From: Lichenibacterium dinghuense
Lineage (GTDB): Bacteria > Pseudomonadota > Alphaproteobacteria > Rhizobiales > Beijerinckiaceae
NCBI RefSeq assembly: GCF_021730615.1
Contig: NZ_JAJLMN010000001.1
Location: 4,661,501-4,725,500, forward strand
Reading direction: 5' to 3'
Length of the DNA: 64,000 nucleotides
A program made the position numbers and the translations under genes. Below, piece after piece: positions 1 to 64,000 of this stretch. How positions within the stretch are numbered: position 1 is the stretch's first letter; the number at the start of each line of letters is the position of its first letter. The notes under the pieces were generated by a model. It saw only the letters and a list, made by a program, of their open reading frames with translations, was not told the origin of the DNA and did no database searches.

Positions 1-822
1 ATCGTGGTGATCAAGACCACCGGCGACGCCATCCAGGACCGCGCCCTGTCGGAGGCCGGCGGCAAGGGGCTCTTCACAAAGGAGCTCGACCTCGCGCTGA
101 TGGCGGGGGACATAGAGATCGCCGTGCATTCCGCCAAGGACCTGCCGACGCACCTGCCCGACGCGGTCGCGCTGTCGGGCTTCCTGCCGCGCGAGGACGT
201 GCGCGACGCCTTCATCGCGCGCGACGGCGGCACGATCGCCGACCTGCCGCGCGGCGCGGTCGTGGGCTCCGCCTCGCTGCGGCGCCAGGCGCAGATCCGG
301 CGGTTGCGGCCCGACCTCGACGTGCGGCTGCTGCGCGGCAACGTGCAGACGCGCCTGCGCAAGGTCGACGCCGGCGAATACCACGCCACCATCCTCGCCA
401 TGGCGGGGCTGAAGCGGCTCGGGCTGACGGAGCGCGTCACCGAGCAACTGGCCCTGCACGACTTTCTCCCCGCCGTGGGGCAGGGCGCCATCGCGATCAC
501 GGCGCGGACGGGCGACGCCGCCACGGCGGACGCGCTCGCGCCGATCCTCGACCGCGCCACCGGGCTGGCGCTCGCCGCCGAGCGGGCCTTCCTCCTCGTG
601 CTCGACGGCTCCTGCCGCACGCCGATCGCCGGCCACGCCACCGTGCGGGACGGGCACATCCTGTTCCGCGGGCAGGTGCTGGCCGCCGACGGGTCGGAGT
701 CGGTCGAGACCGTGACGGACGGCCCGGACGCCGCCGCCGAGACGGTCGGGCGCGCCGCGGGCCGCGATCTCCTCGCCCGCGCGCCGGCGCACCTCCTCGC
801 GGCCTTCCGCGGCGCGCATTGA
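1..822 (+). CDS. hemC: Hydroxymethylbilane synthase (porphobilinogen deaminase), 5' truncated by window edge
   Basis: Cytosolic enzyme that polymerises four porphobilinogens into hydroxymethylbilane, the linear precursor of haem, sirohaem and cobalamin. The frame is open from base 1 and enters mid-gene; about 273 codons are visible against a usual 305-315, so roughly 40 N-terminal residues lie outside. Recognisable blocks are GGKGLFTKELD, the substrate-binding AVHSAKDLPT, GSASLRRQAQ, LLRGNVQTRL and LPAVGQGAIAI. The dipyrromethane-cofactor cysteine is in DGSCRTPIAGHA (Cys codon near 613). GTG codons near base 4 are internal, not starts. hemD follows after 4 bp. The product feeds the cobalamin pathway encoded at 30-45 kb. 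Identification is firm. Confidence 0.96.
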   Translation: MVVIKTTGDAIQDRALSEAGGKGLFTKELDLALMAGDIEIAVHSAKDLPTHLPDAVALSGFLPREDVRDAFIARDGGTIADLPRGAVVGSASLRRQAQIRRLRPDLDVRLLRGNVQTRLRKVDAGEYHATILAMAGLKRLGLTERVTEQLALHDFLPAVGQGAIAITARTGDAATADALAPILDRATGLALAAERAFLLVLDGSCRTPIAGHATVRDGHILFRGQVLAADGSESVETVTDGPDAAAETVGRAAGRDLLARAPAHLLAAFRGAH

Positions 823-826
823 CCCC

Positions 827-1522
827 GTGCGCGTCCTCGTCACCCGCGCCGACCCCGACGCCGAGCGGACCGCCGAGGCCCTGGCGCGGCTCGGCCACGA
901 GGCTGTGCGGGCGCCCGTGACGGTCGTCGGCCGCACCGGGGCCGCGCTGCCCGGCGGCCGCTGCGACGCGGTGGCGGCGACGAGCCACCACGCCTTCGCG
1001 GCCGACGACGGCGTGGAGCGCGGCCTACCCGTCTTCGCCGTGGGGTCGCGCACCGCAGCGGCGGCGCGGGCGGCCGGCTTCACGGACGTGCGAATCGGCA
1101 CCGGCGACGCGTCGGGCCTCGCGGCTCTGCTGCGCCTGACGCTGCCCCGGCCCGCGCGCCTGCTCTACCTCGCCGGGCGCGACCGCAAACCCGTGCTGGA
1201 GGACGCGCTGGTGGCGGCCGGATACGGGGTCGCCGTCGCCGAGGTTTACGCCGCCGAGCCCGCCGCATCTTGGCCAGAGCCCGCCGTGGCCGCCCTGCGC
1301 TCCGGCGCGGTCGGGGCCGCGCTGCATTATTCGCGGCGCAGCGCCGCGCTGGCGATGGCGCTCGCCGACGCGGCCGGCGCCGGTGACGCCTTCCTCCGCC
1401 TCCGCCACCTGTGCCTGTCGGCCGACGCCGCCGAACCCCTGCGCGACCGCGGCGCGGGGATCGAGGTCGCGAACCGCCCTGACGAGGACGCGTTGCTGGC
1501 CCTCCTGGCGGGCGCGGCGTGA
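827..1522 (+). CDS. hemD: Uroporphyrinogen-III synthase
   Basis: Cyclises hydroxymethylbilane with D-ring inversion to uroporphyrinogen III, the last common precursor of haem, sirohaem and B12. The 231-residue product is a normal length for this poorly conserved family. It begins with the typical RVLVTRADPDAERTAEAL strand-helix unit and has the AATSHHAF and VGSRTAAAARAAGF segments expected of the two-lobed HemD fold. The GTG start at 827 is 4 bp after hemC, and the stop overlaps the priA GTG start (GTGA at 1519-1522), suggesting translational coupling. Position next to hemC supports the call more than motif conservation does. Confidence 0.9.
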   Translation: MRVLVTRADPDAERTAEALARLGHEAVRAPVTVVGRTGAALPGGRCDAVAATSHHAFAADDGVERGLPVFAVGSRTAAAARAAGFTDVRIGTGDASGLAALLRLTLPRPARLLYLAGRDRKPVLEDALVAAGYGVAVAEVYAAEPAASWPEPAVAALRSGAVGAALHYSRRSAALAMALADAAGAGDAFLRLRHLCLSADAAEPLRDRGAGIEVANRPDEDALLALLAGAA

Positions 1523-3744
1523 CGGAGGCGCCCGCGCAGCCGACCGTCGTCGACGTGCTGATCCCGGTCGCGGTCGATCAAGCCTATTCCTACCGCGTGC
1601 CGAAGGACATCGTCCTGGCGCCGGGCGACTTCGTGGTGGTGCCGCTCGGCACGCGTCAGACGATCGGCGTCGTGTGGGATGCGCGCTCGGCGGGCGGCGA
1701 CAACCTGAAATCCGTGCTGTCGCGCGAGGACTGGCCGCCGGTGCGCGAGCCGCTGCGGCGCTTTGTCGACTGGTTGGCCAACTGGACGCTGAGCCCACGC
1801 GGCATGGTGCTGCGCATGGCGATCCGCGCGCCGGAGTTCGCGGGCGCCGAGCCGGTCCGGGTCGGCCTGCGCCGGGCCGGCGATGCCCCGAAGCGCATGA
1901 CGCCCGCGCGGCTCCGCGTGATGACGGTGCTCGACAGCGCCGAGGCGCCCGCGCTCACCACCAGGAAGGCGCTCGCCGAGGCCGCCAACTGCTCGGCCGG
2001 CGTGATCGACGGCCTCGTCGACGAGGGCACGCTGGAGACGGTCGCGCTGCCGCCCGACCCGCTGCCGCCCCCGCCCGATCCCGACGCGGCGGAGGTCAGG
2101 CTCGACCCCGCGCAAGGGCTGGCCGCCGCCGAGCTCGCGGCCCGCGCCGCCGAGCGCCGCTTCACCGTCAGCCTGCTCGAAGGCGTGACCGGCTCGGGCA
2201 AGACCGAGACCTATTTCGAGGCCGTGGCGGCGGCGCTGCGGAGCGGGCGGCAGACGCTGATCCTCCTGCCCGAGATCGCGCTCACGGCGCAGTTCCTCGA
2301 CCGCTTCGCGGCCCGCTTCGGGGTCAGGCCGACCGAGTGGCACTCCGGCGTGTCGGTGCGGCGCCGCGCGCGGGCGTGGTCCGGCATCGCGTCGGGCGAG
2401 ATCAAGGTGGTGGCGGGCGCGCGCTCGTCGCTGTTCCTGCCCTACGCCGACCTCGGCCTCATCGTCGTCGACGAGGAGCACGAGGCCGCCTACAAGCAGG
2501 ACGACGGCGTGAGCTACCACGCCCGCGACATGGCGGTGATGCGCGGCCGCTTCGAGGAGGCCGCCGTGGTGCTGGCCTCGGCGACGCCGTCGCTGGAAAC
2601 CCGCGTCAACGCCGAGACGGGGCGCTACAGCCACCTCAAGCTCGTGTCCCGCTACGCCGGCCGCTCGCTGCCCTCGCTCTCCGCCGTCGACATGCGCCGC
2701 GACGCGCCGCCGCGCGGCCGCTGGATCTCGCCGACGCTGGCCGCCGCCATGGCCGAGACGGTGGCGGACGGCAAGCAGGCGCTGCTGTTCCTGAACCGCC
2801 GCGGCTACGCGCCGCTCACGCTGTGCCGCTCCTGCGGCCACCGCTTCACCTGCGGCCAGTGCTCGGCCTGGATGGTCGACCACCGATTCCGCGGCGCGCT
2901 GGTGTGCCACCTGTGCGGCCACGTCGAGCGCAAGCCGGACCACTGCCCGCGCTGCGGCGAGGTGGACGCGCTCGTGGCCTGCGGGCCGGGCGTTGAGCGC
3001 ATCGCCGAGGAGGTCGCGACGCTGTTCCCGGACGCGCGGCGCCTCGTCCTGTCCTCCGACATGCCGGGCGGCACGGAGCGGCTGCGCCAGGAGCTCGACG
3101 GCATCGCGCGGGGCGAGGTCGACGTGGTGGTGGGCACGCAGCTCGTCGCCAAGGGCCACAACTTCCCGAATCTGACCCTAGCCGCGGTGGTGGACGCCGA
3201 CGTCGGCCTCGCCAACGGCGACCCGCGCGCGGCCGAGCGCACCTTTCAGCTCCTGCAGCAGGTGACGGGCCGCGCCGGGCGCGGCGAGGCGCCTGGCCGG
3301 GCGCTGATCCAGACCTACCAGCCCGACCACCCGGTGATGCGGGCGCTGCTGACCGGCGACGTCGAGCGCTTCTACCGGACCGAGATCGAGGCCCGCCAGC
3401 GCGGCGGTCTCCCGCCCTTCGGCCGTCTGGCCGGGCTGATCGTCAGCGGCACGGACCGGCACGCCGTCGAGGCCCATGCCCGCGCCCTGGCGCGGGCCGC
3501 CCATGCCGCGACGGGCGGCGACCCCCTGGCGCGGGCCGCCGACGCCGCGCCGAGCATCGAGGTCTTTGGACCCGCCGAGGCGCCGATCGCCATGATCCGC
3601 GGTCGCTACCGCTTCCGCCTGCTCGTCAAGGCGCCGCGCTCGGCCGATCTCCAGGGCTTCCTGCGCCGCATCCTCGCCGAGGGTCCGAAGGCGACGGGCA
3701 GCCTGCGCGTGGCGGTGGACGTCGAGCCGCAGAGCTTCCTGTGA
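1519..3744 (+). CDS. priA: Primosomal protein N' (PriA replication-restart helicase)
   Basis: DEAH-like 3'-5' helicase that recognises stalled forks and reloads the replisome. The 741-residue protein has the N-terminal 3'BD-type region, then Walker A GVTGSGKTE (about residues 222-230) and Walker B VVDEEHEAAYKQ (about 316). A helicase-inserted zinc-binding block with four CxxC pairs (CRSC, CGQC, CHLC, CPRC) spans about 435-482, and helicase C-terminal motifs include VVGTQLVAKGHNFP and QVTGRAGRGEAPGRA. Length and domain order are those of full PriA. The GTG start overlaps the hemD stop by 4 bp. It converges on the next gene with only 3 bp between them. Confidence 0.97.
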   Translation: MTEAPAQPTVVDVLIPVAVDQAYSYRVPKDIVLAPGDFVVVPLGTRQTIGVVWDARSAGGDNLKSVLSREDWPPVREPLRRFVDWLANWTLSPRGMVLRMAIRAPEFAGAEPVRVGLRRAGDAPKRMTPARLRVMTVLDSAEAPALTTRKALAEAANCSAGVIDGLVDEGTLETVALPPDPLPPPPDPDAAEVRLDPAQGLAAAELAARAAERRFTVSLLEGVTGSGKTETYFEAVAAALRSGRQTLILLPEIALTAQFLDRFAARFGVRPTEWHSGVSVRRRARAWSGIASGEIKVVAGARSSLFLPYADLGLIVVDEEHEAAYKQDDGVSYHARDMAVMRGRFEEAAVVLASATPSLETRVNAETGRYSHLKLVSRYAGRSLPSLSAVDMRRDAPPRGRWISPTLAAAMAETVADGKQALLFLNRRGYAPLTLCRSCGHRFTCGQCSAWMVDHRFRGALVCHLCGHVERKPDHCPRCGEVDALVACGPGVERIAEEVATLFPDARRLVLSSDMPGGTERLRQELDGIARGEVDVVVGTQLVAKGHNFPNLTLAAVVDADVGLANGDPRAAERTFQLLQQVTGRAGRGEAPGRALIQTYQPDHPVMRALLTGDVERFYRTEIEARQRGGLPPFGRLAGLIVSGTDRHAVEAHARALARAAHAATGGDPLARAADAAPSIEVFGPAEAPIAMIRGRYRFRLLVKAPRSADLQGFLRRILAEGPKATGSLRVAVDVEPQSFL

Positions 3745-3747
3745 CGG

Positions 3748-4617
3748 CTACTCCGCCGGGATCGGGATCGCCTCCGGCGCCGCGACGGCCGGGGCCGGCG
3801 CGTCGGCGGCCTCCGGCACCTCGTCGGTCCACACGCGGAACTCCTGCAGCCAGCTCGACCCGAAGGTGTGGGTGAGGGCGACGTCGGCGGCGTCGCGACC
3901 GTAGGCCATCAGCACGCGGCCCTTGCGGGGGGCGTTGTTGCGGGGGTCGAACATGTGCCAGCGACCGCCGAGGTAGCACTCCATCCAGGCCGCGAAATCG
4001 CCGGGGGCGTAGGGCGGCGGGAGCCCGATGTCGCTGATGTAGCCCGTGCAGTAGCGGGTCGGGATGTTCATGGCGCGGCAGAACGCGACGGCGAGATGCG
4101 CGAAGTCGCGGCACACGCCCGTTCCTTCGGCATAGGCTTCCGCCGCCGTGCGGGTGTTGCGCGCATTCTGGTAGTTGAACGCGATGTGACCGTGCACGAA
4201 GTCCACGATGGCCTTGGCGCGGTGCCAGTCCGGCGCCGTGTGGCCGAACAGCCGCCACGCCTCGTTCGACAGCGCGTCGCTCTCGCAGTAGCGGCTGGGC
4301 AGCAGGAAGCCGAGCACGTCGGTCGGCAGGTCCTCGACCCGGTGCTGCACCGCCGCCGTGTCGACCGCGTCCCAGTCGCCGGCGTCGCGGATCACGCCGT
4401 CGACCCGGATGGCGAAGCGCCCCGCTGGCGCCATCACGCGGGTGCACCAGTTGCCGAAGCCGTCGCGGAAGCCCTCGATCGGCACGGCGGGCTCGACCGC
4501 GATGCGGTCCGGGCTATCGAGGTCCCCCGCGCGCGAATGATGCACGTTCAGCATCATGATGATGGGGGTCGGGTTCGGGAGCTGGAAGGCCATCTCGCAG
4601 CCGAGTCGAATGCGCAT
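3748..4617 (-). CDS. Transglutaminase-like cysteine protease family protein
   Basis: A 289-residue protein with an N-terminal beta-rich transglutaminase-N-like region and a C-terminal transglutaminase-like (papain-fold) core. The core shows a Cys in GVCRDFAHLAVAFCRAM, a His in GRWHMFDPRNN and the Asp of the same segment, the usual Cys-His-Asp triad of bacterial members. These proteins are thought to act as proteases or amidases; the substrate is unknown. An upstream in-frame ATG at 4827 exists, but the extra 70 residues are Arg/Pro/Gly-rich and unlike the family, so ATG 4617 (MRIRLGCEMAF) was chosen. No signal peptide is evident. It probably stands alone. Confidence 0.85.
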   Translation of the reverse strand: MRIRLGCEMAFQLPNPTPIIMMLNVHHSRAGDLDSPDRIAVEPAVPIEGFRDGFGNWCTRVMAPAGRFAIRVDGVIRDAGDWDAVDTAAVQHRVEDLPTDVLGFLLPSRYCESDALSNEAWRLFGHTAPDWHRAKAIVDFVHGHIAFNYQNARNTRTAAEAYAEGTGVCRDFAHLAVAFCRAMNIPTRYCTGYISDIGLPPPYAPGDFAAWMECYLGGRWHMFDPRNNAPRKGRVLMAYGRDAADVALTHTFGSSWLQEFRVWTDEVPEAADAPAPAVAAPEAIPIPAE

Positions 4618-4795
4618 CGCGTGCCCTCGCGACGGCGCGCCCGGAGAGGCCGCGCCGTCCCCGCGGCCCGTCGCGGGATGCGAGCGGGAAGGCGGACGAG
4701 GTGAGTATGCGCGATTCGTGCCGGGGCGTGCAGCGGTGCGGGGGAAACCGGGGCCTTGCGTCAGTCCTCCGATGAGGTCGTTCCCCGTGCGGAAC

Positions 4796-5104
4796 TCAAG
4801 TCCCCACACGGGACGACGCCGCGTCACGACCCCGCGAGAACACAGCCGCTATGGTGACGGTGCCCCTGGAGATCGTGAAGTAGATCGCAGCCCATCTGCG
4901 ATGACTGACCATCCGAACGCCAGGACCGATGTCCGGACGTGGAACGCCTCTCGCGGGGAAGTGGCGCAGGGACAAGCACGAGTCTCTCAATCCTGCGATG
5001 GCGTCATCGGCCCTCGCGGTGCCGGACGTTTGCATGATCTGACGATAGATCGATACGAGATGCCGTTCCGACCGGGGCGAGAAGACGACATCGAACGATC
5101 TCAT
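4796..5104 (-). CDS. RelE/ParE-family toxin of a type II toxin-antitoxin pair
   Basis: A 102-residue protein with the ParE/RelE fold pattern: an N-terminal strand followed by SERHLVSIYRQI, a central FPARGVPRPDIGPGVRMVSHRRWAA-type region with arginines, and a terminal IAAVFSRGRDA strand. By family it should be either a gyrase inhibitor (ParE) or a ribosome-dependent mRNase (RelE); sequence alone does not separate these, but the YRQI helix and partner type favour ParE. Its ATG overlaps the antitoxin stop (ATGA at 5101-5104), the normal antitoxin-first order with translational coupling. Confidence 0.85.
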   Translation of the reverse strand: MRSFDVVFSPRSERHLVSIYRQIMQTSGTARADDAIAGLRDSCLSLRHFPARGVPRPDIGPGVRMVSHRRWAAIYFTISRGTVTIAAVFSRGRDAASSRVGT

Positions 5105-5364
5105 CCGTCTGCGCTCAGCGCCTTCCGGCGAACTCGCTCCGCGATCTCGTCGATCGGTATACCGAGGGACGGATCAGCCGCCATCTCGGCGCAGCTCGCC
5201 CGAATTTCTGCGATCTCATGCTCGTCGAGTTCGAAATCGTCGCCGAGGTGCGCCTCCAGGCTGTCGCGCACGAGATCGCTCTCCGACGCGTAGTCGCCGT
5301 TCGCGACCCTCGCCTCGATCTCTTCGACCATGTCGTCCGGGAGCGTGACCGTGAGAGAGCGCAT
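5101..5364 (-). CDS. ParD-like (ribbon-helix-helix) antitoxin
   Basis: An 87-residue protein starting MRSLTVTLPDDMVEEIEARV, the DNA-binding strand and helix of a CopG/ParD ribbon-helix-helix protein, followed by ANGDYASESDLVRDSLEAHL, a signature of ParD antitoxins. The acidic C-terminal half (DDFELDEHEIAEI onward) would wrap the toxin. It lies immediately upstream of the toxin and overlaps it by 4 bp. Family knowledge predicts autorepression of the operon by the complex; the operator was not identified. A longer in-frame extension upstream reads through the neighbouring GMC gene in another frame and is not real. Confidence 0.87.
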   Translation of the reverse strand: MRSLTVTLPDDMVEEIEARVANGDYASESDLVRDSLEAHLGDDFELDEHEIAEIRASCAEMAADPSLGIPIDEIAERVRRKALSADG

Positions 5365-5414
5365 GGGTGTCCTCCGCGACGAGCGGGAGCCTATTATGTT
5401 GTCGTGCCGGCGCG

Positions 5415-7031
5415 TCACCGCGCGTCGGCCAGCACCATCTCGGCGCCCTTCTCGGCGATGCCGGCCGTGGGGGTGTTGGTGTTGCCGGAGGTGATGGTCG
5501 GCATGACGGAGGCATCGATCACGCGCAGGCCGCGGATCCCGAACACGCGCAGCCGCGCGTCCACCACGGCCCCGGGATCGTCGGCGGTGCCCATCTTGGC
5601 CGTGCCGACGGGGTGGAAGATCGTGGTGCCGATGGCGCCCGCGGCCCTGGCGAGCGAGGCGTCGTCGTCGCCGACCGCGGGGCCGGGCAGCACCTCCTCG
5701 GGGCGAAACCGCGCCATGGCGGGCTGGGCCATGATGCGGCGCGTCGCCCGGATGGCGTCGGCGGCGACGTGCCGGTCCTCCGGCGTCGACAGGTAGTTCG
5801 GCGCGATCAGGGGCGGGTCGCTCGGATCGGCCGAGCGGGGCCGCACCGTGCCGCGGGAGGTGGGGCGCAGGTTGCAGGCCGACAGCGTGATGGCGGGGAA
5901 GCGGTGCAGCGGCTCGCCGAACTTGTCGAGGCTGAGCGGCTGCACGTGGAACTGGATGTTGGCGCGGTTCTGCTCCGGCCCGGACCGCATGAAGATGCCG
6001 AGCTGCGAGGGGGCCGCCGACATGGGCCCGCGCCGGCGGAGGGCGTAGTCGAGCCCCATCAGGGCGCGGCGCGGCAGCGAATGGTAGGTCTCGTTGAGCG
6101 TGCGGGTGCCGCTCACGCGGTAGATGGCGCGCTGCTGGAGGTGATCCTGGAGATTGGCGCCGACGCCGCTCCGCTCCAGCACGGTCGCTATGCCGAGCGG
6201 GCCGAGCCAGTCGGGCCGCCCGATGCCGGAAAGCTGGAGCACCTGCGGCGAGCCGATGGCGCCCGCCGCCAGGATCACCTCGCCCCGCGCCCGCGCCTCG
6301 ACCTCGCGGCCCCCCTGGCGGTAGCGCACGCCGGCGGCACGGCCGTCCTCGACCACCACGCGCTCGACCGCGACGCCGGTCTCCAGCCGGAGGTTCGGGC
6401 GGCGCAGCGCGGGCTTGAGGAAGCCCCGTGCGGCGGACCAGCGCCGGCCGCGGCGCTGGTTCAGGTGGAAGTAGCTCGCGCCCTCGTTGTCGCCCGTGTT
6501 GAAGTCGGGGATCGCCGGCACGCCGATCTCGCCGGCCGCGGCCCGCACCGCGTCGAGGATCGGCCAGGACACGCGCGCCTCCTCGACGCGCCAGCCGCCG
6601 CCGGCGCCGTGGTGCTCGCCGTCGCCGAGAAAATGGTCCTCGAGGCGCCGAAAGCAGCCCACCATGTCGGACCAGCCCCAGCCCGGCAGCCCCTGCGCCC
6701 GCCAGCCGTCGTAGTCCGCGGCCTGGCCCCGCATGGCGATCATGCCGTTGATGGCCGAGCAGCCGCCGATCACCTTGCCGCGCGGGTAGTGGAGCGTCCG
6801 CCCGTCGAGGCCCGGCTCGGCCTCGGTGCGGAACATCCAGTCGGCGCGCGGATCGCCGATGGCGAACAGGTAGCCGACCGGGATGTGGAACCAGATCCAG
6901 CGGTCGCGGCCGCCGGCCTCCAGCAGCAGCACGCGGTTCCGCGGGTCGGCGGACAGGCGGTTCGCCAGCACGCAGCCGGCCGTGCCGGCCCCGACGACGA
7001 TATAGTCGTAGTCCCCGTCGAGCTGGTCCAC
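5415..7031 (-). CDS. GMC-family FAD oxidoreductase (choline dehydrogenase-like)
   Basis: Flavin-dependent alcohol dehydrogenase of the glucose-methanol-choline family, about 538 residues. The N-terminus holds the ADP-binding Rossmann motif VVGAGTAGCVLANRL and LLLEAGG. GMC signature 1 is PRGKVIGGCSAINGMI and signature 2 is GAIGSPQVLQLSGIG. The C-terminus has the catalytic His region IFHPVGTAKMG and the paired Asn in SGNTNTPTAGIAEKGAEM. The start is put at GTG 7031 (VDQLDGDYDYIVVGAG), which has a GAGGGGG-type ribosome site; an ATG at 7085 would add 18 Arg/Pro-rich residues. The alcohol substrate cannot be told. The toxin-antitoxin pair follows on the same strand. Confidence 0.92.
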   Translation of the reverse strand: MDQLDGDYDYIVVGAGTAGCVLANRLSADPRNRVLLLEAGGRDRWIWFHIPVGYLFAIGDPRADWMFRTEAEPGLDGRTLHYPRGKVIGGCSAINGMIAMRGQAADYDGWRAQGLPGWGWSDMVGCFRRLEDHFLGDGEHHGAGGGWRVEEARVSWPILDAVRAAAGEIGVPAIPDFNTGDNEGASYFHLNQRRGRRWSAARGFLKPALRRPNLRLETGVAVERVVVEDGRAAGVRYRQGGREVEARARGEVILAAGAIGSPQVLQLSGIGRPDWLGPLGIATVLERSGVGANLQDHLQQRAIYRVSGTRTLNETYHSLPRRALMGLDYALRRRGPMSAAPSQLGIFMRSGPEQNRANIQFHVQPLSLDKFGEPLHRFPAITLSACNLRPTSRGTVRPRSADPSDPPLIAPNYLSTPEDRHVAADAIRATRRIMAQPAMARFRPEEVLPGPAVGDDDASLARAAGAIGTTIFHPVGTAKMGTADDPGAVVDARLRVFGIRGLRVIDASVMPTITSGNTNTPTAGIAEKGAEMVLADAR

Positions 7032-7131
7032 GCCCGTCCCCCCTCGTCGCGGCCGGCGGTCGAGCGCCGGGCCTGGTCGGACCATAAGGCAAGCGCGGCG
7101 GGGTGGGGAAGCGCGCCCGCGGGACGCGGCG

Positions 7132-8253
7132 TCAGCGCTGGCCGAAGCTCGCGTCCTTGAACAGGTCCTTGTGCTCGCGCGGCTGCGAGCGCCAGTACTG
7201 CTTCGGGGCCCGCACCTGCGCGCCGAGGGCCGCGGCGGCGTGCCAGGGCCAGCGCGGGTCGTAGAGCATGGCGCGGGCCAGCGACACGGCGTCGGCGAGC
7301 CCCTCGGCCACGATGGCCTCGGCCTGGGCCGCCTCGGTGATGAGCCCGACCGCGATCACGGGGATCGACACCGCGTCCTTCACCGCCGTGGCGAAGCCGA
7401 CCTGGTAGTTGGGACCGAGCGCGATCGCCTGGCGCGGCGACACGCCGCCCGAGGACACGTGCACGGCCGCGCAGCCGCGGGCTTCGAGCGCGCGCGACAG
7501 CGCCACCGTGCCGGCGACGTCCCAGCCGCCCTCGACCCAGTCTGTGGCGGACAGGCGCATCCACACCGGCCGCTCGGCCGGGAAGGCGGCCCGAACGGCG
7601 TCGAACACCTCGAGGGCGAAGCGCATCCTGTTGTCGAGGCTGCCGCCGTAGCCGTCGTCGCGGTGGTTGCTGAGCGGCGACAGGAACTCGTGGATCAGGT
7701 AGCCGTGGGCGCCGTGGATCTCGATGCCCTCGACCCCGAGGCGCGCCGCCCGCCGCGCCGCTACGGCGAAGTCGCCGAGCACGCGCGCGATGCCGGCCGC
7801 GTCGAGCGCCACGGGCGGGTGCTCGTCCGCGGCGTGGGCCACGGCCGAGGGCGCCTTGGTCTGCCAGCCGCGCGGCTCATGCGGCCCGATCTGGTGGCCG
7901 CCATCCCAGGGGGCGTGGCTCGACGCCTTGCGGCCCGCGTGGGCGAGCTGCACGGCCACCGGCATGGCGGAATGCTTCCGCACGGCCGCCAGGACGGCGC
8001 CCAGCGCCGCCTCGGTCTCGTCCGAATAGAGGCCGAGGTCGTCGGGCGTGATGCGCCCTTCCGGCGACACGGCCGCGGCCTCGGTGATCAGCAGCCCCGC
8101 GCCCGACAGGGCGAGGGTGCCGAGGTGCATCGTGTGCCACGCCGTGGCCCGCCCCTCGTCGGCCGAGTACTGGCACATGGGCGCGATGACGATCCGGTTT
8201 TCGAGGTCGAGCGACCCGATCCGCAACGGCTGGAATAGCTGGCTCACGTGCAT
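7132..8253 (-). CDS. NADH:flavin oxidoreductase, old yellow enzyme (YqjM/NamA-like)
   Basis: FMN-dependent TIM-barrel ene-reductase, 373 residues. It begins SQLFQPLRIGSLDLENRIVI and APMCQYSADEG, where the Cys in MCQY is the FMN-tuning residue of the YqjM subclass. Catalytic HxxH-type histidines are in IEIHGAHGYLIHEFLSPLSN, followed by the RTD/NRR-like SLDNRMRF and the phosphate-binding VSLARAMLYDPRWP. It would reduce activated C=C bonds of enals, enones or nitro compounds with NAD(P)H; the physiological substrate is unknown. It is on the same strand as, and about 100 bp from, the GMC oxidoreductase and GST, so a redox/detoxification neighbourhood is possible. Confidence 0.93.
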   Translation of the reverse strand: MHVSQLFQPLRIGSLDLENRIVIAPMCQYSADEGRATAWHTMHLGTLALSGAGLLITEAAAVSPEGRITPDDLGLYSDETEAALGAVLAAVRKHSAMPVAVQLAHAGRKASSHAPWDGGHQIGPHEPRGWQTKAPSAVAHAADEHPPVALDAAGIARVLGDFAVAARRAARLGVEGIEIHGAHGYLIHEFLSPLSNHRDDGYGGSLDNRMRFALEVFDAVRAAFPAERPVWMRLSATDWVEGGWDVAGTVALSRALEARGCAAVHVSSGGVSPRQAIALGPNYQVGFATAVKDAVSIPVIAVGLITEAAQAEAIVAEGLADAVSLARAMLYDPRWPWHAAAALGAQVRAPKQYWRSQPREHKDLFKDASFGQR

Positions 8254-8290
8254 GCACCTCGCGTCATCGATCGGGCCGGGGTAGCGCCGG

Positions 8291-8989
8291 TCAGGCGGCC
8301 TCGTCCAGCTCCTTCACGCCGCTGTTGCGGTCCGCGTAGGCGGCGCGGAACGCGGGCCGGGCGATGCAACGGCGCCAGAAGCGGTCGAGCTGCTCGAAGC
8401 GCTCGTCGAGCGGCGTCGCGTTCACCGGGAACTTCGAGAAGGCGATGGCGGTGCACAGCGTCATGTCGGCGAAGGTCGGCTCCGCGCCGCCGAGCAGCCA
8501 GTCGCGGCCGTCGGCGAGGTGCCGGTCCACCAGCGCCGAATGGGCGATGGCCTCCTTGCGGCAGTGCTCGCCCCAGGCCTTGTTGTCGGTCAGCTCCAGC
8601 TTGGGGCCGAGGCCCTGGTGCATGACGTGGAACATGGTGGTGATGCGGTACAGGATCTGAACCCAGATGCGGGCGTCCCACATCGTGTCGAGCCCCTGCT
8701 CCTCGGGCGAGGAACCCATGATCCTGCGGCCCGGGAAGGCGCCGTCGAGGTAGCGCGCGATGGCGGTGGTCTCGCTGAGGTGCGAGCCGTCGGGCATGCG
8801 CAGCGTCGGGGTCTCGCCCCAGGGGTTCATCTTGAGGTGCTTCCACCCGCGCTGCTCGCCGCCCGGTGCCATGTCGTAGACCACCTCCTCGATCTCGCCG
8901 GCGATGCCCTTCTCGTGGATCATCAGGCGCAGGCGCTGCGGGTTCGGGAAGGCGGAGGGGGAGGTGTAGAGCTTCAGCATCTCGGCCAT
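8291..8989 (-). CDS. Glutathione S-transferase family protein
   Basis: A 232-residue cytosolic GST. The N-terminal thioredoxin-like domain starts LKLYTSPSAFPNPQRLRLMI; it contains the NPWGETPTLRMPDG cis-Pro segment and the glutathione gamma-Glu-binding HLSETTAIARYLDG. An all-helical C-terminal domain follows, with ADGRDWLLGGAEPTFADMTL (N-capping box region). ATG 8989 (MAEMLKLYT) was chosen because the longer frame to 9334 adds a low-complexity extension overlapping the divergent sulfotransferase. The class resembles bacterial GSTs with Ser/Tyr-type active sites. The substrate is unknown. Confidence 0.9.
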   Translation of the reverse strand: MAEMLKLYTSPSAFPNPQRLRLMIHEKGIAGEIEEVVYDMAPGGEQRGWKHLKMNPWGETPTLRMPDGSHLSETTAIARYLDGAFPGRRIMGSSPEEQGLDTMWDARIWVQILYRITTMFHVMHQGLGPKLELTDNKAWGEHCRKEAIAHSALVDRHLADGRDWLLGGAEPTFADMTLCTAIAFSKFPVNATPLDERFEQLDRFWRRCIARPAFRAAYADRNSGVKELDEAA

Positions 8990-9191
8990 GGCGATCGTTC
9001 CGGGACGGGCGCGGAAGCGCATGCGCTTCGGCCCACGCCGGTCCCTACGGTCGGGAGCGGAAGACTGTTTCCGTTGCGGAAGGCAGTTTCGCCCTCGCGG
9101 TGCGGGGGAGGGGCCACGGCTCGACATCGGCCGGCCCAGCGGGCAGAACGGCCGGAACGGCGACGAAACCCAGCGGCGAAGCTCCATCACC

Positions 9192-10118
9192 ATGAAGAAC
9201 GGCATCCACTTCCTGTCCGGCCTGCCCCGCTCGGGCTCGACGCTGCTCGGCGCCCTGTTGAAGCAGAATCCGAAGCTGCATTCCGGCATGTCGAGCCCCG
9301 TCGGGGGCATCATCGGCCGCGTGCAGGGCGCCATGGGCCCGCGCAGCGAGTTCTCCTCCGTGCTGACGGATCAGCATCGCCGCAACATCCTGCACGGGGT
9401 GTTCGAGGGCTTCTTCAAGGACGTCCACGGCGACAAGACCGTGATCGACACCAACCGCTCCTGGTGCTCCAAGCTGCCGCTCATCGATGCGCTCTATCCC
9501 GACGCGAAGGTCATCGTCTGCGTGCGCGACCTCGTGTGGATCATGGACAGCTTCGAGCGCGTGCTGCGCAAGAACGCGCTCGGCCAGTCCAAGATGTTCC
9601 AGCAGAAGGACGCGCTGACGGCCCACACGCGCGTCTCCTCGCTGGCGTCCCCCGGCGGCACGGTCGGCTTCGCCTGGAACGCCACGCAGGAGGCCTTCTA
9701 CGGCGAGTTCTCCGACAAGCTGATCGTGGTCGACTACGAGGCCCTGTGCCGCGAGCCGAAGCGCGTGATGGAGATCATCTACGCGCGGCTCGGGCTCGAA
9801 CCCTTCGAGCACGACTTCGACAACGTGGTCTACGGCGAGGGCGACAGCTTCGACGCCGACCTCGGCGTGCCGGGCCTTCACACGGTCGGCCGGCAGGTGC
9901 GCTTCTCCGAGCGCCCGACCATCCTGCCGCCGGAGCTCTACGAGCGCTTCTCGGGCCGCAACTTCTGGCGCCGGCCGGGCGGCAACCCGCGCGGCGTCGA
10001 GGTGATCCTGCCGTCCGCGCCGCGGGACGGCACGCGCCGCCCCATGGCCCCGAACCCGAACATGAACCAGGGCGGGCGCATGGCGATGGGCCGCATGCGC
10101 CCGCCGGCCGGCGCCTGA
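9192..10118 (+). CDS. Sulfotransferase family protein
   Basis: A 308-residue PAPS-dependent sulfotransferase. The 5'-phosphosulfate loop is HFLSGLPRSGSTLLGALL near the N-terminus, and the 3'-phosphate site lies in the KVIVCVRDLVWIMDSFERVL stretch. It begins directly with the catalytic core, with no signal peptide or transmembrane segment visible. The acceptor (carbohydrate, lipid or small molecule) cannot be predicted. A short Met/Asn/Arg/Pro-rich tail (about the last 25 residues) is unusual and may be disordered. ATG 9192 was chosen because the coding pattern and homology-like sequence begin there. It is divergent from the GST gene. Confidence 0.85.
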   Translation: MKNGIHFLSGLPRSGSTLLGALLKQNPKLHSGMSSPVGGIIGRVQGAMGPRSEFSSVLTDQHRRNILHGVFEGFFKDVHGDKTVIDTNRSWCSKLPLIDALYPDAKVIVCVRDLVWIMDSFERVLRKNALGQSKMFQQKDALTAHTRVSSLASPGGTVGFAWNATQEAFYGEFSDKLIVVDYEALCREPKRVMEIIYARLGLEPFEHDFDNVVYGEGDSFDADLGVPGLHTVGRQVRFSERPTILPPELYERFSGRNFWRRPGGNPRGVEVILPSAPRDGTRRPMAPNPNMNQGGRMAMGRMRPPAGA

Positions 10119-10201
10119 GCATCCGCTCACTCTTTCGCTTCCGTCGCGCCCGTCCGCGGTGCTAGGGGAGGAGTGGGGCGCGTCGAATTCGGGATCACGG
10201 G

Positions 10202-10957
10202 ATGCGACGCTTGAGACAGGTCGGCGCGGCGGTGCTGTTCGCCGCGCTCGGTTCGGCCGCCGCCAGCGCCGGGGTTTTGTCCGTCCAGTACGGCGGCCCC
10301 ATGATGGGCGAACCCTACGGCGGGCCGCCCGGCTTCGGTCCGGGCCCCGACGGGCCGGGCTACGGCATGGGCCCGCAGCGCCGGCGCACGGGCCCGTTCC
10401 GGACCTACCACGGCTTCCGCATCGATCTCGCGGACGCGCAGGGCGTCATCGACGTGGGGAGCGCGCTCGGCGAGGTCGAGCATCAGATCGATATCGTCGA
10501 CCGCTCGGGCATCGGCCCGTCGATGCTGGCGATGTTCCGCGCCGTGCCGATCCGCGTGTCCCCGTTCTTCGCGGGCGGGCACTACAGCGGCGGGCCCGAG
10601 GTGACGCTGGGCTCGCTGCAGCCCGGGGACGACCGGCCCGTCCTGCTGCACGAATACATGCACGTTCTGGAATACCGCAGCTTCCCGGGCCGGTTCCGCA
10701 ACCCCACCGTGCGGGGGTTCTACGAGGAAGCCCGCGCCGGGAACCTATTCCCGGCGGAATCATACATGATGTCGAACGCCGCGGAGTTCTTCGCCGTGAC
10801 GGCGAGTTGCTACCTCAACGGCACGGTGGCGCGCGACCCCTACACGCGCTCGGCCATCCGGCAGCGTCAGCCGGACTATTACGCCTACCTGGCCCGGCTG
10901 TTCGGGCCGCGCGGCGACAGCGCGTCGTCGGCCCCCGCGACCATCGCGGCCCGATGA
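10202..10957 (+). CDS. Exported protein with HExxH motif, putative zinc metallopeptidase
   Basis: A 251-residue protein whose N-terminal 20 or so residues form a signal peptide (RRLRQVGAAVLFAALGSAAASA), followed by a Gly/Pro-rich spacer to about residue 60. The C-terminal core has HEYMH at residues 150-154, a zinc-binding HExxH match, and NAAEFFAV with Glu195 about 41 residues later, where gluzincin-type peptidases place a third zinc ligand. This pairing recalls MtfA/M90 and lethal-factor-like folds. The peptidase function is inferred from these motifs only. It may act in the periplasm. The gene is single, followed by a small convergent gene. Confidence 0.65.
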   Translation: MRRLRQVGAAVLFAALGSAAASAGVLSVQYGGPMMGEPYGGPPGFGPGPDGPGYGMGPQRRRTGPFRTYHGFRIDLADAQGVIDVGSALGEVEHQIDIVDRSGIGPSMLAMFRAVPIRVSPFFAGGHYSGGPEVTLGSLQPGDDRPVLLHEYMHVLEYRSFPGRFRNPTVRGFYEEARAGNLFPAESYMMSNAAEFFAVTASCYLNGTVARDPYTRSAIRQRQPDYYAYLARLFGPRGDSASSAPATIAAR

Positions 10958-10961
10958 GCCG

Positions 10962-11168
10962 TCACGCCTTCGCGAGCGCGCCGTCGAGCAGGGCCATGAC
11001 CTCCTGCGGCGTCTCCTTCACGGGCACGATCCGGGCGGAGTCCTTCTCGACCGCGGTGGTCAGCAGCACGGCGCCGCCCGTCTTGTTGGGCGCGATCACC
11101 ACCACCTGGTCCATGTTGACGTGGATCGTGACGCCGGTGTTGGCCTGGGTCAGGCGGAGAAAGCGCAT
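10962..11168 (-). CDS. Conserved small hypothetical protein (68 aa)
   Basis: A 68-residue protein starting MRFLRLTQANTGVTIHVNMD. It alternates hydrophobic strands (VVVIAP, AVLLTTAVE) and ends in a helix (ETPQEVMALLDGALAKA). This beta-rich pattern with a terminal helix is seen in small uncharacterised bacterial proteins that contain Thr/Gly turns; no named family is recognised with confidence. The start at 11168 is preferred because the upstream extension to 11303 is Arg/Pro-rich. It is convergent with the HExxH gene (4 bp apart) and divergent from the NTF2-like gene. Confidence 0.65.
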   Translation of the reverse strand: MRFLRLTQANTGVTIHVNMDQVVVIAPNKTGGAVLLTTAVEKDSARIVPVKETPQEVMALLDGALAKA

Positions 11169-11317
11169 CCTGTCGGAGCCTCTTCGTTGGCGTTCATGCC
11201 GGGTTGACGGGACGTCGCTTATGCGCGGCTGCCTTCCGCGTCGCAAGGCGGTCCGCGGCGCGGCCGAACCCGGCCGGGGCGGCGCACGTTGAAGCGCCGA
11301 CACACGAGGACGAGACC

Positions 11318-11980
11318 ATGACGGGCGACAAGCAGCACGACGCCACGACCGAGTTCAACGAGGCGCTCGCGGCGGCCTTCGCGGCGAACAACTTCGAGGC
11401 GCTCGGCCCCTTCTTCACCGAGGACGCGAGCCTGCTGCCGCCCCGCGGTCGGCTCCTCGAAGGGCGCGCCGCCGCGGCCGCGTTCTGGGGCACGGTCGCC
11501 AACCGCTTCAACTCCGTGGTCTTCACCACCGTGGCGGTCAAGGATCTCGGGCCGGCGGCGCGCCGCGAGACAGGCTCCTATGCCATGGCGGGCGGCGAAG
11601 GGCAGCCCGTCGAGGGCAAATACGTCCTCGTGTGGCAGCTCGTCGACGGCGAATGGCAGATCGAGAGCGGCATCTGGAACCGCAACGGCGAGGCCGGGGG
11701 CGGCCGCCGCCAGGGGCAGCAGGGTCAGCCGGGCCAGGGCCAGGGCCAGGGCCGCCGTGGCCAGGGTCAGGGTCAAGGGCGCCAGGGCGGCTACCGGGGC
11801 GGCGCGGGCGGCGGCGGTGGCTATCGCCAGGGCGGCGGCCGTCCCTCGTTCCAGGGCGGCGCCGGCGGGATCGGCCAGGGCCGGGGTGGCGGCCGGCAGC
11901 AGGGCGGCGGGCACGGCCAGGGCGGGGGCGGATCGCTCTACGACGGCAACACGGGCCTCTACGGCAATCCCAAGGATTGA
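11318..11980 (+). CDS. NTF2-like (DUF4440/SgcJ-type) protein with Gly/Gln/Arg-rich tail
   Basis: A 220-residue protein. Residues 1-125 form an NTF2-like cone fold: FNEALAAAFAANNFEALGPFF helix, then FTEDASLLPPRGRLLEG, and closing strands KYVLVWQLVDGEWQIESGIW. Residues 126-215 are almost pure Gly, Gln and Arg with RGG/GQGQ repeats (bases about 11690-11930). No catalytic residues can be assigned; many such domains bind small ligands or have no known activity. No signal peptide is seen, unlike its paralogue at 12088. A GAGGA ribosome site precedes ATG 11318. The low-complexity tail may bind nucleic acid or drive condensation; that is inference. Confidence 0.75.
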   Translation: MTGDKQHDATTEFNEALAAAFAANNFEALGPFFTEDASLLPPRGRLLEGRAAAAAFWGTVANRFNSVVFTTVAVKDLGPAARRETGSYAMAGGEGQPVEGKYVLVWQLVDGEWQIESGIWNRNGEAGGGRRQGQQGQPGQGQGQGRRGQGQGQGRQGGYRGGAGGGGGYRQGGGRPSFQGGAGGIGQGRGGGRQQGGGHGQGGGGSLYDGNTGLYGNPKD

Positions 11981-12087
11981 GCCCGCGCCGAACGCTCGGG
12001 CCCCGACGGGGCCTCCACGATCGCCGCGGCCTCCGGCTCCCGCCGAGCACCGCGGCTTCCCCCACACATCGTCACAGGAACGAGTGC

Positions 12088-12585
12088 ATGCGTAACATCA
12101 TCGTCGCCACCCTCCTCTGCGGCCTGGCCGTCCCGGCCTTCGCGCAGGACGTGTCGGGCGCGCGCGAGGCCAGCGCCAAATTCGCCGCCGCCCTGTCGTC
12201 CGGCGACGCCCAGACGGCCGCGTCCTTCCTCGCCGACGACGCCGTGGCGCTGCCGCCCGGCCGGCCGCCGCTGAACGGCAAGGCCGACATCCAGCGCTTC
12301 CTCGGCAACATGACCCGCGCAGTGAAGAACCTGAAATACACGACCGACGACGTGAAGCCGATCGGCGACACCACGGCGCGCGAGGTCGGCACCTTCGCGT
12401 TCAAGCTCCAGGACAAGGACGTCGACGGGAAGTACCTCCTGATCTGGACCAAGGTCGGCGGCGACTGGAAGGTGTCGGCCGACATGTGGAACCGCGACGC
12501 GGGCAGCGGCGGCAAGAACGGCCGCAACGGGCGGAACGGCCGGCCGGGTGCCGGCAAGGCCGGGGGCGGCGCCGACGAGGAGTGA
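12088..12585 (+). CDS. Exported NTF2-like (DUF4440-type) protein
   Basis: A 165-residue protein with a clear signal peptide (MRNIIVATLLCGLAVPAFA, cleavage before QDV) and an NTF2-like domain parallel to the upstream gene: FAAALSSGDAQTAASFLADD, ALPPGRPPLNGKADIQRFL, and KYLLIWTKVGGDWKVSADMW. It ends in a short GGKNGRNGRNGRPG tail, a reduced version of the upstream gene's basic Gly-rich tail. The two are tandem paralogues, one exported and one apparently cytosolic. Function is unknown; SgcJ/EcaC-type or steroid-isomerase-like annotation would be only fold-level. Confidence 0.78.
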   Translation: MRNIIVATLLCGLAVPAFAQDVSGAREASAKFAAALSSGDAQTAASFLADDAVALPPGRPPLNGKADIQRFLGNMTRAVKNLKYTTDDVKPIGDTTAREVGTFAFKLQDKDVDGKYLLIWTKVGGDWKVSADMWNRDAGSGGKNGRNGRNGRPGAGKAGGGADEE

Positions 12586-12656
12586 CCGGAAGGGCCGCGG
12601 CGGGCGGGCGAACAAGCGGCCGCCCGGGCGCGTTGGCGGCCGCAGGAGCGACCGCC

Positions 12657-13661
12657 ATGATGAAACTGAAGCCGCTGGCCGAGCAGACCGTCGTCATCAC
12701 GGGCGCGTCGAGCGGCATCGGCCGCGTCACCGCCATCCGGGCCGCCCGGCGCGGCGCCCGCGTGGTGCTGATGGGCCGCGACGAGGCCGCGCTGCGCGAC
12801 GTCGCCGAGACGATCGCGACGCGGGGCGGCACCGCCCGCCACCGCGCCGGCGACGTCGGCCGTGAGGAGGACGTCGAGGCCGTCGCGAACCTCGCCGCCC
12901 TGGAGTTCGGCGGCTTCGACACCTGGGTCAACAACGCCGGCGTGGCGATGTTCTCGCGCCTCGAGGAGACCGTCGAGGCCGACGCGCGCCGGCTGTTCGA
13001 CACCAACTTCTGGGGCACGGTGCACGGCTCGCTCGTGGCGCTGAAGACGCTGAAGCTGTCGGGCGGCGCGCTGGTCAACGTCGGCAGCATCGCGGGCGAC
13101 TTCGGCGTGCCGGTGCAGGGCATGTATTCCGCGAGCAAGCACGCCGTGCGGGCCTTCACCGACACGCTGCGCATCGAGCTCGAGGCGGAGGGCGCACCGG
13201 TCTCCGTGACGCTGGTGAAGCCCGCCGCGGTCGCGACGCCGATCATCGGCAACGTCGTCAACACCACGGGGCGCGAGGCGAAGCTGCCGGCGCCCCATTA
13301 CGCGCCCGAGGAGGTCGCCCACGCGATCCTCTACGCCGCCGAACACCCGCAGCGCGACATCTACGTCGGCGGCACGGGCCGGCTGATGTCGCTGTTCGCG
13401 CAGGCGGCGCCGCACCTCGCCGACAAGGTCAGCGCCCGTTTCGGCGAGGAAGCGCAACTCGGCGAGCCCCAGGGCGAGCGCGCCGACAACCTCCACGCGC
13501 CGGGCGACCACGCGGCCGCGGCGGACGAGGCCGACACGGGCCGGCGCAGCCTCTACACGCGGGCGACGCTGGACCCGAACTCGCCCGTCGCGGCCGCGAC
13601 GGCGGCGAGCGGCGCGCTGTTCGACCTCGCCCTCTCGATCCTGGCGCCCCGCAGGAATTGA
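12657..13661 (+). CDS. Short-chain dehydrogenase/reductase (SDR)
   Basis: A 334-residue classical SDR. The NAD(P)-binding TGASSGIG motif is at about residues 14-21, NNAG at about 90, the catalytic Ser in VNVGSIAGDFG, and the YSASK Tyr/Lys pair at about residues 158-162. The ARRGARVVLMGRD segment after the Rossmann loop has an Arg, suggesting NADP. About 90 residues beyond the classical core (from LMSLFAQAAPHLADKV) form an extension typical of a bacterial subgroup of membrane-associated SDRs. ATG 12657 has GGAG seven to eight bases upstream. The substrate is unknown. DUF3429 follows with 5 bp between the genes. Confidence 0.9.
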   Translation: MMKLKPLAEQTVVITGASSGIGRVTAIRAARRGARVVLMGRDEAALRDVAETIATRGGTARHRAGDVGREEDVEAVANLAALEFGGFDTWVNNAGVAMFSRLEETVEADARRLFDTNFWGTVHGSLVALKTLKLSGGALVNVGSIAGDFGVPVQGMYSASKHAVRAFTDTLRIELEAEGAPVSVTLVKPAAVATPIIGNVVNTTGREAKLPAPHYAPEEVAHAILYAAEHPQRDIYVGGTGRLMSLFAQAAPHLADKVSARFGEEAQLGEPQGERADNLHAPGDHAAAADEADTGRRSLYTRATLDPNSPVAAATAASGALFDLALSILAPRRN

Positions 13662-13666
13662 CACCC

Positions 13667-14149
13667 ATGTCGACCACCACCACGGATCAGGCGGCCGCGA
13701 CGGCGCCGAGCGCCGGCAACAATCCCCCGCTGCCCTTCGTGCTGGGCCTGAGCGGGCTGATCCCGTTCTGGGCCCTCGCCTTCGCGCTCGTGACGGGCTG
13801 GCCGCACGCCCTGCCGTCCTCCGAGGCGGCGGGGCTGCTCGCAACCTATGCGGCCACCATCCTGTCCTTCCTCGGCGGGATCCGCTGGGGCGTGGCCGTC
13901 GCGACGCCGGACCAGCGCCGCGTCGCGACCGACTACGTCTTCGGCGTGACGCCGCAGCTCTTCGGCTGGGGGGCGCTGGTCCTGCCCGACCCGTGGCGCT
14001 TCGTCGTGCTGGCGATCGGCGTGCTGGCGCTCGGGCCGATCGACCGCAACCTAGTGGCCCGCGGCCTCGCGCCCGACTGGTTCGGCCGGCTGAGGATGCT
14101 GCTCAGCCTCGGCGCGGGTGCGGCCCTGTTCGTCGCGGCCTTCGCCTGA
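13667..14149 (+). CDS. DUF3429 family inner-membrane protein
   Basis: A 160-residue protein with about four to five hydrophobic segments: FVLGLSGLIPFWALAFALV, a segment including ATYAATILSFLGGIRWGVAV, a central YVFGVTPQLFGWGALVL, FVVLAIGVLALG and MLLSLGAGAALFVAAF. The SFLGGIRWG motif and DRNLVARGLAPDWFGRLR are characteristic of DUF3429, an uncharacterised inner-membrane family frequent in proteobacteria. It starts 5 bp after the SDR stop and is probably co-transcribed. A hairpin at 14299-14340 may end the transcript. No function is known for the family. Confidence 0.87.
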   Translation: MSTTTTDQAAATAPSAGNNPPLPFVLGLSGLIPFWALAFALVTGWPHALPSSEAAGLLATYAATILSFLGGIRWGVAVATPDQRRVATDYVFGVTPQLFGWGALVLPDPWRFVVLAIGVLALGPIDRNLVARGLAPDWFGRLRMLLSLGAGAALFVAAFA

Positions 14150-14298
14150 CGCCTGGCCGGCCCGTGCTGCCGGCCGGGCGATCTCGGCGCCGCGGCGGCG
14201 GTGGGCGGCTTCCGCCGCCTCGGCTCCTGCGCAGCATTGCCGCCCGCGTCTCCTGAGCGACGCCGGAGCCGCCGACGGCGAGCGGCCTCCCCTGAACG

Positions 14299-14340
14299 CG
14301 AAAGGCCCGAGGACCGTGTCGCGGTCCTCAGGCCTTTCGT
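14299..14340. terminator. Strong hairpin, probable bidirectional terminator
   Basis: A near-perfect 17-bp stem (left arm 14299-14315 CGAAAGGCCCGAGGACC, right arm 14323-14339 GGTCCTCAGGCCTTTCG) with a 7-nt loop and one G-U type mismatch. The AAAGG/CCTTT ends give short A/T runs on both sides. It lies between convergent genes ending at 14149 and 14366, so it suits both. No long U tract follows. Confidence 0.7.
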
Positions 14341-14365
14341 CTTGGCGGCCGGGGGGCCGCCCGGC

Positions 14366-14593
14366 TCAGTTCGGACCGCCGCTCCGCTCCGCGGGGCAGA
14401 CCGGCCGCAGCTCCTTCGAGGTCACGCCGTAGCCGCTGTCGATCGCCACGGCCGCGAGCGGGCAGGGCACCAGGCGGCTGTGGACCACCGCGGCGTCGGC
14501 CGTCTGCGGCGGGTTGAACAGGGCGACGCCGACCAGCGTGGCGACCACGGCGGCGATGCCCGACGACAGTCCGAGGAGGGCTTTGTTCTTCAT
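14366..14593 (-). CDS. Small exported or membrane-anchored hypothetical protein (75 aa)
   Basis: A 75-residue protein starting MKNKALLGLSSGIAAVVATLVGVALF, a single hydrophobic segment after a basic N-terminus, that is, an uncleaved anchor or signal peptide. The periplasmic remainder has two Cys (VPCPLAA and RPVCPAE) that could form a disulfide. No family is recognised. ATG 14593 is preferred over an in-frame ATG at 14680 because the extra residues are basic and precede the signal-like segment. Similar short proteins with a single N-terminal helix are common in Hyphomicrobiales. Confidence 0.65.
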   Translation of the reverse strand: MKNKALLGLSSGIAAVVATLVGVALFNPPQTADAAVVHSRLVPCPLAAVAIDSGYGVTSKELRPVCPAERSGGPN

Positions 14594-14923
14594 GTCGCTC
14601 CCGCGCAAGCATGGCACCCGGGCGCGCAGGCTCGGGGTGCCGGATCGGCCCTCGGCACGCATGGCCTCGCGTGCGGGCACGACCCTGAAGGGTCTGGTTA
14701 GTCCGCCGCGCCGGCGCCCGCTAGTGCGGGGCCGCCACAGTCAGGCTCTGGCTTGAGAATGCCGTCGGGGCCGCCCCGGTTCCCACATATGCGGCAAGCC
14801 TGCCGCAATTCCGACATGCGACGGAGGTCCCTCGGCCGGGGTGCGGCGCGCCCCTTGCGAAGAGAACAAAAGCGGTACATCTCCGAGCCGAGACGCCGCG
14901 CAACCGAGAGACGCCTTCCCCCG
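14594..14923. other. Intergenic region between the 75-aa gene and parC
   Basis: About 330 bp with no supported gene. A short hairpin GCGGCA/TGCCGC with a 4-nt loop is at 14791-14806. No convincing sigma-70 promoter was found by eye. Both flanking genes are transcribed outward, so two promoters should lie here. Confidence 0.5.
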
Positions 14924-17173
14924 ATGGCCAGGACCGCATCCCCGCCGCCCCTGCCGCCCGCCGAGCCCGTGGTGGTGAAGCTGCGCGAGGCGCTGGAGGA
15001 GCGCTACCTCGCCTACGCGCTGTCCACCATCATGGGCCGCGCGCTGCCGGACGCGCGCGACGGGCTGAAGCCGGTGCACCGCCGCATCCTCTACGGCATG
15101 CAGGTGCTGAAGCTCGACCCCGCGACGGCCTTCAAGAAATGCGCGAAGATCGTCGGCGACGTGATGGGCGACTTCCACCCCCACGGCGACCAGGCGATCT
15201 ACGACGCGCTGGTGCGGCTCGCGCAGGACTTCTCGTCCCGCTATCCGCTGGTCGACGGGCAGGGCAACTTCGGCAACATCGACGGCGATCCGGCCGCGGC
15301 CTACCGCTACACCGAAGCCCGCATGACGGAGTTCGCCAAGCTCCTGCTCGACGGCATCGAGCACGACACGGTGGACCTGCGCCCCAACTATTCGGGCGAC
15401 AAGGAGGAGCCGGTGGTGCTCCCCGCCGCCTTCCCGAACCTGCTCGCCAACGGCGCGCAGGGCATCGCGGTCGGCATGGCGACCTCGATCCCGCCGCACA
15501 ACATCGTCGAGCTCTGCGATGCGGCGCTCCACCTCGTCGCGCATCCCGAGGCCGAGAATCCCGAGCTCCTGGCGCATGTGCGCGGGCCGGACTTCCCCAC
15601 CGGCGGCGTCTGCGTCGAGGACGCGGCCGCGATCGCCGAGAGCTACCGCACCGGCCGCGGCTCGTTCCGGCTGCGCGCGCGCTGGAGCGTCGAGCAGGGC
15701 GAGCGCGGCGCCTGGGTCGCGGTCGTCACCGAGGTGCCCTACGGCGTGCAGAAGTCGCGGCTGATCGAGCGGCTGGCCGAGGTCATCAACGAGAAGAAGA
15801 CGCCGCTCGTCGCGGACGTGCGCGACGAATCGGCCGAGGACGTGCGCGTGGTGATCGAGCCGCGCAACCGCGCCGTCGAGGCCGGCGTGATGATGGAGCA
15901 CCTGTTCCGTCTCACCGAACTCGAAGTGCGCGTGCCGCTCAACATGAACGTGCTGGTGGACGGCGTCGTGCCGCGCGTCATCGGGCTCAAGGAGGCGCTG
16001 CAGCAGTGGCTGGAGCACCGCCGCGCCGTGCTGGTGCGCCAGTCGCGCCACCGCCTGTCCGAGATCGAGCGGCGGCTCGAACTGCTGGCCGGCATGCTGA
16101 TCGTGTTCCTCAACCTCGACGAGGTGATCCGCATCGTCCGCGAGGAGGACGACCCCAAGGCCGAGCTGAAGCGCGCCTTCGCGCTCACCGACCTGCAGGC
16201 CGACTACGTGCTCGACACGCGGCTGCGCGCCCTGCGCCGCCTGGAGGAGATGCAACTCAGGAAGGAGCACGACAGGCTCGTCAAGGAGCGCGACAGGCTC
16301 GTCGACCTCGTGGGCAGCGAGCCAAAGCAGTGGAAGGCGGTGGCCAAGCAGATCGGCGAGGTGCGCGAGAAGTACGGGCCGGACACGCCGCTCGGCCGCC
16401 GGCGCACGAGCTTCGCGCCGCTGCCCTATTTCGACGCCACCGTATCGACGGCGAGCTTCATCGAGCGCGAGCCCGTCACCGTGGTGGTCAGCGAGAAGGG
16501 CTGGATCCGGACCATGAAGGGCCACGGCGCCGACACGGCGACGCTGTCCTTCAAGGGCGACGACAGCTTCCGCCTCGCCTTCCCGGCCGAGACCACGGGG
16601 CGCATCGTCGTGCTGGCGACGGACGGCAAGGTGTTCACGCTGGACGTCGGCAAGCTCCCCGGCGGCCGCGGCTTCGGCGAGCCGCTCAGGCTGATGGCCG
16701 ACCTCGGCGAGGGCGAGGACGTGGCCGCCGTGATGCCCTTCGAGGAGGGCGGGCGCGTGCTGCTCGCGACGGGCGACGGGCGCGGGTTCGTGGCCGCCAT
16801 GGCGGACCTCGTGGTCGGCACCCGCAAGGGCAAGGCGCTGATGTCGCCGAACGCCCCCGCCAAGGCCAAGCTGATGGTGCCGGCGCGCGGCGATCACGTC
16901 GCCGTGGTGAGCAACGACCGCCACATGGCGGTGTTCCCGCTGATCCAGGTGCCCGCCATGGCGCGCGGCAAGGGCGTGAAGCTGCAGCGCGCCGTGGCCG
17001 GGCTGGCGGACGTCCGCGTCTTCACCCTCGCCGACGGGCTGCCCTGGCAGGACGCGTCCGGCAAGGACCACATGCTCGGGCCGAAGGACATCGCGCCCTG
17101 GATCGGCAACCGCGCCGACCGCGGCCGCCTGCCGCCGCGCGGCTTCCGGCGGGACAACCGCTTCGGGCCCTGA
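14924..17173 (+). CDS. parC: DNA topoisomerase IV subunit A
   Basis: A 749-residue type IIA topoisomerase A subunit, which decatenates chromosomes with ParE. The N-terminal breakage-reunion domain shows [39 protein letters not shown] and the catalytic Tyr129 in [10 protein letters not shown]. After the coiled-coil gate come a few beta-pinwheel blades (for example [32 protein letters not shown]). The blades are fewer than in GyrA and a GyrA-box is not evident, which, with the length, indicates ParC rather than GyrA. The start is ATG 14924. It is a single gene; parE is not in the window. Confidence 0.96.
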
Positions 17174-17192
17174 GGGCCAGCGCCCCGCCCGG

Positions 17193-18491
17193 TCACCCCT
17201 GGCCGGGCGGCACGATGCCGAGATTGTCCTTCGGGATCGCGGCCAGCGTCTCGTCGCTGAGGCCGAGGTGCTGCTTGACCAGCTCCGGCGGCAGCGCGGC
17301 GATCCACTCGTTCAGCGACACGTCCTGGTAGACCGGCGCCTTGAACATCTCCAGGTAGACGAGGTCCTCCGTGCCCGTGTTCTCGATGTAGTGGGGCAGG
17401 GTGGCGGGCGCGTAGCCGACGTCGCTCGGGTTGAAGTCGAGGGTGCGCGCGTCCGAGTGGTTGGCGAAGAGGGTCATGCGGCCCCTGCCCGAGATCCAGA
17501 ACTGCCACTCGTCGGCGTTCTGGTGCCAGTGCAGCGACCGCATGGCGCCGGGCTTCACGACCACGTAGGCGGCGGCGATGTTGCGCGAGATGGGGAAGTT
17601 GCGCGAATCCACCACGCGGATCGAGCCGTTGGCGTCCTGCTTGGTCGGCGCCATCTCGGTCAGCCCGAAGGCGAAGTCGATCTTCGACATCGGGTGATGC
17701 CGCGTCATCGCCGCGGCGTCCTGCGCGAGCGCTGGCGGCACCGGCGCCGGGAAGATGTACCTGCCGTTCGGCGGGATGTCGTCGAAGGGCTTCAGCGCCG
17801 CCGCGTCCACCCCGAAGTTCTTGGCCACCACCGCGCGCGGCGTGTGGATCAGCCAGTCCGAGATCAGCGTCGTGTCGTCCTCCGAGAAGGTGCCCTCGTC
17901 GAAGACGAGCAGGAACTCGCACCCCGTCGGCCCGAGCCCCTGGATCGAGTGCGGCAGCCCCTGCGGAAAGTACCACAGGTCGCCGGCCTTCACGTCCTTG
18001 ACGAAGGGGTCGCCGTCGTAGTCGAGCGCCGTGATACGCGCGGCGCCGGTGAGCATGATCGCCCACTCGTCCGCGGCGTGCCAGTGCAATTCGCGGATGC
18101 CGCCGGCCTCCAGACGCATGTTGACGCCCGCCAGGTCCTTCGCGATCGGGAAATCGACGACGTTGACCTGCCGCGCCCAGCCGCCCTGCTGGACGCGGCG
18201 GTGCGCGAGGCTCATCGACGACCAGAACTGCTTGACGCTGCCGTGGTCGGAGGCCGGCGGCATCGTGGAGTCGGGGAACAGGGTGCCGAGCGCGCCGTTC
18301 TGCGGGCCGGGATTGCTGGCGCTCGCGTCCCCCATGCCGGCGAGGGTCGTGGCCCGCGACTGCGCGTCGGCGGCGCCCGCCGCGACGAGGCCGAGGCCCG
18401 CCACGCCGGCGCCGAGCAGCCCGCGGCGCGAGGGCGCGAAGCCTGCGACGGGGCGGCGCGGGGCGCCCGGGGTCTCGTTCTGATCCGACAT
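17193..18491 (-). CDS. oxdC: Bicupin oxalate decarboxylase family protein, Tat-exported
   Basis: A 432-residue bicupin that probably converts oxalate to formate and CO2 with manganese. A twin-arginine signal (SRRGLLGAGVAGLGLVAAGA, about residues 22-41) implies folding before export. Cupin 1 has metal-ligand motif RELHWHAADEWAIML and LPHSIQG; cupin 2 has MRSLHWHQNADEWQFWI and LPHYIEN, so both sites look intact. The active-site lid, SENST in Bacillus OxdC, reads SEDDT here, retaining the Glu needed for decarboxylation. ATG 18491 starts the Tat peptide; the frame extends upstream without a signal. Formate produced could feed a formate dehydrogenase such as that at 61 kb. Confidence 0.88.
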   Translation of the reverse strand: MSDQNETPGAPRRPVAGFAPSRRGLLGAGVAGLGLVAAGAADAQSRATTLAGMGDASASNPGPQNGALGTLFPDSTMPPASDHGSVKQFWSSMSLAHRRVQQGGWARQVNVVDFPIAKDLAGVNMRLEAGGIRELHWHAADEWAIMLTGAARITALDYDGDPFVKDVKAGDLWYFPQGLPHSIQGLGPTGCEFLLVFDEGTFSEDDTTLISDWLIHTPRAVVAKNFGVDAAALKPFDDIPPNGRYIFPAPVPPALAQDAAAMTRHHPMSKIDFAFGLTEMAPTKQDANGSIRVVDSRNFPISRNIAAAYVVVKPGAMRSLHWHQNADEWQFWISGRGRMTLFANHSDARTLDFNPSDVGYAPATLPHYIENTGTEDLVYLEMFKAPVYQDVSLNEWIAALPPELVKQHLGLSDETLAAIPKDNLGIVPPGQG

Positions 18492-18648
18492 CGTGGTCCC
18501 GCTCCGGCTGTTCGTCCGCAGGATCAACGCCGGCGCTCCGTGGCGGGTGCCCCCGCGGTGCCGGACACGACGTATCGGGCAGCGGGAGGTGGCGCAGTCG
18601 TGCCGCGGCGAGGCGGACGGCGCGCGGGGCCGGGCCTGCACGCCGCCC

Positions 18649-19029
18649 TCACTTCGCCGGCTCGAGCTTGAGGCTGAGCACCTTGGGGTCGTGGGTGGAA
18701 TGGCTGCCGTCGCGCACGTCGATCAGGCGGCCGAGCACGTCGGGCGTCGCCTCGAGCTTCGAGGCGGCGGCGATCGCGGCATCGTCGGGCTTGGCGAAGG
18801 AGGTCGCCGTCGCGGTGGCGTAACCCGGCTTCACGATGGTGACGACGATGCTCTCGTCCCGCCGGCCCGACACGGCGCAGGGCGAGGTGCAGATCGTGCC
18901 GGTGCTGGCCACCACGCGGGCGCCGGGCGGGTCCGTCACTACGAGGACGTCGTCGATCACGCCGTGGTCCAGCGTGGCGCATCCGCCGAGGCCGGCGAGC
19001 AGCAGCGCGGCGGCGAGGCGCCGGGTCAC
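18649..19029 (-). CDS. Lipoprotein with PEGA-like domain, paralogue 2
   Basis: A 126-residue predicted lipoprotein: a basic start, then ALLLAGLGGC with lipobox Cys at about residue 17. The next segment, VIDDVLVVTDPPGARVVAS, with TSPCAV and a VTIVKPGYATATA strand, resembles the PEGA carbohydrate/peptidoglycan-associated surface repeat. Two Cys (ICTSPC) may form a disulfide. The GTG start overlaps the stop of the upstream paralogue (GTGA at 19026-19029). Function is unknown; a cell-envelope role is an inference. Confidence 0.7.
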   Translation of the reverse strand: MTRRLAAALLLAGLGGCATLDHGVIDDVLVVTDPPGARVVASTGTICTSPCAVSGRRDESIVVTIVKPGYATATATSFAKPDDAAIAAASKLEATPDVLGRLIDVRDGSHSTHDPKVLSLKLEPAK

Positions 19030-19475
19030 GCGGCACCCCGCGCCTTGGCCGGGCGGGCGGGTCTGGCGGGCGCCCCGGCCGGCAGCGCCGTCAGGGCGAC
19101 GTCGACCGGGTTCGGCACGTGCTCCAGCGCGCCCCCGGTCGCGGCGTCGACGGCGAGGCCGAGGCCGCCCGTGGCGACGTTCTCGATCGCCACCGCGGCG
19201 CCCGTGCCCGAGATGCGCGTGCCGACCTCGACCGTGCGGCTGCTGTAGCCGGGCATCGACACCGTGACGGTGAAGACGGCGTCACGGCGGACAGTCAGCG
19301 TGCAGGGCGTGGCGGCGCAGGCGGCGCCGACCGAGGAGGTCACGGCCGCCCCCGGCGGCTCGGAGATCACAGCGACCTCGTCGTCGAGCCCGCGCTCCAG
19401 GGTGGCGCAGCCGCCGACGCCCGCGATCACCGGCGCGACGCCCGCGGCCCACCAAACCCTCGCGACGCGCCCCAT
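19026..19475 (-). CDS. Lipoprotein with PEGA-like domain, paralogue 1
   Basis: A 149-residue predicted lipoprotein, with signal and lipobox VAPVIAGVGGC and then the same layout as the downstream gene: LDDEVAVISEPPGAAVTSS, ACAATPCTLTVRR, VTVSMPGYSSRTVEVG. Its C-terminus is longer and Pro/Ala/Arg-rich (PAGAPARPARPAKARGAA). An in-frame ATG 33 bases upstream (19508) is possible, but ATG 19475 (MGRVARVWW) gives a standard lipoprotein signal. The two genes overlap by 4 bp and look like a tandem duplication. No specific function can be assigned. Confidence 0.7.
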   Translation of the reverse strand: MGRVARVWWAAGVAPVIAGVGGCATLERGLDDEVAVISEPPGAAVTSSVGAACAATPCTLTVRRDAVFTVTVSMPGYSSRTVEVGTRISGTGAAVAIENVATGGLGLAVDAATGGALEHVPNPVDVALTALPAGAPARPARPAKARGAA

Positions 19476-19654
19476 CCCATCCCTCCGACCGACGCACTCC
19501 TGAACCACTCGATTTAATCGAAACTAAGTCTGTCGTGTGACGCCTTCCCACACGCTTCCTCGCCGGGCCGGAGCCTTGGGTGCATCGGGCGCCGGTGGTA
19601 GGATGTCCGCGGCCGCCGGGCGGCGCGGCCGGCGACGGGAGCTGGGACGCGGAC

Positions 19655-20680
19655 ATGGCGGGAACTACGGGATCTGCGGCGGCGCCCTACCTGGCCGCGG
19701 CGCGCTTCTCGGTCGCGCCCATGATGGACTGGACCGACACGCATTGCCGGACCTTCCACCGCATCCTGACCCGGCGCGCGCTGCTCTACACCGAGATGGT
19801 CACCACCGGCGCGATCATCCACGGGCCGCGCGCGCGGCTGCTCGCCCACGACGCGTCCGAGCACCCCGTGGCGCTGCAACTCGGCGGCAGCGACCCCGCC
19901 GAACTCGCGGAAGCCGTGCGGATCGCCGAAGACTTCGGCTACGACGAGATCAACCTCAACTGCGGCTGCCCGTCCGACCGCGTGCAGAACGGCCGCTTCG
20001 GCGCCTGCCTGATGCGCGAGCCGGAACTCGTCGGCCGCTGCGTCGCCGCCATGAAGCGCGTCACCGCGCTGCCCGTGACGGTCAAGTGCCGCATCGGCGT
20101 CGACGACCAGGAGCCCGAGGCGGCGCTGTCCGCCCTTGTCGACGCCGTCGTGGCGTCGGGCGTCGACGGCGTGATCGTGCACGCCCGCAAGGCTTGGCTG
20201 AAGGGACTGTCGCCGAAGGAGAACCGCGACGTCCCGCCGCTCGACTACCCGCTCGTCCACGCGCTGAAGCGCCGCCGGCCCGGCCTGTTCGTGGCGATCA
20301 ACGGCGGGGTCGCCGACAACGACGCCGCGGCGGAGCACCTCGCCCACCTCGACGGCGTCATGCTGGGCCGCGCCGCCTATCACACGCCGGAACTGCTGCT
20401 CGACGTCGACGCCCGCTTCTTCGGAGCCGAGCGCCCCGTCGCGGATGCCTTCGCGGCCGTCGAGCTCTTCCTGCCCTACATGGAGCGCAAGCTCCGCGAG
20501 GGCGTGCGCCTGCGCGACATGACGCGCCACCTGCTCGGGCTCTTCACCGGCCAGGGCGGTGCCCGCGCCTGGCGGCGCCACCTCGCCACCGAGGCCGTGA
20601 AGGCGGGGGCGGGGATCGACGTCGTCCGCGATGCCCTGGCCAAAGTGTCGCGTCATCCCGATCTCGGCCGCGCCGCCTGA
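19655..20680 (+). CDS. dusA: tRNA-dihydrouridine synthase A
   Basis: A 341-residue FMN TIM-barrel enzyme that reduces uridine 20/20a in the tRNA D-loop. It has the DusA-specific start RFSVAPMMDWTDTHCRTFHR, EMVTTGAIIHG, the catalytic Cys in NLNCGCPSDRVQNGRFGACL, the HARKAWLKGLSPKENR segment typical of DusA rather than DusB/C, and INGGVADN with LDGVMLGRAAY for FMN phosphate binding. ATG 19655 was chosen because conservation begins shortly after it. A GC stem at the end of the gene may terminate transcription. Confidence 0.96.
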   Translation: MAGTTGSAAAPYLAAARFSVAPMMDWTDTHCRTFHRILTRRALLYTEMVTTGAIIHGPRARLLAHDASEHPVALQLGGSDPAELAEAVRIAEDFGYDEINLNCGCPSDRVQNGRFGACLMREPELVGRCVAAMKRVTALPVTVKCRIGVDDQEPEAALSALVDAVVASGVDGVIVHARKAWLKGLSPKENRDVPPLDYPLVHALKRRRPGLFVAINGGVADNDAAAEHLAHLDGVMLGRAAYHTPELLLDVDARFFGAERPVADAFAAVELFLPYMERKLREGVRLRDMTRHLLGLFTGQGGARAWRRHLATEAVKAGAGIDVVRDALAKVSRHPDLGRAA

Positions 20681-20704
20681 ACTTGCCTCTACGGCGGCGC
20701 TTTC
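20670..20704 (+). terminator. Possible weak terminator after dusA
   Basis: An 8-bp GC stem (20670-20677 with 20693-20700) and a 15-nt loop, followed by TTTC only. The left arm overlaps the last codons of dusA. The U tract is poor, so confidence is low. Confidence 0.35.
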
Positions 20705-20753
20705 ATGGGCACTACATCGTTGTTGTGGGCGGCTCGGCATCCGTCCTGCGACA

Positions 20754-20800
20754 GTTTTGCATGACTTGGCGCCATCTGAGTAAAAGTTAATTTATATTCG
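20754..20800 (+). promoter_or_regulatory. AT-rich stretch, possible promoter of the RND operon
   Basis: This is the only clearly AT-rich patch upstream of the RND permease. It holds a TATATT (20793-20798) that could be a -10 box and TTG-containing hexamers upstream (TTGCAT at 20758, TTGGCG at 20767), but none is at ideal 16-18 nt spacing. The promoter assignment is tentative. Confidence 0.3.
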
Positions 20801-20889
20801 CTCGATGACTTGTCGCTGCACTGCGGCATGGTCACCTGTCACGGCAACGGTTCGACCCGCTCCCGCGTTGGTCGAATCTGGAGCCGCGC

Positions 20890-23800
20890 ATGGGTCTCGT
20901 CCTCTATGCCTTGAAAAACCGCGTCACGTTCTACGTGATGGGCGTGCTGATCCTGCTCGCCGGCATCGGCACCTCGGCGATCGCGCCGAAGGACGTGCTG
21001 CCGGCGGTCGACATTCCGGTCGTGGTCATCGTGTGGACCTACACGGGCCTCGACACGACCGACATGGCGCAGCGCATCACCACCTACTCGGAATTCTCGC
21101 TCTCCAACAACGTCAACGACATCAAGCAGATGGAGAGCCAGACGCTGCCCGGCGTCGCCATCGAGAAGATCTACTTCCAGCCGTCCGTGTCGATCGACCT
21201 CGCCATCGCCCAGGTGGTGTCGGCGATGAACTCCATCCGGGCCGTCATGCCCACCGGCGTGCAGCCGCCGGTGGTGATGCGCTTCTCGGCCTCCTCCGTG
21301 CCGGTGATCCAGCTCGCGCTGTCGTCGGAGATCGAGAGCGGCGCCAAGCTCTACGACTACGGCCAGTACCGCATCCGCCAGACGCTGACCCAGGTGCCGG
21401 GCTCGACCCTGCCGGCGCCCTACGGCGGCGCGCCGCGCCAGATCATGGTCGACCTCGACCTCCACGCCCTGCAGGCCCACGGCCTGACCCCCACCGACGT
21501 GACCAGCGCCATCACGGCGCAGAACATCGTCGTGCCGTCGGGCCTGTCGAAGATCGGCGAGCAGCAGTACCCGATCCGCCTCAACATGAGCCCGGAGGTC
21601 ATCGACGACCTCAACCGCGTGCCGGTGAAGACCGTCAACGGCACCCCGATCCTGATCCAGGACGTGGCGCACGTGCGGGACGGCGCGCCGCCGCAGCTCA
21701 ACATCGTTCGCTCGGACGGCCGCCACTCGGTGCTGGTGACGATTCTCAAGAACGGCAACGCGTCCACGCTGTCGGTCGTCAACGCGGTGAAGAGCTTCCT
21801 GCCGACGATCCGCGCCGCGGCGCCGAAGGACATGAAGATCACGCCGCTGTTCGACCAGTCGGTGTTCGTGTCCGGCGCCATCTCGGACGTGGTGCGCGAG
21901 GGCGTCATCGCGGCGGCGCTGACGGGCGCCATGATCCTGATGTTCCTCGGGTCGTGGCGCTCGACCCTGATCGTGCTGGTGTCGATCCCGCTCGCCATCC
22001 TGTTCTCGCTGACGGTGCTCTACTTCCTCGGCGAGACGATCAACATCATGACGCTGGGCGGCCTCGCCCTCGCGGTCGGCATCCTGGTCGACGACGCCAC
22101 CGTGGCGATCGAGAACACCTACCGGCTGATGGAGGAAGGGCGGAGCTTCAAGGATTCGGTGGTGGAGGGCGGCGCCGGCATCGCCAAGCCGGCCCTGATC
22201 TCGACGCTGTCCATCTGCTCGGCCTTCGTGTCGGTGTTCTTTCTGACCGACACGCCGCGCTACCTGTTCGTGCCCCAGGCCATGGCGGTCGTGTTCGCCA
22301 TGCTGGCCTCCTACCTGCTGTCGCGCACCCTCGTGCCGATCATGATCGACGTGCTGGTCAGGCGCGAATATGACCAGCGGCGCGACGCGGAGGGCGACGA
22401 CGAACCGAAGGGGTTCTTCGGCCGCTTCCACGCCGCCTTCGAACGGGGCTTCGCCCGCTTCCACCGCGGATACATCGGGCTGCTGCACGGCGCGCTCGAC
22501 CACAGGATCGCGACCTTCGCGGTGGTGGGCGCCGTGCTGCTCATGGGCGGGACGCTGCTCGAGTTCGTCGGGCGCGACTACTTCCCCCAGATCGACGGCG
22601 GCGCCATGACGCTGCACATCCGCACCCGCCCCGGCCAGCGCATCGAGACCGCGGAGCAGCGCTTCGCCGAGGTCGAGGAGGTGGTGAAGCAGGTCGTGCC
22701 GCCGAAGGACCTGGAGCTGATCCTCGACAACATCGGCCTGCCGTCGATCAACTACAACTTCGCCTTCGGCGACGGCTCCTTCGTGGCCTACAACGACGGC
22801 CAGATGCTGATCTCGCTGAAGGAGGGCCACGCCCCCACGGCGGGCTACATGGCCAAGCTGCGCGAGGTTCTGCCGGCGAAGTTCCCGGACACAATGTTCT
22901 ACTTCCAGCCGTCGGACATCATCACCCAGACGCTCGACTTCGGCACCATCACGGCGGTCGACGTGCAGGTGAACGGCCGCAACCAGGGACGCGACCTCGC
23001 CGCCGCCAAGGCCATCGAGGCGAAGCTGAGGACGGTCAAGGGCGCCGTCGACGTCCACATCCAGCAGGTGCTCGACACGCCGGAGTTCGTCGCCGACGTC
23101 GACCGCCGCATGGCCTCCGAGATGGGCCTGACCGAGCAGCAGATCGCCAACGCGATGAACATCTCGCTCAGCGGCTCCTACCAGGTGACGCCGAACTTCT
23201 GGGCCGACCCCAAGACCGGCATCCCCTACCAGCTCTGGGTGCAGACGCCGGAATACCGCAACGACAACCTCACGGCACTGAAGAACACCCCGCTGCTGAT
23301 GCAGACCTCGGCCAACATGCCGAACAGCTCGACCAGCGACACGCTTCAGATGCTGTCCTCCGTCGCCACGATGCGGCGCACCTCCGAGCAGACCGTGGTC
23401 AACCACGTCAACACCCAGCCGACCTACGACGTCTACGCCTCCGTGCAGGACCGGGACCTCGGCTCCGTCCAGAAGGACATCGCCCGCATCGTCGAGGAAG
23501 AGCAGAAGACCCTGCCCGCGCCGGACAAGATCACCGTGCGGGGCCAGATCGAGAGCATGGACACGTCGTTCCACCGCATCGAGATCGGCCTCGCCATCGC
23601 GGTGGTGGCCGTCTACCTGCTGATGGCCGTGAACTTCCAGAGCTGGGGCGACCCGTTCGTGGTGATCTGCGCGCTGCCGATGGCCTTCTGCGGCATCGTG
23701 TTCAGCCTGTTCATCACCGGGACCACGCTCTCGATCCCGTCGCTGTTCGGCGCCATCATGGCGGTGGGCGTGGCCTCGTCGAACTCCATCCTGCTCGTCA

Positions 23801-24087
23801 CCTTCGCGCGAGAGCACCGCGAGGAGACGGGCTGCTCGGCCGCCGAGGCCGCCATCGCGGCGGGCGAGACGCGCCTCAGGCCCGTGCTGATGACGGCCGG
23901 CGCCATGTTCGTCGGCCTGATCCCCATGGCGATCGGCGTCGGCGAGGGCTCCGAACAGAACGCCGCCCTGGCCCGCGCGGTGCTGGGCGGCGTCGCCTTC
24001 GGCACCTGCGCGACGCTGCTCTTCGTGCCGTTCCTGTACGCCCTGCTGCGCCGCGGCCGCTTCCAGCCCGTCGAGGACTACCTGTGA
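20890..24087 (+). CDS. RND-family efflux transporter permease
   Basis: A 1065-residue inner-membrane proton antiporter of the HAE/AcrB-like class. The first helix is NRVTFYVMGVLILLAGIGTS. Two large periplasmic loops follow, and about 12 transmembrane helices are expected. TM4 carries the Asp pair in ALAVGILVDDATVAIENTYR, required for proton coupling. The second half repeats the layout, with VVAVYLLMAVNFQSWGDPF and GVASSNSILLVTFAREHRE. Its stop overlaps the adaptor start by one base (TGATG). Unusually the permease precedes the adaptor; no TolC-type gene is near, so an outer-membrane partner must come from elsewhere. The substrate is unknown. Confidence 0.94.
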   Translation: MGLVLYALKNRVTFYVMGVLILLAGIGTSAIAPKDVLPAVDIPVVVIVWTYTGLDTTDMAQRITTYSEFSLSNNVNDIKQMESQTLPGVAIEKIYFQPSVSIDLAIAQVVSAMNSIRAVMPTGVQPPVVMRFSASSVPVIQLALSSEIESGAKLYDYGQYRIRQTLTQVPGSTLPAPYGGAPRQIMVDLDLHALQAHGLTPTDVTSAITAQNIVVPSGLSKIGEQQYPIRLNMSPEVIDDLNRVPVKTVNGTPILIQDVAHVRDGAPPQLNIVRSDGRHSVLVTILKNGNASTLSVVNAVKSFLPTIRAAAPKDMKITPLFDQSVFVSGAISDVVREGVIAAALTGAMILMFLGSWRSTLIVLVSIPLAILFSLTVLYFLGETINIMTLGGLALAVGILVDDATVAIENTYRLMEEGRSFKDSVVEGGAGIAKPALISTLSICSAFVSVFFLTDTPRYLFVPQAMAVVFAMLASYLLSRTLVPIMIDVLVRREYDQRRDAEGDDEPKGFFGRFHAAFERGFARFHRGYIGLLHGALDHRIATFAVVGAVLLMGGTLLEFVGRDYFPQIDGGAMTLHIRTRPGQRIETAEQRFAEVEEVVKQVVPPKDLELILDNIGLPSINYNFAFGDGSFVAYNDGQMLISLKEGHAPTAGYMAKLREVLPAKFPDTMFYFQPSDIITQTLDFGTITAVDVQVNGRNQGRDLAAAKAIEAKLRTVKGAVDVHIQQVLDTPEFVADVDRRMASEMGLTEQQIANAMNISLSGSYQVTPNFWADPKTGIPYQLWVQTPEYRNDNLTALKNTPLLMQTSANMPNSSTSDTLQMLSSVATMRRTSEQTVVNHVNTQPTYDVYASVQDRDLGSVQKDIARIVEEEQKTLPAPDKITVRGQIESMDTSFHRIEIGLAIAVVAVYLLMAVNFQSWGDPFVVICALPMAFCGIVFSLFITGTTLSIPSLFGAIMAVGVASSNSILLVTFAREHREETGCSAAEAAIAAGETRLRPVLMTAGAMFVGLIPMAIGVGEGSEQNAALARAVLGGVAFGTCATLLFVPFLYALLRRGRFQPVEDYL

Positions 24088-25538
24088 TGGACCAGTTCGC
24101 GCCCAGCCGGCAGGACCGCGACGACGGCGACCTCCGCCCGGACGAGCACGACATCCTGACGCTCGCGCCCGCCGACGAGGGCGAGGGCGACGGGCGCGAC
24201 GAGGGCTCCAAGCCCGGGATGCCGTCGCGCTGGATCTTCGTCGGCGTGGCCCTGGTGCTCGCCCTGGCGCTGGCCTGGGGCATCTACAGGCACGTGAAGA
24301 CCGGGGCCGCCGCCACGGCCACGCAGCAGCGGCAGGCCGACATGGTGCCCGAGGTCCGCGTGGTCGCGGCGCGCACCGAGGACGGGCCGGTCGAGCTGAC
24401 CCTTCCCGGCGAAACGCAGCCCTTCGCCACCGCCAACATCTACGCCCGCGCCACGGGCTACATCACCGAGCGGCGCGTCGACATCGGCTCGCGGGTGAAG
24501 AAGGGCGACCTCCTGGTCCACATCTCGGCGCCGGACCTCGACCAGCAGCTCGAATCCGCCGTCGCGACGCTCGGGCAGGTCGAGGCCGCGCTGCTCCAGG
24601 CCAACGCCAACGTCAGCCAGTCCGAGGCCAACCTCAACCTCGCCAAGGTCAACCTGCAGCGCGCCCAGGCGCTGGTGGGCAAGGGCTTCGAGACCCTGCA
24701 GAACCGCGACCAGCTCCAGGCCAACCAGATCGCCCAGGGCGCCAACCTCGACGCGGCGCGGGCCGGCGTGAAGGTCGCCGAGGCCAACGTCAAGGCGCAG
24801 CAGGCCAACATCGACCGCCTGCGGGCGCTCACCGCCTTCGAGGACGTGCGCGCGCCCTTCGACGGCGTCGTGACGGTGCGCAACGTCGACCTCGGCACGC
24901 TGGTCAACGCCGACACGGCGAGCGGCACGCCGATGTTCACGGTGGACGAGGACGACGTGCTGCGCGTCCTCGTGCAGGTGCCGCAGAACTCCTCGCTCGG
25001 CGTGCGCGACGGGTTGCAGGCGCGGATCACCGTGCCGCAGATGCCGGGACGCACCTTCGTGGGCAAGGTCACGCGCCAGTCCTCCGCCCTGCAGTCCACG
25101 GCCCGCACGCTGACGGTGGAGGTCGACGTCCCGAACCAGGCCGGCGTGCTGCGCTCGGGGCTCTACGCCTACGTCACGCTCGACATCCCGCGCATCCATC
25201 CCGACGTGGTGCTGCCCGCCGAGACGCTGATCTTCGACCAGGGCGGCACCCGCGTCGCCGTCGTGGGCGAGGGGGACAAGGTGCGGATGGTCCCGGTGAA
25301 CATCCGCCGCGACTTCGGCACCTCGCTGGAGGTGGACCAGGGTCCCAAGGGCGGCGACAGGGTCGTGCTCAGCCCGCCGGCCACGCTGAAGGAGGGCGCC
25401 AGGGTCGAGGTGAAGGCCGAGGTCGAGGGCGAGGCCCCGCCCAAGCCGACCGGCACGCCGGACATGTCGGGCGTGCCCCCGGCGCCCGTGCCGGGCGGCG
25501 AGGGCGCCGGTGGGGTCGGCCAGGCGTCGGGGGAGTAG
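24087..25538 (+). CDS. RND efflux periplasmic adaptor subunit (HlyD/MFP family)
   Basis: A 483-residue membrane-fusion protein. A charged cytosolic N-terminus (about 45 residues) precedes a single anchor RWIFVGVALVLALALAWGIY. The lipoyl half GSRVKKGDLLVHISAPDLD leads into a long coiled-coil hairpin rich in Gln/Ala/Asn (about 150-250), then VRAPFDGVVTVRNVDLGTLV and the beta-barrel and membrane-proximal domains. The C-terminal 40 residues are Pro/Gly/Glu-rich and may be unstructured. ATG 24087 overlaps the permease stop by one base. It would bridge the permease to an outer-membrane channel. Confidence 0.92.
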   Translation: MDQFAPSRQDRDDGDLRPDEHDILTLAPADEGEGDGRDEGSKPGMPSRWIFVGVALVLALALAWGIYRHVKTGAAATATQQRQADMVPEVRVVAARTEDGPVELTLPGETQPFATANIYARATGYITERRVDIGSRVKKGDLLVHISAPDLDQQLESAVATLGQVEAALLQANANVSQSEANLNLAKVNLQRAQALVGKGFETLQNRDQLQANQIAQGANLDAARAGVKVAEANVKAQQANIDRLRALTAFEDVRAPFDGVVTVRNVDLGTLVNADTASGTPMFTVDEDDVLRVLVQVPQNSSLGVRDGLQARITVPQMPGRTFVGKVTRQSSALQSTARTLTVEVDVPNQAGVLRSGLYAYVTLDIPRIHPDVVLPAETLIFDQGGTRVAVVGEGDKVRMVPVNIRRDFGTSLEVDQGPKGGDRVVLSPPATLKEGARVEVKAEVEGEAPPKPTGTPDMSGVPPAPVPGGEGAGGVGQASGE

Positions 25539-25548
25539 GCCGTCTCGG

Positions 25549-26220
25549 TCAGCGCACCGGCGGCACGTCGATGCCAGGCGCGCGGCAGGAGGCGCGCGCC
25601 ACCTCGGGGCAGGGCACGAAGGAGCGCAGGTCCTTCGCGAAGCAGATGCGGACCTCCTCGAGGTCGCCCCCGCGGCAGGTCACCGCCATCTCGTCCGTGC
25701 GCAGGCCCGGATTGGCGGCCGCGAAGGTGCGGGCGACGTCCACCGGCGCCCAGGTCTGGTCCTGCGTCGGCTTGGAGAAGGCCGCCGGCACCGCCACGGC
25801 GTCTCGCGCGCGGCGCACGGCGCCGAAATAGTCGGTCGGGCTCAGCCCCGTGCAGGTGCCGTGCTTGCGCCACTCGTAGCGCGCCAAGCCCTCGTCGGGG
25901 TAGACGCCCGCCACCGTGGCCAGCGCCTGGCGCGACGGGCTGCGCTCGGCCGAGCCGCAGTCGCTCGGGAAGCCGTGGTCGAACTGCGGCCACAGCCCGT
26001 GCACGGTGAAGCCGATGCCGCTGCCGGCCGCGCATTGCTCCCGCGCCTTGGCGTCGCCCCCCGTGGCGCAGAAGCCCGGCGACCAGGACAGGGCCAGCAC
26101 GTAGAAATCGAAGCGCCCTGGCGCCACGGGTCCGCCCGCGACCGGCCCGCCCGTGGACTGCGCGACCGCGGGCGACCCGGCGAGCCCGAGCGCGAGCGCC
26201 GCCGCGGCCAGCGCCTTCAC
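25549..26220 (-). CDS. Exported ribonuclease T2 family protein
   Basis: A 223-residue secreted or periplasmic endoribonuclease. A signal peptide (VKALAAAALALGLAGSPAVA) precedes the core. Both catalytic segments are present: CAS I FTVHGLWPQ and CAS II YEWRKHGTC, each with the essential His. Several Cys (FCATGG, DCGSAE, HGTCTG, ICFAKD, PCPEVARASC) suggest disulfides. It would cleave RNA through 2',3'-cyclic phosphates, probably for scavenging. The GTG start overlaps the stop of the upstream gene by 4 bp (GTGA, 26217-26220), making a two-gene exported unit. Confidence 0.93.
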   Translation of the reverse strand: MKALAAAALALGLAGSPAVAQSTGGPVAGGPVAPGRFDFYVLALSWSPGFCATGGDAKAREQCAAGSGIGFTVHGLWPQFDHGFPSDCGSAERSPSRQALATVAGVYPDEGLARYEWRKHGTCTGLSPTDYFGAVRRARDAVAVPAAFSKPTQDQTWAPVDVARTFAAANPGLRTDEMAVTCRGGDLEEVRICFAKDLRSFVPCPEVARASCRAPGIDVPPVR

Positions 26221-26672
26221 GGCCGCGCCAGCTGGCAGGCCGGCGCGTAGGCGAGGTCGCGGTCGAGCCCCTGCAGGCACCACTCGACCCCGGTGCCGGA
26301 CCCGATGATGCCGAGATCCTCGGTCACCGAGTAGGACACGTCGTGGTAGGAGTTGTCGTTGAGCAGCGCCCGCGCGGTGCAGAAGTTGCGCGGGATGTGA
26401 TCGGCGCCCCAGGGCCGCGCGGCGAGCAGCCTGATGCGGTCGAAGGAGACGATCTCGAGGCTGGTCTTCCAGTACTCCGATTCCTTGCGGGCGAAGCGCG
26501 ACGAGATCGTCGACAGCACGCCCGAGTCGCCGCAGACCGGAAGGTCGCCATCGTAGTCGTAGTAGCGCTTCTCGGCCGGCACCACGGGGCGGGCCAGCGC
26601 GCCCGACGCGGCGCCCGCGAGCGCCGACAGGACGGCGAGGGCGAGAGCCGAAGCTCGGAATGCGCGTGTCAT
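26217..26672 (-). CDS. Exported hypothetical protein upstream of RNase T2
   Basis: A 151-residue protein with a signal peptide (MTRAFRASALALAVLSALAGAASGALA) and four Cys in the mature part (LPVCGDSG, RNFCTARA, EWCLQGL, PACQLAR), suited to two disulfides. The sequence SFDRIRLLAARPWGADHIPR and a tail with a Trp-Cys pair resemble uncharacterised periplasmic proteins of Hyphomicrobiales. Its stop overlaps the RNase T2 start, so the two are very likely co-expressed. It could be a chaperone, inhibitor or unrelated envelope protein; there is no direct evidence for any of these. Confidence 0.75.
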   Translation of the reverse strand: MTRAFRASALALAVLSALAGAASGALARPVVPAEKRYYDYDGDLPVCGDSGVLSTISSRFARKESEYWKTSLEIVSFDRIRLLAARPWGADHIPRNFCTARALLNDNSYHDVSYSVTEDLGIIGSGTGVEWCLQGLDRDLAYAPACQLARP

Positions 26673-26800
26673 CGGACGTCCGTTCAGGCCAGGGGTGGCC
26701 CCACGATGGCGCGGGCCAGGAGCCGCGGTCAAGCGGAGGCGCCCCCGCGGCGCGGCTCGGGGGCGGTTCCGCGGCCGGTGTGGCGCGCGCACGACACGGG

Positions 26801-27496
26801 TCAGGGCCGCTGAAAGCCGTTGAGCCGCCCTTCGAGCAGCCGGAAGCCGCGCGCGATCAGGAACGTCAGGACGATGTAGACGGCGCCCGCCACGTAGAAG
26901 CCGTCCGTCGTGTAGGTCTTGGCCGCGAGGCGTCGGCCGACGCCGGTGAGGTCGATCAGCGTGACCGTGCTGGCGAGCGAGGTCGCCTTGAGCTGCAGCA
27001 CCACCTCGTTGGACAGCGCGGGCAAGGAGATGCGCAGGGCGCGCGGCAGGATCACCCGGCGCAGCGCCAGCGCCCGGCCCATGCCGACCGCCAGCGCGGC
27101 CTCGCGCTCGCCCGCCGGCACCGCCAGGATGGCGCCGCGCACCACCTCGCCCGTGTAGGCCGCCATGTTGAGCGAGAAGGCGAGGAGCGCGCAGGGCAGG
27201 GGGTCGCGCAGCAGCGGCCACAGCGCCGAGCTCCGCACCGCGTCGAACTGCGGCAGCCCGTAGTAGATGATGAAGATCTGCACCAGCAGCGGCGTGCCGC
27301 GGAAGAAATACGCGTAGGCGGTGGACGGCACCGACAGGACGGGGTTCCGCGACAGGCGGGCGAGGGCGAGCGGCACCGCGAGCGCGAGGCCCGCCACCGT
27401 CGACACGAGGAGCAGTTCGAGCGTGACCTCCAGCCCGGACACGAACAGCGGGAACTGGCGGGACGCGGTCTCGGCCAGGCCGTCGAGGACGCCCAT
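26801..27496 (-). CDS. Polar amino-acid ABC transporter permease (HisM/ArtM-like)
   Basis: A 231-residue inner-membrane subunit. It has about five transmembrane helices and the amino-acid-type permease signature with the EAA loop VPAGEREAALAVGMGRALAL, where the ATPase docks. FRGTPLLVQIFIIYYGLPQF is diagnostic of the His/Glu/Gln/Arg/opine permease family. Its ATG overlaps the stop of the partner permease (ATGA at 27496-27499). It forms a heterodimer with that protein. The cognate ATPase gene is not adjacent. Confidence 0.92.
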   Translation of the reverse strand: MGVLDGLAETASRQFPLFVSGLEVTLELLLVSTVAGLALAVPLALARLSRNPVLSVPSTAYAYFFRGTPLLVQIFIIYYGLPQFDAVRSSALWPLLRDPLPCALLAFSLNMAAYTGEVVRGAILAVPAGEREAALAVGMGRALALRRVILPRALRISLPALSNEVVLQLKATSLASTVTLIDLTGVGRRLAAKTYTTDGFYVAGAVYIVLTFLIARGFRLLEGRLNGFQRP

Positions 27497-28173
27497 CACG
27501 GGGCCCGCGCGAGGCCGCGGCCGGCGCGCCGCTCCAGCCAGGCGAAGGCCGGGCCGGACAGCAGCACGAAGACCAGATAGATCAGCGCCGCCGCCACGTA
27601 GAAGTTGAAGGGCCGCTTCGTGACCTGCGCGGCGATGTCGGCCTTGCGCATGATCTCCTCGAGGCCGAGCACCGACACCAGCGACGTGTCCTTGAGCAGC
27701 GTCTGCCACAGGTTGGAGATGCCCGGCAGCGCGTAGCGCCAAGCCTGGGGCAGGTGGATGCGGGCGAAGACGCGGGTGCGCGGCATGCCGAAGGCCCGCG
27801 CGGCCTCGAGTTGCCCCTTCGGCACGGCCGCGAAGCCGCCGCGGAACGTTTCCGACGCGTAGGCGCCGAACACGATCGACAGCGCGAAGACGCCGCCGGC
27901 CAGCGGACTGATCGACACGTCCGTGCCCAGCAGCCCCGACAGCACGTCGGGCAGGCTGAAGTAGACGATCAGCAGGATCAGGAACTCCGGCACGCCGCGG
28001 ACGAGGTTCGTCAGCAGCGTCGCCGGACCGCGGATCCAGGCCCGCGGCGACAGCTTCGCCGCCGCGCCGGCGATGCCGAGCGCGACGCCGAAGGCCAGCG
28101 ACAGCGCGGCGACCTCCAGGGTCACGGCGGCGCCCTGCAGGAGTTGGCCGCCGAAGCCGTAAAGGTCGAGCAT
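27496..28173 (-). CDS. Polar amino-acid ABC transporter permease (HisQ/ArtQ-like)
   Basis: A 225-residue partner permease. It begins MLDLYGFGGQLLQGAAVTLEVAALSL, has the FRGVPEFLILLIVYF-like conserved stretch (VRGVPEFLILLIVYFSLPDV) and the ATPase-docking EAA loop VPKGQLEAARAFGMPRTR. It follows the substrate-binding protein by 68 bp on the same strand and overlaps the next permease by 4 bp, giving the order binding protein, permease, permease. Substrate class, basic amino acids, is inferred from the binding protein. Confidence 0.92.
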   Translation of the reverse strand: MLDLYGFGGQLLQGAAVTLEVAALSLAFGVALGIAGAAAKLSPRAWIRGPATLLTNLVRGVPEFLILLIVYFSLPDVLSGLLGTDVSISPLAGGVFALSIVFGAYASETFRGGFAAVPKGQLEAARAFGMPRTRVFARIHLPQAWRYALPGISNLWQTLLKDTSLVSVLGLEEIMRKADIAAQVTKRPFNFYVAAALIYLVFVLLSGPAFAWLERRAGRGLARAP

Positions 28174-28241
28174 GGACGGAACGCGATCCCTCGCGGAGCG
28201 GGGTCAGGGAGCGGGGGCCGCCGGTCCGCCCCCGCCTTCGA

Positions 28242-29060
28242 TCACTTCTTGGTGGCGCCCGACCCCTCGATGTCGAAGGGGAAGTACTGGTCGTTGATCT
28301 TCTTGAACTCGCCGTCCGCGCCCACGGCGGCGAGCGCCTTGTTGAAGGTCGCGGCCAGCGCCGGGTCGTCCTTGCGCACCGCGATGCCGGTGCCGTCGCC
28401 GAAGATCGCCGGATCGGTCAGCGGCTTGCCCGCGTAGGCGAAGCCCTTGGCCTTGCCGGTCTTCTGCAGCCAGTCGTATTCGATCGTGGCGTCGGCCAGC
28501 GTGGCGTCGGCGCGGCCGTTCTCGACGTCGAGGAAGGCCTCGTCCTGGGTCTGGTACACCTTGGGCGTGGCGATGCCGGCCAGCTTCTCGGTGACGTATT
28601 TCTCGTGCGTGGTGCCGCTCTGCACCGCGATCGTCTTGCCCTTCAGCGTGGACGGGTCGTCGGTGATGCCCGAGCCCTCCTTGGCGACGAAGCGGGCCGG
28701 GGCGATCGTCACCTGATTGGTGAAGTCCACCGCCTTCTTGCGGTCGTCCGTGATCGACATCTGCGACAGGATGGCGTCGATCTTGTGGGCGTTCAGCGCC
28801 GGGATGAGGCTGTCGAAGTCGGCGTTGACCCATTCGCACTTGATCTTGGCGGCCGCGCAGAGGGCATCGCCGAGCTGGATCTCGTAGCCCTTGAGCTGGC
28901 CCTTGTCGTCCTTGTACTCGAAGGGCGCGTAGGCGGCCTCGGTGCCGATCCGCACGACCTTGTCCTGCGCCAGGGCGGGACCCGCCAGGGTCAGGGCCGC
29001 GAGGGCGGCAGCACCCAGCAGGCTGCGCAGGGTCGCGCTGGTCTTGGCCGACATCGTCAT
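28242..29060 (-). CDS. Periplasmic Lys/Arg/ornithine-type amino-acid-binding protein
   Basis: A 272-residue family 3 solute-binding protein. A signal peptide (LLGAAALAALTLAGPALA, cleaved before QDK) precedes RIGTEAAYAPFEYKDDKGQL, the family signature, and GYEIQLGDALCAAAKIKCEW, whose two Cys match the disulfide of the LAO/HisJ group. Ligand-contact motifs include SQMSITDDRKKAVDF and VQSGTTHEKYV. ATG 29060 has a GAGGA ribosome site. The high similarity to LAO/HisJ-type signatures suggests basic amino acids, but specificity is not proven. Confidence 0.93.
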   Translation of the reverse strand: MTMSAKTSATLRSLLGAAALAALTLAGPALAQDKVVRIGTEAAYAPFEYKDDKGQLKGYEIQLGDALCAAAKIKCEWVNADFDSLIPALNAHKIDAILSQMSITDDRKKAVDFTNQVTIAPARFVAKEGSGITDDPSTLKGKTIAVQSGTTHEKYVTEKLAGIATPKVYQTQDEAFLDVENGRADATLADATIEYDWLQKTGKAKGFAYAGKPLTDPAIFGDGTGIAVRKDDPALAATFNKALAAVGADGEFKKINDQYFPFDIEGSGATKK

Positions 29061-29481
29061 GCGACTGTCCTCGGGTCGATTGGCCTGCGGCGCTTCCACG
29101 CGGCGGGGGCCGTGTTGCGAATCTGTGGCCGCAATCACGCCCCAGTTCAGGCGGGGCGTCAACCGTGCGCGCCGGGGGCGGGCCGCGGAGGACGGGGGCC
29201 CGCCGCGTCGAATCGCCCTCGCGCCGAGGCTGCCGCAGGGGAAGCCGTTTAGACTTCGTCAACCTCGACGTTCGAAACTTCACCGTGGAACCCTTTTGTT
29301 GCCAAGCGGAAACACGGTGGTATGAATTGCCCCTGAACCGACGGTCGGTCCGCCCCAATTTGGCGCGATGCGTCGGGCATCATCCTTTCCAACGGACCGT
29401 CGGCTCGGGCGACACCCGGCGCGCGAGCGCCGGCGCCGCTCGGCTTTCAGTTCCGCCCCTGTCAGTCGAGGCGAAGTCACC
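29061..29481. other. Intergenic region with a dyad
   Basis: About 420 bp without a supported gene. An AT-richer patch (about 29250-29330) contains an inverted repeat, CACCGTG at 29281-29287 and CACGGTG at 29313-29319, which could be a regulator site or chance. The flanking genes diverge, so both promoters should lie here. Confidence 0.4.
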
Positions 29482-29682
29482 ATGACGTTCTTTTCCCGAT
29501 GCGAGGCCTCGCAGCTCTTCGAGCCGGCGCTGCGCTCGGCTTCGCCCCGGCGCACCCGCACCTCGTCGGGGGACGGCGCCCTGCAGGCTCTCCGCGACTT
29601 CCTCGAAGACGTCGGCATCCTGGCCCGCTACGCCCTCGGCCTCGACTATTACGGCCGCGACAGCGTCGGCCTGAACCGCTGA
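29482..29682 (+). CDS. Small hypothetical protein (66 aa)
   Basis: A 66-residue protein starting MTFFSRCEASQLFEPALRSA, with a C-terminal half (ALQALRDFLEDVGILARYAL, then GLDYYGRDSVGLNR) likely to form an amphipathic helix. No family is recognised. GTCGAGGCGAAG lies just upstream of ATG 29482 as a weak ribosome site. It is isolated between an ABC transporter and the cobalamin riboswitch. Coding status rests mainly on codon bias and is moderate. Confidence 0.45.
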   Translation: MTFFSRCEASQLFEPALRSASPRRTRTSSGDGALQALRDFLEDVGILARYALGLDYYGRDSVGLNR

Positions 29683-29794
29683 CAGAGCCGCGCCGCCCGA
29701 GCCGGGCGCCGCCACTCCCCGCATCGACCGGTCGGCCGATTTGACCGCGACCCGCGGCGGTTCTATGCATCAGGCCAGCATCGGCCCCTCGCGA

Positions 29795-30012
29795 GAGGGC
29801 CGGCGTCCCGTCGGGCGCCGGACGGGAACCCGGGACGCGCTTCTCTCCCCACGTCGGGTGGGCGCGGAGGCCGGGACTGCCCCCGCAACTGTGAGCGGAG
29901 AGCCGGATCGTCACGAGGCCACTGGGGCGCGAAGCGCTCCGGGAAGGCGACGGTCCCGGCGATGAGGTCTTCCACGGACCTCGGCATCCGCGAGTCAGGA
30001 AACCTGCCGTGC
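29795..30012 (+). promoter_or_regulatory. Cobalamin riboswitch
   Basis: The leader of the DUF1636-cobW-cobN operon contains the ordered conserved blocks of the adenosylcobalamin riboswitch: GACGGGAACCCGG (29821-29833), GACTGCCCCCGCAACTGT (29875-29892) followed by GAGCGG, GAGGCCACTGGGGCG (29925-29939), GGGAAGGCGACGG (29941-29953) and the terminal GAGTCAGGAAACCTGCC (29992-30008). Cobalamin binding is expected to repress the operon downstream by sequestering the ribosome site or ending transcription. Edges are approximate. Confidence 0.93.
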
Positions 30013-30170
30013 TGGCGCCGCCGTCCACCGAGACGGCGCAGCGATGTCGGCGCGCGCCGGGCGGGGTGTCCCGGAGCCTGAACGGTCCGCGTCCGCGGCC
30101 GTCCATCCGGCGGGCTCGTGCCCGCGGGACGCCCGCATCCCGCCCTTTCGGTGAGCAGGCGCGGGGTTCC

Positions 30171-30566
30171 ATGTCCATTCCAACAGATCCGGTCCACCCC
30201 ACGACGCTCTACGTCTGCGTCACGTGCCGGGCGGAGGGCGACACCTCCGAGGTCCGCGCGGGCCGCCGCCTTCACGACGCGCTGGCGGCGGAGCTCGGCG
30301 GCGACCCGGCCGTGCGGATCGTGCCGGTCGAATGCCTGAGCGCCTGCCGCCGCCCCTGCGCGGCGAGCCTGACGGCGCCCAACAAGTGGACCTACGTCTA
30401 CGGCGACCTGCCGGCCGAGTCTGCCGCCCCCGTGCTGGTCGAGACGGCGCGCCTCTACGCCGACGCGCCCGACGGGCTGATACCGTGGAAGCTCCGCGCC
30501 GACGCCATCAAGAAGGGCTCGGTCGCCCGCGTCCCGCCCTTCGCCCTGCCAGGACACACAGCATGA
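30171..30566 (+). CDS. DUF1636 (thioredoxin-like ferredoxin-type) protein of the cobalamin operon
   Basis: A 131-residue protein starting MSIPTDPVHPTTLYVCVTC. Cysteines at about 16, 19, 55, 59 and 63 (CVTC and CLSACRRPC) suggest a metal or 2Fe-2S site in a thioredoxin-like fold, as in DUF1636 proteins linked to cobW operons. It lies first after the cobalamin riboswitch, and its stop overlaps the cobW ATG (ATGA at 30563-30566). Function is unknown; a role in cobalt handling or electron supply for corrin synthesis is inferred from context. No signal peptide is present. Confidence 0.85.
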   Translation: MSIPTDPVHPTTLYVCVTCRAEGDTSEVRAGRRLHDALAAELGGDPAVRIVPVECLSACRRPCAASLTAPNKWTYVYGDLPAESAAPVLVETARLYADAPDGLIPWKLRADAIKKGSVARVPPFALPGHTA

Positions 30567-31597
30567 ACGCGCTTCACAAGGTCCCCGTGACGGTCGTGAC
30601 CGGCTTCCTCGGGGCCGGCAAGACGACGATGATCCGGCACCTGCTGGAGGGCGCGCACGGCCGCCGCCTGGCGCTGATCATCAACGAGTTCGGCGACGTC
30701 GGCGTCGACGGCGACATCCTGCGCTCCTGCGGCATCGAATCCTGCCCGGAGGAGAACATCGTCGAGCTCGCCAACGGCTGCCTGTGCTGCACCGTGGCCG
30801 ACGACTTCGTGCCCGCCATCGAGGCGCTGCTCGCCAGCGAGCCGCGGCCCGACCACATCGTGGTCGAGACCTCGGGGCTCGCCCTGCCGAAGCCGCTCGT
30901 CAAGGCCTTCGACTGGCCGGCCATCCGCTCGCGCGTGACGGTGGACGGCGTGGTCGCGGTGGTGGACGGCGCCGCCGTGGCGGAAGGGCGCTTCGCCGAC
31001 GACCCGGCGAAGCTCGCCGCCCAGCGCGCCGCCGACGGCTCCGTCGACCACGACAATCCGCTGGAGGAGGTCTACGAGGACCAGCTCCTGTGCGCCGACC
31101 TGATCGTGCTCAACAAGGCGGACCTCGTCCCCGCCGAGCGGCTCGACGCGGTGTCGGCCGAGATCCGCGCCGCCGTGCCCCGCGCCGTGAAGCTCGTCCC
31201 GACCCGCGAAGGGCGGATCGACGCCGCGGTGCTGCTCGGCCTCGGCGCGGCCGTCGAGGACCACATCGCCGATCGTCCGTCCCACCACGACGCCGAGGAG
31301 GGGCACGACCACGACGACTTCGACAGCTTCGTGCTCGACGTGGCGGAGCTCGCCGACCCGGCCGCCTTCGCGCAGAAGCTTTCGGGCGTGGCGGAGCGCC
31401 ACGGCGTGCTGCGCACCAAGGGATTCCTCGCCGTCGCGGGCAAGCCGATGCGGCTCTTGGTGCAGGGCGTCGGCTCGCGCTTCCGGCAGGGCTTCGACCG
31501 GCCCTGGGCGCCCGGCGAGGAGCGGCGCGGCCGGCTCGTCGTCATCGGCGAGAAGGGCATCGACCGCGACGCGATCGCGGTCGACATCGGGGCCTGA
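30563..31597 (+). CDS. cobW: CobW, G3E-family GTPase of cobalamin biosynthesis
   Basis: A 344-residue G3E-family metallochaperone thought to deliver cobalt for corrin metallation. It shows Walker A GFLGAGKTTMIRHLLEG, the invariant Glu and metal-binding GCLCCTV (CxCC), the NKADLV guanine-specificity motif and a His/Asp-rich loop EEGHDHDDFDS, then the C-terminal CobW domain (RTKGFLAVAGKPMRLLVQ). It begins 4 bp inside the DUF1636 gene. cobN starts about 20 bp after it, consistent with a role supplying CobN. Confidence 0.96.
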   Translation: MNALHKVPVTVVTGFLGAGKTTMIRHLLEGAHGRRLALIINEFGDVGVDGDILRSCGIESCPEENIVELANGCLCCTVADDFVPAIEALLASEPRPDHIVVETSGLALPKPLVKAFDWPAIRSRVTVDGVVAVVDGAAVAEGRFADDPAKLAAQRAADGSVDHDNPLEEVYEDQLLCADLIVLNKADLVPAERLDAVSAEIRAAVPRAVKLVPTREGRIDAAVLLGLGAAVEDHIADRPSHHDAEEGHDHDDFDSFVLDVAELADPAAFAQKLSGVAERHGVLRTKGFLAVAGKPMRLLVQGVGSRFRQGFDRPWAPGEERRGRLVVIGEKGIDRDAIAVDIGA

Positions 31598-31618
31598 CGG
31601 CCGGATAAGCGTCGCCCG

Positions 31619-34600
31619 ATGCACCTCCTCCCCCTCAGCGCCGGCACGCTCGACCCCGCCCCGGCGGCGGTCGACCTCGCCCAGACGCCGGCGGACGTCG
31701 TGGTGCTGTCCTTCTCGGACGGCGATCTCGCCGGCCTCGCCGCGGCTGTGGAGGGCGTCGACGGGCTGCCGAGCCTCAGGCTCGCGGCGCTGAAGGGGCT
31801 CGGGCATCCGTTCTCGGTCGACCTCTACGTCGACAAGGTCGCGGCGCGCGCCCGCCTCGTCATCGTGCGCGCCCTCGGCGGGCTCGACTATTGGCGCTAC
31901 GGGCTGGAGGAGCTCGGCGCCGCGGCGCGCCGGCACGGCTTCCACCTCGCCGCCGTGCCGGGTTGCGAGCAGCTCGATCCCCGGCTCGACGCGCTGTCGA
32001 CCCTGCCCGAGGCGGACCTGCGCCGCCTGTGGCTCTTCTTCCGCGAGGGCGGGCCGGCGAACCTCAGGGAAGCCATGCGCTTCGCGGCGTCGCGCATCGG
32101 GCAGCCCGCCGCGTGGCGCGAACCCGAGGCGCTGCCGGCGGGGACGGTGGTGCCCGAGCTGTGCCGGATGGGTGCGTCGAGTGCCACCGCTGCCCTTCTC
32201 CCCTGCGGGGAGAAGGTGTCTGCGCAGCGGACGGATGAGGGGTCGATGGATCGCCCCGAACCCCTCATCCGTCTCGGCTCCGCCGAGACACCTTCTCCCC
32301 CGAGGGGAGAAGGGCGCGCGCCCCACGCCCTTCTCACCTTCTACCGCTCCGCCCTGCTGGCCGGCGACGTCGCGCCCGTGGCGGCGCTGGCGGACGCGCT
32401 CCACGCCCGCGGCGCGCGCGTCACCGCCTTCGCGGCGTCGAGCCTCAAGGATGCGGAGGCCGCGGACGCGCTCGCCGCGCTGATCGCTGCCGACCCGCCC
32501 GACGTCGTGCTGAACACCACCGCCTTCTCGGCCCGCCGCGGGGAAGGCGCCACCGTGCTCGACCGGGCCGACGCGCCCGTGCTGCAGGTCGTGCAGGCGG
32601 CGAGCGGCCGCGAGGCCTGGGCGGCGAGCGACAGGGGCCTGCGCGCGGCCGACCTCGCCATGAACGTCGTCCTGCCCGAGGTCGACGGCCGTCTGCTCGC
32701 GGGCGCGATCTCCTTCAAAGAGCCCGGCCCGATCGACGCCGCGCGCGAGTTCTCGCCCGTGCTGCACCGGCCCGACCCCGAGCGCGTCGCCCACGCGGCC
32801 GACCTCGCGCTCGCCTGGGCGCGCCTGCGCCGCGCGCCCCGCGCCGGGCGGCGCCTCGCGCTCGTCCTCTCGGATTATCCCGGCAAGGCGGGCCGCGGCG
32901 GCTACGCGGTGGGGCTCGACGCGCCGGCGAGCCTCGCCGGCATCGCGGCCTCGCTCGCCCATGCGGGCTACGCTGTCGAGCCCGTCGCCGACAGCGCCGC
33001 CCTGATGGCCCGCCTCACGGCGGGCGAGCCCCTGCCGGTGCTGGGCCTCGACGCCTACGCGCGCGCCTTCGCCCAGCTGCCCGCGGGGTTCCGCGACGCC
33101 GTCCTGTCGCGCTGGGGCGACCCCGCCGACGATCCCGACGCGCGGGAGGGCGCCTTCGCGTTCCGCCACGCCCGCCTCGGCGCCATGGTCTGCGCCGTGC
33201 AGCCCGACCGCGGCACGGCCGCCGACCGTCGCGCCGACTATCACGACGCCGCGCTGCCGCCCCGCCACGGCTACGTCGCCTTCTACCTCTGGCTCCGCGA
33301 GGCCGAGCGGATCCACGCGCTGGTCCACCTCGGCACTCACGGCACGCTCGAATGGCTGCCCGGCAAGGCCGTGGCGCTGTCTTCCGCCTGCGCGCCCGAG
33401 GCCGTGCTCGGCCCCGTGCCGCTGATCTACCCCTTCATCGTGTCCGACCCCGGCGAGGCCGCGCAGGCCAAGCGACGCGTCGGCGCCGTCACGGTCGGGC
33501 ACCTCACCCCGCCGCTCGTCGCCGCGGGCACGCATGGCGCGACGGCCGAGCTCGAAGCGTTGTTCGACGAATACGCGGAGGCGCAGGGCCTCGACGCCCG
33601 CCGCGCCCGGCTGCTCGGGCAGGCCATCCTGGACCGCGCCCGCGATGCCGACCTGCTCGCCGACTGCGGCGTGCCGGAGGGCGCCGCGCCCGAGGACGCG
33701 CTGGCGCGGCTCGACGCGTGGCTCTGCGACGTCAAGGAAGCCCGCATCGGCGACGGCCTCCATGTCTTCGGCGCCGCGGCTTCCGGCCGGGGCGGGGCCT
33801 TCGACGCCTGCTCGGCGGCCGAGACCGCGGGCCTCCTCGCCGCGCTCGACGGGCGCTTCGTTCCGCCCGGCCCGTCCGGCTCGCCCGCCGCGGGCCGGGC
33901 CGACGTGCTGCCGACGGGGCGCAACCTGTTCGCCGTCGACCCCCGCGCCGTGCCGACCCGCACCGCCTGGGAGATCGGCACCCGCGCGGCGGCCGAGTTC
34001 GCCACCCGCTACGCGCAGGACCACGGCGACTGGCCGCGCCGCCTCGTCATGGACCTGTGGGGCAGCGCCACGATGCGGACCGGCGGCGACGACCTCGCGC
34101 AGGCGCTCGCGCTGATGGGCGTGCGGCCGCGCTGGCACGCGGGCTCGACCCGCGTCGACGGCTTCGAGGTGCTGCCCGCGGCGCGGCTGGAGCGGCCGCG
34201 CGTCGACGTCACGCTGCGCATCTCCGGCCTGTTCCGCGACACATTCCCCGAGCAGATCGCGCTCTTCGACGCCGCGGCCCGCGCGGTCGCGGCGCTCGAC
34301 GAGGACGGCGACTGGAATCCCCTCGCCGCCGCGCGCCGCGCCGGCGGGGGGCTCGACCGCGTCTTCGGCGGCGCGCCGGACGCCTACGGGCTCGGCCTCG
34401 CGCGCGCCGTCTCGGCCGGCGCCTACGCGTCCCGCGGCGAACTCGGGGAGCGCTACATCGCCGGCACGTCCCACGCCTACGCGGGCGCCGACGCCGCGGC
34501 GCGGCCGTCGCCGGGGTTCCGCGAGCGCGTGGCCGGCGCCGACAGCTACCTCCACGTCGCCGACCTGCCCGAGGTCGATGTGCTGTCCTCCGACACCTTC

Positions 34601-35050
34601 GCCGAGCACGAGGGCGGCTTCGCGGCCGCCGCGGCGTCGCTCGGCGCGCGCCCGGCGCTCTACCACGCCGACGCCACGGTGCCCGGCACCTTCAAGGTGC
34701 GGACCCTGTCCGAGGAGGTGGCGCGCGCCGTGCGGGCGCGAGCCACCAACCCGCGCTGGATCGCCGGCCAGATGCGCCACGGCCACCGCGGCGCCGCCGA
34801 GATCGCCGAGACCGTGGACGCGCTGTTCTGCTTCGCCGCGACGTCCGACGCCGCGCCGAGCCGCCACTTCGACCTCCTGTTCGACGCGACCCTCGGCGAC
34901 GACGCCGTGCGGGGCTTCATGGTCGAGGCCAACCCCGCCGCGGCGCGTGCCGTCGCGGAGCGGTTCGCCGAGGCGCAGGAGCGCGGCTACTGGCACGCGC
35001 GCCGCAACTCCACCGCCGCCCTGCTGGCCGAGCTGAGGGCCGCGGCGTGA
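31619..35050 (+). CDS. cobN: Cobaltochelatase subunit CobN, with in-frame palindromic insert
   Basis: Large subunit (1143 residues) of the ATP-dependent cobaltochelatase that inserts Co2+ into hydrogenobyrinate a,c-diamide, with CobS and CobT (not in the window). Recognisable segments include LVIVRALGGLDYWRYGLEEL, LVHLGTHGTLEWLPGKAVAL with metal-pocket histidines, DLWGSATMRTGGDDLAQAL and NPRWIAGQMRHGHRGAAEI. Residues about 192-233 (bases 32192-32315) are a palindromic repeat that stays open, between an N-terminal region ending LCRMGASSA and HALLTFYRSALLAGDVAPV. The insert brings the rest of the protein to about 1100 residues, somewhat short of 1275 in Pseudomonas denitrificans CobN. ATG 31619; overlaps cobG by 4 bp. 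Confidence 0.95.
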   Translation: MHLLPLSAGTLDPAPAAVDLAQTPADVVVLSFSDGDLAGLAAAVEGVDGLPSLRLAALKGLGHPFSVDLYVDKVAARARLVIVRALGGLDYWRYGLEELGAAARRHGFHLAAVPGCEQLDPRLDALSTLPEADLRRLWLFFREGGPANLREAMRFAASRIGQPAAWREPEALPAGTVVPELCRMGASSATAALLPCGEKVSAQRTDEGSMDRPEPLIRLGSAETPSPPRGEGRAPHALLTFYRSALLAGDVAPVAALADALHARGARVTAFAASSLKDAEAADALAALIAADPPDVVLNTTAFSARRGEGATVLDRADAPVLQVVQAASGREAWAASDRGLRAADLAMNVVLPEVDGRLLAGAISFKEPGPIDAAREFSPVLHRPDPERVAHAADLALAWARLRRAPRAGRRLALVLSDYPGKAGRGGYAVGLDAPASLAGIAASLAHAGYAVEPVADSAALMARLTAGEPLPVLGLDAYARAFAQLPAGFRDAVLSRWGDPADDPDAREGAFAFRHARLGAMVCAVQPDRGTAADRRADYHDAALPPRHGYVAFYLWLREAERIHALVHLGTHGTLEWLPGKAVALSSACAPEAVLGPVPLIYPFIVSDPGEAAQAKRRVGAVTVGHLTPPLVAAGTHGATAELEALFDEYAEAQGLDARRARLLGQAILDRARDADLLADCGVPEGAAPEDALARLDAWLCDVKEARIGDGLHVFGAAASGRGGAFDACSAAETAGLLAALDGRFVPPGPSGSPAAGRADVLPTGRNLFAVDPRAVPTRTAWEIGTRAAAEFATRYAQDHGDWPRRLVMDLWGSATMRTGGDDLAQALALMGVRPRWHAGSTRVDGFEVLPAARLERPRVDVTLRISGLFRDTFPEQIALFDAAARAVAALDEDGDWNPLAAARRAGGGLDRVFGGAPDAYGLGLARAVSAGAYASRGELGERYIAGTSHAYAGADAAARPSPGFRERVAGADSYLHVADLPEVDVLSSDTFAEHEGGFAAAAASLGARPALYHADATVPGTFKVRTLSEEVARAVRARATNPRWIAGQMRHGHRGAAEIAETVDALFCFAATSDAAPSRHFDLLFDATLGDDAVRGFMVEANPAAARAVAERFAEAQERGYWHARRNSTAALLAELRAAA
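32192..32315. repeat. Palindromic repeat element inside cobN
   Basis: About 124 bp with outer arms GCCCTTCTCCCC (32192-) and GGGGAGAAGGGC (ending 32315), two terminal hairpins (32195-32215 and 32291-32313), and an inner pair GGATGAGGGG/CCCCTCATCC (about 32233-32270). It belongs to the CTTCTCCC family also seen in cobE, cobB and after 52047. It is translated in frame within cobN. Confidence 0.85.
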
Positions 35051-36480
35051 CGGCCGCCGCCGCCCTCCGCGTCGGCTGGTGCCCCGGCGCCCTCCGCCCG
35101 ATGATGAGCCGCGACGGGCTGATCCTGCGCGTGAAGCCGCGCGGCATGGCGCTCCGAGCCGATCGCGCGAGCGGAATCGCCGCGGCGGCCCGGCGGCACG
35201 GCAGCGGGCAGCTCGAACTCACCGCGCGCGCCAACCTCCAGATCCGCGGCGTCACCGAGGCGAGCCTGCCGGCCCTGACGGTCGAGCTCGACGCCATGGG
35301 CCTGCTCGACGCCGACGCGGGCGCGGAAACGCGCCGCAACGTGGTCGCCAGCCCGCTGATGGGGCTCGACCCCGCGGCCGCCTTCGACGTGCGCCCGGCC
35401 GTGGCGGCGCTGGAGGCGGCGCTCGCCGGTGCGGCCGGGCTCGACGCGCTGCCCTCGAAGTTCGGCTTCGCCGTGGCGGACGGGGGCGCGATGCGGCTCG
35501 ACGACGTGCCGGCAGACGTGCGCTTCGACGCGCTGCCGGGCGGCCGCTTCGCGGTGCGGCTCGACGGCGACGGGATTGCGGCGGCCGGCTGCGGAGCGGA
35601 TGAACTCCCGGAGATGGCGCTGCGGCTGGCGCGGGCCTTCGTCGAGGCCGCGGCGGCGGATGCCGGGCTGCACCGCATGCGCGACCTCGTGGCGGCGGTG
35701 GGGGCCGGCGAGGTCCTCCGGCGTGCGACATCGGAGGCGATCTCCGACCGTGGGGAGCCTCTCCCCTCTCCCTTGTCGAGAGGGGCCGGGGGTGAGGGTG
35801 AAGCGACGGTTCCTGAAGGTGGAACGCGGGACCGCCCTCTCCACGGCACTCCCCTCGCACCCTCACCCCAGGGCCCCATCTCGGCTCGCCGAGATGGGTA
35901 TCCTCGTACCCCTCCCCACGGGGGAGAGGGGAGGCGGCCGGCGTCGCATGCGGTCTTCGACTGCGACGTCGCCCTCGGCGTCGCCGCGCCCTTCGGCCGG
36001 CTCGACGCCGCGCAGCTCGACGCGCTCGCCCGCGGCGCCGCCCGCGTCGGCGCGGGCGAGCTGCGGCTGACGCCCTGGCGCGCGCTCCTCGTGCCCGGCC
36101 TCGCGCCGGATGCCCGCGCCCGCCTCGCCGCCGACTGCGCCGCGGCCGGGCTCATCGTCGACCCCGCCGACCCGCGCCTGCGCGTCGCCGCCTGTGCGGG
36201 CGCGCCGGGCTGCCGCCGCGGCTCGACGCCAATCCTCGCCGATGCGGCCGCCCTCGCGCCGCTGCTCGGCCCCGGAGCCGGGGTCGCGCTGCACGTGTCC
36301 GGCTGCGCCAAGGGCTGCGCCCATCCCGGCCCTGCGCCCCTGACGCTCGTCGCCGCGGAGGGCCGCTACGCGCTCGTGGCCGACGGCACCGCCGCCGACG
36401 CCCCCGCCGCGACGGGGCTTGACCTCGCCGAGGCGCATCGCCTGCTGAAGACCATCCTCCGCCTGGATCGCCGCCCGTGA
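35047..36480 (+). CDS. cobG: Precorrin-3B synthase, with in-frame palindromic insert
   Basis: A 477-residue ferredoxin-nitrite/sulfite-reductase-like oxygenase that hydroxylates precorrin-3A to precorrin-3B in the aerobic pathway. The tandem half-domains show VKPRGMALRADRASGIAAAA with LTARANLQIRG, and in the second half VGAGELRLTPWRALLV. The 4Fe-4S/siroheme cysteines are ACAGAPGCRRGS and SGCAKGCAHPGP near the C-terminus. A different palindromic element (35758-35934) adds about residues 238-296 in the linker between the halves; without it length falls from 477 to about 418 (family about 460). GTG 35047 overlaps the cobN stop; the next overlap, with cobH, is GTGA. Confidence 0.93.
   Translation: MTAAAALRVGWCPGALRPMMSRDGLILRVKPRGMALRADRASGIAAAARRHGSGQLELTARANLQIRGVTEASLPALTVELDAMGLLDADAGAETRRNVVASPLMGLDPAAAFDVRPAVAALEAALAGAAGLDALPSKFGFAVADGGAMRLDDVPADVRFDALPGGRFAVRLDGDGIAAAGCGADELPEMALRLARAFVEAAAADAGLHRMRDLVAAVGAGEVLRRATSEAISDRGEPLPSPLSRGAGGEGEATVPEGGTRDRPLHGTPLAPSPQGPISARRDGYPRTPPHGGEGRRPASHAVFDCDVALGVAAPFGRLDAAQLDALARGAARVGAGELRLTPWRALLVPGLAPDARARLAADCAAAGLIVDPADPRLRVAACAGAPGCRRGSTPILADAAALAPLLGPGAGVALHVSGCAKGCAHPGPAPLTLVAAEGRYALVADGTAADAPAATGLDLAEAHRLLKTILRLDRRP
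35758..35934. repeat. Palindromic repeat element inside cobG
   Basis: About 177 bp with arms CCTCTCCCCTCTCCC (35758-) and GGGGGAGAGGGGAGG (ending about 35934) and the internal pair GGTGAGGGTG/CACCCTCACC. It is a related but distinct family to the CTTCTCCC elements, rich in CTCTCCC and GGTGAGGG. It is translated without a stop, in the linker between the two CobG half-domains. Confidence 0.8.
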
Positions 36481-37103
36481 CCTACGACTACATCCGCGAC
36501 GGCGCCGCCATCTACGCCAAGAGCTTCGCCATCGTCCGCGGCGAGGCGGACCTCCGCGCCTTCGACCCGGTCGAGGAGCCCGTCGCGGTGCGGATCGTCC
36601 ACGCCTGCGGGATGGTCGAGGCCGCGGCCGACATCCGCTTCACCCCCGGCGCCGTGGCGGCCGCGAAGGCGGCGCTGCGTGCCGGCGCGCCCGTGCTCTG
36701 CGACGTCCGCATGGTGGCAGACGGCGTCACGCGCCGCCGCCTGCCGGCCGGCAACGACGTGGTCTGCACGCTGAACGACCCGCGCGTGCCCGCGATGGCG
36801 GCCGAGCTCGGCACCACCCGCACGGCCGCGGCCGTGGAGCTGTGGCGCGACCGGCTCGCCGGCGCGGTCGTCGCCATCGGCAACGCCCCGACGGCGCTGT
36901 TCCACCTCCTGGAGATGATCGCGCGCGGCGCGCCGATGCCGGCCGCGGTGATCGGCATGCCGGTCGGCTTCGTCGGCGCGATGGAGTCCAAGGAGGCGCT
37001 GCTCGACTTCGGCCGCGTGCCGGCGCTCGTCGTGCGCGGCCGCAAGGGCGGCAGCGCCATGACGGCCGCGGCCGTCAACGCGCTGGCGAGCGACGAGGAA
37101 TGA
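36477..37103 (+). CDS. cobH: Precorrin-8X methylmutase
   Basis: A 208-residue enzyme that moves the C11 methyl to C12 to form hydrogenobyrinic acid. It has the expected YDYIRDGAAIYAKSFAIVR start, catalytic His in RIVHACGMVEAAADIRF, and the GAPVLCDVRMVADGVTRRRL and AIGNAPTALFHLLEMI segments. It starts at GTG 36477, overlapping the cobG stop by 4 bp, and its stop overlaps cobI (ATGA at 37100-37103). Length is normal for the family. Confidence 0.96.
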   Translation: MTYDYIRDGAAIYAKSFAIVRGEADLRAFDPVEEPVAVRIVHACGMVEAAADIRFTPGAVAAAKAALRAGAPVLCDVRMVADGVTRRRLPAGNDVVCTLNDPRVPAMAAELGTTRTAAAVELWRDRLAGAVVAIGNAPTALFHLLEMIARGAPMPAAVIGMPVGFVGAMESKEALLDFGRVPALVVRGRKGGSAMTAAAVNALASDEE

Positions 37104-37828
37104 GCGGCGGCACCCTCACCGGCGTCGGCCTCGGCCCCGGCGACCCGGAGCTCGTCACCGTCAAGGCCGTGCGGGCCCTGGAGGCTGCGCCGGTCGTCAG
37201 CTACTTCGCCAAGCGCGGGCGCCGCGGCAACGCGCGCGCCATCGCGGACGGCTGGCTGCCGGCCGGCGTCGAGGAGCTGCCGCTGCACTACCCCGTGACG
37301 GTGGAGATCCCCTTCGATCACCCGGACTACGTCGCGGCCCTGTCCGGCTTCTACGCCGAGGCGGCGGAGCTGCTGGCCGCGCATCTCGCGGCCGGGCGCG
37401 ACGTGGCGCTGCTGTGCGAGGGCGATCCGCTGTTCTACGGCTCGTTCATGCACCTCTACGTGCGGCTGCGCGGGCGCCATCCCTGCCGCATCGTGCCGGG
37501 CGTCACCGGCATGTCGGGCTGCTGGACGGCGGCCGGCGAGCCCATGACCTGGGGCGACGACGTGCTCACGGTCGTGCCGGGCACGCTGCCTCCGGGGCCG
37601 CTCGCGGCGCGCCTCGCGAGCGCCGACGCCGCGGTCGTGATGAAGCTCGGCCGCAACCTGCCCAAGGTGCGCGCGGCGCTGGCCGAGGCGGGGCTGCTGG
37701 AGCGCGCCGTCTACGTCGAGCGCGGCACCATGGCGGCCGAGGTCGTGATGCCGCTGGTCGACAAGCGCGACGACGCGGCGCCGTATTTCTCGATCGTGCT
37801 GGTGCCCGGGCGGGGGCGACGGCCGTGA
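37100..37828 (+). CDS. cobI: Precorrin-2 C20-methyltransferase
   Basis: A 242-residue SAM-dependent tetrapyrrole methyltransferase. Class signatures are GVGLGPGDPELVTVKAVRAL, the SAM-binding ALLCEGDPLFYGSFMHLYVR and the RIVPGVTGMSGCWTAAGEPM region; the latter with LPLHYPVTVEIPFDHPDY marks the C20 enzyme (CobI/CbiL). It acts on CobA's product precorrin-2 to give precorrin-3A. ATG 37100 overlaps the cobH stop; the cobJ GTG overlaps its own stop. Confidence 0.95.
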   Translation: MSGGTLTGVGLGPGDPELVTVKAVRALEAAPVVSYFAKRGRRGNARAIADGWLPAGVEELPLHYPVTVEIPFDHPDYVAALSGFYAEAAELLAAHLAAGRDVALLCEGDPLFYGSFMHLYVRLRGRHPCRIVPGVTGMSGCWTAAGEPMTWGDDVLTVVPGTLPPGPLAARLASADAAVVMKLGRNLPKVRAALAEAGLLERAVYVERGTMAAEVVMPLVDKRDDAAPYFSIVLVPGRGRRP

Positions 37829-38586
37829 GCGGCGGTTCCCTCGCGGTCGTGGGCCTCGGGCCGGGCCCGGCCGACTGGCTGCTGCCCGAGGCCGAGGTCG
37901 CCCTCGCCAGCGCGACCGACCTCGTCGGCTACGTTCCCTACGTGGCGCGGGTGCCGGAGCGGCCGGGCCTCGCCCGCCACGCCACCGACAACCGCGTCGA
38001 GGCGACCCGCGCCCGCCACGCCTTCGCGCTGGCGCTGGAGGGGCGGCGCGTCGCGGTCGTGTCGGGCGGCGATCCCGGCGTCTTCGCCATGGCGGCGGCC
38101 GTGGTCGAGGCGCTCGACGCCGAGCCGGCCTTCCGCGCCGTGCCGCTGCGCGTCGTGCCCGGCCTCAGCGCCATGATGGCGGCGGCGGCCCGGCTCGGCG
38201 CCCCGCTCGGCCACGACTTCTGCGCCGTGTCGCTGTCCGACAACCTGAAGCCCTGGAGCGTCGTGCTGCGCCGCCTCACCGCCGCGGCGGAGGGCGACTT
38301 CGTGCTGGCGCTCTACAACCCCGCCTCCAAGGCCCGGCCGACGCAGATCGGCGACGCCTTCGCGCACCTGCGGGGGCTGAAGGCGGGCGCGACGCCGGTG
38401 GCCTTCGCCCGCGCGGTCGGCCGGCCGGACGAGCGCCTCCACCTCACGACCCTCGCCGAAGCCGATCCCGCGCTCGTCGACATGGCCACGCTGGTGCTCG
38501 TCGGGTCGAGCGAGACGCGCTGGGTCGAGGGGCAGGGCGGGCGGCGCTGGATGCTGTCGCCCCGGACCTACGGCAAGGGACTATGA
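37825..38586 (+). CDS. cobJ: Precorrin-3B C17-methyltransferase
   Basis: A 253-residue SAM methyltransferase that also carries out ring contraction to precorrin-4. It shows VVGLGPGPADWLLPEAEVAL, DLVGYVPYV, the CobJ-diagnostic VVSGGDPGVFAMAAAVVEAL and HDFCAVSLSDNLKPW, then ALYNPASKARPTQIGDAF. GTG 37825 overlaps the cobI stop by 4 bp. It is the last gene of the first forward run; a palindromic repeat follows at 38602-38714. Confidence 0.95.
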   Translation: MSGGSLAVVGLGPGPADWLLPEAEVALASATDLVGYVPYVARVPERPGLARHATDNRVEATRARHAFALALEGRRVAVVSGGDPGVFAMAAAVVEALDAEPAFRAVPLRVVPGLSAMMAAAARLGAPLGHDFCAVSLSDNLKPWSVVLRRLTAAAEGDFVLALYNPASKARPTQIGDAFAHLRGLKAGATPVAFARAVGRPDERLHLTTLAEADPALVDMATLVLVGSSETRWVEGQGGRRWMLSPRTYGKGL

Positions 38587-38601
38587 TGGCCTCCTCCATC
38601 C

Positions 38602-38714
38602 TTATGCTGAGCCGGCCGCGGCGCGGCCGTGTCGAAGCACGCAGGCGCCTTCCGCGCAGGAGTGGCGAGGTGCCGCGTGCTTCGACACGGGGCCTTCGGC
38701 CCCGGCTCAGCATG
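38602..38714. repeat. Intergenic palindromic repeat, third family
   Basis: About 113 bp between convergent cobJ and cobK. Outer arms ATGCTGAGCCG and CGGCTCAGCAT enclose CCGTGTCGAAGCACGC and GCGTGCTTCGACACGG, so the whole element can fold on itself. It shares no sequence with the CTTCTCCC elements. It may also act as a bidirectional terminator here. Confidence 0.8.
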
Positions 38715-38732
38715 AGGGAAGGCAGGAGAGGC

Positions 38733-39482
38733 TCAGCCTCCACTCCGATGTACAGCGATCCAGTGGAGCACCGCGTCGAGCGTCTCCGCCTCGTCCCGCT
38801 CGCCCGCGATCCGCGGCCGGTCGACCGCGATCACGCGCAGGCCCAGCGCCCGCGCCGCGTCGAGCTTGGCGGCTGCGGCCGCGCCGCCGCTGTTCTTCGT
38901 CACCACGGCCTCGACGCCCTCGCGGCGCATCAGCGCGATCTCGCCGTCGAGCGCGAAGGGCCCGCGGTCGAACACCAGCGCGTGGTCGGGCGGCAGCTCG
39001 GCCGGGTCGGGCGGGTCGATGGTGCGGATCACGTAGCGGTGCTGCGGCGCCGCGCGGAAGTGCGCGAGGCCGAGCCGGCCCACCGTGAGCAGCGCGCTCG
39101 TCCGCGCCGGGCCCAGCGCCGCCGCGGCCGCGTCGAGGTCGGCCACCGCCGTCCAGCGGTCGCCGGGCCGCGGGCGCCAGGACGGACGCGTGAAGGCGAG
39201 GAGCGGCACGCCCGCGGCCGCGGAGGCCAGAACGGCGTGGGCCGAGATGCGGGCCGCGAAGGGATGCGTGGCGTCCACCACCGCGTCGACGCGTTCCCGC
39301 CTCAGATGGTCGGCGAGGCCCTCGGCGCCGCCGAAGCCGCCGATGCGGTGCGGGATCGGGGGCAGGGCGGGGTTCCGCGTGCGCCCGGCCAGCGACAGAA
39401 CGGGCGCGACGCCGTCCCGCCCGGCGAGCGCGCGGGCCAGCGCCGAGGCTTCGGTGGTGCCGCCGAGGATCAGGAGACGCAT
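38733..39482 (-). CDS. cobK: Precorrin-6A reductase
   Basis: A 249-residue NADPH-dependent reductase giving precorrin-6B. Key motifs are LLILGGTTEASALARAL at the N-terminus, VVDATHPFAARISAHAVLA, and TKNSGGAAAAAKLDAARALG near the end. The ATG (39480-39482) overlaps the ATG of divergent cobL (39481-39483), so the two start codons share two bases. It is convergent with cobJ. Longer in-frame extension into cobL was rejected because it is antisense. Confidence 0.94.
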   Translation of the reverse strand: MRLLILGGTTEASALARALAGRDGVAPVLSLAGRTRNPALPPIPHRIGGFGGAEGLADHLRRERVDAVVDATHPFAARISAHAVLASAAAGVPLLAFTRPSWRPRPGDRWTAVADLDAAAAALGPARTSALLTVGRLGLAHFRAAPQHRYVIRTIDPPDPAELPPDHALVFDRGPFALDGEIALMRREGVEAVVTKNSGGAAAAAKLDAARALGLRVIAVDRPRIAGERDEAETLDAVLHWIAVHRSGG

Positions 39483-40695
39483 GGGGGGGCGGGTGTCTGA
39501 GCCCTGGCTGACGCTGGTCGGCATCGGCGAGGACGGGCGGGCGAGCCTATCCCCTGCCGCGCTCAGCGCGCTGGCGCAAGCCGCGCTCGTCGTCGGCGGG
39601 CGCCGCCACCTCGCCCTCGCGGCCCCGCTCGCGGCCGAGACGCTGCCCTGGTCGTCGCCGATGGAGGACACCTACCCGGCCATCCTCGCGCGCCGCGGCA
39701 CGCCCGTGGCCGTGCTGGCGAGCGGCGACCCCTATCACTACGGCGTCGGCGCCACGCTGGCGCGGCTCGTGGCGGAGGACGAGATGCGCTGCTTCCCGCA
39801 GCCCTCCGCCTTCGCGCTGGCGACGGCGCGGCTCGGCTGGGCCTTCCAGGACTGCGCGGCCCTGTCGCTCTGCGGCCGGCCGATCGAGACGCTCGTGCCG
39901 GCGCTGCAGCCGGGAGCCCGCGTGCTGGCGCTGTCGGCCGACGCCGCGACGCCGGGGGCCGTCGCGGCGCTGCTCGGCCGCCGCGGCATCGGCGCCTCGC
40001 GGATCATCGTGCTGGAAGCGATGGGCGGCCCGCGCGAGCGCATCCGCGCCGCGCGGGCGGACGGCTTCGACATCGCCGACATCGACGCGCTGAACACGCT
40101 GGCGATCGAGGTCGCGGGGCAGGGGGACGCGCTGTCGCTCCTGCCGGGCCGGCCCGACGCGCTGTTCGAGCACGACGGCCAGATCACCAAGGCCGACGTG
40201 CGCGCCGCCACCCTGGCGCGCCTCGCGCCGCGGCGGGGCGAACTGCTCTGGGACGTCGGCGCGGGCTCGGGCTCGGTGGCGGTGGAGTGGATGCTGGCCC
40301 ATCCGGCGAACCGCGCCGTCGCGGTCGAGCGGCATCCCGAGCGCGCGGTCCGCATCCGGCGCAACGCCGCGGCGCTGGGCGTGCCGGGCCTGGCCGTGGC
40401 GGAGGGCGCGGCGCCGGCGGCCCTGGCCGGCCTGCCAGCGCCCGACGCGGTCTTCGTCGGCGGAGGAGCTACGGGCGCGGGCGTGCTCGACGCCTGCGCG
40501 GCGGCGCTCGGGCCGGGCGGGCGGCTCGTCGTCAACGCCGTGACGATCGAGACGCAGGCGGCGTTGATCGAGCGATTCCGGAGCGTCGGCGGCGCGCTGA
40601 CGACGCTCGGCACGGCGCAGGCCGATCCGGTCGGCGGCTTCCACGGCTGGCGCCCGGCCATGCCGGTGACGATCTGGTCCTGGGTGAAGCCGTGA
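39481..40695 (+). CDS. cobL: Precorrin-6Y C5,15-methyltransferase (decarboxylating)
   Basis: A 404-residue bifunctional enzyme. The N-terminal CbiE-like SAM methyltransferase has LTLVGIGEDGRASLSPAALS and AVLASGDPYHYGVGATLA. The C-terminal CbiT-like domain has ITKADVRAATLARLAPRRG, the SAM motif LLWDVGAGSGSVAVEWML and DAVFVGGGATGAGVLDAC. It methylates C5 and C15 and decarboxylates the C12 acetate. ATG 39481 is used; GTG 39493 (VSEPWLTLVGIG) is an equally good start and has a G-rich run upstream. cobE overlaps its stop by 4 bp. Confidence 0.94.
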   Translation: MGGRVSEPWLTLVGIGEDGRASLSPAALSALAQAALVVGGRRHLALAAPLAAETLPWSSPMEDTYPAILARRGTPVAVLASGDPYHYGVGATLARLVAEDEMRCFPQPSAFALATARLGWAFQDCAALSLCGRPIETLVPALQPGARVLALSADAATPGAVAALLGRRGIGASRIIVLEAMGGPRERIRAARADGFDIADIDALNTLAIEVAGQGDALSLLPGRPDALFEHDGQITKADVRAATLARLAPRRGELLWDVGAGSGSVAVEWMLAHPANRAVAVERHPERAVRIRRNAAALGVPGLAVAEGAAPAALAGLPAPDAVFVGGGATGAGVLDACAAALGPGGRLVVNAVTIETQAALIERFRSVGGALTTLGTAQADPVGGFHGWRPAMPVTIWSWVKP

Positions 40696-41315
40696 GCGGG
40701 GACATTCGCGAGGCCGACAAGTTCGCCCCTTCTCCCCTCGCGGGAGAAGGTGCCCTGACGAAGTCAGGGCGGATGAGGGGGCATGGCGCTGCGCTCGATG
40801 ATGGACCGATCCTGGCGGAGAGCGCGGAGGCGGCCCCCTCATCCGACCCGGCTTTGCCGGGCCACCTTCTCCCGCGAGGGGAGAAGGAGGTGCGCCCCTT
40901 GGGATGCGCCCGGTCTCCGCGCCTCGCCGTCGGGCTGGGCTTCCGCAAGGCTGCGACGGCCGACACTCTGACGGACCTCGCCCGCGACGCCCTGTCCCGC
41001 CTGCCTTCCGACCTCGCCGCCCTGCCGGCCGTCATCGCCACGATCGCCGAGAAGGACCGGCCGCCGCTGCGCGAAGCCGCCTCGCGGCTCGGCCTGCCGG
41101 TGGTGATCCTGCCGAAATCCGCCCTCGCCGGCACGGAGGACCGCATCACGGTCGAGTCCGAACCCGCCCGCGCCTGCCTGGGCATCCCGTCCGTGGCCGA
41201 GGCCGCGGCGCTGGCGGCGGCGGGGCCGGGGGCGCGTCTCGTCGTGGCCCGCATCGCCGCGGCCGACGCCACCTGCGCGGTCGCGCTCTGGGAACCATCG
41301 CCGGAGGCGACATGA
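40692..41315 (+). CDS. cobE: CobE (CbiG C-terminal-type) cobalamin biosynthesis protein, with N-terminal palindromic insert
   Basis: A 207-residue product of which the conserved part begins around [20 protein letters not shown] and continues [40 protein letters not shown] and [20 protein letters not shown], matching the CobE/CbiG C-terminal domain, a small protein of uncertain role in cobalamin synthesis. Residues about 12-66 come from a palindromic repeat. The GTG start 40692 overlaps the cobL stop. Alternative starts after the element, GTG 40890 or TTG 40899, would give a product of about 139-141 residues near normal CobE length, and AAGGAGG (40884-40890) at the repeat end forms a good ribosome site for TTG 40899. 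Which is used is undecided. Confidence 0.85.
40727..40887. repeat. Palindromic repeat element at the start of cobE
   Basis: About 161 bp with arms CCCTTCTCCCCTCGCGGGAGAAGG and its reverse form, a CCCTGACGAAGTCAGGG hairpin (40753-40769), and GGATGAGGGGG/CCCCCTCATCC inside, then a CCCGGCTTTGCCGGG hairpin. It is closely similar in plan and phase to the element in cobB. Left-arm translation begins APSPLAGEG in both. Confidence 0.88.
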
Positions 41316-42076
41316 CGGTCCACTTCATCGGCGCCGGCCCCGGCGCGCCCGACCTCATCACCCTGCGCGGCCGCGACCTCCTCGCGCGCTGCCCGGTCTG
41401 CCTTTACGCCGGCTCCATCGTGCCGCGCGCGCTGCTCGACCATTGCCCGCCCGGCGCCCGCACCGTCGACACGGCCCCGCTCGACCTCGACGCCATCGCG
41501 GCCGAGTTCGCCGCTGCCCACGCGGCGGGACAGGACGTGGCGCGGCTCCATTCCGGCGACCTGTCGGTGTGGAGCGCCATGGGCGAGCAGATCCGCCGCC
41601 TGCGCGCGCTCGGCATCCCGTACACGGTCACGCCCGGCGTGCCCTCCTTCGCGGCCGCCGCGGCGGCGCTCGGCGCCGAACTGACCCTGCCCGAGGTCGC
41701 CCAGAGCGTCGTGCTCACCCGCACCTCGGGGCGCGCCTCCGCGATACCGGACGGGGAAAGGCTGGCGAGCTTCGCCGCCACCGGCGCCACGCTGGCGATC
41801 CACCTGTCGATCCACGCGCTCGACCGCGTCGTCGCCGAACTCCTGCCCGGGCACGGCGCCGACATGCCGGTCGCCGTCGTGGTGCGCGCCTCCTGGCCCG
41901 AGGAGCGGATCGTGCGCGGCACGCTCGGCACGATCGCGGCCCTGATGGCGGCCGAGCCGGCCGAGCGCACGGCGCTGATCCTGGTCGGCCGGGCGCTCGA
42001 TGCCGGGGGATTCCGCGACAGCGCCCTCTACGACGCGGACTACCGCCGCCGCTTCCGCGGGGGCGTCGGGCCTTGA
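41312..42076 (+). CDS. cobM: Precorrin-4 C11-methyltransferase
   Basis: A 254-residue SAM methyltransferase converting precorrin-4 to precorrin-5. Signatures are [20 protein letters not shown], the CobM-typical [38 protein letters not shown] and [23 protein letters not shown] 41312 overlaps the cobE stop (ATGA at 41312-41315). It is the last gene of this forward run; cbiD converges on it with 14 bp between them. Confidence 0.96.
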
Positions 42077-42090
42077 GGGCGCGGGTCGCC

Positions 42091-43164
42091 CTATCCGGCG
42101 CGTGCCACCAGCCGCCCGGTCCGGTCGAACAGCGCGACGTCGAGGCCCCGCTCTCGCCCGAGGCAGGCTGCCGCCGTGCGCCGCGCGCCCTCGGCCACCG
42201 CGCCGCCGAGGTCGACCCCCGCCGCCTCGGCCAGCGCGAAGGCCTCGGCGGCGGTGTTGGACGCGAGCACGCCGCGGGTCAGCGCCCCGTCGCCGCCCGC
42301 CGCGCGGGCCTTCTCGGCCAGGAAGGCGCGGTCGACCTCGCCGCGCTTCGAGTGGAGGTCGAGCAGGCCCTGCGCGAGCTTGGTCATCTTGGCGACGCCG
42401 CCCGCCACGGTGACGCGCTCGACCGGGTTCCGGCGCAGGTACTTCAGCATGCCGCCGACGAAGTCGCCCATGTCGATCAGCGCCGGCTCGTCGAGCCCGT
42501 GCAGCGCCCGCACCGCGACCTCGGAGGCGTGGCCGGTGGCGCCCGCCACGTGGCCGAGCCCGAGCGCGCGGGCGACGTCGATGCCGCGGTGGATCGTGTC
42601 GATCCAGGCCGCGCAGGAATAAGGCACGACGATCCCGGTCGTGCCGAGGATCGACAGCCCGCCGACGATGCCGAGGCGCCCGTTCAGCGTGCGCTCGGCG
42701 AGGCGCGCGCCGCCCGGCACGGCGATCTCGACCTCGGCATCCGCCGCCACGCCGAGCATCTCCGCCGCTTCGGCGATCGTGGCCCGGATCATGCTGCGCG
42801 GCACGGGGTTGATGGCCGGCTCGCCGGGCGGGATCGGCAGGCCGGGGCGCGTCACCGTGCCGACGCCCTCGCCGGCGCGGAAGCCGACGCCGCTGCCGGC
42901 CGGTGCGGGCCGCACCGTCACGACCACGAGGGCCCCATGCGTCACGTCGGGATCGTCGCCCGCGTCCTTCACCACGCCGGCGCGGGCGAAGCCGTCCCCG
43001 CGCTCGCCGAGGGCCAGCGCGAAGGCGGGGCGCGCGCCGCCCGGCAGGGCGATCTCGACCGGGTCGGGGAAATCCGCGCCGTGCAGGGCCGCGAAGGCGG
43101 CCCGCGCGGCCGCGGTCGCGCAGGCGCCGGTGGTCCAGCCACGGCGGAGGGTGACGTCCTTCAT
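42091..43164 (-). CDS. cbiD: CbiD-type cobalt-precorrin-5B C1-methyltransferase
   Basis: A 357-residue protein with the CbiD start LRRGWTTGACATAAARAAFAAL, AGVVKDAGDDPDVTHGALVV, GVGTVTRPGLPIPPGEPAIN and GTTGIVVPYSCAAWIDTI. It methylates C1, the step done by CobF in the P. denitrificans aerobic pathway; no cobF is seen here, so CbiD may replace it, as reported in other proteobacteria. ATG 43164 (MKDVTLRRGW) was preferred over ATG 43200. It is divergent from cobA (47 bp between starts). Confidence 0.94.
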   Translation of the reverse strand: MKDVTLRRGWTTGACATAAARAAFAALHGADFPDPVEIALPGGARPAFALALGERGDGFARAGVVKDAGDDPDVTHGALVVVTVRPAPAGSGVGFRAGEGVGTVTRPGLPIPPGEPAINPVPRSMIRATIAEAAEMLGVAADAEVEIAVPGGARLAERTLNGRLGIVGGLSILGTTGIVVPYSCAAWIDTIHRGIDVARALGLGHVAGATGHASEVAVRALHGLDEPALIDMGDFVGGMLKYLRRNPVERVTVAGGVAKMTKLAQGLLDLHSKRGEVDRAFLAEKARAAGGDGALTRGVLASNTAAEAFALAEAAGVDLGGAVAEGARRTAAACLGRERGLDVALFDRTGRLVARAG

Positions 43165-43211
43165 CGACTGACCATGTATGGTGCCGCCCCGCCGACTCAA
43201 AGGACAGACGA

Positions 43212-44024
43212 TTGCCGGCCCTGACCGATCCCCTCGCCGCGCTCGACGCCGCGGGTGCCCTGCCGAGGTTCGACGCTGGCACCGTGTGGCTCTGCGGCGC
43301 CGGCCCGGGCGACCCCGGCCTGCTCACGCTCCACGCCCTCCACGCGCTGCGCTCGGCCGACGTGATCGTCTACGACGCCCTGGTGTCGGACGGCATCATG
43401 GGCTTCGCGGGGCCCGACGCCGCGCGCGAGTTCGCCGGCAAGCGCGGCGGCAAGCTGTCGCCGAAGCAGGGCGACATCACGGACCGGCTGATCGAGCTCG
43501 CGCGCGAGGGCCGGCGCGTGCTGCGCCTCAAGGGCGGCGACCCCTTCGTGTTCGGCCGCGGCGGCGAGGAGGCGCTCGACCTCACCCGTGCCGGCGTGCC
43601 GTTCCGCATCATCCCCGGCGTCACGGCGGGCATCGGCGGCCTCGCCTACGCGGGCATCCCGGCCACGACGCGCGACACCAACACCGGCGTGATCCTGATG
43701 ACGGGCCACCTCGCCAAGGCGGACGCGCCGCGCGACTGGACCGCGGTGGCCCGCACGGGCCTGCCGGTGATCCTCTACATGGGCATGACGCATCTCGCCG
43801 ACATCGCGGCCGGGCTGATGGCCGGCGGGCTGCCGCCCGACACGCCCGTCGGCATCGTCAGCGACGCCACGACGCCGCGCCAGCGCGTGCTGGAGACCAC
43901 GCTGGCCGCGGCCCGCGCCGACGCCGACGCGGGAGGCTTCAAGTCGCCCGCCATCGTGGCCGTCGGCTCCATCGTGGCGCTGCGCCGGCACCTCGCCGCG
44001 GGCATGACGGGGCTGCCCGCGTGA
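43212..44024 (+). CDS. cobA: Uroporphyrinogen-III C-methyltransferase
   Basis: A 270-residue SAM enzyme methylating C2 and C7 of uroporphyrinogen III to give precorrin-2, the entry step to cobalamin and sirohaem. It has VWLCGAGPGDPGLLTLHAL, DVIVYDALVS, VLRLKGGDPFVFGRGGEEAL, IPGVTAGIGGLAYAGIPATT and the closing PAIVAVGSIVALR. The length matches the single-domain CobA rather than the CysG fusion. The start is TTG 43212 with AAGGA about 8 bases upstream; no nearer ATG/GTG fits. Its stop overlaps the cobB GTG. Confidence 0.96.
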   Translation: MPALTDPLAALDAAGALPRFDAGTVWLCGAGPGDPGLLTLHALHALRSADVIVYDALVSDGIMGFAGPDAAREFAGKRGGKLSPKQGDITDRLIELAREGRRVLRLKGGDPFVFGRGGEEALDLTRAGVPFRIIPGVTAGIGGLAYAGIPATTRDTNTGVILMTGHLAKADAPRDWTAVARTGLPVILYMGMTHLADIAAGLMAGGLPPDTPVGIVSDATTPRQRVLETTLAAARADADAGGFKSPAIVAVGSIVALRRHLAAGMTGLPA

Positions 44025-45472
44025 GCGCGCCGGGGATCATGATCGCCGCGACCCGCTCGGGGTCGGGCAAGACGGTGCTGACGCTCGGGCTGATGCGGGC
44101 GCTCGGGCGGCGCGGGCTGCGCGTGGCGGGGCGCAAGAACGGCCCCGACTACATCGACCCCGCCTTCCACGCCGCCGTCACGGGCCGCCCGAGCTACAAC
44201 CTCGATTCGTGGTCCATGCCGGCGCCGCTGCTGCTCCGCCTCGCCGGGGCCGGGGACGCCGACATCGTCGTCTGCGAGGGCTCGATGGGCCTCTTCGACG
44301 GCGTGCCGGCCGGGGACGGGCAGGGCGGCTCCTCGGCCGACGTCGCGGCGCTGACCGGCTGGCCCGTGGTGATGGTGCACGACTGTTCCGGCCAGTCCCA
44401 GTCGGCCGCGGCCATCCTGACCGGCTGCCGCGACTACGACCCGCGCATCCGCGTCGCGGGCGTGATCCTCAACCGCGTCGCCAGCGAGCGGCACCGCCGC
44501 CTCGTGTCGGACGCGATGGCGCGCGTCGGGGTGCCGGTGCTGGGCTCCGTGCCGCGCACCGACCGGCTGGCTCTGCCCGAGCGGCACCTCGGCCTCGTGC
44601 AGGCGGGCGAGACCGGGGACCTCGCGGTGCGCGTGGACGCGGCGGCGGACGTCGTCGAGGAGCACGTCGATTTGGACGCGCTGCTCGACGTGGCGGGCGC
44701 GAGCCCTTCTCCCCTCGCGGGAGAAGGTGGCCGGGCGAAGCCCGGTCGGATGAGGGGGGCGAGCGCCGCGGTCGACGATAGACCCCTCGACGCGGGTAGG
44801 ACAGCGCCAAGCCCCCTCATCCGTCAGGCTCCGCCTGACACCTTCTCCCGCGAGGCGAGAAGGGACGTCGCACCCCTGCTCCCGCCCGGCCAGCGGATCG
44901 CCGTGGCGCGGGACGACGCCTTTTCGTTCCTCTACCCCCACGTGGTCGAGGGCTGGCGCGCGGCCGGCGCCGAACTCACGTTCTTCTCGCCGCTCGCCGA
45001 CGAACCGACGCCGCCCGACTGCGACAGCGGCTGGCTGCCCGGCGGCTACCCGGAACTCCACGCCGGGCGCATCGCGGCGGCGTCGCGCTTCCTCCGCGGT
45101 CTGCGCGCCTTCGCCCGCACCCGCCCGGTCCACGGCGAGTGCGGCGGCTACATGGTGCTGGGCTCCGGCCTCGTCGACGCGGAGGGCGTGCGCCACGCCA
45201 TGGCGGGGCTGCTCGGGCTCGAAACGAGCTACGCGAAGCGGAAGCTCCACCTCGGTTATCGCGACGCCGTCACGCTCGCGCCCTCGGCGCTCGGCCCCGC
45301 GGGCACGCGCCTGCGCGGCCACGAGTTCCACTACGCCTCGATCCTCGACCTCGGCGGCGATGCCGCGCTCGCGGAGGCCGCCGACGCCTACGGCTCCGCG
45401 CCGGCCCCCACGGGGACTTGTCGCGGAAATGTCACGGGGACCTTCTTCCACGCCCTCGCGTCGCATGCATGA
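44021..45472 (+). CDS. cobB: Hydrogenobyrinate/cobyrinate a,c-diamide synthase, with in-frame palindromic insert
   Basis: A 483-residue ATP-dependent amidase. The N-terminal dethiobiotin-synthetase-like P-loop reads ATRSGSGKTVLTLGLMRAL, with GRKNGPDYIDPAFHAAVTG and CEGSMGLFDG. The C-terminal glutamine amidotransferase has SGWLPGGYPELHAGRI, the nucleophile in VHGECGGYMVLG and His in GHEFHYAS. A palindromic element (44703-44864) encodes residues about 228-282, lying in the linker between these domains; without it the protein would be about 429 residues, close to the 434 of P. denitrificans CobB. GTG 44021 overlaps the cobA stop. Confidence 0.95.
   Translation: MSAPGIMIAATRSGSGKTVLTLGLMRALGRRGLRVAGRKNGPDYIDPAFHAAVTGRPSYNLDSWSMPAPLLLRLAGAGDADIVVCEGSMGLFDGVPAGDGQGGSSADVAALTGWPVVMVHDCSGQSQSAAAILTGCRDYDPRIRVAGVILNRVASERHRRLVSDAMARVGVPVLGSVPRTDRLALPERHLGLVQAGETGDLAVRVDAAADVVEEHVDLDALLDVAGASPSPLAGEGGRAKPGRMRGASAAVDDRPLDAGRTAPSPLIRQAPPDTFSREARRDVAPLLPPGQRIAVARDDAFSFLYPHVVEGWRAAGAELTFFSPLADEPTPPDCDSGWLPGGYPELHAGRIAAASRFLRGLRAFARTRPVHGECGGYMVLGSGLVDAEGVRHAMAGLLGLETSYAKRKLHLGYRDAVTLAPSALGPAGTRLRGHEFHYASILDLGGDAALAEAADAYGSAPAPTGTCRGNVTGTFFHALASHA
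44703..44864. repeat. Palindromic repeat element inside cobB
   Basis: About 162 bp: left arm GCCCTTCTCCCCTCGCGGGA (44703-), CCGGGCGAAGCCCGG hairpin (44731-44745), inner GGATGAGGGGGGC/GCCCCCTCATCC, then a TCAGGCTCCGCCTGA hairpin and right arm CTTCTCCCGCGAGGCGAGAAGG ending at 44864. It is similar in length and phase to the cobE element. The right arm has one extra base change (GCGAG for GGGAG). Confidence 0.88.
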
Positions 45473-45570
45473 GCGTTAAAACTTCCGTCATGTTTAAGGG
45501 GCTGTTAATTTTCGGAGCGCGATTCTAGGGGCATCAAGCCAGCCCCGAAGAGCGCCGCGAGGTGTCCCGC

Positions 45571-46374
45571 ATGTGCCGATGGATCGCCTATCAGGGTGAA
45601 CCCACCTTCCTCGACGCGCTCGTCGCCGAGCCCGCCCACTCGCTGATCGCGCAGTCGCTCTGCGCCGCCGAGGCGAAGGTCGTCACCAACGGCGACGGCT
45701 TCGGCATCGGCTGGTACGGCGACCGCGAGCGGCCCGGCGTGTACCGCGAGGTCCGCCCCGCCTGGTCCGACGAGAACCTGCGCAACCTGTGCCATCAGGT
45801 GCGCTCGCCGCTGTTCTTCGCCCACGTGCGCGCGTCCACCGGCCCCGCCATCGCGCGGGCCAACTGCCACCCCTTCACGGTCGGGCGGCTGATGTTCATG
45901 CACAACGGCCAGATCGGCCAGTTCTGCGCCATCAAGCGCCGCGTCGAGGCGATGATCCCCGACGACCTGTACCACCACCGCTCGGGCACCACGGATTCCG
46001 AGGCGCTGTTCCTCGCCGCCTTCGCGCACGGGGTCGAGCAGGACCCGATCGGCGGCATGGCGGCGACGCTCAACGCCGTGCACGGCCTGATGCTCAAGGC
46101 GGGCCTGCGCGAAGCGCTGCGCTTCACCGCCTGCCTGACCGACGGCACCGACCTCTACGCCTTCCGCTGGGCCTCTGACGGCCGCGCCCCGACGCTCTAT
46201 TGGCGCCAGACGAACGGCAACCTCGTCGTGGTGTCGGAGCCGCTCGACGGCGACCGGGCGCAGTGGACCGAGGTGCCGCAGGGCTGCGTGCTGGTGGCGC
46301 GCAACGGCCGCCCCGCCGTGCTGCACGGGCTCGACGAGGCGGTGGCCGGCGGGCGCGCCGCCAAGGCGGCGTGA
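45571..46374 (+). CDS. Class II glutamine amidotransferase (YafJ/EgtC-like)
   Basis: A 267-residue N-terminal-nucleophile hydrolase. The nucleophile is Cys2 after Met removal (MCRWIAYQGEPTFLDALV). Glutamine-binding motifs are FAHVRASTGPAIARANCHPF and MFMHNGQIGQF, and SGTTDSEALFLAAF. ATG 45571 is chosen over GTG 45562 because Cys must be residue 2. YafJ-type proteins have no defined acceptor, so the amide-transfer partner is unknown. No biosynthetic partner lies adjacent. Confidence 0.9.
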   Translation: MCRWIAYQGEPTFLDALVAEPAHSLIAQSLCAAEAKVVTNGDGFGIGWYGDRERPGVYREVRPAWSDENLRNLCHQVRSPLFFAHVRASTGPAIARANCHPFTVGRLMFMHNGQIGQFCAIKRRVEAMIPDDLYHHRSGTTDSEALFLAAFAHGVEQDPIGGMAATLNAVHGLMLKAGLREALRFTACLTDGTDLYAFRWASDGRAPTLYWRQTNGNLVVVSEPLDGDRAQWTEVPQGCVLVARNGRPAVLHGLDEAVAGGRAAKAA

Positions 46375-46537
46375 CCGTCGAGCCGGTATAAGCTTCCGCT
46401 CATCTCCCGTTCATCAAGTTTTTCCGGCGAGTAACGTCGTCGGATACTTGCGCGTCCTTGTGTGTGCCCCAATCTCCTGGGCGCGCGCCGCCCCGGCGCG
46501 CCGCCCGACCAGGGCGACTCGACCGAGGACACTGAAC

Positions 46538-46789
46538 ATGCGTGGACTGATCGTTTCGGCCCTCTGCGCCGGCGCTCTCCTGGCCGCCCCCGCGGCCGCC
46601 GAAGCCAAGGGCTGCATCAAGGGCGCCATCGTGGGCGGCATCGCCGGCCACGCCGTCGGGCACGGCATCCTGGGCGCCGTCGGCGGCTGCGCGGCCGGGC
46701 GCGCCCTCGCCAACCGCCGTGCCGTGCCGCCCGCCGCCCGCCCGATGGCGCCGGCCGTCGCCCCGGCCACGGCCCCCGTGGTCCGCTGA
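46538..46789 (+). CDS. Small exported glycine-zipper-like hypothetical protein
   Basis: An 83-residue protein. A signal peptide (LIVSALCAGALLAAPAAAEA) is followed by GCIKGAIVGGIAGHAVGHGI and LGAVGGCAAGRALANR, with regular Gly spacing typical of glycine-zipper motifs and two Cys, then a Pro/Ala-rich tail (VPPAARPMAPAVAPATAPVV). Such proteins are common, uncharacterised envelope proteins. ATG 46538 follows GAGGAC. Function is not assigned. Confidence 0.7.
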   Translation: MRGLIVSALCAGALLAAPAAAEAKGCIKGAIVGGIAGHAVGHGILGAVGGCAAGRALANRRAVPPAARPMAPAVAPATAPVVR

Positions 46790-46862
46790 CGCCCTCCCAC
46801 CGGCCGGCCCTCCGCGGGCCCGGCCGGCCCCGGACGTGGCCCCCGATGCGGCGGAGCTTCGA

Positions 46863-46892
46863 TTGACTTCGCCGGATCGCGGACCTTATATG
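46863..46892 (+). promoter_or_regulatory. Sigma-70-type promoter upstream of rpmH
   Basis: TTGACT at 46863-46868 and TTATAT at 46886-46891 are separated by 17 bases, matching a sigma-70-like promoter. It lies about 140 bp before rpmH on the correct strand. It probably drives rpmH-rnpA and perhaps the genes downstream. Confidence 0.65.
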
Positions 46893-47032
46893 CGCCACGA
46901 ATGTCGAGCCTGTCGGCGCCTCGCCGCGGGCCTTCGGCGCGTTTCGGCGCGCCTCGACAGCGTCAGGATCAGGGCCGCCGTTCAACGCCGACAGGGCGCG
47001 AGCTGCCCTTCGGGTGACAACGGAGCAGCACA

Positions 47033-47167
47033 GTGAAGCGGACCTACCAACCCTCCAAGATCGTGCGCAAGCGCCGCCACGGCTTCCGCGCCCGCATGGC
47101 GACGGTCGGCGGGCGCCGCGTCATCGCGGCCCGCCGCGCGCGCGGCCGCAAGCGCCTGTCGGCCTGA
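47033..47167 (+). CDS. rpmH: 50S ribosomal protein L34
   Basis: A 44-residue basic protein, [20 protein letters not shown] onward, ending [11 protein letters not shown], a textbook L34. It starts with GTG 47033 (read as Met); the sequence AACGGAGCAGCACA provides a GGAG ribosome site upstream. rnpA follows after 11 bp. The RNase P protein and L34 pair is conserved near dnaA/oriC in many bacteria, but no dnaA or origin is seen in this window. Confidence 0.97.
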
Positions 47168-47178
47168 GCCGAAACGCC

Positions 47179-47667
47179 GTGTCGGGCCCCGGAGCCGGCC
47201 TGCCGGACGGGCCCGAACGGCACGGCACGGCGGGCGGCCCGGTGCCGCCCGCGCGGCTGAAGGTGCGGGCCGACTTCCTCCGGGCCTCGGGCGGGGCGCG
47301 CGTCCACGCCCGCTCCCTGTCACTCCAGGTCTACCGCCGCAAGGACGACCAGGCGCCCGACGCGGGATGCCGCGTCGGCCTGACGGTGACCAAGAAGGTC
47401 GGCAACGCCGTCGAGCGCAACCGCGTGAAGCGCCGCTTCCGCGAAGCGCTCCGGGCGCCGGCCCTGGCGACGAAGCCCGACCACGACTACGTGATCGTGG
47501 CGCGGCGCGAGGCGCTGACGACTCCCTTCTCAGATCTCGTGAACGAACTCCGGCGCTGCCTCGGCGACGCCGCCTCCGGCCGCACCAAGGCGGGGCGCCC
47601 GCGCGGCTCCGCGGGCCCCGGCCCGCGCCGCGGACGCGGCGGAACGTCGCCCGACCGACCCACATGA
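47179..47667 (+). CDS. rnpA: Ribonuclease P protein component
   Basis: A 162-residue basic RNA-binding protein that works with RNase P RNA to mature tRNA 5' ends. It has the RNR signature VGNAVERNRVKRRFREALRA plus DYVIVARREALTTPFSDL and a LKVRADFLRAS N-terminal helix. A Gly/Pro/Arg-rich tail of about 35 residues (from KAGRPRGSAGPGPRRGRGG) extends past the usual 110-130 residues. The GTG start at 47179 gives about 25 extra residues before LKVRADFL; a later start cannot be excluded. ATGA at 47664-47667 overlaps a small downstream ORF. Confidence 0.92.
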   Translation: MSGPGAGLPDGPERHGTAGGPVPPARLKVRADFLRASGGARVHARSLSLQVYRRKDDQAPDAGCRVGLTVTKKVGNAVERNRVKRRFREALRAPALATKPDHDYVIVARREALTTPFSDLVNELRRCLGDAASGRTKAGRPRGSAGPGPRRGRGGTSPDRPT

Positions 47668-47744
47668 CGATTCTTTCGCGGAGCCTCGCCGTCCTGACGG
47701 GCGCGCCGGCCGTGCGGACCAGAGCCAGCGTGACGCACCCATGA
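47664..47744 (+). CDS. 26-codon ORF bridging rnpA and yidC
   Basis: Encodes MTILSRSLAVLTGAPAVRTR plus six residues. The ATG overlaps the rnpA stop (ATGA, 47664-47667), and the stop overlaps the yidC ATG (ATGA, 47741-47744). In many bacteria yidD occupies this position, but this peptide lacks the YidD CRFYPSCS core. It may be a translational-coupling linker rather than a functional peptide, or a remnant. No homology is claimed. Confidence 0.35.
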   Translation: MTILSRSLAVLTGAPAVRTRASVTHP

Positions 47745-49600
47745 AAGATGACAACAAGAACGTCTATATCGCGATCGCCCTGTCGATCCTGGTGATCATC
47801 GGCTGGCAATTCTTCTACGGCTACCCGCAGATGCAGAAGCAGCGGCAGGCCCAGCAGGCCGCCGCGACCCAGTCGGCCAACCCGGCCGGCCAGTCGACGC
47901 CGGTGACGCGCGCCGACGCCGCCGCCGACAACGCCCTGGCCCACACCCCGGTCGGCTCGCCCCCGAACGGCATCGCCTCGCAGCCCGCCGCCGGCATGGC
48001 GCCCGTCGAGGTCATGAAGACCCGCGCCGAGGCCGTGGCGGCCAACCCGCACGTCGTGATCGACACGCCCGCCATCGCGGGCTCGATCGACCTCAAGGGC
48101 GGCCGCATCGACGACGTTTCGCTGAAGGACTACCACGAGACCGTCGACAAGACGTCGCCGATCATCGACCTGTTCTCGCCGTCGAACGGCCCGCACCCCT
48201 ACTACGCCGAGACGGGCTTCGTGGCCGGCGCAGGCGACAAGGTCGACCTGCCGAACAGCTCCACCGTCTGGACCGCGGACTCCGACCGCCTGACGCCCGG
48301 CAAGCCGGTGACCCTGACCTGGAACAACGGCCAGGGCCTCGTCTTCACCCGCACGATCAGCGTCGACGACCAGTACATGTTCACGGTCAAGGACGCGGTC
48401 GCCAACAACGGCTCGGCGCCCGCGACGCTGCTGCCCTACGCGCTGATCTCGCGCCACGGCACTCCGGTGACGTCCAACTACTCGGTCCTCCACGAGGGGC
48501 TGATCGGGGCGATCGGCGACAACCGCGAGGCGGACATCACCTACGCGGCCATGGACAAGGAGGCGGGCAACAGCCGCGTGCTCGACGGCACCGGCGGCTG
48601 GCTCGGCATCACCGACAAATACTGGGCCGGCGTCATCGCGCCGCCGCAGGACGTGCCCTACAAGGCCACCTTCTCGTCCTACGCCGACAACAACAACCGC
48701 GACTACCAGACCGACGCGCTGCTGCCGGCCCGCACCGTCGCGCCCGGCGCCTCCACCGACGTCACCAACCACGTCTTCGCCGGCGCCAAGGTCACGGCCG
48801 TCCTCAACAAGTACGAGTCGGAGTACGGCATCAAGAACTTCGGCAACCTGATCGATTGGGGTTGGTTCTACTTCATCACCAAGCCGCTGTTCCAGGTGAT
48901 GGACTTCTTCTACAAGCTGACCGGCAACTTCGGTGTCGCGATTTTGATCGTCACGGTCATCATCAAGGGCATCTTCTTCCCGCTCGCCAACAAGTCCTAT
49001 GCCTCGATGGCGCGGATGAAGCAGCTCCAGCCGCAGCTCGCGGCCCTCAAGGAGCGCTTCCCCGACGACAAGCAGAAGCAGCAGGAAGCCACCATGAAGC
49101 TCTACCGGGAGCAGAAGGTGAACCCGGTGGCGGGCTGCCTGCCGATGGTCATCCAGATCCCGGTGTTCTTCGCGCTCTACAAGGTGATCTTCATCACCAT
49201 CGAGATGCGGCACGCGCCCTTCTTCGGCTGGATCCACGACCTGTCGGCGCCGGACCCGGTCCACGTGCTGACCCTCGGCGGCCTGCTGCCGATCGCGCAG
49301 TACCTGCCGGGCTTCCTGCTCATCGGCATCTGGCCCGTGATCATGGGCTTCTCCATGTTCCTGCAGATGAAGATGAACCCGGAGCCGCCGGACCCGGTCC
49401 AGAAGCAGATGTTCTCCTACATGCCGCTGATCTTCATGTTCATGCTGGGGACCTTCCCGTCGGGGCTGGTGATCTACTGGACCTGGAACAACACGCTGAC
49501 CGTGCTGCAGCAGTACCTCATCGCCAAGAAGCAGGGCGCGAAGGTCGAGCTGTGGGACAACCTCGCCGGCACGTTCCGCCGGACCCCGCGGAAGGCCTGA
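47741..49600 (+). CDS. yidC: Membrane protein insertase YidC
   Basis: A 619-residue Gram-negative YidC/Oxa1 insertase. The first helix is IAIALSILVIIGWQFFYG, a large periplasmic beta domain (P1) spans about 60-370, and the C-terminal core helices include FGVAILIVTVIIKGIFFPLA and MVIQIPVFFALYKVIFITI. The positively charged Arg of the hydrophilic groove follows in TVIIKG; KQLQPQLAALKERFPDDKQK is the cytosolic coiled-coil loop. Length is normal. engB follows after 1 bp, so translation is closely linked. Confidence 0.97.
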   Translation: MKDDNKNVYIAIALSILVIIGWQFFYGYPQMQKQRQAQQAAATQSANPAGQSTPVTRADAAADNALAHTPVGSPPNGIASQPAAGMAPVEVMKTRAEAVAANPHVVIDTPAIAGSIDLKGGRIDDVSLKDYHETVDKTSPIIDLFSPSNGPHPYYAETGFVAGAGDKVDLPNSSTVWTADSDRLTPGKPVTLTWNNGQGLVFTRTISVDDQYMFTVKDAVANNGSAPATLLPYALISRHGTPVTSNYSVLHEGLIGAIGDNREADITYAAMDKEAGNSRVLDGTGGWLGITDKYWAGVIAPPQDVPYKATFSSYADNNNRDYQTDALLPARTVAPGASTDVTNHVFAGAKVTAVLNKYESEYGIKNFGNLIDWGWFYFITKPLFQVMDFFYKLTGNFGVAILIVTVIIKGIFFPLANKSYASMARMKQLQPQLAALKERFPDDKQKQQEATMKLYREQKVNPVAGCLPMVIQIPVFFALYKVIFITIEMRHAPFFGWIHDLSAPDPVHVLTLGGLLPIAQYLPGFLLIGIWPVIMGFSMFLQMKMNPEPPDPVQKQMFSYMPLIFMFMLGTFPSGLVIYWTWNNTLTVLQQYLIAKKQGAKVELWDNLAGTFRRTPRKA

Positions 49601-49601
49601 A

Positions 49602-50306
49602 GTGGACGAGGCAGGGGCGACGCCGGCCGCGGCGCCGCCGGCGGGGGAACCCGCCGACGACCGCGACCTCGTCGAGGCGGGGCGCCTCCTATTCGCGCGG
49701 GAATGCGTCTTCGTGGCCGGCGCGCCCGCCGTCGCGGCCCTGCCGCCGCTGGGCCGGCCCGAGATCGCCTTCGCGGGCCGCTCCAACGTCGGCAAGTCGT
49801 CGCTCGTCAACGCGCTGACGGGGCGCCGCACCCTGGCCCGCGTGTCCCACACGCCGGGCCGCACCCAGCAGCTCAACTTCTTCGACCTCGGCGGGCACCT
49901 CAGCCTCGTCGACATGCCGGGCTACGGCTACGCGGCCGTGTCGAAGGGCAAGATCGCGGCCTGGACGGAGCTGGTCGAGCAGTACCTGCGGGGCCGCGCC
50001 ACGCTGCAGCGCGTGTTCCTGCTCGTCGACGGCCGCCACGGCCTCAAGGAGGTCGACCGCGAGCAGATGCGCGACTTCGACCGCGCCGCGGCCTCCTATC
50101 AGGTGGTGCTGACCAAGGCGGACGAGCTCAAGGCGTCGGAGCGCGCCACGCGCGTCGCCGACACCGAGGCGGCGCTGATGAAGCACCCGGCCGCCTTCCC
50201 GCGGGTGATCCTCACCTCGTCGCAGACGGGCGCCGGCATACCGGAATTGCGGGAAAGCATCGCGCGCCTCCTGGCCGAACGCGGGGCGCTTCCGCTAAAG
50301 ATCTGA
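49602..50306 (+). CDS. engB: Ribosome-assembly GTPase EngB/YsxC (YihA)
   Basis: A 234-residue TRAFAC GTPase needed for 50S assembly. G1 is GRSNVGKSSLVNAL; switch HTPGRTQQLNFF; G3 DMPGYGYA; G4 TKADEL; G5 TSSQTGAG. The GTG start at 49602 is one base after yidC, and the first 30 residues are poorly conserved. Its place after yidC is frequent in Alphaproteobacteria. Confidence 0.95.
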   Translation: MDEAGATPAAAPPAGEPADDRDLVEAGRLLFARECVFVAGAPAVAALPPLGRPEIAFAGRSNVGKSSLVNALTGRRTLARVSHTPGRTQQLNFFDLGGHLSLVDMPGYGYAAVSKGKIAAWTELVEQYLRGRATLQRVFLLVDGRHGLKEVDREQMRDFDRAAASYQVVLTKADELKASERATRVADTEAALMKHPAAFPRVILTSSQTGAGIPELRESIARLLAERGALPLKI

Positions 50307-50351
50307 CGACGCGGCCCCGCGCCGCGCGCCCAACCGACGGATCGCCGAACG

Positions 50352-51245
50352 ATGACGGACGTGGAACGAGGCAGCCCGGCGGAGCGCGCCGAGATTCTCA
50401 CGCAGGCGCTGCCCCACATGCTGCGCTACGACGACGCGATCGTGGTCGTGAAATACGGCGGCCACGCCATGGGCGACGAGGCCACGGCCCGCTCCTTCGC
50501 GCGCGACATGGTGATGCTGGAGCAGTCGGGCGTGAACCCGGTGGTGGTGCACGGCGGCGGCCCGCAGATCGGCGCCATGCTGAAGAAACTCGGCATCCAG
50601 TCGCAGTTCTCGAACGGGCTGCGCGTGACCGACAAGCCGACGATCGAGATCGTCGAGATGGTGCTGTGCGGCTCCATCAACAAGCAGATCGTCGGCTTCA
50701 TCAACGCCGAGGGCGGCCGGGCCATCGGGCTCTGCGGCAAGGACGGCAACATGGTGACGGCCACCAAGCACGAGGTGCAGGCCGAGACCGGCGTCGACGG
50801 CGACACCGGCATCGACCTCGGCTTCGTGGGCGACCCGTCGAAGGTCGACACCACCGTGCTCGACCAGGTGCTCGGCCGCGAGCTGATCCCCGTGCTGGCC
50901 CCCGTGGCGCAGGGCGCCGACGGGGCGACCTACAACGTCAACGCCGACACATTCGCGGGCGCCATCGCGGGGGCGCTGAAGGCCAAGCGCCTGCTGCTCC
51001 TCACCGACGTGCCGGGCGTGCTCGACAAGGACAAGCAGCTCATCAAGGAGCTGTCGGTGGACGCCATCCGCGACCTCATCGCCGACGGCACCATCACGGG
51101 CGGCATGATCCCCAAGGTCGAGACCTGCATCTACGCGCTGGAGCAGGGCGTCGAGGGCGTCGTCATCGTCGACGGCAAGGTGCCCCACTCGGTGCTGCTG
51201 GAGTTGCTCACCGACCACGGCGCCGGGACGCTCATCACACGGTGA
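50352..51245 (+). CDS. argB: Acetylglutamate kinase
   Basis: A 297-residue kinase phosphorylating N-acetyl-L-glutamate in arginine synthesis. It has [41 protein letters not shown] and [19 protein letters not shown], with [13 protein letters not shown] near the end. It overlaps the downstream HAD gene (GTGA at 51242-51245). argJ, the arginine acetyl-transfer enzyme, is also in this window at 57.4 kb but on the other strand. Confidence 0.97.
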
Positions 51246-52045
51246 GCGGGCCCCCGAGTGAGGCCGCGGTCCGCGATGTCGTCGAGCGGGCGGAGGCGGC
51301 GGAGCGGGCGCTGTCCGGCCCGCCGCGCCTGCCCGAGCGCGTGAGGGCGCGCTTCGCCGAGGTCGACACCTGGGTGTTCGACCTCGACAACACGCTGTAT
51401 CCGGCCGGCAGCCCCGTCTGGCCCATGATCGACGAGCGCATCACGCGCTGGCTCGCCGACCTCATGGGCATCGACGGCATGACGGCGCGCGGGCTGCAGA
51501 AATACTATTACCGCCGCTACGGCACGACGCTGAAGGGCCTGATCGAGGACCACGCCATCGCGCCCGAGGCGTTCCTGTCCTTCGTGCACGACATCGACCG
51601 CACCTCGCTCCTGCCGAACCCCGTGCTGGTCGAGGCCGTGCGGGCGCTGCCCGGCCGCAAGCTGATCCTCACCAACGGCTCGAAGGAGCACGCGCTCCGC
51701 ACCACGGAGCAGCTCGGCTTCGCGGCCGACGGCTTCGAGGCGGTGTTCGACATCGTGTCGGCCGACCTCGTGCCGAAGCCCGAGGCCGCCACCTACGACC
51801 GCTTCCTGGAGCTGCACGGCGTCGATCCGCGGCGCGCCGCCATGGTCGAGGACCTGGTGAAGAACCTGCGCGTGCCGCACGAGCGCGGCATGGCGACGGT
51901 GCTGGTGGTGCCGCCCGCCACGGCCGAGGACAACCGCGAGCCCTGGGAGCGGCTCGGCGCAGAGGAGCCCTACGTGGACGCCGCGACGGACGACCTCGCG
52001 GCCTTCCTGGTCGGGCTGGAGCTGGGGCTGGCGCGGGAAGCCTAG
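51242..52045 (+). CDS. HAD-family phosphatase, pyrimidine 5'-nucleotidase-like
   Basis: A 267-residue HAD hydrolase. The nucleophile/acid motif is [13 protein letters not shown] (DxD), motif [11 protein letters not shown] and motif III with the acidic [15 protein letters not shown]. The cap region [20 protein letters not shown] fits the pyrimidine 5'-nucleotidase (SDT1/UmpH-like) branch common in Alphaproteobacteria. The GTG start overlaps the argB stop. Substrate in vivo is not known. Confidence 0.87.
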
Positions 52046-52046
52046 C

Positions 52047-52075
52047 GCCCTTCTCCCGCTGCGCGGGAGAAGGGC
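52047..52075. repeat. Solo CTTCTCCC-family hairpin between convergent genes
   Basis: A perfect 13-bp stem GCCCTTCTCCCGC / GCGGGAGAAGGGC with a TGC loop, the same core as the arms of the elements in cobN, cobE and cobB. It lies between the convergent HAD gene and efp and may serve as a terminator. Confidence 0.75.
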
Positions 52076-52085
52076 AGAGCGCGCG

Positions 52086-52652
52086 TCAGTCCTTGGCGCG
52101 CTCGACGTAGGAGCCGTCTTCGGTCTGGATGACGATGCGGGTGCCCGGCTGGATGTGCGGGGGCACCATGGCGCGAGCGCCGTTCGACAGCTTGGCGGGC
52201 TTGTAGGACGACGAGGCCGTCTGGCCCTTCATGGCCGGCTCGGTCTCGGTCACTTCGAGGGTCACGCGCTGGGGCAGGGTGGCCGACACCGCCGTCTCGT
52301 TGAAGATCGACAGCTGGACCTTCATGCCCTCCTGCAGGTACTGCGCCTGGGTGCCGAGCACGTCCGCCGAGACCACGATCTGCTCGTAGTTCTCCTCGTT
52401 CATGAAGGTGTAGCCGTCGGCGTCCTGGTACAGGTACGAGAAGTTCATGTCCTCGACGTGGGCGCGCTCGACCTGCTCGGTGGTCTTGTAGCGATCCGAC
52501 ACCTTCACGCCGTCGGAGATGCGGCGCATGTCGATCTGCGTGGTGGGGGTGCCCTTGCCGGGGTGGAAGGACTCGGCGCTGAGGACGGCGTAGAGCTGGC
52601 CGTCCTTCTCCAGGATGTTGCCCTTGCGAACCGAGCTGGCGATGACTCTCAC
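52086..52652 (-). CDS. efp: Elongation factor P
   Basis: A 188-residue translation factor that relieves stalls at polyproline. The N-terminal KOW-like domain begins [14 protein letters not shown] and carries the modifiable loop [10 protein letters not shown] (Lys33 here), followed by the OB domains (for example [29 protein letters not shown]). The EpmA/EpmB genes directly upstream on the other strand imply beta-lysylation of Lys33. The GTG start 52652 is preceded by a GAAGG-type ribosome site. Confidence 0.97.
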
Positions 52653-52766
52653 GGGTGCTTGACCTTCGGAAAATTGCTAAGCGGTCCGGGACGGTGTTCC
52701 GGACGCGCGATCGGCCGGCACCATACCTTTTTTCTCATCCGTGACCAGAGTTTCGAGCCCCGCCGC

Positions 52767-53813
52767 TTGCCCGCCTCCGCCTCTCCGTCCTGGTCGCCGC
52801 ACGTCTACGCCGACCGCCGCCCCTTCCTCCTCGCGCGCGCCCGCATCGCCGCGGCGCTGCGCCGGTGGTTCGAGGCGCGCGGCTTCCTGGAGGTCGAGAC
52901 GCCGATCCTGCAGCGCTCGCCCGGCAACGAGGCGCACCTCGAGGCCTTCGCGACCGAGCTCGTCGGGCCGGACGGCGCGTCCCACCGGCTCTACCTCCAC
53001 ACCTCGCCCGAGTTCGCGATGAAGAAGCTGCTCGCGGCCGGCGAGCCGCGGCTCGTCACGCTGGCGCGGGTGTTCCGCAACCGCGAGCGCTCGGCGACCC
53101 ACCATCCCGAGTTCACCATGCTCGAATGGTACCGCGCCGGCGCGCCCTATGCGGACCTCATGGACGACTGCGCGGCCCTGCTCGCCGCCGCCGCCGAGGC
53201 GGCCGGCTCGCGGCACTGGTCCCACCGCGGGCGGTCCTGCGACCCCTTCGCGGAACCGGAGCGCGTGAGCGTCGCCGACGCCTTCGCGCGCCACGCCGGC
53301 GTCGACCTCCTCGCGACGCTCGGGCGAGCGGAGCCGGACCGCGACGCCCTGGTGCGCCAGGCCGAGGCGGCCGGCGTGCCCTGCGCCGCGGACGATTCGT
53401 GGTCGGACGCCTTCAGCCGGCTCCTGTCGGCCCGCGTCGAGCCCCACCTCGGCATCGGCCGGCCGACGGTGCTCGACCGCTACCCCGCGCCCGAGGCCGC
53501 GCTGGCGCGGCCCTGCGCCGACGACCCGCGCGCGGCGGAGCGCTTCGAGCTCTACTGCTGCGGCGTCGAACTCGCCAACGGCTTCGGCGAGCTGACCGAC
53601 GCCGCGGAGCAGCGCCGGCGCTTCGAGGCCGCCATGGCGGGCCGCGCGGCGCGCGGGCAGGACAGCTACCCGCTCGACGAGGATTTCCTGGACGCCCTCG
53701 CGATCATGCCGGAGGCGTCCGGCATCGCCCTCGGCTTCGACCGGCTCGTCATGCTGGCGGCCGGCGCGCCCGCGGTGGAGCAGGTCATGGCGCTGCCGGT
53801 GGCGCGCGGGTGA
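52767..53813 (+). CDS. epmA: EF-P--(R)-beta-lysine ligase (truncated LysRS paralogue)
   Basis: A class II aminoacyl-tRNA-synthetase-like enzyme of about 348 residues, lacking the tRNA anticodon domain. It has motif 1 RFFEARGFLEVETPILQRSP-like LRRWFEARGFLEVETPIL, motif 2 VFRNRERSATHHPEFTMLEW and motif 3 GIALGFDRLVML. It adenylates (R)-beta-lysine and transfers it to EF-P. The start at TTG 52767 is inferred: no in-frame ATG/GTG precedes the conserved sequence nearby. Divergent from efp and overlapping epmB by 4 bp. Confidence 0.92.
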   Translation: MPASASPSWSPHVYADRRPFLLARARIAAALRRWFEARGFLEVETPILQRSPGNEAHLEAFATELVGPDGASHRLYLHTSPEFAMKKLLAAGEPRLVTLARVFRNRERSATHHPEFTMLEWYRAGAPYADLMDDCAALLAAAAEAAGSRHWSHRGRSCDPFAEPERVSVADAFARHAGVDLLATLGRAEPDRDALVRQAEAAGVPCAADDSWSDAFSRLLSARVEPHLGIGRPTVLDRYPAPEAALARPCADDPRAAERFELYCCGVELANGFGELTDAAEQRRRFEAAMAGRAARGQDSYPLDEDFLDALAIMPEASGIALGFDRLVMLAAGAPAVEQVMALPVARG

Positions 53814-54835
53814 GCGCGACGCTGCGCAGCCCGGCCGACCTCGCCGCAGCCGGGCTGATCCGCCCCGCCGAGGTCGCGGCGCTGGGCGCGGTGGCGGAGC
53901 GCTACGCCGTGGCGGTGCCGCCCGCGATAGCGGCGCTGATCGACCCCGCCGACCCCGCCGACCCGATCGCGCGGCAGTTCGTGCCGAGCGCGGCGGAACT
54001 CGACCATCGGCCGGAGGAACGTGCCGACCCGATCGGCGACGCCGCTCACAGCCCCGTGCCGGGCATCGTGCATCGCTACCCGGACCGCGTGCTGCTGACG
54101 CTGCTCCACGTCTGCCCGGTCTATTGCCGCTTCTGCTTCCGGCGCGAGCGCGTGGGGCCGGGCGCCGACGCCGTGCTGCCCGCCGCCGAAGCCGAGGCCG
54201 CGCTCGACTACGTCGCGGCCCACCCCGCCGTCTGGGAGGTGATCCTGACCGGAGGCGACCCGCTGATTCTGTCGCCGCGCCGCATCGCGGCCGTCATGGC
54301 GCGCCTCGCCGCCATCGACCACGTCAGGATCGTCCGCTTCCACACGCGCGTGCCCGTGGTGGCGCCCGAACTGGTCACGCCGGACCTCGTCGAGGCGTTG
54401 CAGGCGTCCGGCAAGAGCACCTATGTCGGCGTCCACTGCAACCACCCGCGCGAGCTGACGGATGCGGCGCGGGCCGCCTGCGCCCGGCTCCAGGCCGCGG
54501 GCGTGCAACTGGTCAGCCAGACCGTGCTGCTGCGCGGGGTCAACGACGACGCCGGGACGCTGGCCGCCCTGATGCGGCGCTTCGTGGAACTCGGGATCCG
54601 GCCCTACTACCTCCACCACGGCGACCTCGCGCCGGGCACGTCGCACCTGCGCGTGCCGATGGAGGAGGGGCGGGCGCTGATGCGGGCGCTGCGCGGCCGC
54701 GTGTCGGGCCTGTGCCAGCCCACCTACGTGCTCGACATCCCCGGCGGCCACGGCAAGGTGCCGGTCGGGCCCGGCTACGCCGGCGATGGCGTGGTCACCG
54801 ATCCGTGGGGCGTGAGCCACGGCTACGACGGCTGA
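53810..54835 (+). CDS. epmB: EF-P lysine 2,3-aminomutase (radical SAM)
   Basis: A 341-residue radical SAM, PLP-dependent aminomutase making (R)-beta-lysine. The 4Fe-4S motif is HVCPVYCRFCFRRER (CxxxCxxC); PLP/SAM elements include EVILTGGDPLILSPRR and THVRIVRFHTRVP-like segment; VGVHCNHPRELTDAA and the tail DIPGGHGKVPVG are typical. The GTG start (53810) overlaps the epmA stop. EpmC (hydroxylase) is not in the window. Confidence 0.93.
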   Translation: MSATLRSPADLAAAGLIRPAEVAALGAVAERYAVAVPPAIAALIDPADPADPIARQFVPSAAELDHRPEERADPIGDAAHSPVPGIVHRYPDRVLLTLLHVCPVYCRFCFRRERVGPGADAVLPAAEAEAALDYVAAHPAVWEVILTGGDPLILSPRRIAAVMARLAAIDHVRIVRFHTRVPVVAPELVTPDLVEALQASGKSTYVGVHCNHPRELTDAARAACARLQAAGVQLVSQTVLLRGVNDDAGTLAALMRRFVELGIRPYYLHHGDLAPGTSHLRVPMEEGRALMRALRGRVSGLCQPTYVLDIPGGHGKVPVGPGYAGDGVVTDPWGVSHGYDG

Positions 54836-54842
54836 CGGGGGG

Positions 54843-55016
54843 TCAGCGCCCCTTGTCGTTGCCGGGCAGGTGCTGGCCGTAGCTCTTCTCGAGCGCGACG
54901 CGCTCCTCGATCAGCTTGGCATAGGCGGCCTTCTGCTCGGCCGACATGATCACCCGCTTGCCCTTGGAAGGCTTGCGCTTGGGGGCCCGCTTGAACTGGT
55001 CGGTCGACTCCGGCAT
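54843..55016 (-). CDS. Small basic hypothetical protein (57 aa)
   Basis: A 57-residue protein, MPESTDQFKRAPKRKPSKGK then RVIMSAEQKAAYAKLIEERV and a Gly/Asn/Asp tail. A long basic N-terminus precedes a helix. No family is recognised. ATG 55016 is preferred over 55034 (six extra residues). It is convergent with epmB (7 bp between). Coding probability is moderate. Confidence 0.55.
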   Translation of the reverse strand: MPESTDQFKRAPKRKPSKGKRVIMSAEQKAAYAKLIEERVALEKSYGQHLPGNDKGR

Positions 55017-55250
55017 CGGCGCTGTCCTCCTCACGTCGATCCGGATCTAGACCATCGCGGGACGGGGGAGAAGCGCGACCGATCGCGCCGCGGGGGTTGA
55101 CCCCGCCTCCCGTTCCGCGTCGTTACGGACGTCTTCACGCGATCGGGTTGTTCCACCCCATCGAGGCCCGCTCCAGGGCGGCCCCGTGTTGCGCCGCCGA
55201 CAGCCGATGCTAGGCTTTCGACATCGTCGAGCGAGTCGAGGAGGACCGCC

Positions 55251-55781
55251 ATGCCCCGTCTGTTCACGGGCCTCCAGATCCCCGCCGGACTCGCGACGGA
55301 ACTGGCGCTGATGCGCGGCGGCCTGACCGGCGCGCGCTGGATCGACACGGAGGACTACCACCTCACGCTGCGTTTCATCGGCGACATCGACCCCGAGACC
55401 GCCGACGCGGTCGACGAGGTGATGGTCGGCATCCGGCGCAAGCCCGTCACGGTGACGCTGGAGGGGCTCGACTATTTCGGCGGCGACAAGCCCCGCGCCA
55501 TCGTGGCCAAGGCGCAGCCCTCGGCGGCGCTGGTGGAGCTTCAGGCCGAGCAGGAGCGGCTGCTGCGCCGCATCGGCCTGCCCCCCGAGCCGCGCCGGTT
55601 CGTGCCCCACGTCACGCTGGCGCGCATGCGCGGCGCGTCGCAGGTCGCCGTGGCGCATTACCTCGGCACGCGAGGCTTCCTGTCGCGGCGCTTCGAGGCC
55701 GAGGCCTTCGTCCTGTATTCGGCGCGCGACTCGGTCGGCGGCGGCCCCTACGTGGTGGAAGCCGAATATCCCCTGGGGTGA
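55251..55781 (+). CDS. thpR: RNA 2',3'-cyclic phosphodiesterase (2H family)
   Basis: A 176-residue 2H phosphoesterase (LigT/ThpR). The two catalytic HxTxR/L motifs are YHLTLRFIGDI and FVPHVTLARM. The LFTGLQIPAGLATEL start is characteristic. It hydrolyses or ligates RNA 2',3'-cyclic ends in vitro; its cellular role is not settled. ATG 55251 has a strong GAGGAGG ribosome site. Confidence 0.94.
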   Translation: MPRLFTGLQIPAGLATELALMRGGLTGARWIDTEDYHLTLRFIGDIDPETADAVDEVMVGIRRKPVTVTLEGLDYFGGDKPRAIVAKAQPSAALVELQAEQERLLRRIGLPPEPRRFVPHVTLARMRGASQVAVAHYLGTRGFLSRRFEAEAFVLYSARDSVGGGPYVVEAEYPLG

Positions 55782-55853
55782 CGGGAGCGGCGTGCCTGCC
55801 CGCGGGCTCGAACCGCGCCGGGAGAGCCGCTCTCCGACCGCTCGCTACGACAC

Positions 55854-55887
55854 GAAAAAGCCCGCCCCATCGTGCGGGGGGCGGGCT
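55854..55887 (-). terminator. Intrinsic terminator for the double-barrel outer-membrane gene
   Basis: Read on the minus strand, a GC stem (AGCCCGCCCC / GGGGCGGGCT, 55859-55886) with a short loop is followed by TTTTTCG. It lies downstream of the gene ending at 55928 on that strand. Confidence 0.85.
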
Positions 55888-55927
55888 CGGGTCCGCGAAA
55901 CGCCGCCCCGGGGAGCGGCGGCCGCTC

Positions 55928-57265
55928 TCACTCGAAGTGGTAGGCGGCGCCGATGCGGAAGAAGTCGCCGTCGATCGACTGCTTCGCGTAGTTGGTGTTG
56001 TTGAGGTTCACGATCTTGTCGTTGATCCCGAATTCGTGGAGATATTCGCCGCGCAGCGAGACACGCTCGGAGATGCGGTAGTCGAGGCCGGCGCCGGCCT
56101 CGATGGCCTCGTTGTTGACGCGGCCGAGCTGCGAGCCGGTGAGCGTGTTGATCTGCTCCGAGCGGCCGTAGGCGAAGCCCGCCGACACGAAGGGCAGGTA
56201 GGACCCGAAGGCGTAGCCGGCGCGGGCGCGCAGGTCGGCGTTGATGTAGTTGCGGAAATGCGTCGGGCCGGTCGGCTCGCGGCCGTTGCCCTCGATGTCC
56301 GTGTAGGCGGTCGAGCCTTCGACGCCGATCATGTAATGGTCGCGGAAGATGAAGTTCGTGCCGGTGAAGAGGCCGCCCTGGGCGCCGGAGGTGTCGAACT
56401 TGGTCTTGCCGCCGTTGATGAGGTTCTTGGTCTCGGGCGTGATGAAGCCGCCGCCGCCGAACACGCCGCCGTAGCCGCCGGCCCAGTTCACCTGCTGCGT
56501 CGCCGCGTCGATGTAGGGGCGCGGCGGGTTGTCGCCGAAGCGCTGGATGATGGCGGCGCGGACGATGTCGCTGTCCGAATGCGTGCGGAAGGACCGGCCG
56601 TCGAAGGCGTAGGTCGAGTCGGGCAGGCTGTCGTGCAGGTATTCGACGCGCACCACCAGCGGGCCGAGCAGGCTGGCCAGGAAGCCCTGCTGCAGGCCGA
56701 GGTAGCCGGCCGGGTTGACCTTGACGTCGACGCCCGCGCCAATCGTGTAGCCGACCGACTGCTTGTTGGCGCCCGCGGCGTTCAGCGGTGCCTCGGTGGA
56801 CTGGTAGGACTCGTTGATCACCGCGCCGCCGGCGATGAAGGGCATGAAGATGCCGAGGTCGTAGCCGAGGCGGCCGCGCAGTCGGACGTCGTACAGGCTG
56901 TCGAGGTGAGTCGGCAGGCCGCCCGCATTGCCGCGCTCGTTGCCGCGCACGAGGTTCAGGTCGATGCCGCCTTCGGCGCCGACCACGACCTTGTTGTACT
57001 CGAAGTTGTAGCCGACGAAGCCGCCGCCGCTCTGGCCCGACTTGTCGAGGCTGCGGGCCGCGCCGCCGTTCTGGCGGGTGCGGAAGTTGGTGAAGTCGTA
57101 GCCGTAGGTCGAGCCCGCGTAGAAGCCGCCCCAGTTGTTCACGATGGGGGCGACGAAGACCGGGGTCGGGGCCGTGCGGGCCGGGAGGTCGGCGGCCCGG
57201 ACCAGCGCGGTGCTCGACAGGAGCCCCAACGCGGCGACGAGGCCGCCCTTCAATTGATGACGCAT
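55928..57265 (-). CDS. Outer-membrane protein with two tandem Omp25/OmpA-like beta-barrels
   Basis: A 445-residue exported protein; the signal peptide runs MRHQLKGGLVAALGLLSSTALVRA. Two similar units follow. Unit 1 begins NNWGGFYAGSTYGYDF and includes DVRLRGRLGYDLGIFMPF and VRVEYLHDSL; unit 2 begins VNWAGGYGGVFGGGGF and includes NADLRARAGYAFGSYLPFV, GLDYRISERVSLRGEYLHEF and ends DFFRIGAAYHFE with a terminal Phe-Glu. Single-barrel Omp25-type proteins are about 210-280 residues, so this is about double. A role in envelope integrity is family-level inference. Confidence 0.85.
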   Translation of the reverse strand: MRHQLKGGLVAALGLLSSTALVRAADLPARTAPTPVFVAPIVNNWGGFYAGSTYGYDFTNFRTRQNGGAARSLDKSGQSGGGFVGYNFEYNKVVVGAEGGIDLNLVRGNERGNAGGLPTHLDSLYDVRLRGRLGYDLGIFMPFIAGGAVINESYQSTEAPLNAAGANKQSVGYTIGAGVDVKVNPAGYLGLQQGFLASLLGPLVVRVEYLHDSLPDSTYAFDGRSFRTHSDSDIVRAAIIQRFGDNPPRPYIDAATQQVNWAGGYGGVFGGGGFITPETKNLINGGKTKFDTSGAQGGLFTGTNFIFRDHYMIGVEGSTAYTDIEGNGREPTGPTHFRNYINADLRARAGYAFGSYLPFVSAGFAYGRSEQINTLTGSQLGRVNNEAIEAGAGLDYRISERVSLRGEYLHEFGINDKIVNLNNTNYAKQSIDGDFFRIGAAYHFE

Positions 57266-57411
57266 GAAACCTCGCCCGACGCAGAGCCCAAATCTGAACC
57301 CGAAGGTACAGGAGCCCAACGCGGCCCGGAACCCCGCGGCCGGGCCGGGGCGCGACTTCAGCGGTGCTGTGGCATTTCTGCGACGTGGCGTCCCACCCCG
57401 CCGCCGGCGCC

Positions 57412-58659
57412 CTACGATCGGTAGTCGCCGTTGATCTCGACGTAGAGCTTGGTGAGGTCGCAGGTCCACACCGTGGCGCGGCCCGAGCCGAGGCCGATGT
57501 CGGCGCGGATGTCGATGTCCTGCCCGCGCATGTAGGCCGAGGTTGCGGCCTCGTCGTAGGCCGGGTCGCGCAGGCCCTCGGCGGCGACGCGGATCGGCCC
57601 GAACCAGATGGCGAGCCGGTCGCGGTCTGCAGCCTCGCCGGCCTTGCCGACCGCCATCACGACGCGCCCCCAGTTGGCGTCCTCGCCCGCCACCGCGGTC
57701 TTGACCAGCGGCGAGTTGGCGATCGAGAGGGCGATGCGCTTGGCGGCCGCGTCCGAATCCGCGCCCTCCACGGTCACGGAAACGAATTTGCGGGCGCCCT
57801 CGCCGTCCTTGACGACCTGGTGGGCGAGGTCGAGCAGCACGCGGTCGAGCGCTTCCGCGAAGGCGGCGAGCCGCGGGTCGGCGGGGTCGGCGATGGCTGG
57901 GGCGCCCCGCGCGGCCGCGCCGCCCGTGGCGAAGAGCATCAGCGTGTCCGACGTCGAGGTGTCGCTGTCGACCGTGATGCTGTTGAACGAGGCTTCGACG
58001 CCGCGCGACAGCAGCGCCTGCAGCGCCGGGGCCGCGACGGGCGCGTCGGTGAAGACGAAGCTCAGCATGGTGGCCATGTCGGGCGCAATCATGCCGGCCC
58101 CCTTGGCGATGCCGTTGATCGTCACCGGCACGCCGCCGAGGTCCGCCGTCGCGGTGGCGAGCTTGGGGAAGGTGTCCGTGGTCATGATGGCGCGGGCCGC
58201 GTCGGCGATGCCGTCCTCGCGCGCCTCCGCCACGAGGCGGTCGAGCACGCCGTCGAAGCGCGACGCGTCGAGCGGCTCGCCGATGACGCCGGTCGAGGCG
58301 AGGAAGATCTCGCTCGTCGCGGCGCCGGACGCGCGGGCCGCGAGCTCGGCCGTCAGCCTCGTCGAGGCCACGCCCGTGCGGCCCGTGAAGGCGTTGGCGT
58401 TGCCCGAGTTCACCACCAGCAGGCGCGCGCGGCCCTGCGACAGGTTCGAGCGGCACCAGTCGACCGGCGCGGACGGGCAGCGCGACTTGGTGAACACGCC
58501 CGCGACCGCCGTGCCCTCCGGCAGCACCGCCACCGTGACGTCGGTGCGGCCCTTATAGCGGATGCCGGCCTCGCCGGCCGCGAAGCGCAGGCCGGGGATC
58601 GGGGGCATGTCGGGGACGGAGGTCGGCGCCAGGGGCGACACGGGGACGGGAGTGGCCAT
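57412..58659 (-). CDS. argJ: Bifunctional glutamate N-acetyltransferase/ornithine acetyltransferase
   Basis: A 415-residue N-terminal-nucleophile-type enzyme of arginine synthesis (transacetylation from N-acetylornithine to glutamate and acetyl-CoA use). The self-cleavage site is in [20 protein letters not shown] (Ala-Thr), with [19 protein letters not shown] and the closing [10 protein letters not shown]. Blocks [20 protein letters not shown] and [14 protein letters not shown] match the family. The start codon is ATG 58659. Bifunctionality is by family and cannot be shown here. Confidence 0.96.
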
Positions 58660-58800
58660 GGAGCGCGGGTTCCTCGCGCGGCGGTGCGCCGCGGGCCGGT
58701 TCTAGCGGCGACGCGGGCCCGGGAGAAGGCTCGGCGCGGCGCCGGAGCCGGATCGTGCTAGTGTCGTGCCAGGACCCGCGATCGACAGGGAGACCGTGCC

Positions 58801-59382
58801 ATGGCCGAGCCCGCCCCGCAGCGCTGGACCCTGGAGGCCTTCTTCGCCTGGCAGGAGCGTCAGCCGGACCGCTACGAGCTCGTCGGCGGCTTCCCGCTGA
58901 AGATGATGGCTGGCACCCGCAACGTCCACGACGACATCGTTGTGAACGTCCTCGCCGAGCTGCGACGTCAGCTCCGCGGCGGCCCCTGCCGTCCCTTCAC
59001 CGCCGACGGCAGCGTCGAAACATCGAAGGGCCAGATCCGCCGCCCCGACCTCGGCGTCGACTGCGGCCGGCGCGACCCGAACGGCTTCAAGGCCGCCGAG
59101 CCCCGCCTCGTGCTGGAGGTCCTGTCGCCGGGCACGCGCGACTTCGACACGTTCGAGAAGCTCGGCGAGTACAAGGCGGTGGAAACCCTCGACCACCTCG
59201 TCTTCGTGGAGCCCGACATGCCGCTGTTGGTCCATTGGAGCCGCGATACGGGGCGTGAATGGGTCCGTCGGGACGTGGAAGGATTCGACACCGCGGTGGA
59301 ACTCGCCGACCTCGGCGTGGTGCTGAGGTTGGCCGAGGTCTACGATGGCGTCGCCTTCCCGCCCCGCCTGCGGGCTCCGTGA
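58801..59382 (+). CDS. Uma2-family (DUF820, PD-(D/E)xK-like) putative nuclease
   Basis: A 193-residue Uma2/DUF820 protein. Typical blocks are RYELVGGFPLKMMAGTRNVH, IRRPDLGVDCGRRD (the acidic PD motif), LVLEVLSPGTRDFDTFEKLG (the ExK-like Glu) and EYKAVETLDHLVFVEPDMPL. The fold is restriction-endonuclease-like, but function is unproven; the family is frequent in multi-copy paralogues. It is a single gene between divergent argJ and convergent SMP-30 gene. ATG 58801 was chosen. Confidence 0.87.
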   Translation: MAEPAPQRWTLEAFFAWQERQPDRYELVGGFPLKMMAGTRNVHDDIVVNVLAELRRQLRGGPCRPFTADGSVETSKGQIRRPDLGVDCGRRDPNGFKAAEPRLVLEVLSPGTRDFDTFEKLGEYKAVETLDHLVFVEPDMPLLVHWSRDTGREWVRRDVEGFDTAVELADLGVVLRLAEVYDGVAFPPRLRAP

Positions 59383-59395
59383 CGCCGCGGCGCGG

Positions 59396-60367
59396 TCATC
59401 GGAGGTCGATCGCGAGCAGGTAGTCCGTCGCGGCCACGAAGAGGCGCTTCATGTCCGACCCGCCGAAGCAGCAGTTCGACGGCGTCGCCGGGGTCGGGAA
59501 GAAGCCGAGCTTGGTGCGGTCCGGCGCGTAGATCTGGATGCCGTCGCCCGAGGTCGACCAGACCCAGCCGCGCGCGTCCACCGCGAAGCCGTCCGGGTAA
59601 CCGTGATCCGTGCGCAGGAAGAAGCGCCGGTTCGACAGCGTCCCGTCCGGGCCGACGTCGAAGGCCACGATCTCGTGCGTGTCCTTCTCGTGGCCGCCGA
59701 TGATCTCGCCGAGCGAGCGGGCCGTGTCGGACACGTAGAGGATGCGGCCGTCGGGCGAGAAGAACAGCCCGTTCGGCTGCTCGAAGTCCGCCATGCGCCG
59801 CAGCGCCCCCGTGGCGGGATCGAAGCGGTAGACCGAGCGGTGGTCCAGCTCCGGCTCGACGAGCGAGCCCTGGTTCGGCATCAGGATGCCGAAGGTCGGG
59901 TCGGTGAACCAGATCGCGCCGTCGGCCGCCACCGTCACGTCGTTGGGCGAGTTCAGGCGGCGGCCCTCGTAGTGGGTCACGATCGGGGTCGCGCCGCCGC
60001 GCCCGTCCGAGCGGCTGATGCAGCGGCGGCCGTGCTCGCAGTGGACCAGCGCGCCGTCGGCGCCGAGCGCGTTGCCGTTCATGAATTGCGTGTTGTCGAT
60101 CAGCACCTCGACCCGCCCGTCCGGGTGCCAGCCGAGCAGGCGGCGGTTCGGCACGTCGGACCACGCGAGGCGGCCGTTCGGCGCGTCCCAGACCAGGCCC
60201 TCGCCGTGCAGGGTGAACTGGTAGAGGATCACCGGCTCGGCGTCGGCGGCCAGCACCTCCTCCAGCCGCGGGTCGTGGACTTCGACGCCGGTGAAGGCCT
60301 CCAGCTTCTCCGGCGGCCCGGCCCGGCGCAGCAGGCGGCCCGGCAGCAGCGACGCGTCGTCGGTCAT
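59396..60367 (-). CDS. SMP-30/gluconolactonase-family protein
   Basis: A 323-residue six-bladed beta-propeller lactonase-type enzyme. Metal ligands are in LHGEGLVWD (Glu), NSPNDVTVAADG (Asn) and YPDGFAVDARG (Asp). Blades show GRLAWSDVPNRRLLGWHPDG and IWFTDPTFGILM. It probably hydrolyses sugar or other lactones with Ca2+/Zn2+; the substrate is unknown. No signal peptide is seen. The start at ATG 60367 removes an Arg-rich extension. Confidence 0.9.
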   Translation of the reverse strand: MTDDASLLPGRLLRRAGPPEKLEAFTGVEVHDPRLEEVLAADAEPVILYQFTLHGEGLVWDAPNGRLAWSDVPNRRLLGWHPDGRVEVLIDNTQFMNGNALGADGALVHCEHGRRCISRSDGRGGATPIVTHYEGRRLNSPNDVTVAADGAIWFTDPTFGILMPNQGSLVEPELDHRSVYRFDPATGALRRMADFEQPNGLFFSPDGRILYVSDTARSLGEIIGGHEKDTHEIVAFDVGPDGTLSNRRFFLRTDHGYPDGFAVDARGWVWSTSGDGIQIYAPDRTKLGFFPTPATPSNCCFGGSDMKRLFVAATDYLLAIDLR

Positions 60368-60555
60368 GGCGATCTTCCTTCGGCGGTGGACCTGGGGAAG
60401 CCGCGGCATCCGGAGCGGGTTCGGCGCGGCCGCGGCTTCACCGCTGGTCAACCACGCCCGGCGAAACCCCGCGCCGCCCGCGGCGCCGGTGACGGAACCG
60501 AAAGCCCCTCCGGGCCGTCGTGGTCCGGGCCGCCGCGAGCCCACGGGAGCCGTCC

Positions 60556-60885
60556 ATGCGCAGAACCGCCCTCTTCCTGGCCGCGATAGCGGGCCTGTCG
60601 GCCCCCACGGCCGCGCGGGCCTGTGACCCGGTCGTGACGGAATGCCTGCCGGCCGTCGTGGTGTTCCCGGCCTACACGCACGAGGGCATCCGGGTCGGCA
60701 CCGTCGAGGCCCGCGTCGCGCAGCCGCTGGCGCTGGAGCGCAGCCGCTACACCGGGCAGCCGCGGACCGTGGTGTTCAACGATCCCGGCAGCATGCCAGG
60801 CGCCGTCGACCCCGGACTCACGCTGGTCCCGCTCCCGCGCGTGAAGAGGTACGCCACGCAGGCGGCCTATCCGGCCGGCTACTGA
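60556..60885 (+). CDS. Small exported hypothetical protein (109 aa)
   Basis: A 109-residue protein with a signal peptide (TALFLAAIAGLSAPTAARA) and two Cys in CDPVVTECLPAVV. The rest is TVEARVAQPLALERSRYTGQ onward, with no recognised domain. ATG 60556 was chosen because the upstream 12 residues precede a usable signal peptide. Convergent with the 101-aa gene, overlapping its 3' end by about 7 bases. Confidence 0.6.
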   Translation: MRRTALFLAAIAGLSAPTAARACDPVVTECLPAVVVFPAYTHEGIRVGTVEARVAQPLALERSRYTGQPRTVVFNDPGSMPGAVDPGLTLVPLPRVKRYATQAAYPAGY

Positions 60886-61184
60886 GGCGCCTGCTCCCGC
60901 AGCAGCTCGTCGAGCCAGGCTCGGGCCTTCTCGAGTTCGTCCCACGGCACCTCGCCGATGGGGAACTCGGCCGCCATCACCACGCTCAGCACCGCATTGA
61001 CGCGCTCGAGCTCCGGGCGCCACCGCGTGCCGGCCTCCGCCCGGTGGCGCGCGATGAAGTGGTCCCGGAACTGCCCCACCTTCTGGATCGCGCCCTTCAG
61101 CGTCCTGCCGTCGCGCTTCGGACGGTCCGCCAGGGCCTGGTCGAGGTGGGCGAGGGCGTCCCGTCCCGCTTGAATGTCCGCCAT
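60879..61184 (-). CDS. Hypothetical protein downstream of formate dehydrogenase alpha (101 aa)
   Basis: A 101-residue, mostly helical protein, ADIQAGRDALAHLDQALADR, with GAIQKVGQFRDHFIARHRAE and EFPIGEVPWDELEKARAWLD. It starts 4 bp after the formate-dehydrogenase alpha stop, so co-expression is likely. It does not look like the beta (FdnH), gamma or FdsD subunits. Function is unknown; whether it is a maturation or assembly factor is a guess. Confidence 0.65.
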   Translation of the reverse strand: MADIQAGRDALAHLDQALADRPKRDGRTLKGAIQKVGQFRDHFIARHRAEAGTRWRPELERVNAVLSVVMAAEFPIGEVPWDELEKARAWLDELLREQAPQ

Positions 61185-61188
61185 GGCG

Positions 61189-64000
61189 CTACTCCACCGC
61201 CTGCCGCGGGCCGGGGTGCCGCTCGGCCTCGGTCAGCCGCCCCGGCCGCAGCCCGCAGGTGATCGCCTTGGTCGAGTGGATCGACGTGTTGGCGTCGCCC
61301 GTGATGGCGAGCAGCGCGTTGGCGACCGCGCCCGGGTTGTAGCCGAGCCGCCCGAAGACCCACGGCATGCCGATCTGGTGCACGGTGCCCCCCGCGATCC
61401 GGAAGGGCCGCACGCGCTCGGTCACCATGGCCTTGACCTCGATCGAGGTCCGCGACGTCGACAGCACGGTCCAGCCGAGGTGCTCGATGCCGAGCTCGGC
61501 CGCCAGCTCCGGCGACACCTCCACGAAGGCTTCCGGCTGCAGCTCCGCGGTGTGCGGCATGATGCGGGTCGAGATGCCGCCGCAGTGCAGCTCGGTCAGT
61601 CGGTAGGTCGTGAAGACGTAGGGGTAGCGCGGGTCCTCCGGGGCGTGCAGCTCGTTGCCGGGCCGCGCCCAGATCTTGGCCGTGGGGTTGACCTGCTGGC
61701 CGCCCATCGGGTTGCGGACGGGGCTCTCCAGCGGCTCGTAGTGGGTCGGGAGCGGGCCGTCCTTGAGGCCCGTCGGCACGAAGAGCTGGCAGAAGCCGTC
61801 CGCCTCCATGATGAAGGGCCGATCCCCGCCGAGCGCCTCCATGCCGGTCGGCTCCGTCGACCAGTCGGGCCGCATGTCGGGCCGCTTGGTCGGCACGAAG
61901 TCCGGCACGTCGTCCCCGTCCCACTTCCCCTCCGCCTCGTCCCACCAGACGAGCTTCTTGCGCTCCGACCAGGGCCGGCCTTCCGGGTCAGCCGAGGCGC
62001 GGTTGTAGAGCGTGCGCCGGTTGGACGGCCACGCGAAGGCCCAGTCGAGGTGGGCGTCGCCCTTGCCGGTCGGCGAGTCCGGCCGGCGGGAGCGCGCCTT
62101 GTTGACGCCCTCCTCGGGGAAGACCCCGCAGTACATCCAGCCCCCGCAGGCCGTTGAGCCGTCGTCCTTGAGGTCCTGGTACTTGGCGACCTGCCTTCGG
62201 TCCGCCACCGTGTAGCCGTTGATCTCCTTCAGCACCGATTCGGCGTCGGGCTCCCGCTTCTCGCCCTTGAGCGGGTAGTCCCAGGTCAGCGCCCTGATGG
62301 CGGCGTCGCGCGTCTCCGTGCTCGCCTCGTAGAGCGCCTTCAGGCGGCGGCCGAGGTGGTAGATGAACCACAGGTCCGAGCGGCAGTCGCCCGGCGCCTC
62401 GACGACGTGGTCGTGCCACTGCACGAGCCGGCTCGTGTTGGTGACGGTGCCGTCCTTCTCGCCCGGCAAGGCGCAGGGCAGGAAGAACACCTCAGTGCCG
62501 ATGTCGGCCGGGGTCAGCTCGCCCTTCTCGATCAGGCGGCCCTTCTTCCAGAAGTCCGCGCTCTCGATCAGGGCCATGTCGCGGACCACCAGCCAGTCGA
62601 GCCGGCCGAGGCCGCGCTCCACCATGTCGGCGTTGACGGCGCCGACGAGCGGGTTCTGGCCCAGGATGAACTGGCCCTTCACGGTGCCGTCCACCATGCA
62701 GAGCGTCATCGGCTCCTGGCTGACGTCGCCGGTGAGCTTGGGCAGGTTCTGGTATCCGTATTCGTTGCCCGCGGTGGCGAGGTCGCCGTACCAGGCCTTG
62801 AGCAGGCTCACCATGTATTTGGGGAAGTTGTTCCACCAGCCGGTCGGCGGCGTCTCGACCTTGAGGTAGCTGTCCAGCGACATGTGGTCGTGGAAGGCGT
62901 TGGGCTGCGGCAGGTAGGTCGGCAGCATGTTGTAGAGCGTCGGGATGTCGGTCGAGCCCTGGATCGACACGTGGCCGCGCAGCGCCATGATGCCGCCGCC
63001 CGGCCGCCCGACGTTGCCGAGCAGCCCCTGGATGATCGAGCAGGCGCGGATGATCTGCACGCCCACCGAATGGTGCGTCCAGCCGACCGCGTAGCAGAAG
63101 GCGCCCGTGCGCTCGCGGCCCGAGTTCTTGGCCAGCGCCTCCGCGACCTTGAGGAAGGTCGCCTTCGGGCAGCCGGTGACCTCCTCGACCATCTCGGGCG
63201 TGTAGCGGGCGAAGTGCCGGCGCATGATCTGGTACACGCAGCGCGGGTGCTGCAGCGTCTCGTCGCGGTGCGGCGGCCCCTTCTTCATGGACTGGTAGTC
63301 GCCCTGCTCGCCCTCGCGCGAGGCGGCACGGTGCTCGGCGACCGAGGACGGCACGGTCTTGCCCTCGTACTGCCAGGTCTTCTCGTCGTAGGTCTCGGCG
63401 GCGGCGTCGAAGCCCGAGAAGATGCCGGCGGCGTCCTCGGAGTCGACGTAGCCCTCCTCGATCACGTGGGCGATGTTGGAATAGGCCATCGCCCATTCCT
63501 TGAACCACAGGTCGTGCTCGAGGATGTGGTGGATGATGCCGCCCAGGAAGGCGATGTCGGAGCCCGAGCGCAGCGGCGCGTGCACGTCCGCCAGCGCGGA
63601 GGTGCGCGTGAACCGCGGGTCGGCGTGGATGATCGTCGCGCCGCGGCGCTTGGCTTCCACGACGAAGCGGAACGCGACCGGGTGGTTCTCCGCCATGTTG
63701 GAGCCCATGATCACGATGCAGTCGCTGTTCTCCAGGTCCCACAGCGCCATGGTGGCGGCGCCTCGCCCGAACGACGTCCCCAGACTGGGTACCGACGACG
63801 AGTGTCAGATGCGGGCCTGGTTCTCGATGTTGAGCATCCCGAGGCCGCCCCCGAAGAGCTTCTTGATGAGGTAGTTCTCCTCGTTGTCCATCGTGGCGCC
63901 GCCGAGCGAGCCGATGCCCAGCGTGTGGTTGACCGTTCGCCCGTCCGGCAGGCGCTCGACGAAGGTCTCGTCACGGGTCTGCTTCACGCGATCGGCGATG
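61189..64000 (-). CDS. fdoG: Formate dehydrogenase (FdnG/FdoG-type) alpha subunit, selenoprotein, 5' truncated
   Basis: Molybdenum/tungsten bis-MGD formate dehydrogenase, large subunit. About 936 codons are visible of about 1015, with the 5' end beyond base 64000, so the Tat signal and 4Fe-4S cysteines are not seen. The TGA at 63805-63807 sits in NIENQARI-[TGA]-HSSSVPSLG, the exact site of Sec in E. coli FdnG, and the frame continues through GRGAATMALWDLENSDCIVI and MGSNMAENHPVAFRF. Downstream motifs GFILGQNPLVGAVNADMVER-like QFILGQNPLVGA and MSLDSYLK are family-like. Recoding needs SelA/B/C/D elsewhere. No beta subunit follows; a 101-aa gene does. Confidence 0.9.
63762..63807 (-). promoter_or_regulatory. 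SECIS-like hairpin immediately after the recoded TGA
   Basis: Read on the minus strand, the sequence after TGA CAC reads to a stem GTACCC-AGTCT-GGGGAC (63776-63792) with an AGUCU apical loop, close to the GGUCU loop of E. coli fdhF. One A.G mismatch interrupts the stem. It has the position and loop expected of a bacterial SECIS; the fold was judged by eye. Confidence 0.7.

Follow-up and report, generated by a model that had tools for sequence, protein, structure and literature searches.

The analysed window, a 64,000-nt stretch of Lichenibacterium dinghuense contig NZ_JAJLMN010000001.1 (positions 4,661,501-4,725,500) within which gene and element coordinates are given below, contains a cob operon preceded by a cobalamin riboswitch on the forward strand (29824..30004; Rfam RF00174, 61 bits, cut-off 31.5). 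Four forward-strand genes, cobN, cobG, cobE and cobB, carry hairpin-rich elements through which their open frames continue without a stop. In cobN (31619..35050), encoding a cobaltochelatase subunit of 1143 aa (NCBIfam NF008973, 1510 bits, cut-off 1235), element 1 occupies 32192..32315 with inverted arms at 32192-32243 and 32260-32315, corresponding to residues 192-233. The precorrin-3B synthase gene cobG (35047..36480; 477 aa; TIGR02435, 323.4 bits, cut-off 234.8) holds a palindromic element at about 35758..35935, or residues 238-297 approximately. Furthermore, cobB (44021..45472), the a,c-diamide synthase gene (483 aa; NF002204, 485.8 bits when scored from 44054, cut-off 254), carries an element at 44703..44865, which lies between the CbiA/AAA_26 and GATase_3 matches at residues of about 228-282 counted from 44021. 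The fourth element, at about 40726..40889, lies 5' of the conserved part of cobE (40692..41315), a CbiG C-terminal domain protein gene whose GTG start overlaps the cobL stop and whose Pfam CbiG_C match covers residues 78-198. In all four genes the host frame is one that the element leaves open, and for cobB and cobE no other of the three forward frames is open. In addition, coding signal flanks the element on both sides in cobN, cobB and cobG.

The sequence-only reading of this DNA had reported four such stretches close to these positions, and they proved to be real, as their frames are open and their folds lie far below shuffles. Its proposal of four coding insertions at linkers or an N-terminus holds for the linkers of CobN, CobG and CobB. 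The cobE copy is ambiguous: AAGGAGGT (40884-40891) and an in-frame TTG (40899), together spanning 40884..40901 on the forward strand, directly follow or close the element and may mark the true cobE start, so that the element may be a leader closed by a Shine-Dalgarno sequence instead of an N-terminal extension preceding the conserved domain, which starts at residue 78. The protein encoded by 40899-41312 matches CbiG_C along its full length even without the element. The lengths given for CobB needed restating, since translation from the GTG at 44021 yields 483 aa, and its relatives are indeed shorter (434-455 aa; n=39, those passing a 380-520 aa filter); no CobB relatives were found in the viral collection. 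Searching the PDB by sequence gave 9uk9 as the best CobN match, with the part opposite residues 161-231 unaligned, and for CobB a single match, which was a repeat protein and had no significant domain.

The elements of cobN, cobE and cobB belong to one family, family A, built from two inverted arms of ~55 nt. In every arm the outer palindrome is constant, and the inner hairpin is hypervariable yet remains complementary. The cobG element represents a separate family B, with two further copies and one fragment in the genome, and the single element type assumed earlier therefore divides into two. At the family-B copy at 3537250, both flanks are weakly coding, in one frame and without a stop. Exact outer palindromes number 5 in the window against a mean of 0.00 in 100 shuffles, and 78 genome-wide against 0 in the reversed control. 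Predicted hairpin energies of the four cob elements range from -101 to -132 kcal/mol, with z-scores relative to dinucleotide shuffles of -12.0 (cobN), -8.4 (cobB), -11.9 (cobE) and -5.4 (cobG). The inner hairpin of family-A arms is kept by compensatory change: covariation across 23 arms (19 from L. dinghuense, 4 from L. ramalinae) reached 0.255 versus 0.056 when shuffled and at most 0.057 when slid, with two of five measures not above shuffles (114/500 and 120/500). Likewise, of 69 arms whose inner hairpin could be read, 43 formed at least 6 contiguous inner pairs, versus 3.7% with halves swapped; 28 pairs of arms were readable as well. The inner hairpins of one element's two arms were less similar than random pairs (0.504 vs 0.616, P 0.003; 14 same-length pairs), a hint of constraint at the DNA level. 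An Rfam hit of the cobN element to RF03891 (mir-2545; 44 bits, below the cut-off of 94) was set aside as a palindrome match.

Genome-wide, model R1 gave at least 124 matches, a lower bound obtained by scoring 150 of 14958 candidates, and family A comprises at least 67 copies, 40 of them complete. When coding and intergenic copies were counted, as suggested alongside the sequence-only reading, 3 of the 40 complete pairs were flanked on both sides by coding sequence in a single, stop-free frame. One of these precedes the prmC start, leaving 2/40 clearly internal copies, both in cob genes (cobN and cobB). A single family-A arm initially taken as in-frame was dropped after frame reading, since it precedes a gene, which we take to be rarA. 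The flank census covered 107 of the 124 R1 matches; most of the 17 omitted overlap a counted arm, and three are separate weak sites (560199, 763345, 2376200). Because the flank test was wrong on two CobG copies known to be coding (L315 called 'possible', L317 'not'), its counts may miss coding copies, including in L. dinghuense. An evenly spaced sample of 780 kb of the genome held 16 strong palindromes, none of them in frame; this comparison drew on 39 of 40 stretches, L286 being excluded because it sits at a family-B site, together with the 64-kb window. The in-frame clustering in the cob operon, noted as unusual from the sequence, is thus exceptional for this genome.

Regarding mobility, no family-A pair among 37 showed a target-site duplication of 6 bp or more, and the mean duplication length was 1.27 versus 1.16 (sd 0.24) at random (37 of the 40 complete pairs, three longer than 300 being excluded). 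Flanking bases displayed weak preferences only, the seventh base being C in 74%. A search for the Y1_Tnp (RAYT) transposase, PF01797, gave 0 matches in the L. dinghuense genome and matches in 5 of 14 control genomes, and RAYT was accordingly rejected as the mobiliser of family A. With neither a target-site duplication nor a Y1_Tnp gene found, no known mobility agent can be named.

Relatives were found to hold both filled and empty sites. The cobN element is absent from G001, G003, G004, G005 and L. ramalinae operon C13, and the cobG element from G001 and both L. ramalinae operons. Operon C30 of L. ramalinae carries an element at the same CobN place as L. dinghuense, with arm 1 in a different frame. 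Sister genomes and the second L. ramalinae operon therefore have empty sites, this one strain having both a filled and an unfilled operon. Alignment showed shorter linkers without the repeat in most close relatives, as the insertion claim implied, with the exception of C13, whose CobG and CobB hold inserts of another, non-palindromic kind. The CobB linker measures 55 aa in L. dinghuense, 44 and 27 in two rows, and 7-15 in the remaining 52.

The same linkers elsewhere in Hyphomicrobiales hold palindromes of other families, which is the larger finding and one that the sequence-only reading had no means of seeing. Of 50 operons, 13 have palindromic in-frame inserts at the first CobN linker, which fall into 5 sequence clusters, with inverted-repeat scores of 51-158 versus at most 49 for codon shuffles; a second CobN site (3 clusters) and the CobG linker (6 clusters) were struck as well. 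This scoring covered linkers longer by 12 aa or more (19 CobN, 23 CobG and 7 CobB rows, duplicates included). Across 96 loci, 57 strong palindromes were counted, 18 in CobN and 11 in CobG, with 0 in CobH, CobI, CobJ, CobK, CobL and CobW; P values for these per-gene counts are too small, as related genomes were treated as independent. L233 duplicates L016 and was dropped, L235 duplicates L017 and was kept, the L047 CobG element was scored as outside, and the L. dinghuense cobG element did not reach the score limit. Both flanks were in one frame in 51/51 CobN, 72/72 CobG and 55/55 CobB rows, and no stop codons were found within the linkers of these rows. Arms at orthologous sites were 77-100% identical, versus 61-86% for flanking coding DNA, at sites picked for well-kept arms (thereby excluding the interrupted CobG arm of L094). 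Separately, a CobN match in G059 has a TGA inside.

A comparable bias was observed in three Mesorhizobium genomes, where 7 of the 37 complete copies of one element, counted when both arms exactly matched a 25-base pattern, lie in cobN or cobG. Of the 30 copies outside these genes 2 are clearly internal, so that 7 of 9 internal copies are in cob. Three of five in-frame calls (L290, L308, L313) were discarded as lying near an N-terminus, and three 'possible' calls (L292, L303, L311) because they sat close to an N-terminus or their frame was very short. At one site, the spacer of this element was found in both orientations.

Altogether, these results favour, with a probability of about 0.68, host palindromic repeats that are tolerated in Cob linkers, by analogy with Rickettsia palindromic elements. 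Non-autonomous, MITE- or REP-like palindromes would have spread through the genome, chiefly between genes, and copies landing in the poorly conserved, presumably exposed and disordered linkers of CobN, CobG and CobB would have survived because the frame was kept and only flexible peptide was added. The inserts would then be translated within working enzymes and be near neutral for the protein, and tolerance of inserts would explain why other families have repeatedly struck the same linkers in other Hyphomicrobiales. Tolerance alone leaves the rarity of internal copies outside cob unexplained. The greater likeness of arms than flanks is likewise unpredicted by plain neutrality unless copies convert each other, although these sites were picked for well-kept arms.

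That same likeness, at sites chosen for well-kept arms, would suit a role for the RNA, as would the very stable predicted hairpins (z -5.4 to -12.0), the compensatory changes of the inner hairpin, the upstream riboswitch and the recurrence of different palindromes in the same genes. Hairpins might act in the long cob message through stability, segmental decay or ribosome slowing between domains, with the peptide as a by-product. However, the covariation was measured on genomic copies, most of which are intergenic, and hence says nothing for a role inside cob, six cob genes of the same loci (CobH to CobL and CobW) lack strong palindromes, and 37 of 50 operons gave no palindrome at the first CobN site (only linkers longer by 12 aa or more scored), so this explanation is considered unlikely. 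Recurrence at one position in several lineages could instead indicate that CobN and CobG hold preferred target sites, whose DNA is recognised by insertion machinery or copy conversion; the differing arm 1 frames of the two Lichenibacterium CobN elements at one place and the two spacer orientations at one site point the same way. Given that these sites are common to different element families, that family A, the one family covered, shows no duplication and weak flank preferences, and that copies outside cob are by far more numerous, we regard such targeting as distinctly improbable.

Decay or sequence error in broken genes would also leave repeat-derived, in-frame extra sequence, and an external supply of cobalamin can make cob genes dispensable. 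This reading is already contradicted by flanks in one frame in all CobN, CobG and CobB rows, stop-free linkers, coding signal on both sides in cobN, cobB and cobG, family scores above cut-offs and recurrence across independent assemblies, and it retains hardly any credibility. Speculatively, and with low probability, Hyphomicrobiales Cob proteins might serve as docking sites for palindromic cassettes, with long inverted arms that conversion with genomic copies keeps alike, a spacer invertible or replaceable in frame, and recurrence selected via the message or the protein; if so, a conserved biosynthetic enzyme repeatedly acquires a new peptide linker.

The preferred reading of tolerated host repeats draws on Rickettsia palindromic elements, reportedly described by Ogata et al. 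in 2000 and 2002. These are presented as palindromes of about 105-150 bp in several families, intergenic as well as in frame inside conserved protein genes, with nearly half of the copies inside genes (PMC2229807, PMC10969869). The likeness already seen from the sequence holds for anatomy and in-frame behaviour within conserved genes (cobN, cobG, cobB). In contrast to that near half, clearly internal copies amount to 2/40 for family A and 9/37 for the Mesorhizobium element; the hosts are high-GC Hyphomicrobiales, and clear in-gene copies sit mostly at a handful of linkers in a single pathway, which different families share. Wolbachia, also an alphaproteobacterium, has protein-coding palindromic repeats according to a title cited in PMC2229807. 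The enterobacterial MITEs ERIC/RU-1 and YPAL/RU-2 are described as non-autonomous repeats that have target duplications and whose open frames are joined in frame to genes, and TA ends are listed for ERIC (PMC2229807). Family A resembles the MITE class in being short, with inverted terminal repeats and many copies, and differs from it, and from these two elements, in lacking a target-site duplication (0/37 with at least 6 bp).

CIR elements, reportedly described by Chen and Shapiro in 2003, are also repeats of ~110 bp in alphaproteobacteria. They are characterised, for Caulobacter and others, as abundant, strictly intergenic and tied to GANTC (PMC2229807). Unlike these, family A lies partly in genes, and GANTC is absent from its arm consensus (23 arms; arms only). 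REP sequences are small palindromes with many intergenic copies, paired with a RAYT transposase; family A shares the former trait and differs in the missing PF01797 match and in its longer arms with two hairpins each. RIME are palindromic repeats of Rhizobium genomes, and the present elements are likened to them by description.

In-frame repeats are reported from Rickettsia, Wolbachia and enterobacteria (PMC2229807, PMC10969869). The present results extend in-frame palindromes beyond these groups, to defined linkers of one pathway. Whether selfish repeats join working proteins, and at what cost, becomes testable, by standard enzyme and growth assays, through element-free sister sites and the filled and unfilled L. 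ramalinae operons. Annotators, furthermore, can anticipate residues of repeat origin in Cob proteins.

A third kind of palindrome lies between the convergent cobJ and cobK (38600..38717) and is non-coding by the flank test. By eye, it resembles the element in the CobN linker of Microvirga.

One cob gene cluster of the 6.1-Mb L. dinghuense genome (cobN, cobG, cobH, cobI, cobJ, cobK, cobL, cobE, cobM, cbiD, cobA, cobB) is preceded by a cobalamin riboswitch and lies in a window of 73% GC; judged by CobL, Lichenibacterium ramalinae is the nearest named relative (78% identity). The names cobG and cobN belong to the aerobic pathway, and cbiD (cobalt-precorrin-5B methyltransferase; window 42094-43200, minus strand) stands in the same cluster. 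The four hairpin-rich stretches that the sequence-only reading had placed in cobN, cobG, cobE and cobB were all found in the sequence, and each leaves the used frame open. Their treatment as one kind of element held for cobN, cobE and cobB, which carry one family (family A), whereas the cobG element belongs to a second (family B), of which the genome has two more copies and a fragment.

A family-A element consists of an arm, a spacer and the entire arm inverted, each arm comprising an outer palindrome (CCTTCTCCC-loop-GGGAGAAGG), TG, an inner hairpin and CGGATGAGGGG. The inner hairpin varies in sequence while its pairing is kept: in 23 arms (19 from L. dinghuense and four from L. ramalinae), 98.1% of cells pair and covariation reaches 0.255, compared with 0.056 (sd 0.011) for shuffled data and no more than 0.057 for slid data, with two other measures in the same analysis not above shuffles. 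Among 69 readable arms, 52 distinct inner hairpins were found, and at least six contiguous inner pairs occur in 43 (62%); exchanging halves among arms lowers this share to 3.7%. Both arms were readable in 28 elements, and in no case did they share one inner hairpin; where the two hairpins are of equal length (14 elements), their similarity is lower than that of random pairs (0.504 vs 0.616, P 0.003). We infer that every arm is maintained as a separate hairpin and that a long perfect palindrome is avoided. In addition, the cobN element matches the Rfam microRNA family RF03891 (mir-2545) at window 32199-32308 (minus strand) with 44 bits against a cut-off of 94; a comparable palindrome may underlie that family.

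A genome-wide count of the outer palindrome gave 78 occurrences, against none in a reversed control. A covariance model, with 150 of 14958 candidates scored, gave at least 124 matches, 107 of which built 67 family-A elements, including 40 complete pairs. A flank test asked for coding signal on both sides of the element in a shared frame uninterrupted by stops; it used a codon model trained on this genome, is imperfect and may miss coding copies. Three of the 40 pairs passed it: cobN, cobB and a copy at 3591193. This last copy was rejected as an in-gene insertion, as its position precedes the prmC start; the clear complete in-gene copies found (cobN, cobB) both lie within the cob cluster. By the same test, none of 16 strong inverted repeats in 39 evenly spaced 20-kb stretches was in frame. 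A PIG-L family deacetylase gene carries half a family-A element in frame, beyond the Pfam match (L112 ~3001-3056; genome 661300). Furthermore, a family-B copy at 3537250-3537388 has two weakly coding flanks in one frame with no stop, and could be an additional coding copy.

Close relatives offer both filled and empty sites. Genome G002 is the L. ramalinae strain itself, since its contig 30 is identical to the L. ramalinae locus L016. It has two cob operons, on contigs 13 and 30 (loci L232 and L233), and only one has the CobN palindrome: in the contig 30 operon, a family-A element occupies the position it has in L. dinghuense, with arm 1 in a different frame. The element is absent from cobN of the contig 13 operon and of relatives G001 (CobN 86% identical to that of L. 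dinghuense), G003, G004 and G005, and the cobB and cobG elements are absent from G001 and both G002 operons. The contig 13 operon has other inserts, in CobG (63 aa) and CobB (44 aa), with no inverted repeat. The CobB linker measures 55 aa in L. dinghuense, 44 in the contig 13 operon, 27 in G001 and 7-15 in the remaining 52 rows. The cobI-cobJ gap of L. ramalinae (L016 ~7984-8452) contains three consecutive family-A-like inverted pairs, and the cobJ-cobK gap of the window a palindrome of a different kind. The exact outer palindrome occurs at least once in 38 of 79 relatives (0 to 34 per genome among five genus members), and 131 times in G039, of the same family, vs 78 in L. dinghuense.

Comparison across other bacteria showed that these linkers were filled repeatedly by different elements. 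The CobN comparison comprised 51 rows with both flanks, one a duplicate, leaving 50 operons from 49 genomes. At the first CobN linker, 13 of the 50 operons have an in-frame palindromic insert, with inverted-repeat scores of 51-158; codon-shuffled controls (8 each) stayed at 49 or below. These inserts form five sequence clusters: family A (L. dinghuense, L. ramalinae and G016), a Microvirga element, a Mesorhizobium element, a CCCTCCCC-type element and an element in G022. Around residue 505, CobN has another such site, with palindromes of three clusters in six genomes, and the CobG linker holds six clusters, including the L. dinghuense element, represented by its best 24-base hairpin only. Over 96 loci (1.78 Mb), CobN carries 18 of 57 strong palindromes (5.6 expected by length) and CobG 11 (3.0 expected), an enrichment whose P values are too small through shared ancestry, on which the cluster counts do not depend. 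The remaining cob genes combined hold four, two of which, listed under CobM, actually lie beyond its end, and 24 lie outside. CobN of G016 (L244) has three separate strong palindromes (1336-1442, 1785-1914 and 2686-2795).

The Mesorhizobium element was followed through 37 copies in three genomes, both arms matching GGGGGAGATGTCCGGCAGGACAGAG exactly. Of these, cobN and cobG account for seven; the flank test sorted the remaining 30 into 5 in frame, 3 possible and 22 not. Inspection of reading frames left two of the 30 as clearly internal to a gene outside cob, each from a different genome and both within an ABC-transporter ATPase gene (L289 2004-2161, the locus given a domain scan, and L312 4335-4492); by eye, these palindromes lie downstream of the Walker A region. 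At orthologous cob sites, picked by well-kept arms and leaving out L094 CobG with its interrupted right arm, arm identity is 77-100% vs 61-86% in flanking coding DNA. Spacer orientations, called without L047, differ between loci: in CobG, the spacer of L060 and L068 runs opposite to that of L049, L090 and L093 (identity 0.54-0.67 flipped vs 0.25-0.51 direct), and in CobN the spacer of L093 runs opposite to that of L049, L090 and L094 (0.54-0.61 vs 0.31-0.49, weakest against L094). Either in-place inversion of the spacer or replacement of elements would account for this.

The observed positions, frames, families and recurrence are most likely explained by non-autonomous repeats that would insert widely, be translated where they fall in genes, and survive there, as presumably neutral additions, only where 40-60 additional residues are harmless. 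Tolerant places would be the linker joining both CobB domains, the central part of CobG and the CobN stretch; the latter likewise has no aligned counterpart in the solved CobN structure 9uk9. Across 37 family-A copies, 52% of the six frames are open. Against simple neutrality stands the concentration in cob and, with reserve given that the sites were selected by them, the well-kept arms. In behaviour the elements are like Rickettsia palindromic elements (RPE; PMC10969869, PMC2229807), a likeness proposed by the sequence-only reading; it is one of behaviour, and no RPE membership is claimed, as copies here are mostly intergenic. The non-subscription literature searched, which cannot prove absence, yielded no description of palindromes inside cob genes.

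The last bases of the cobE element are GGAGAAGGAGGT; a full Shine-Dalgarno sequence stands there, 7 nt upstream of an in-frame TTG, and a protein begun at this TTG has a complete CbiG_C domain. The cobE element may therefore be a leader sequence that provides the ribosome-binding site.
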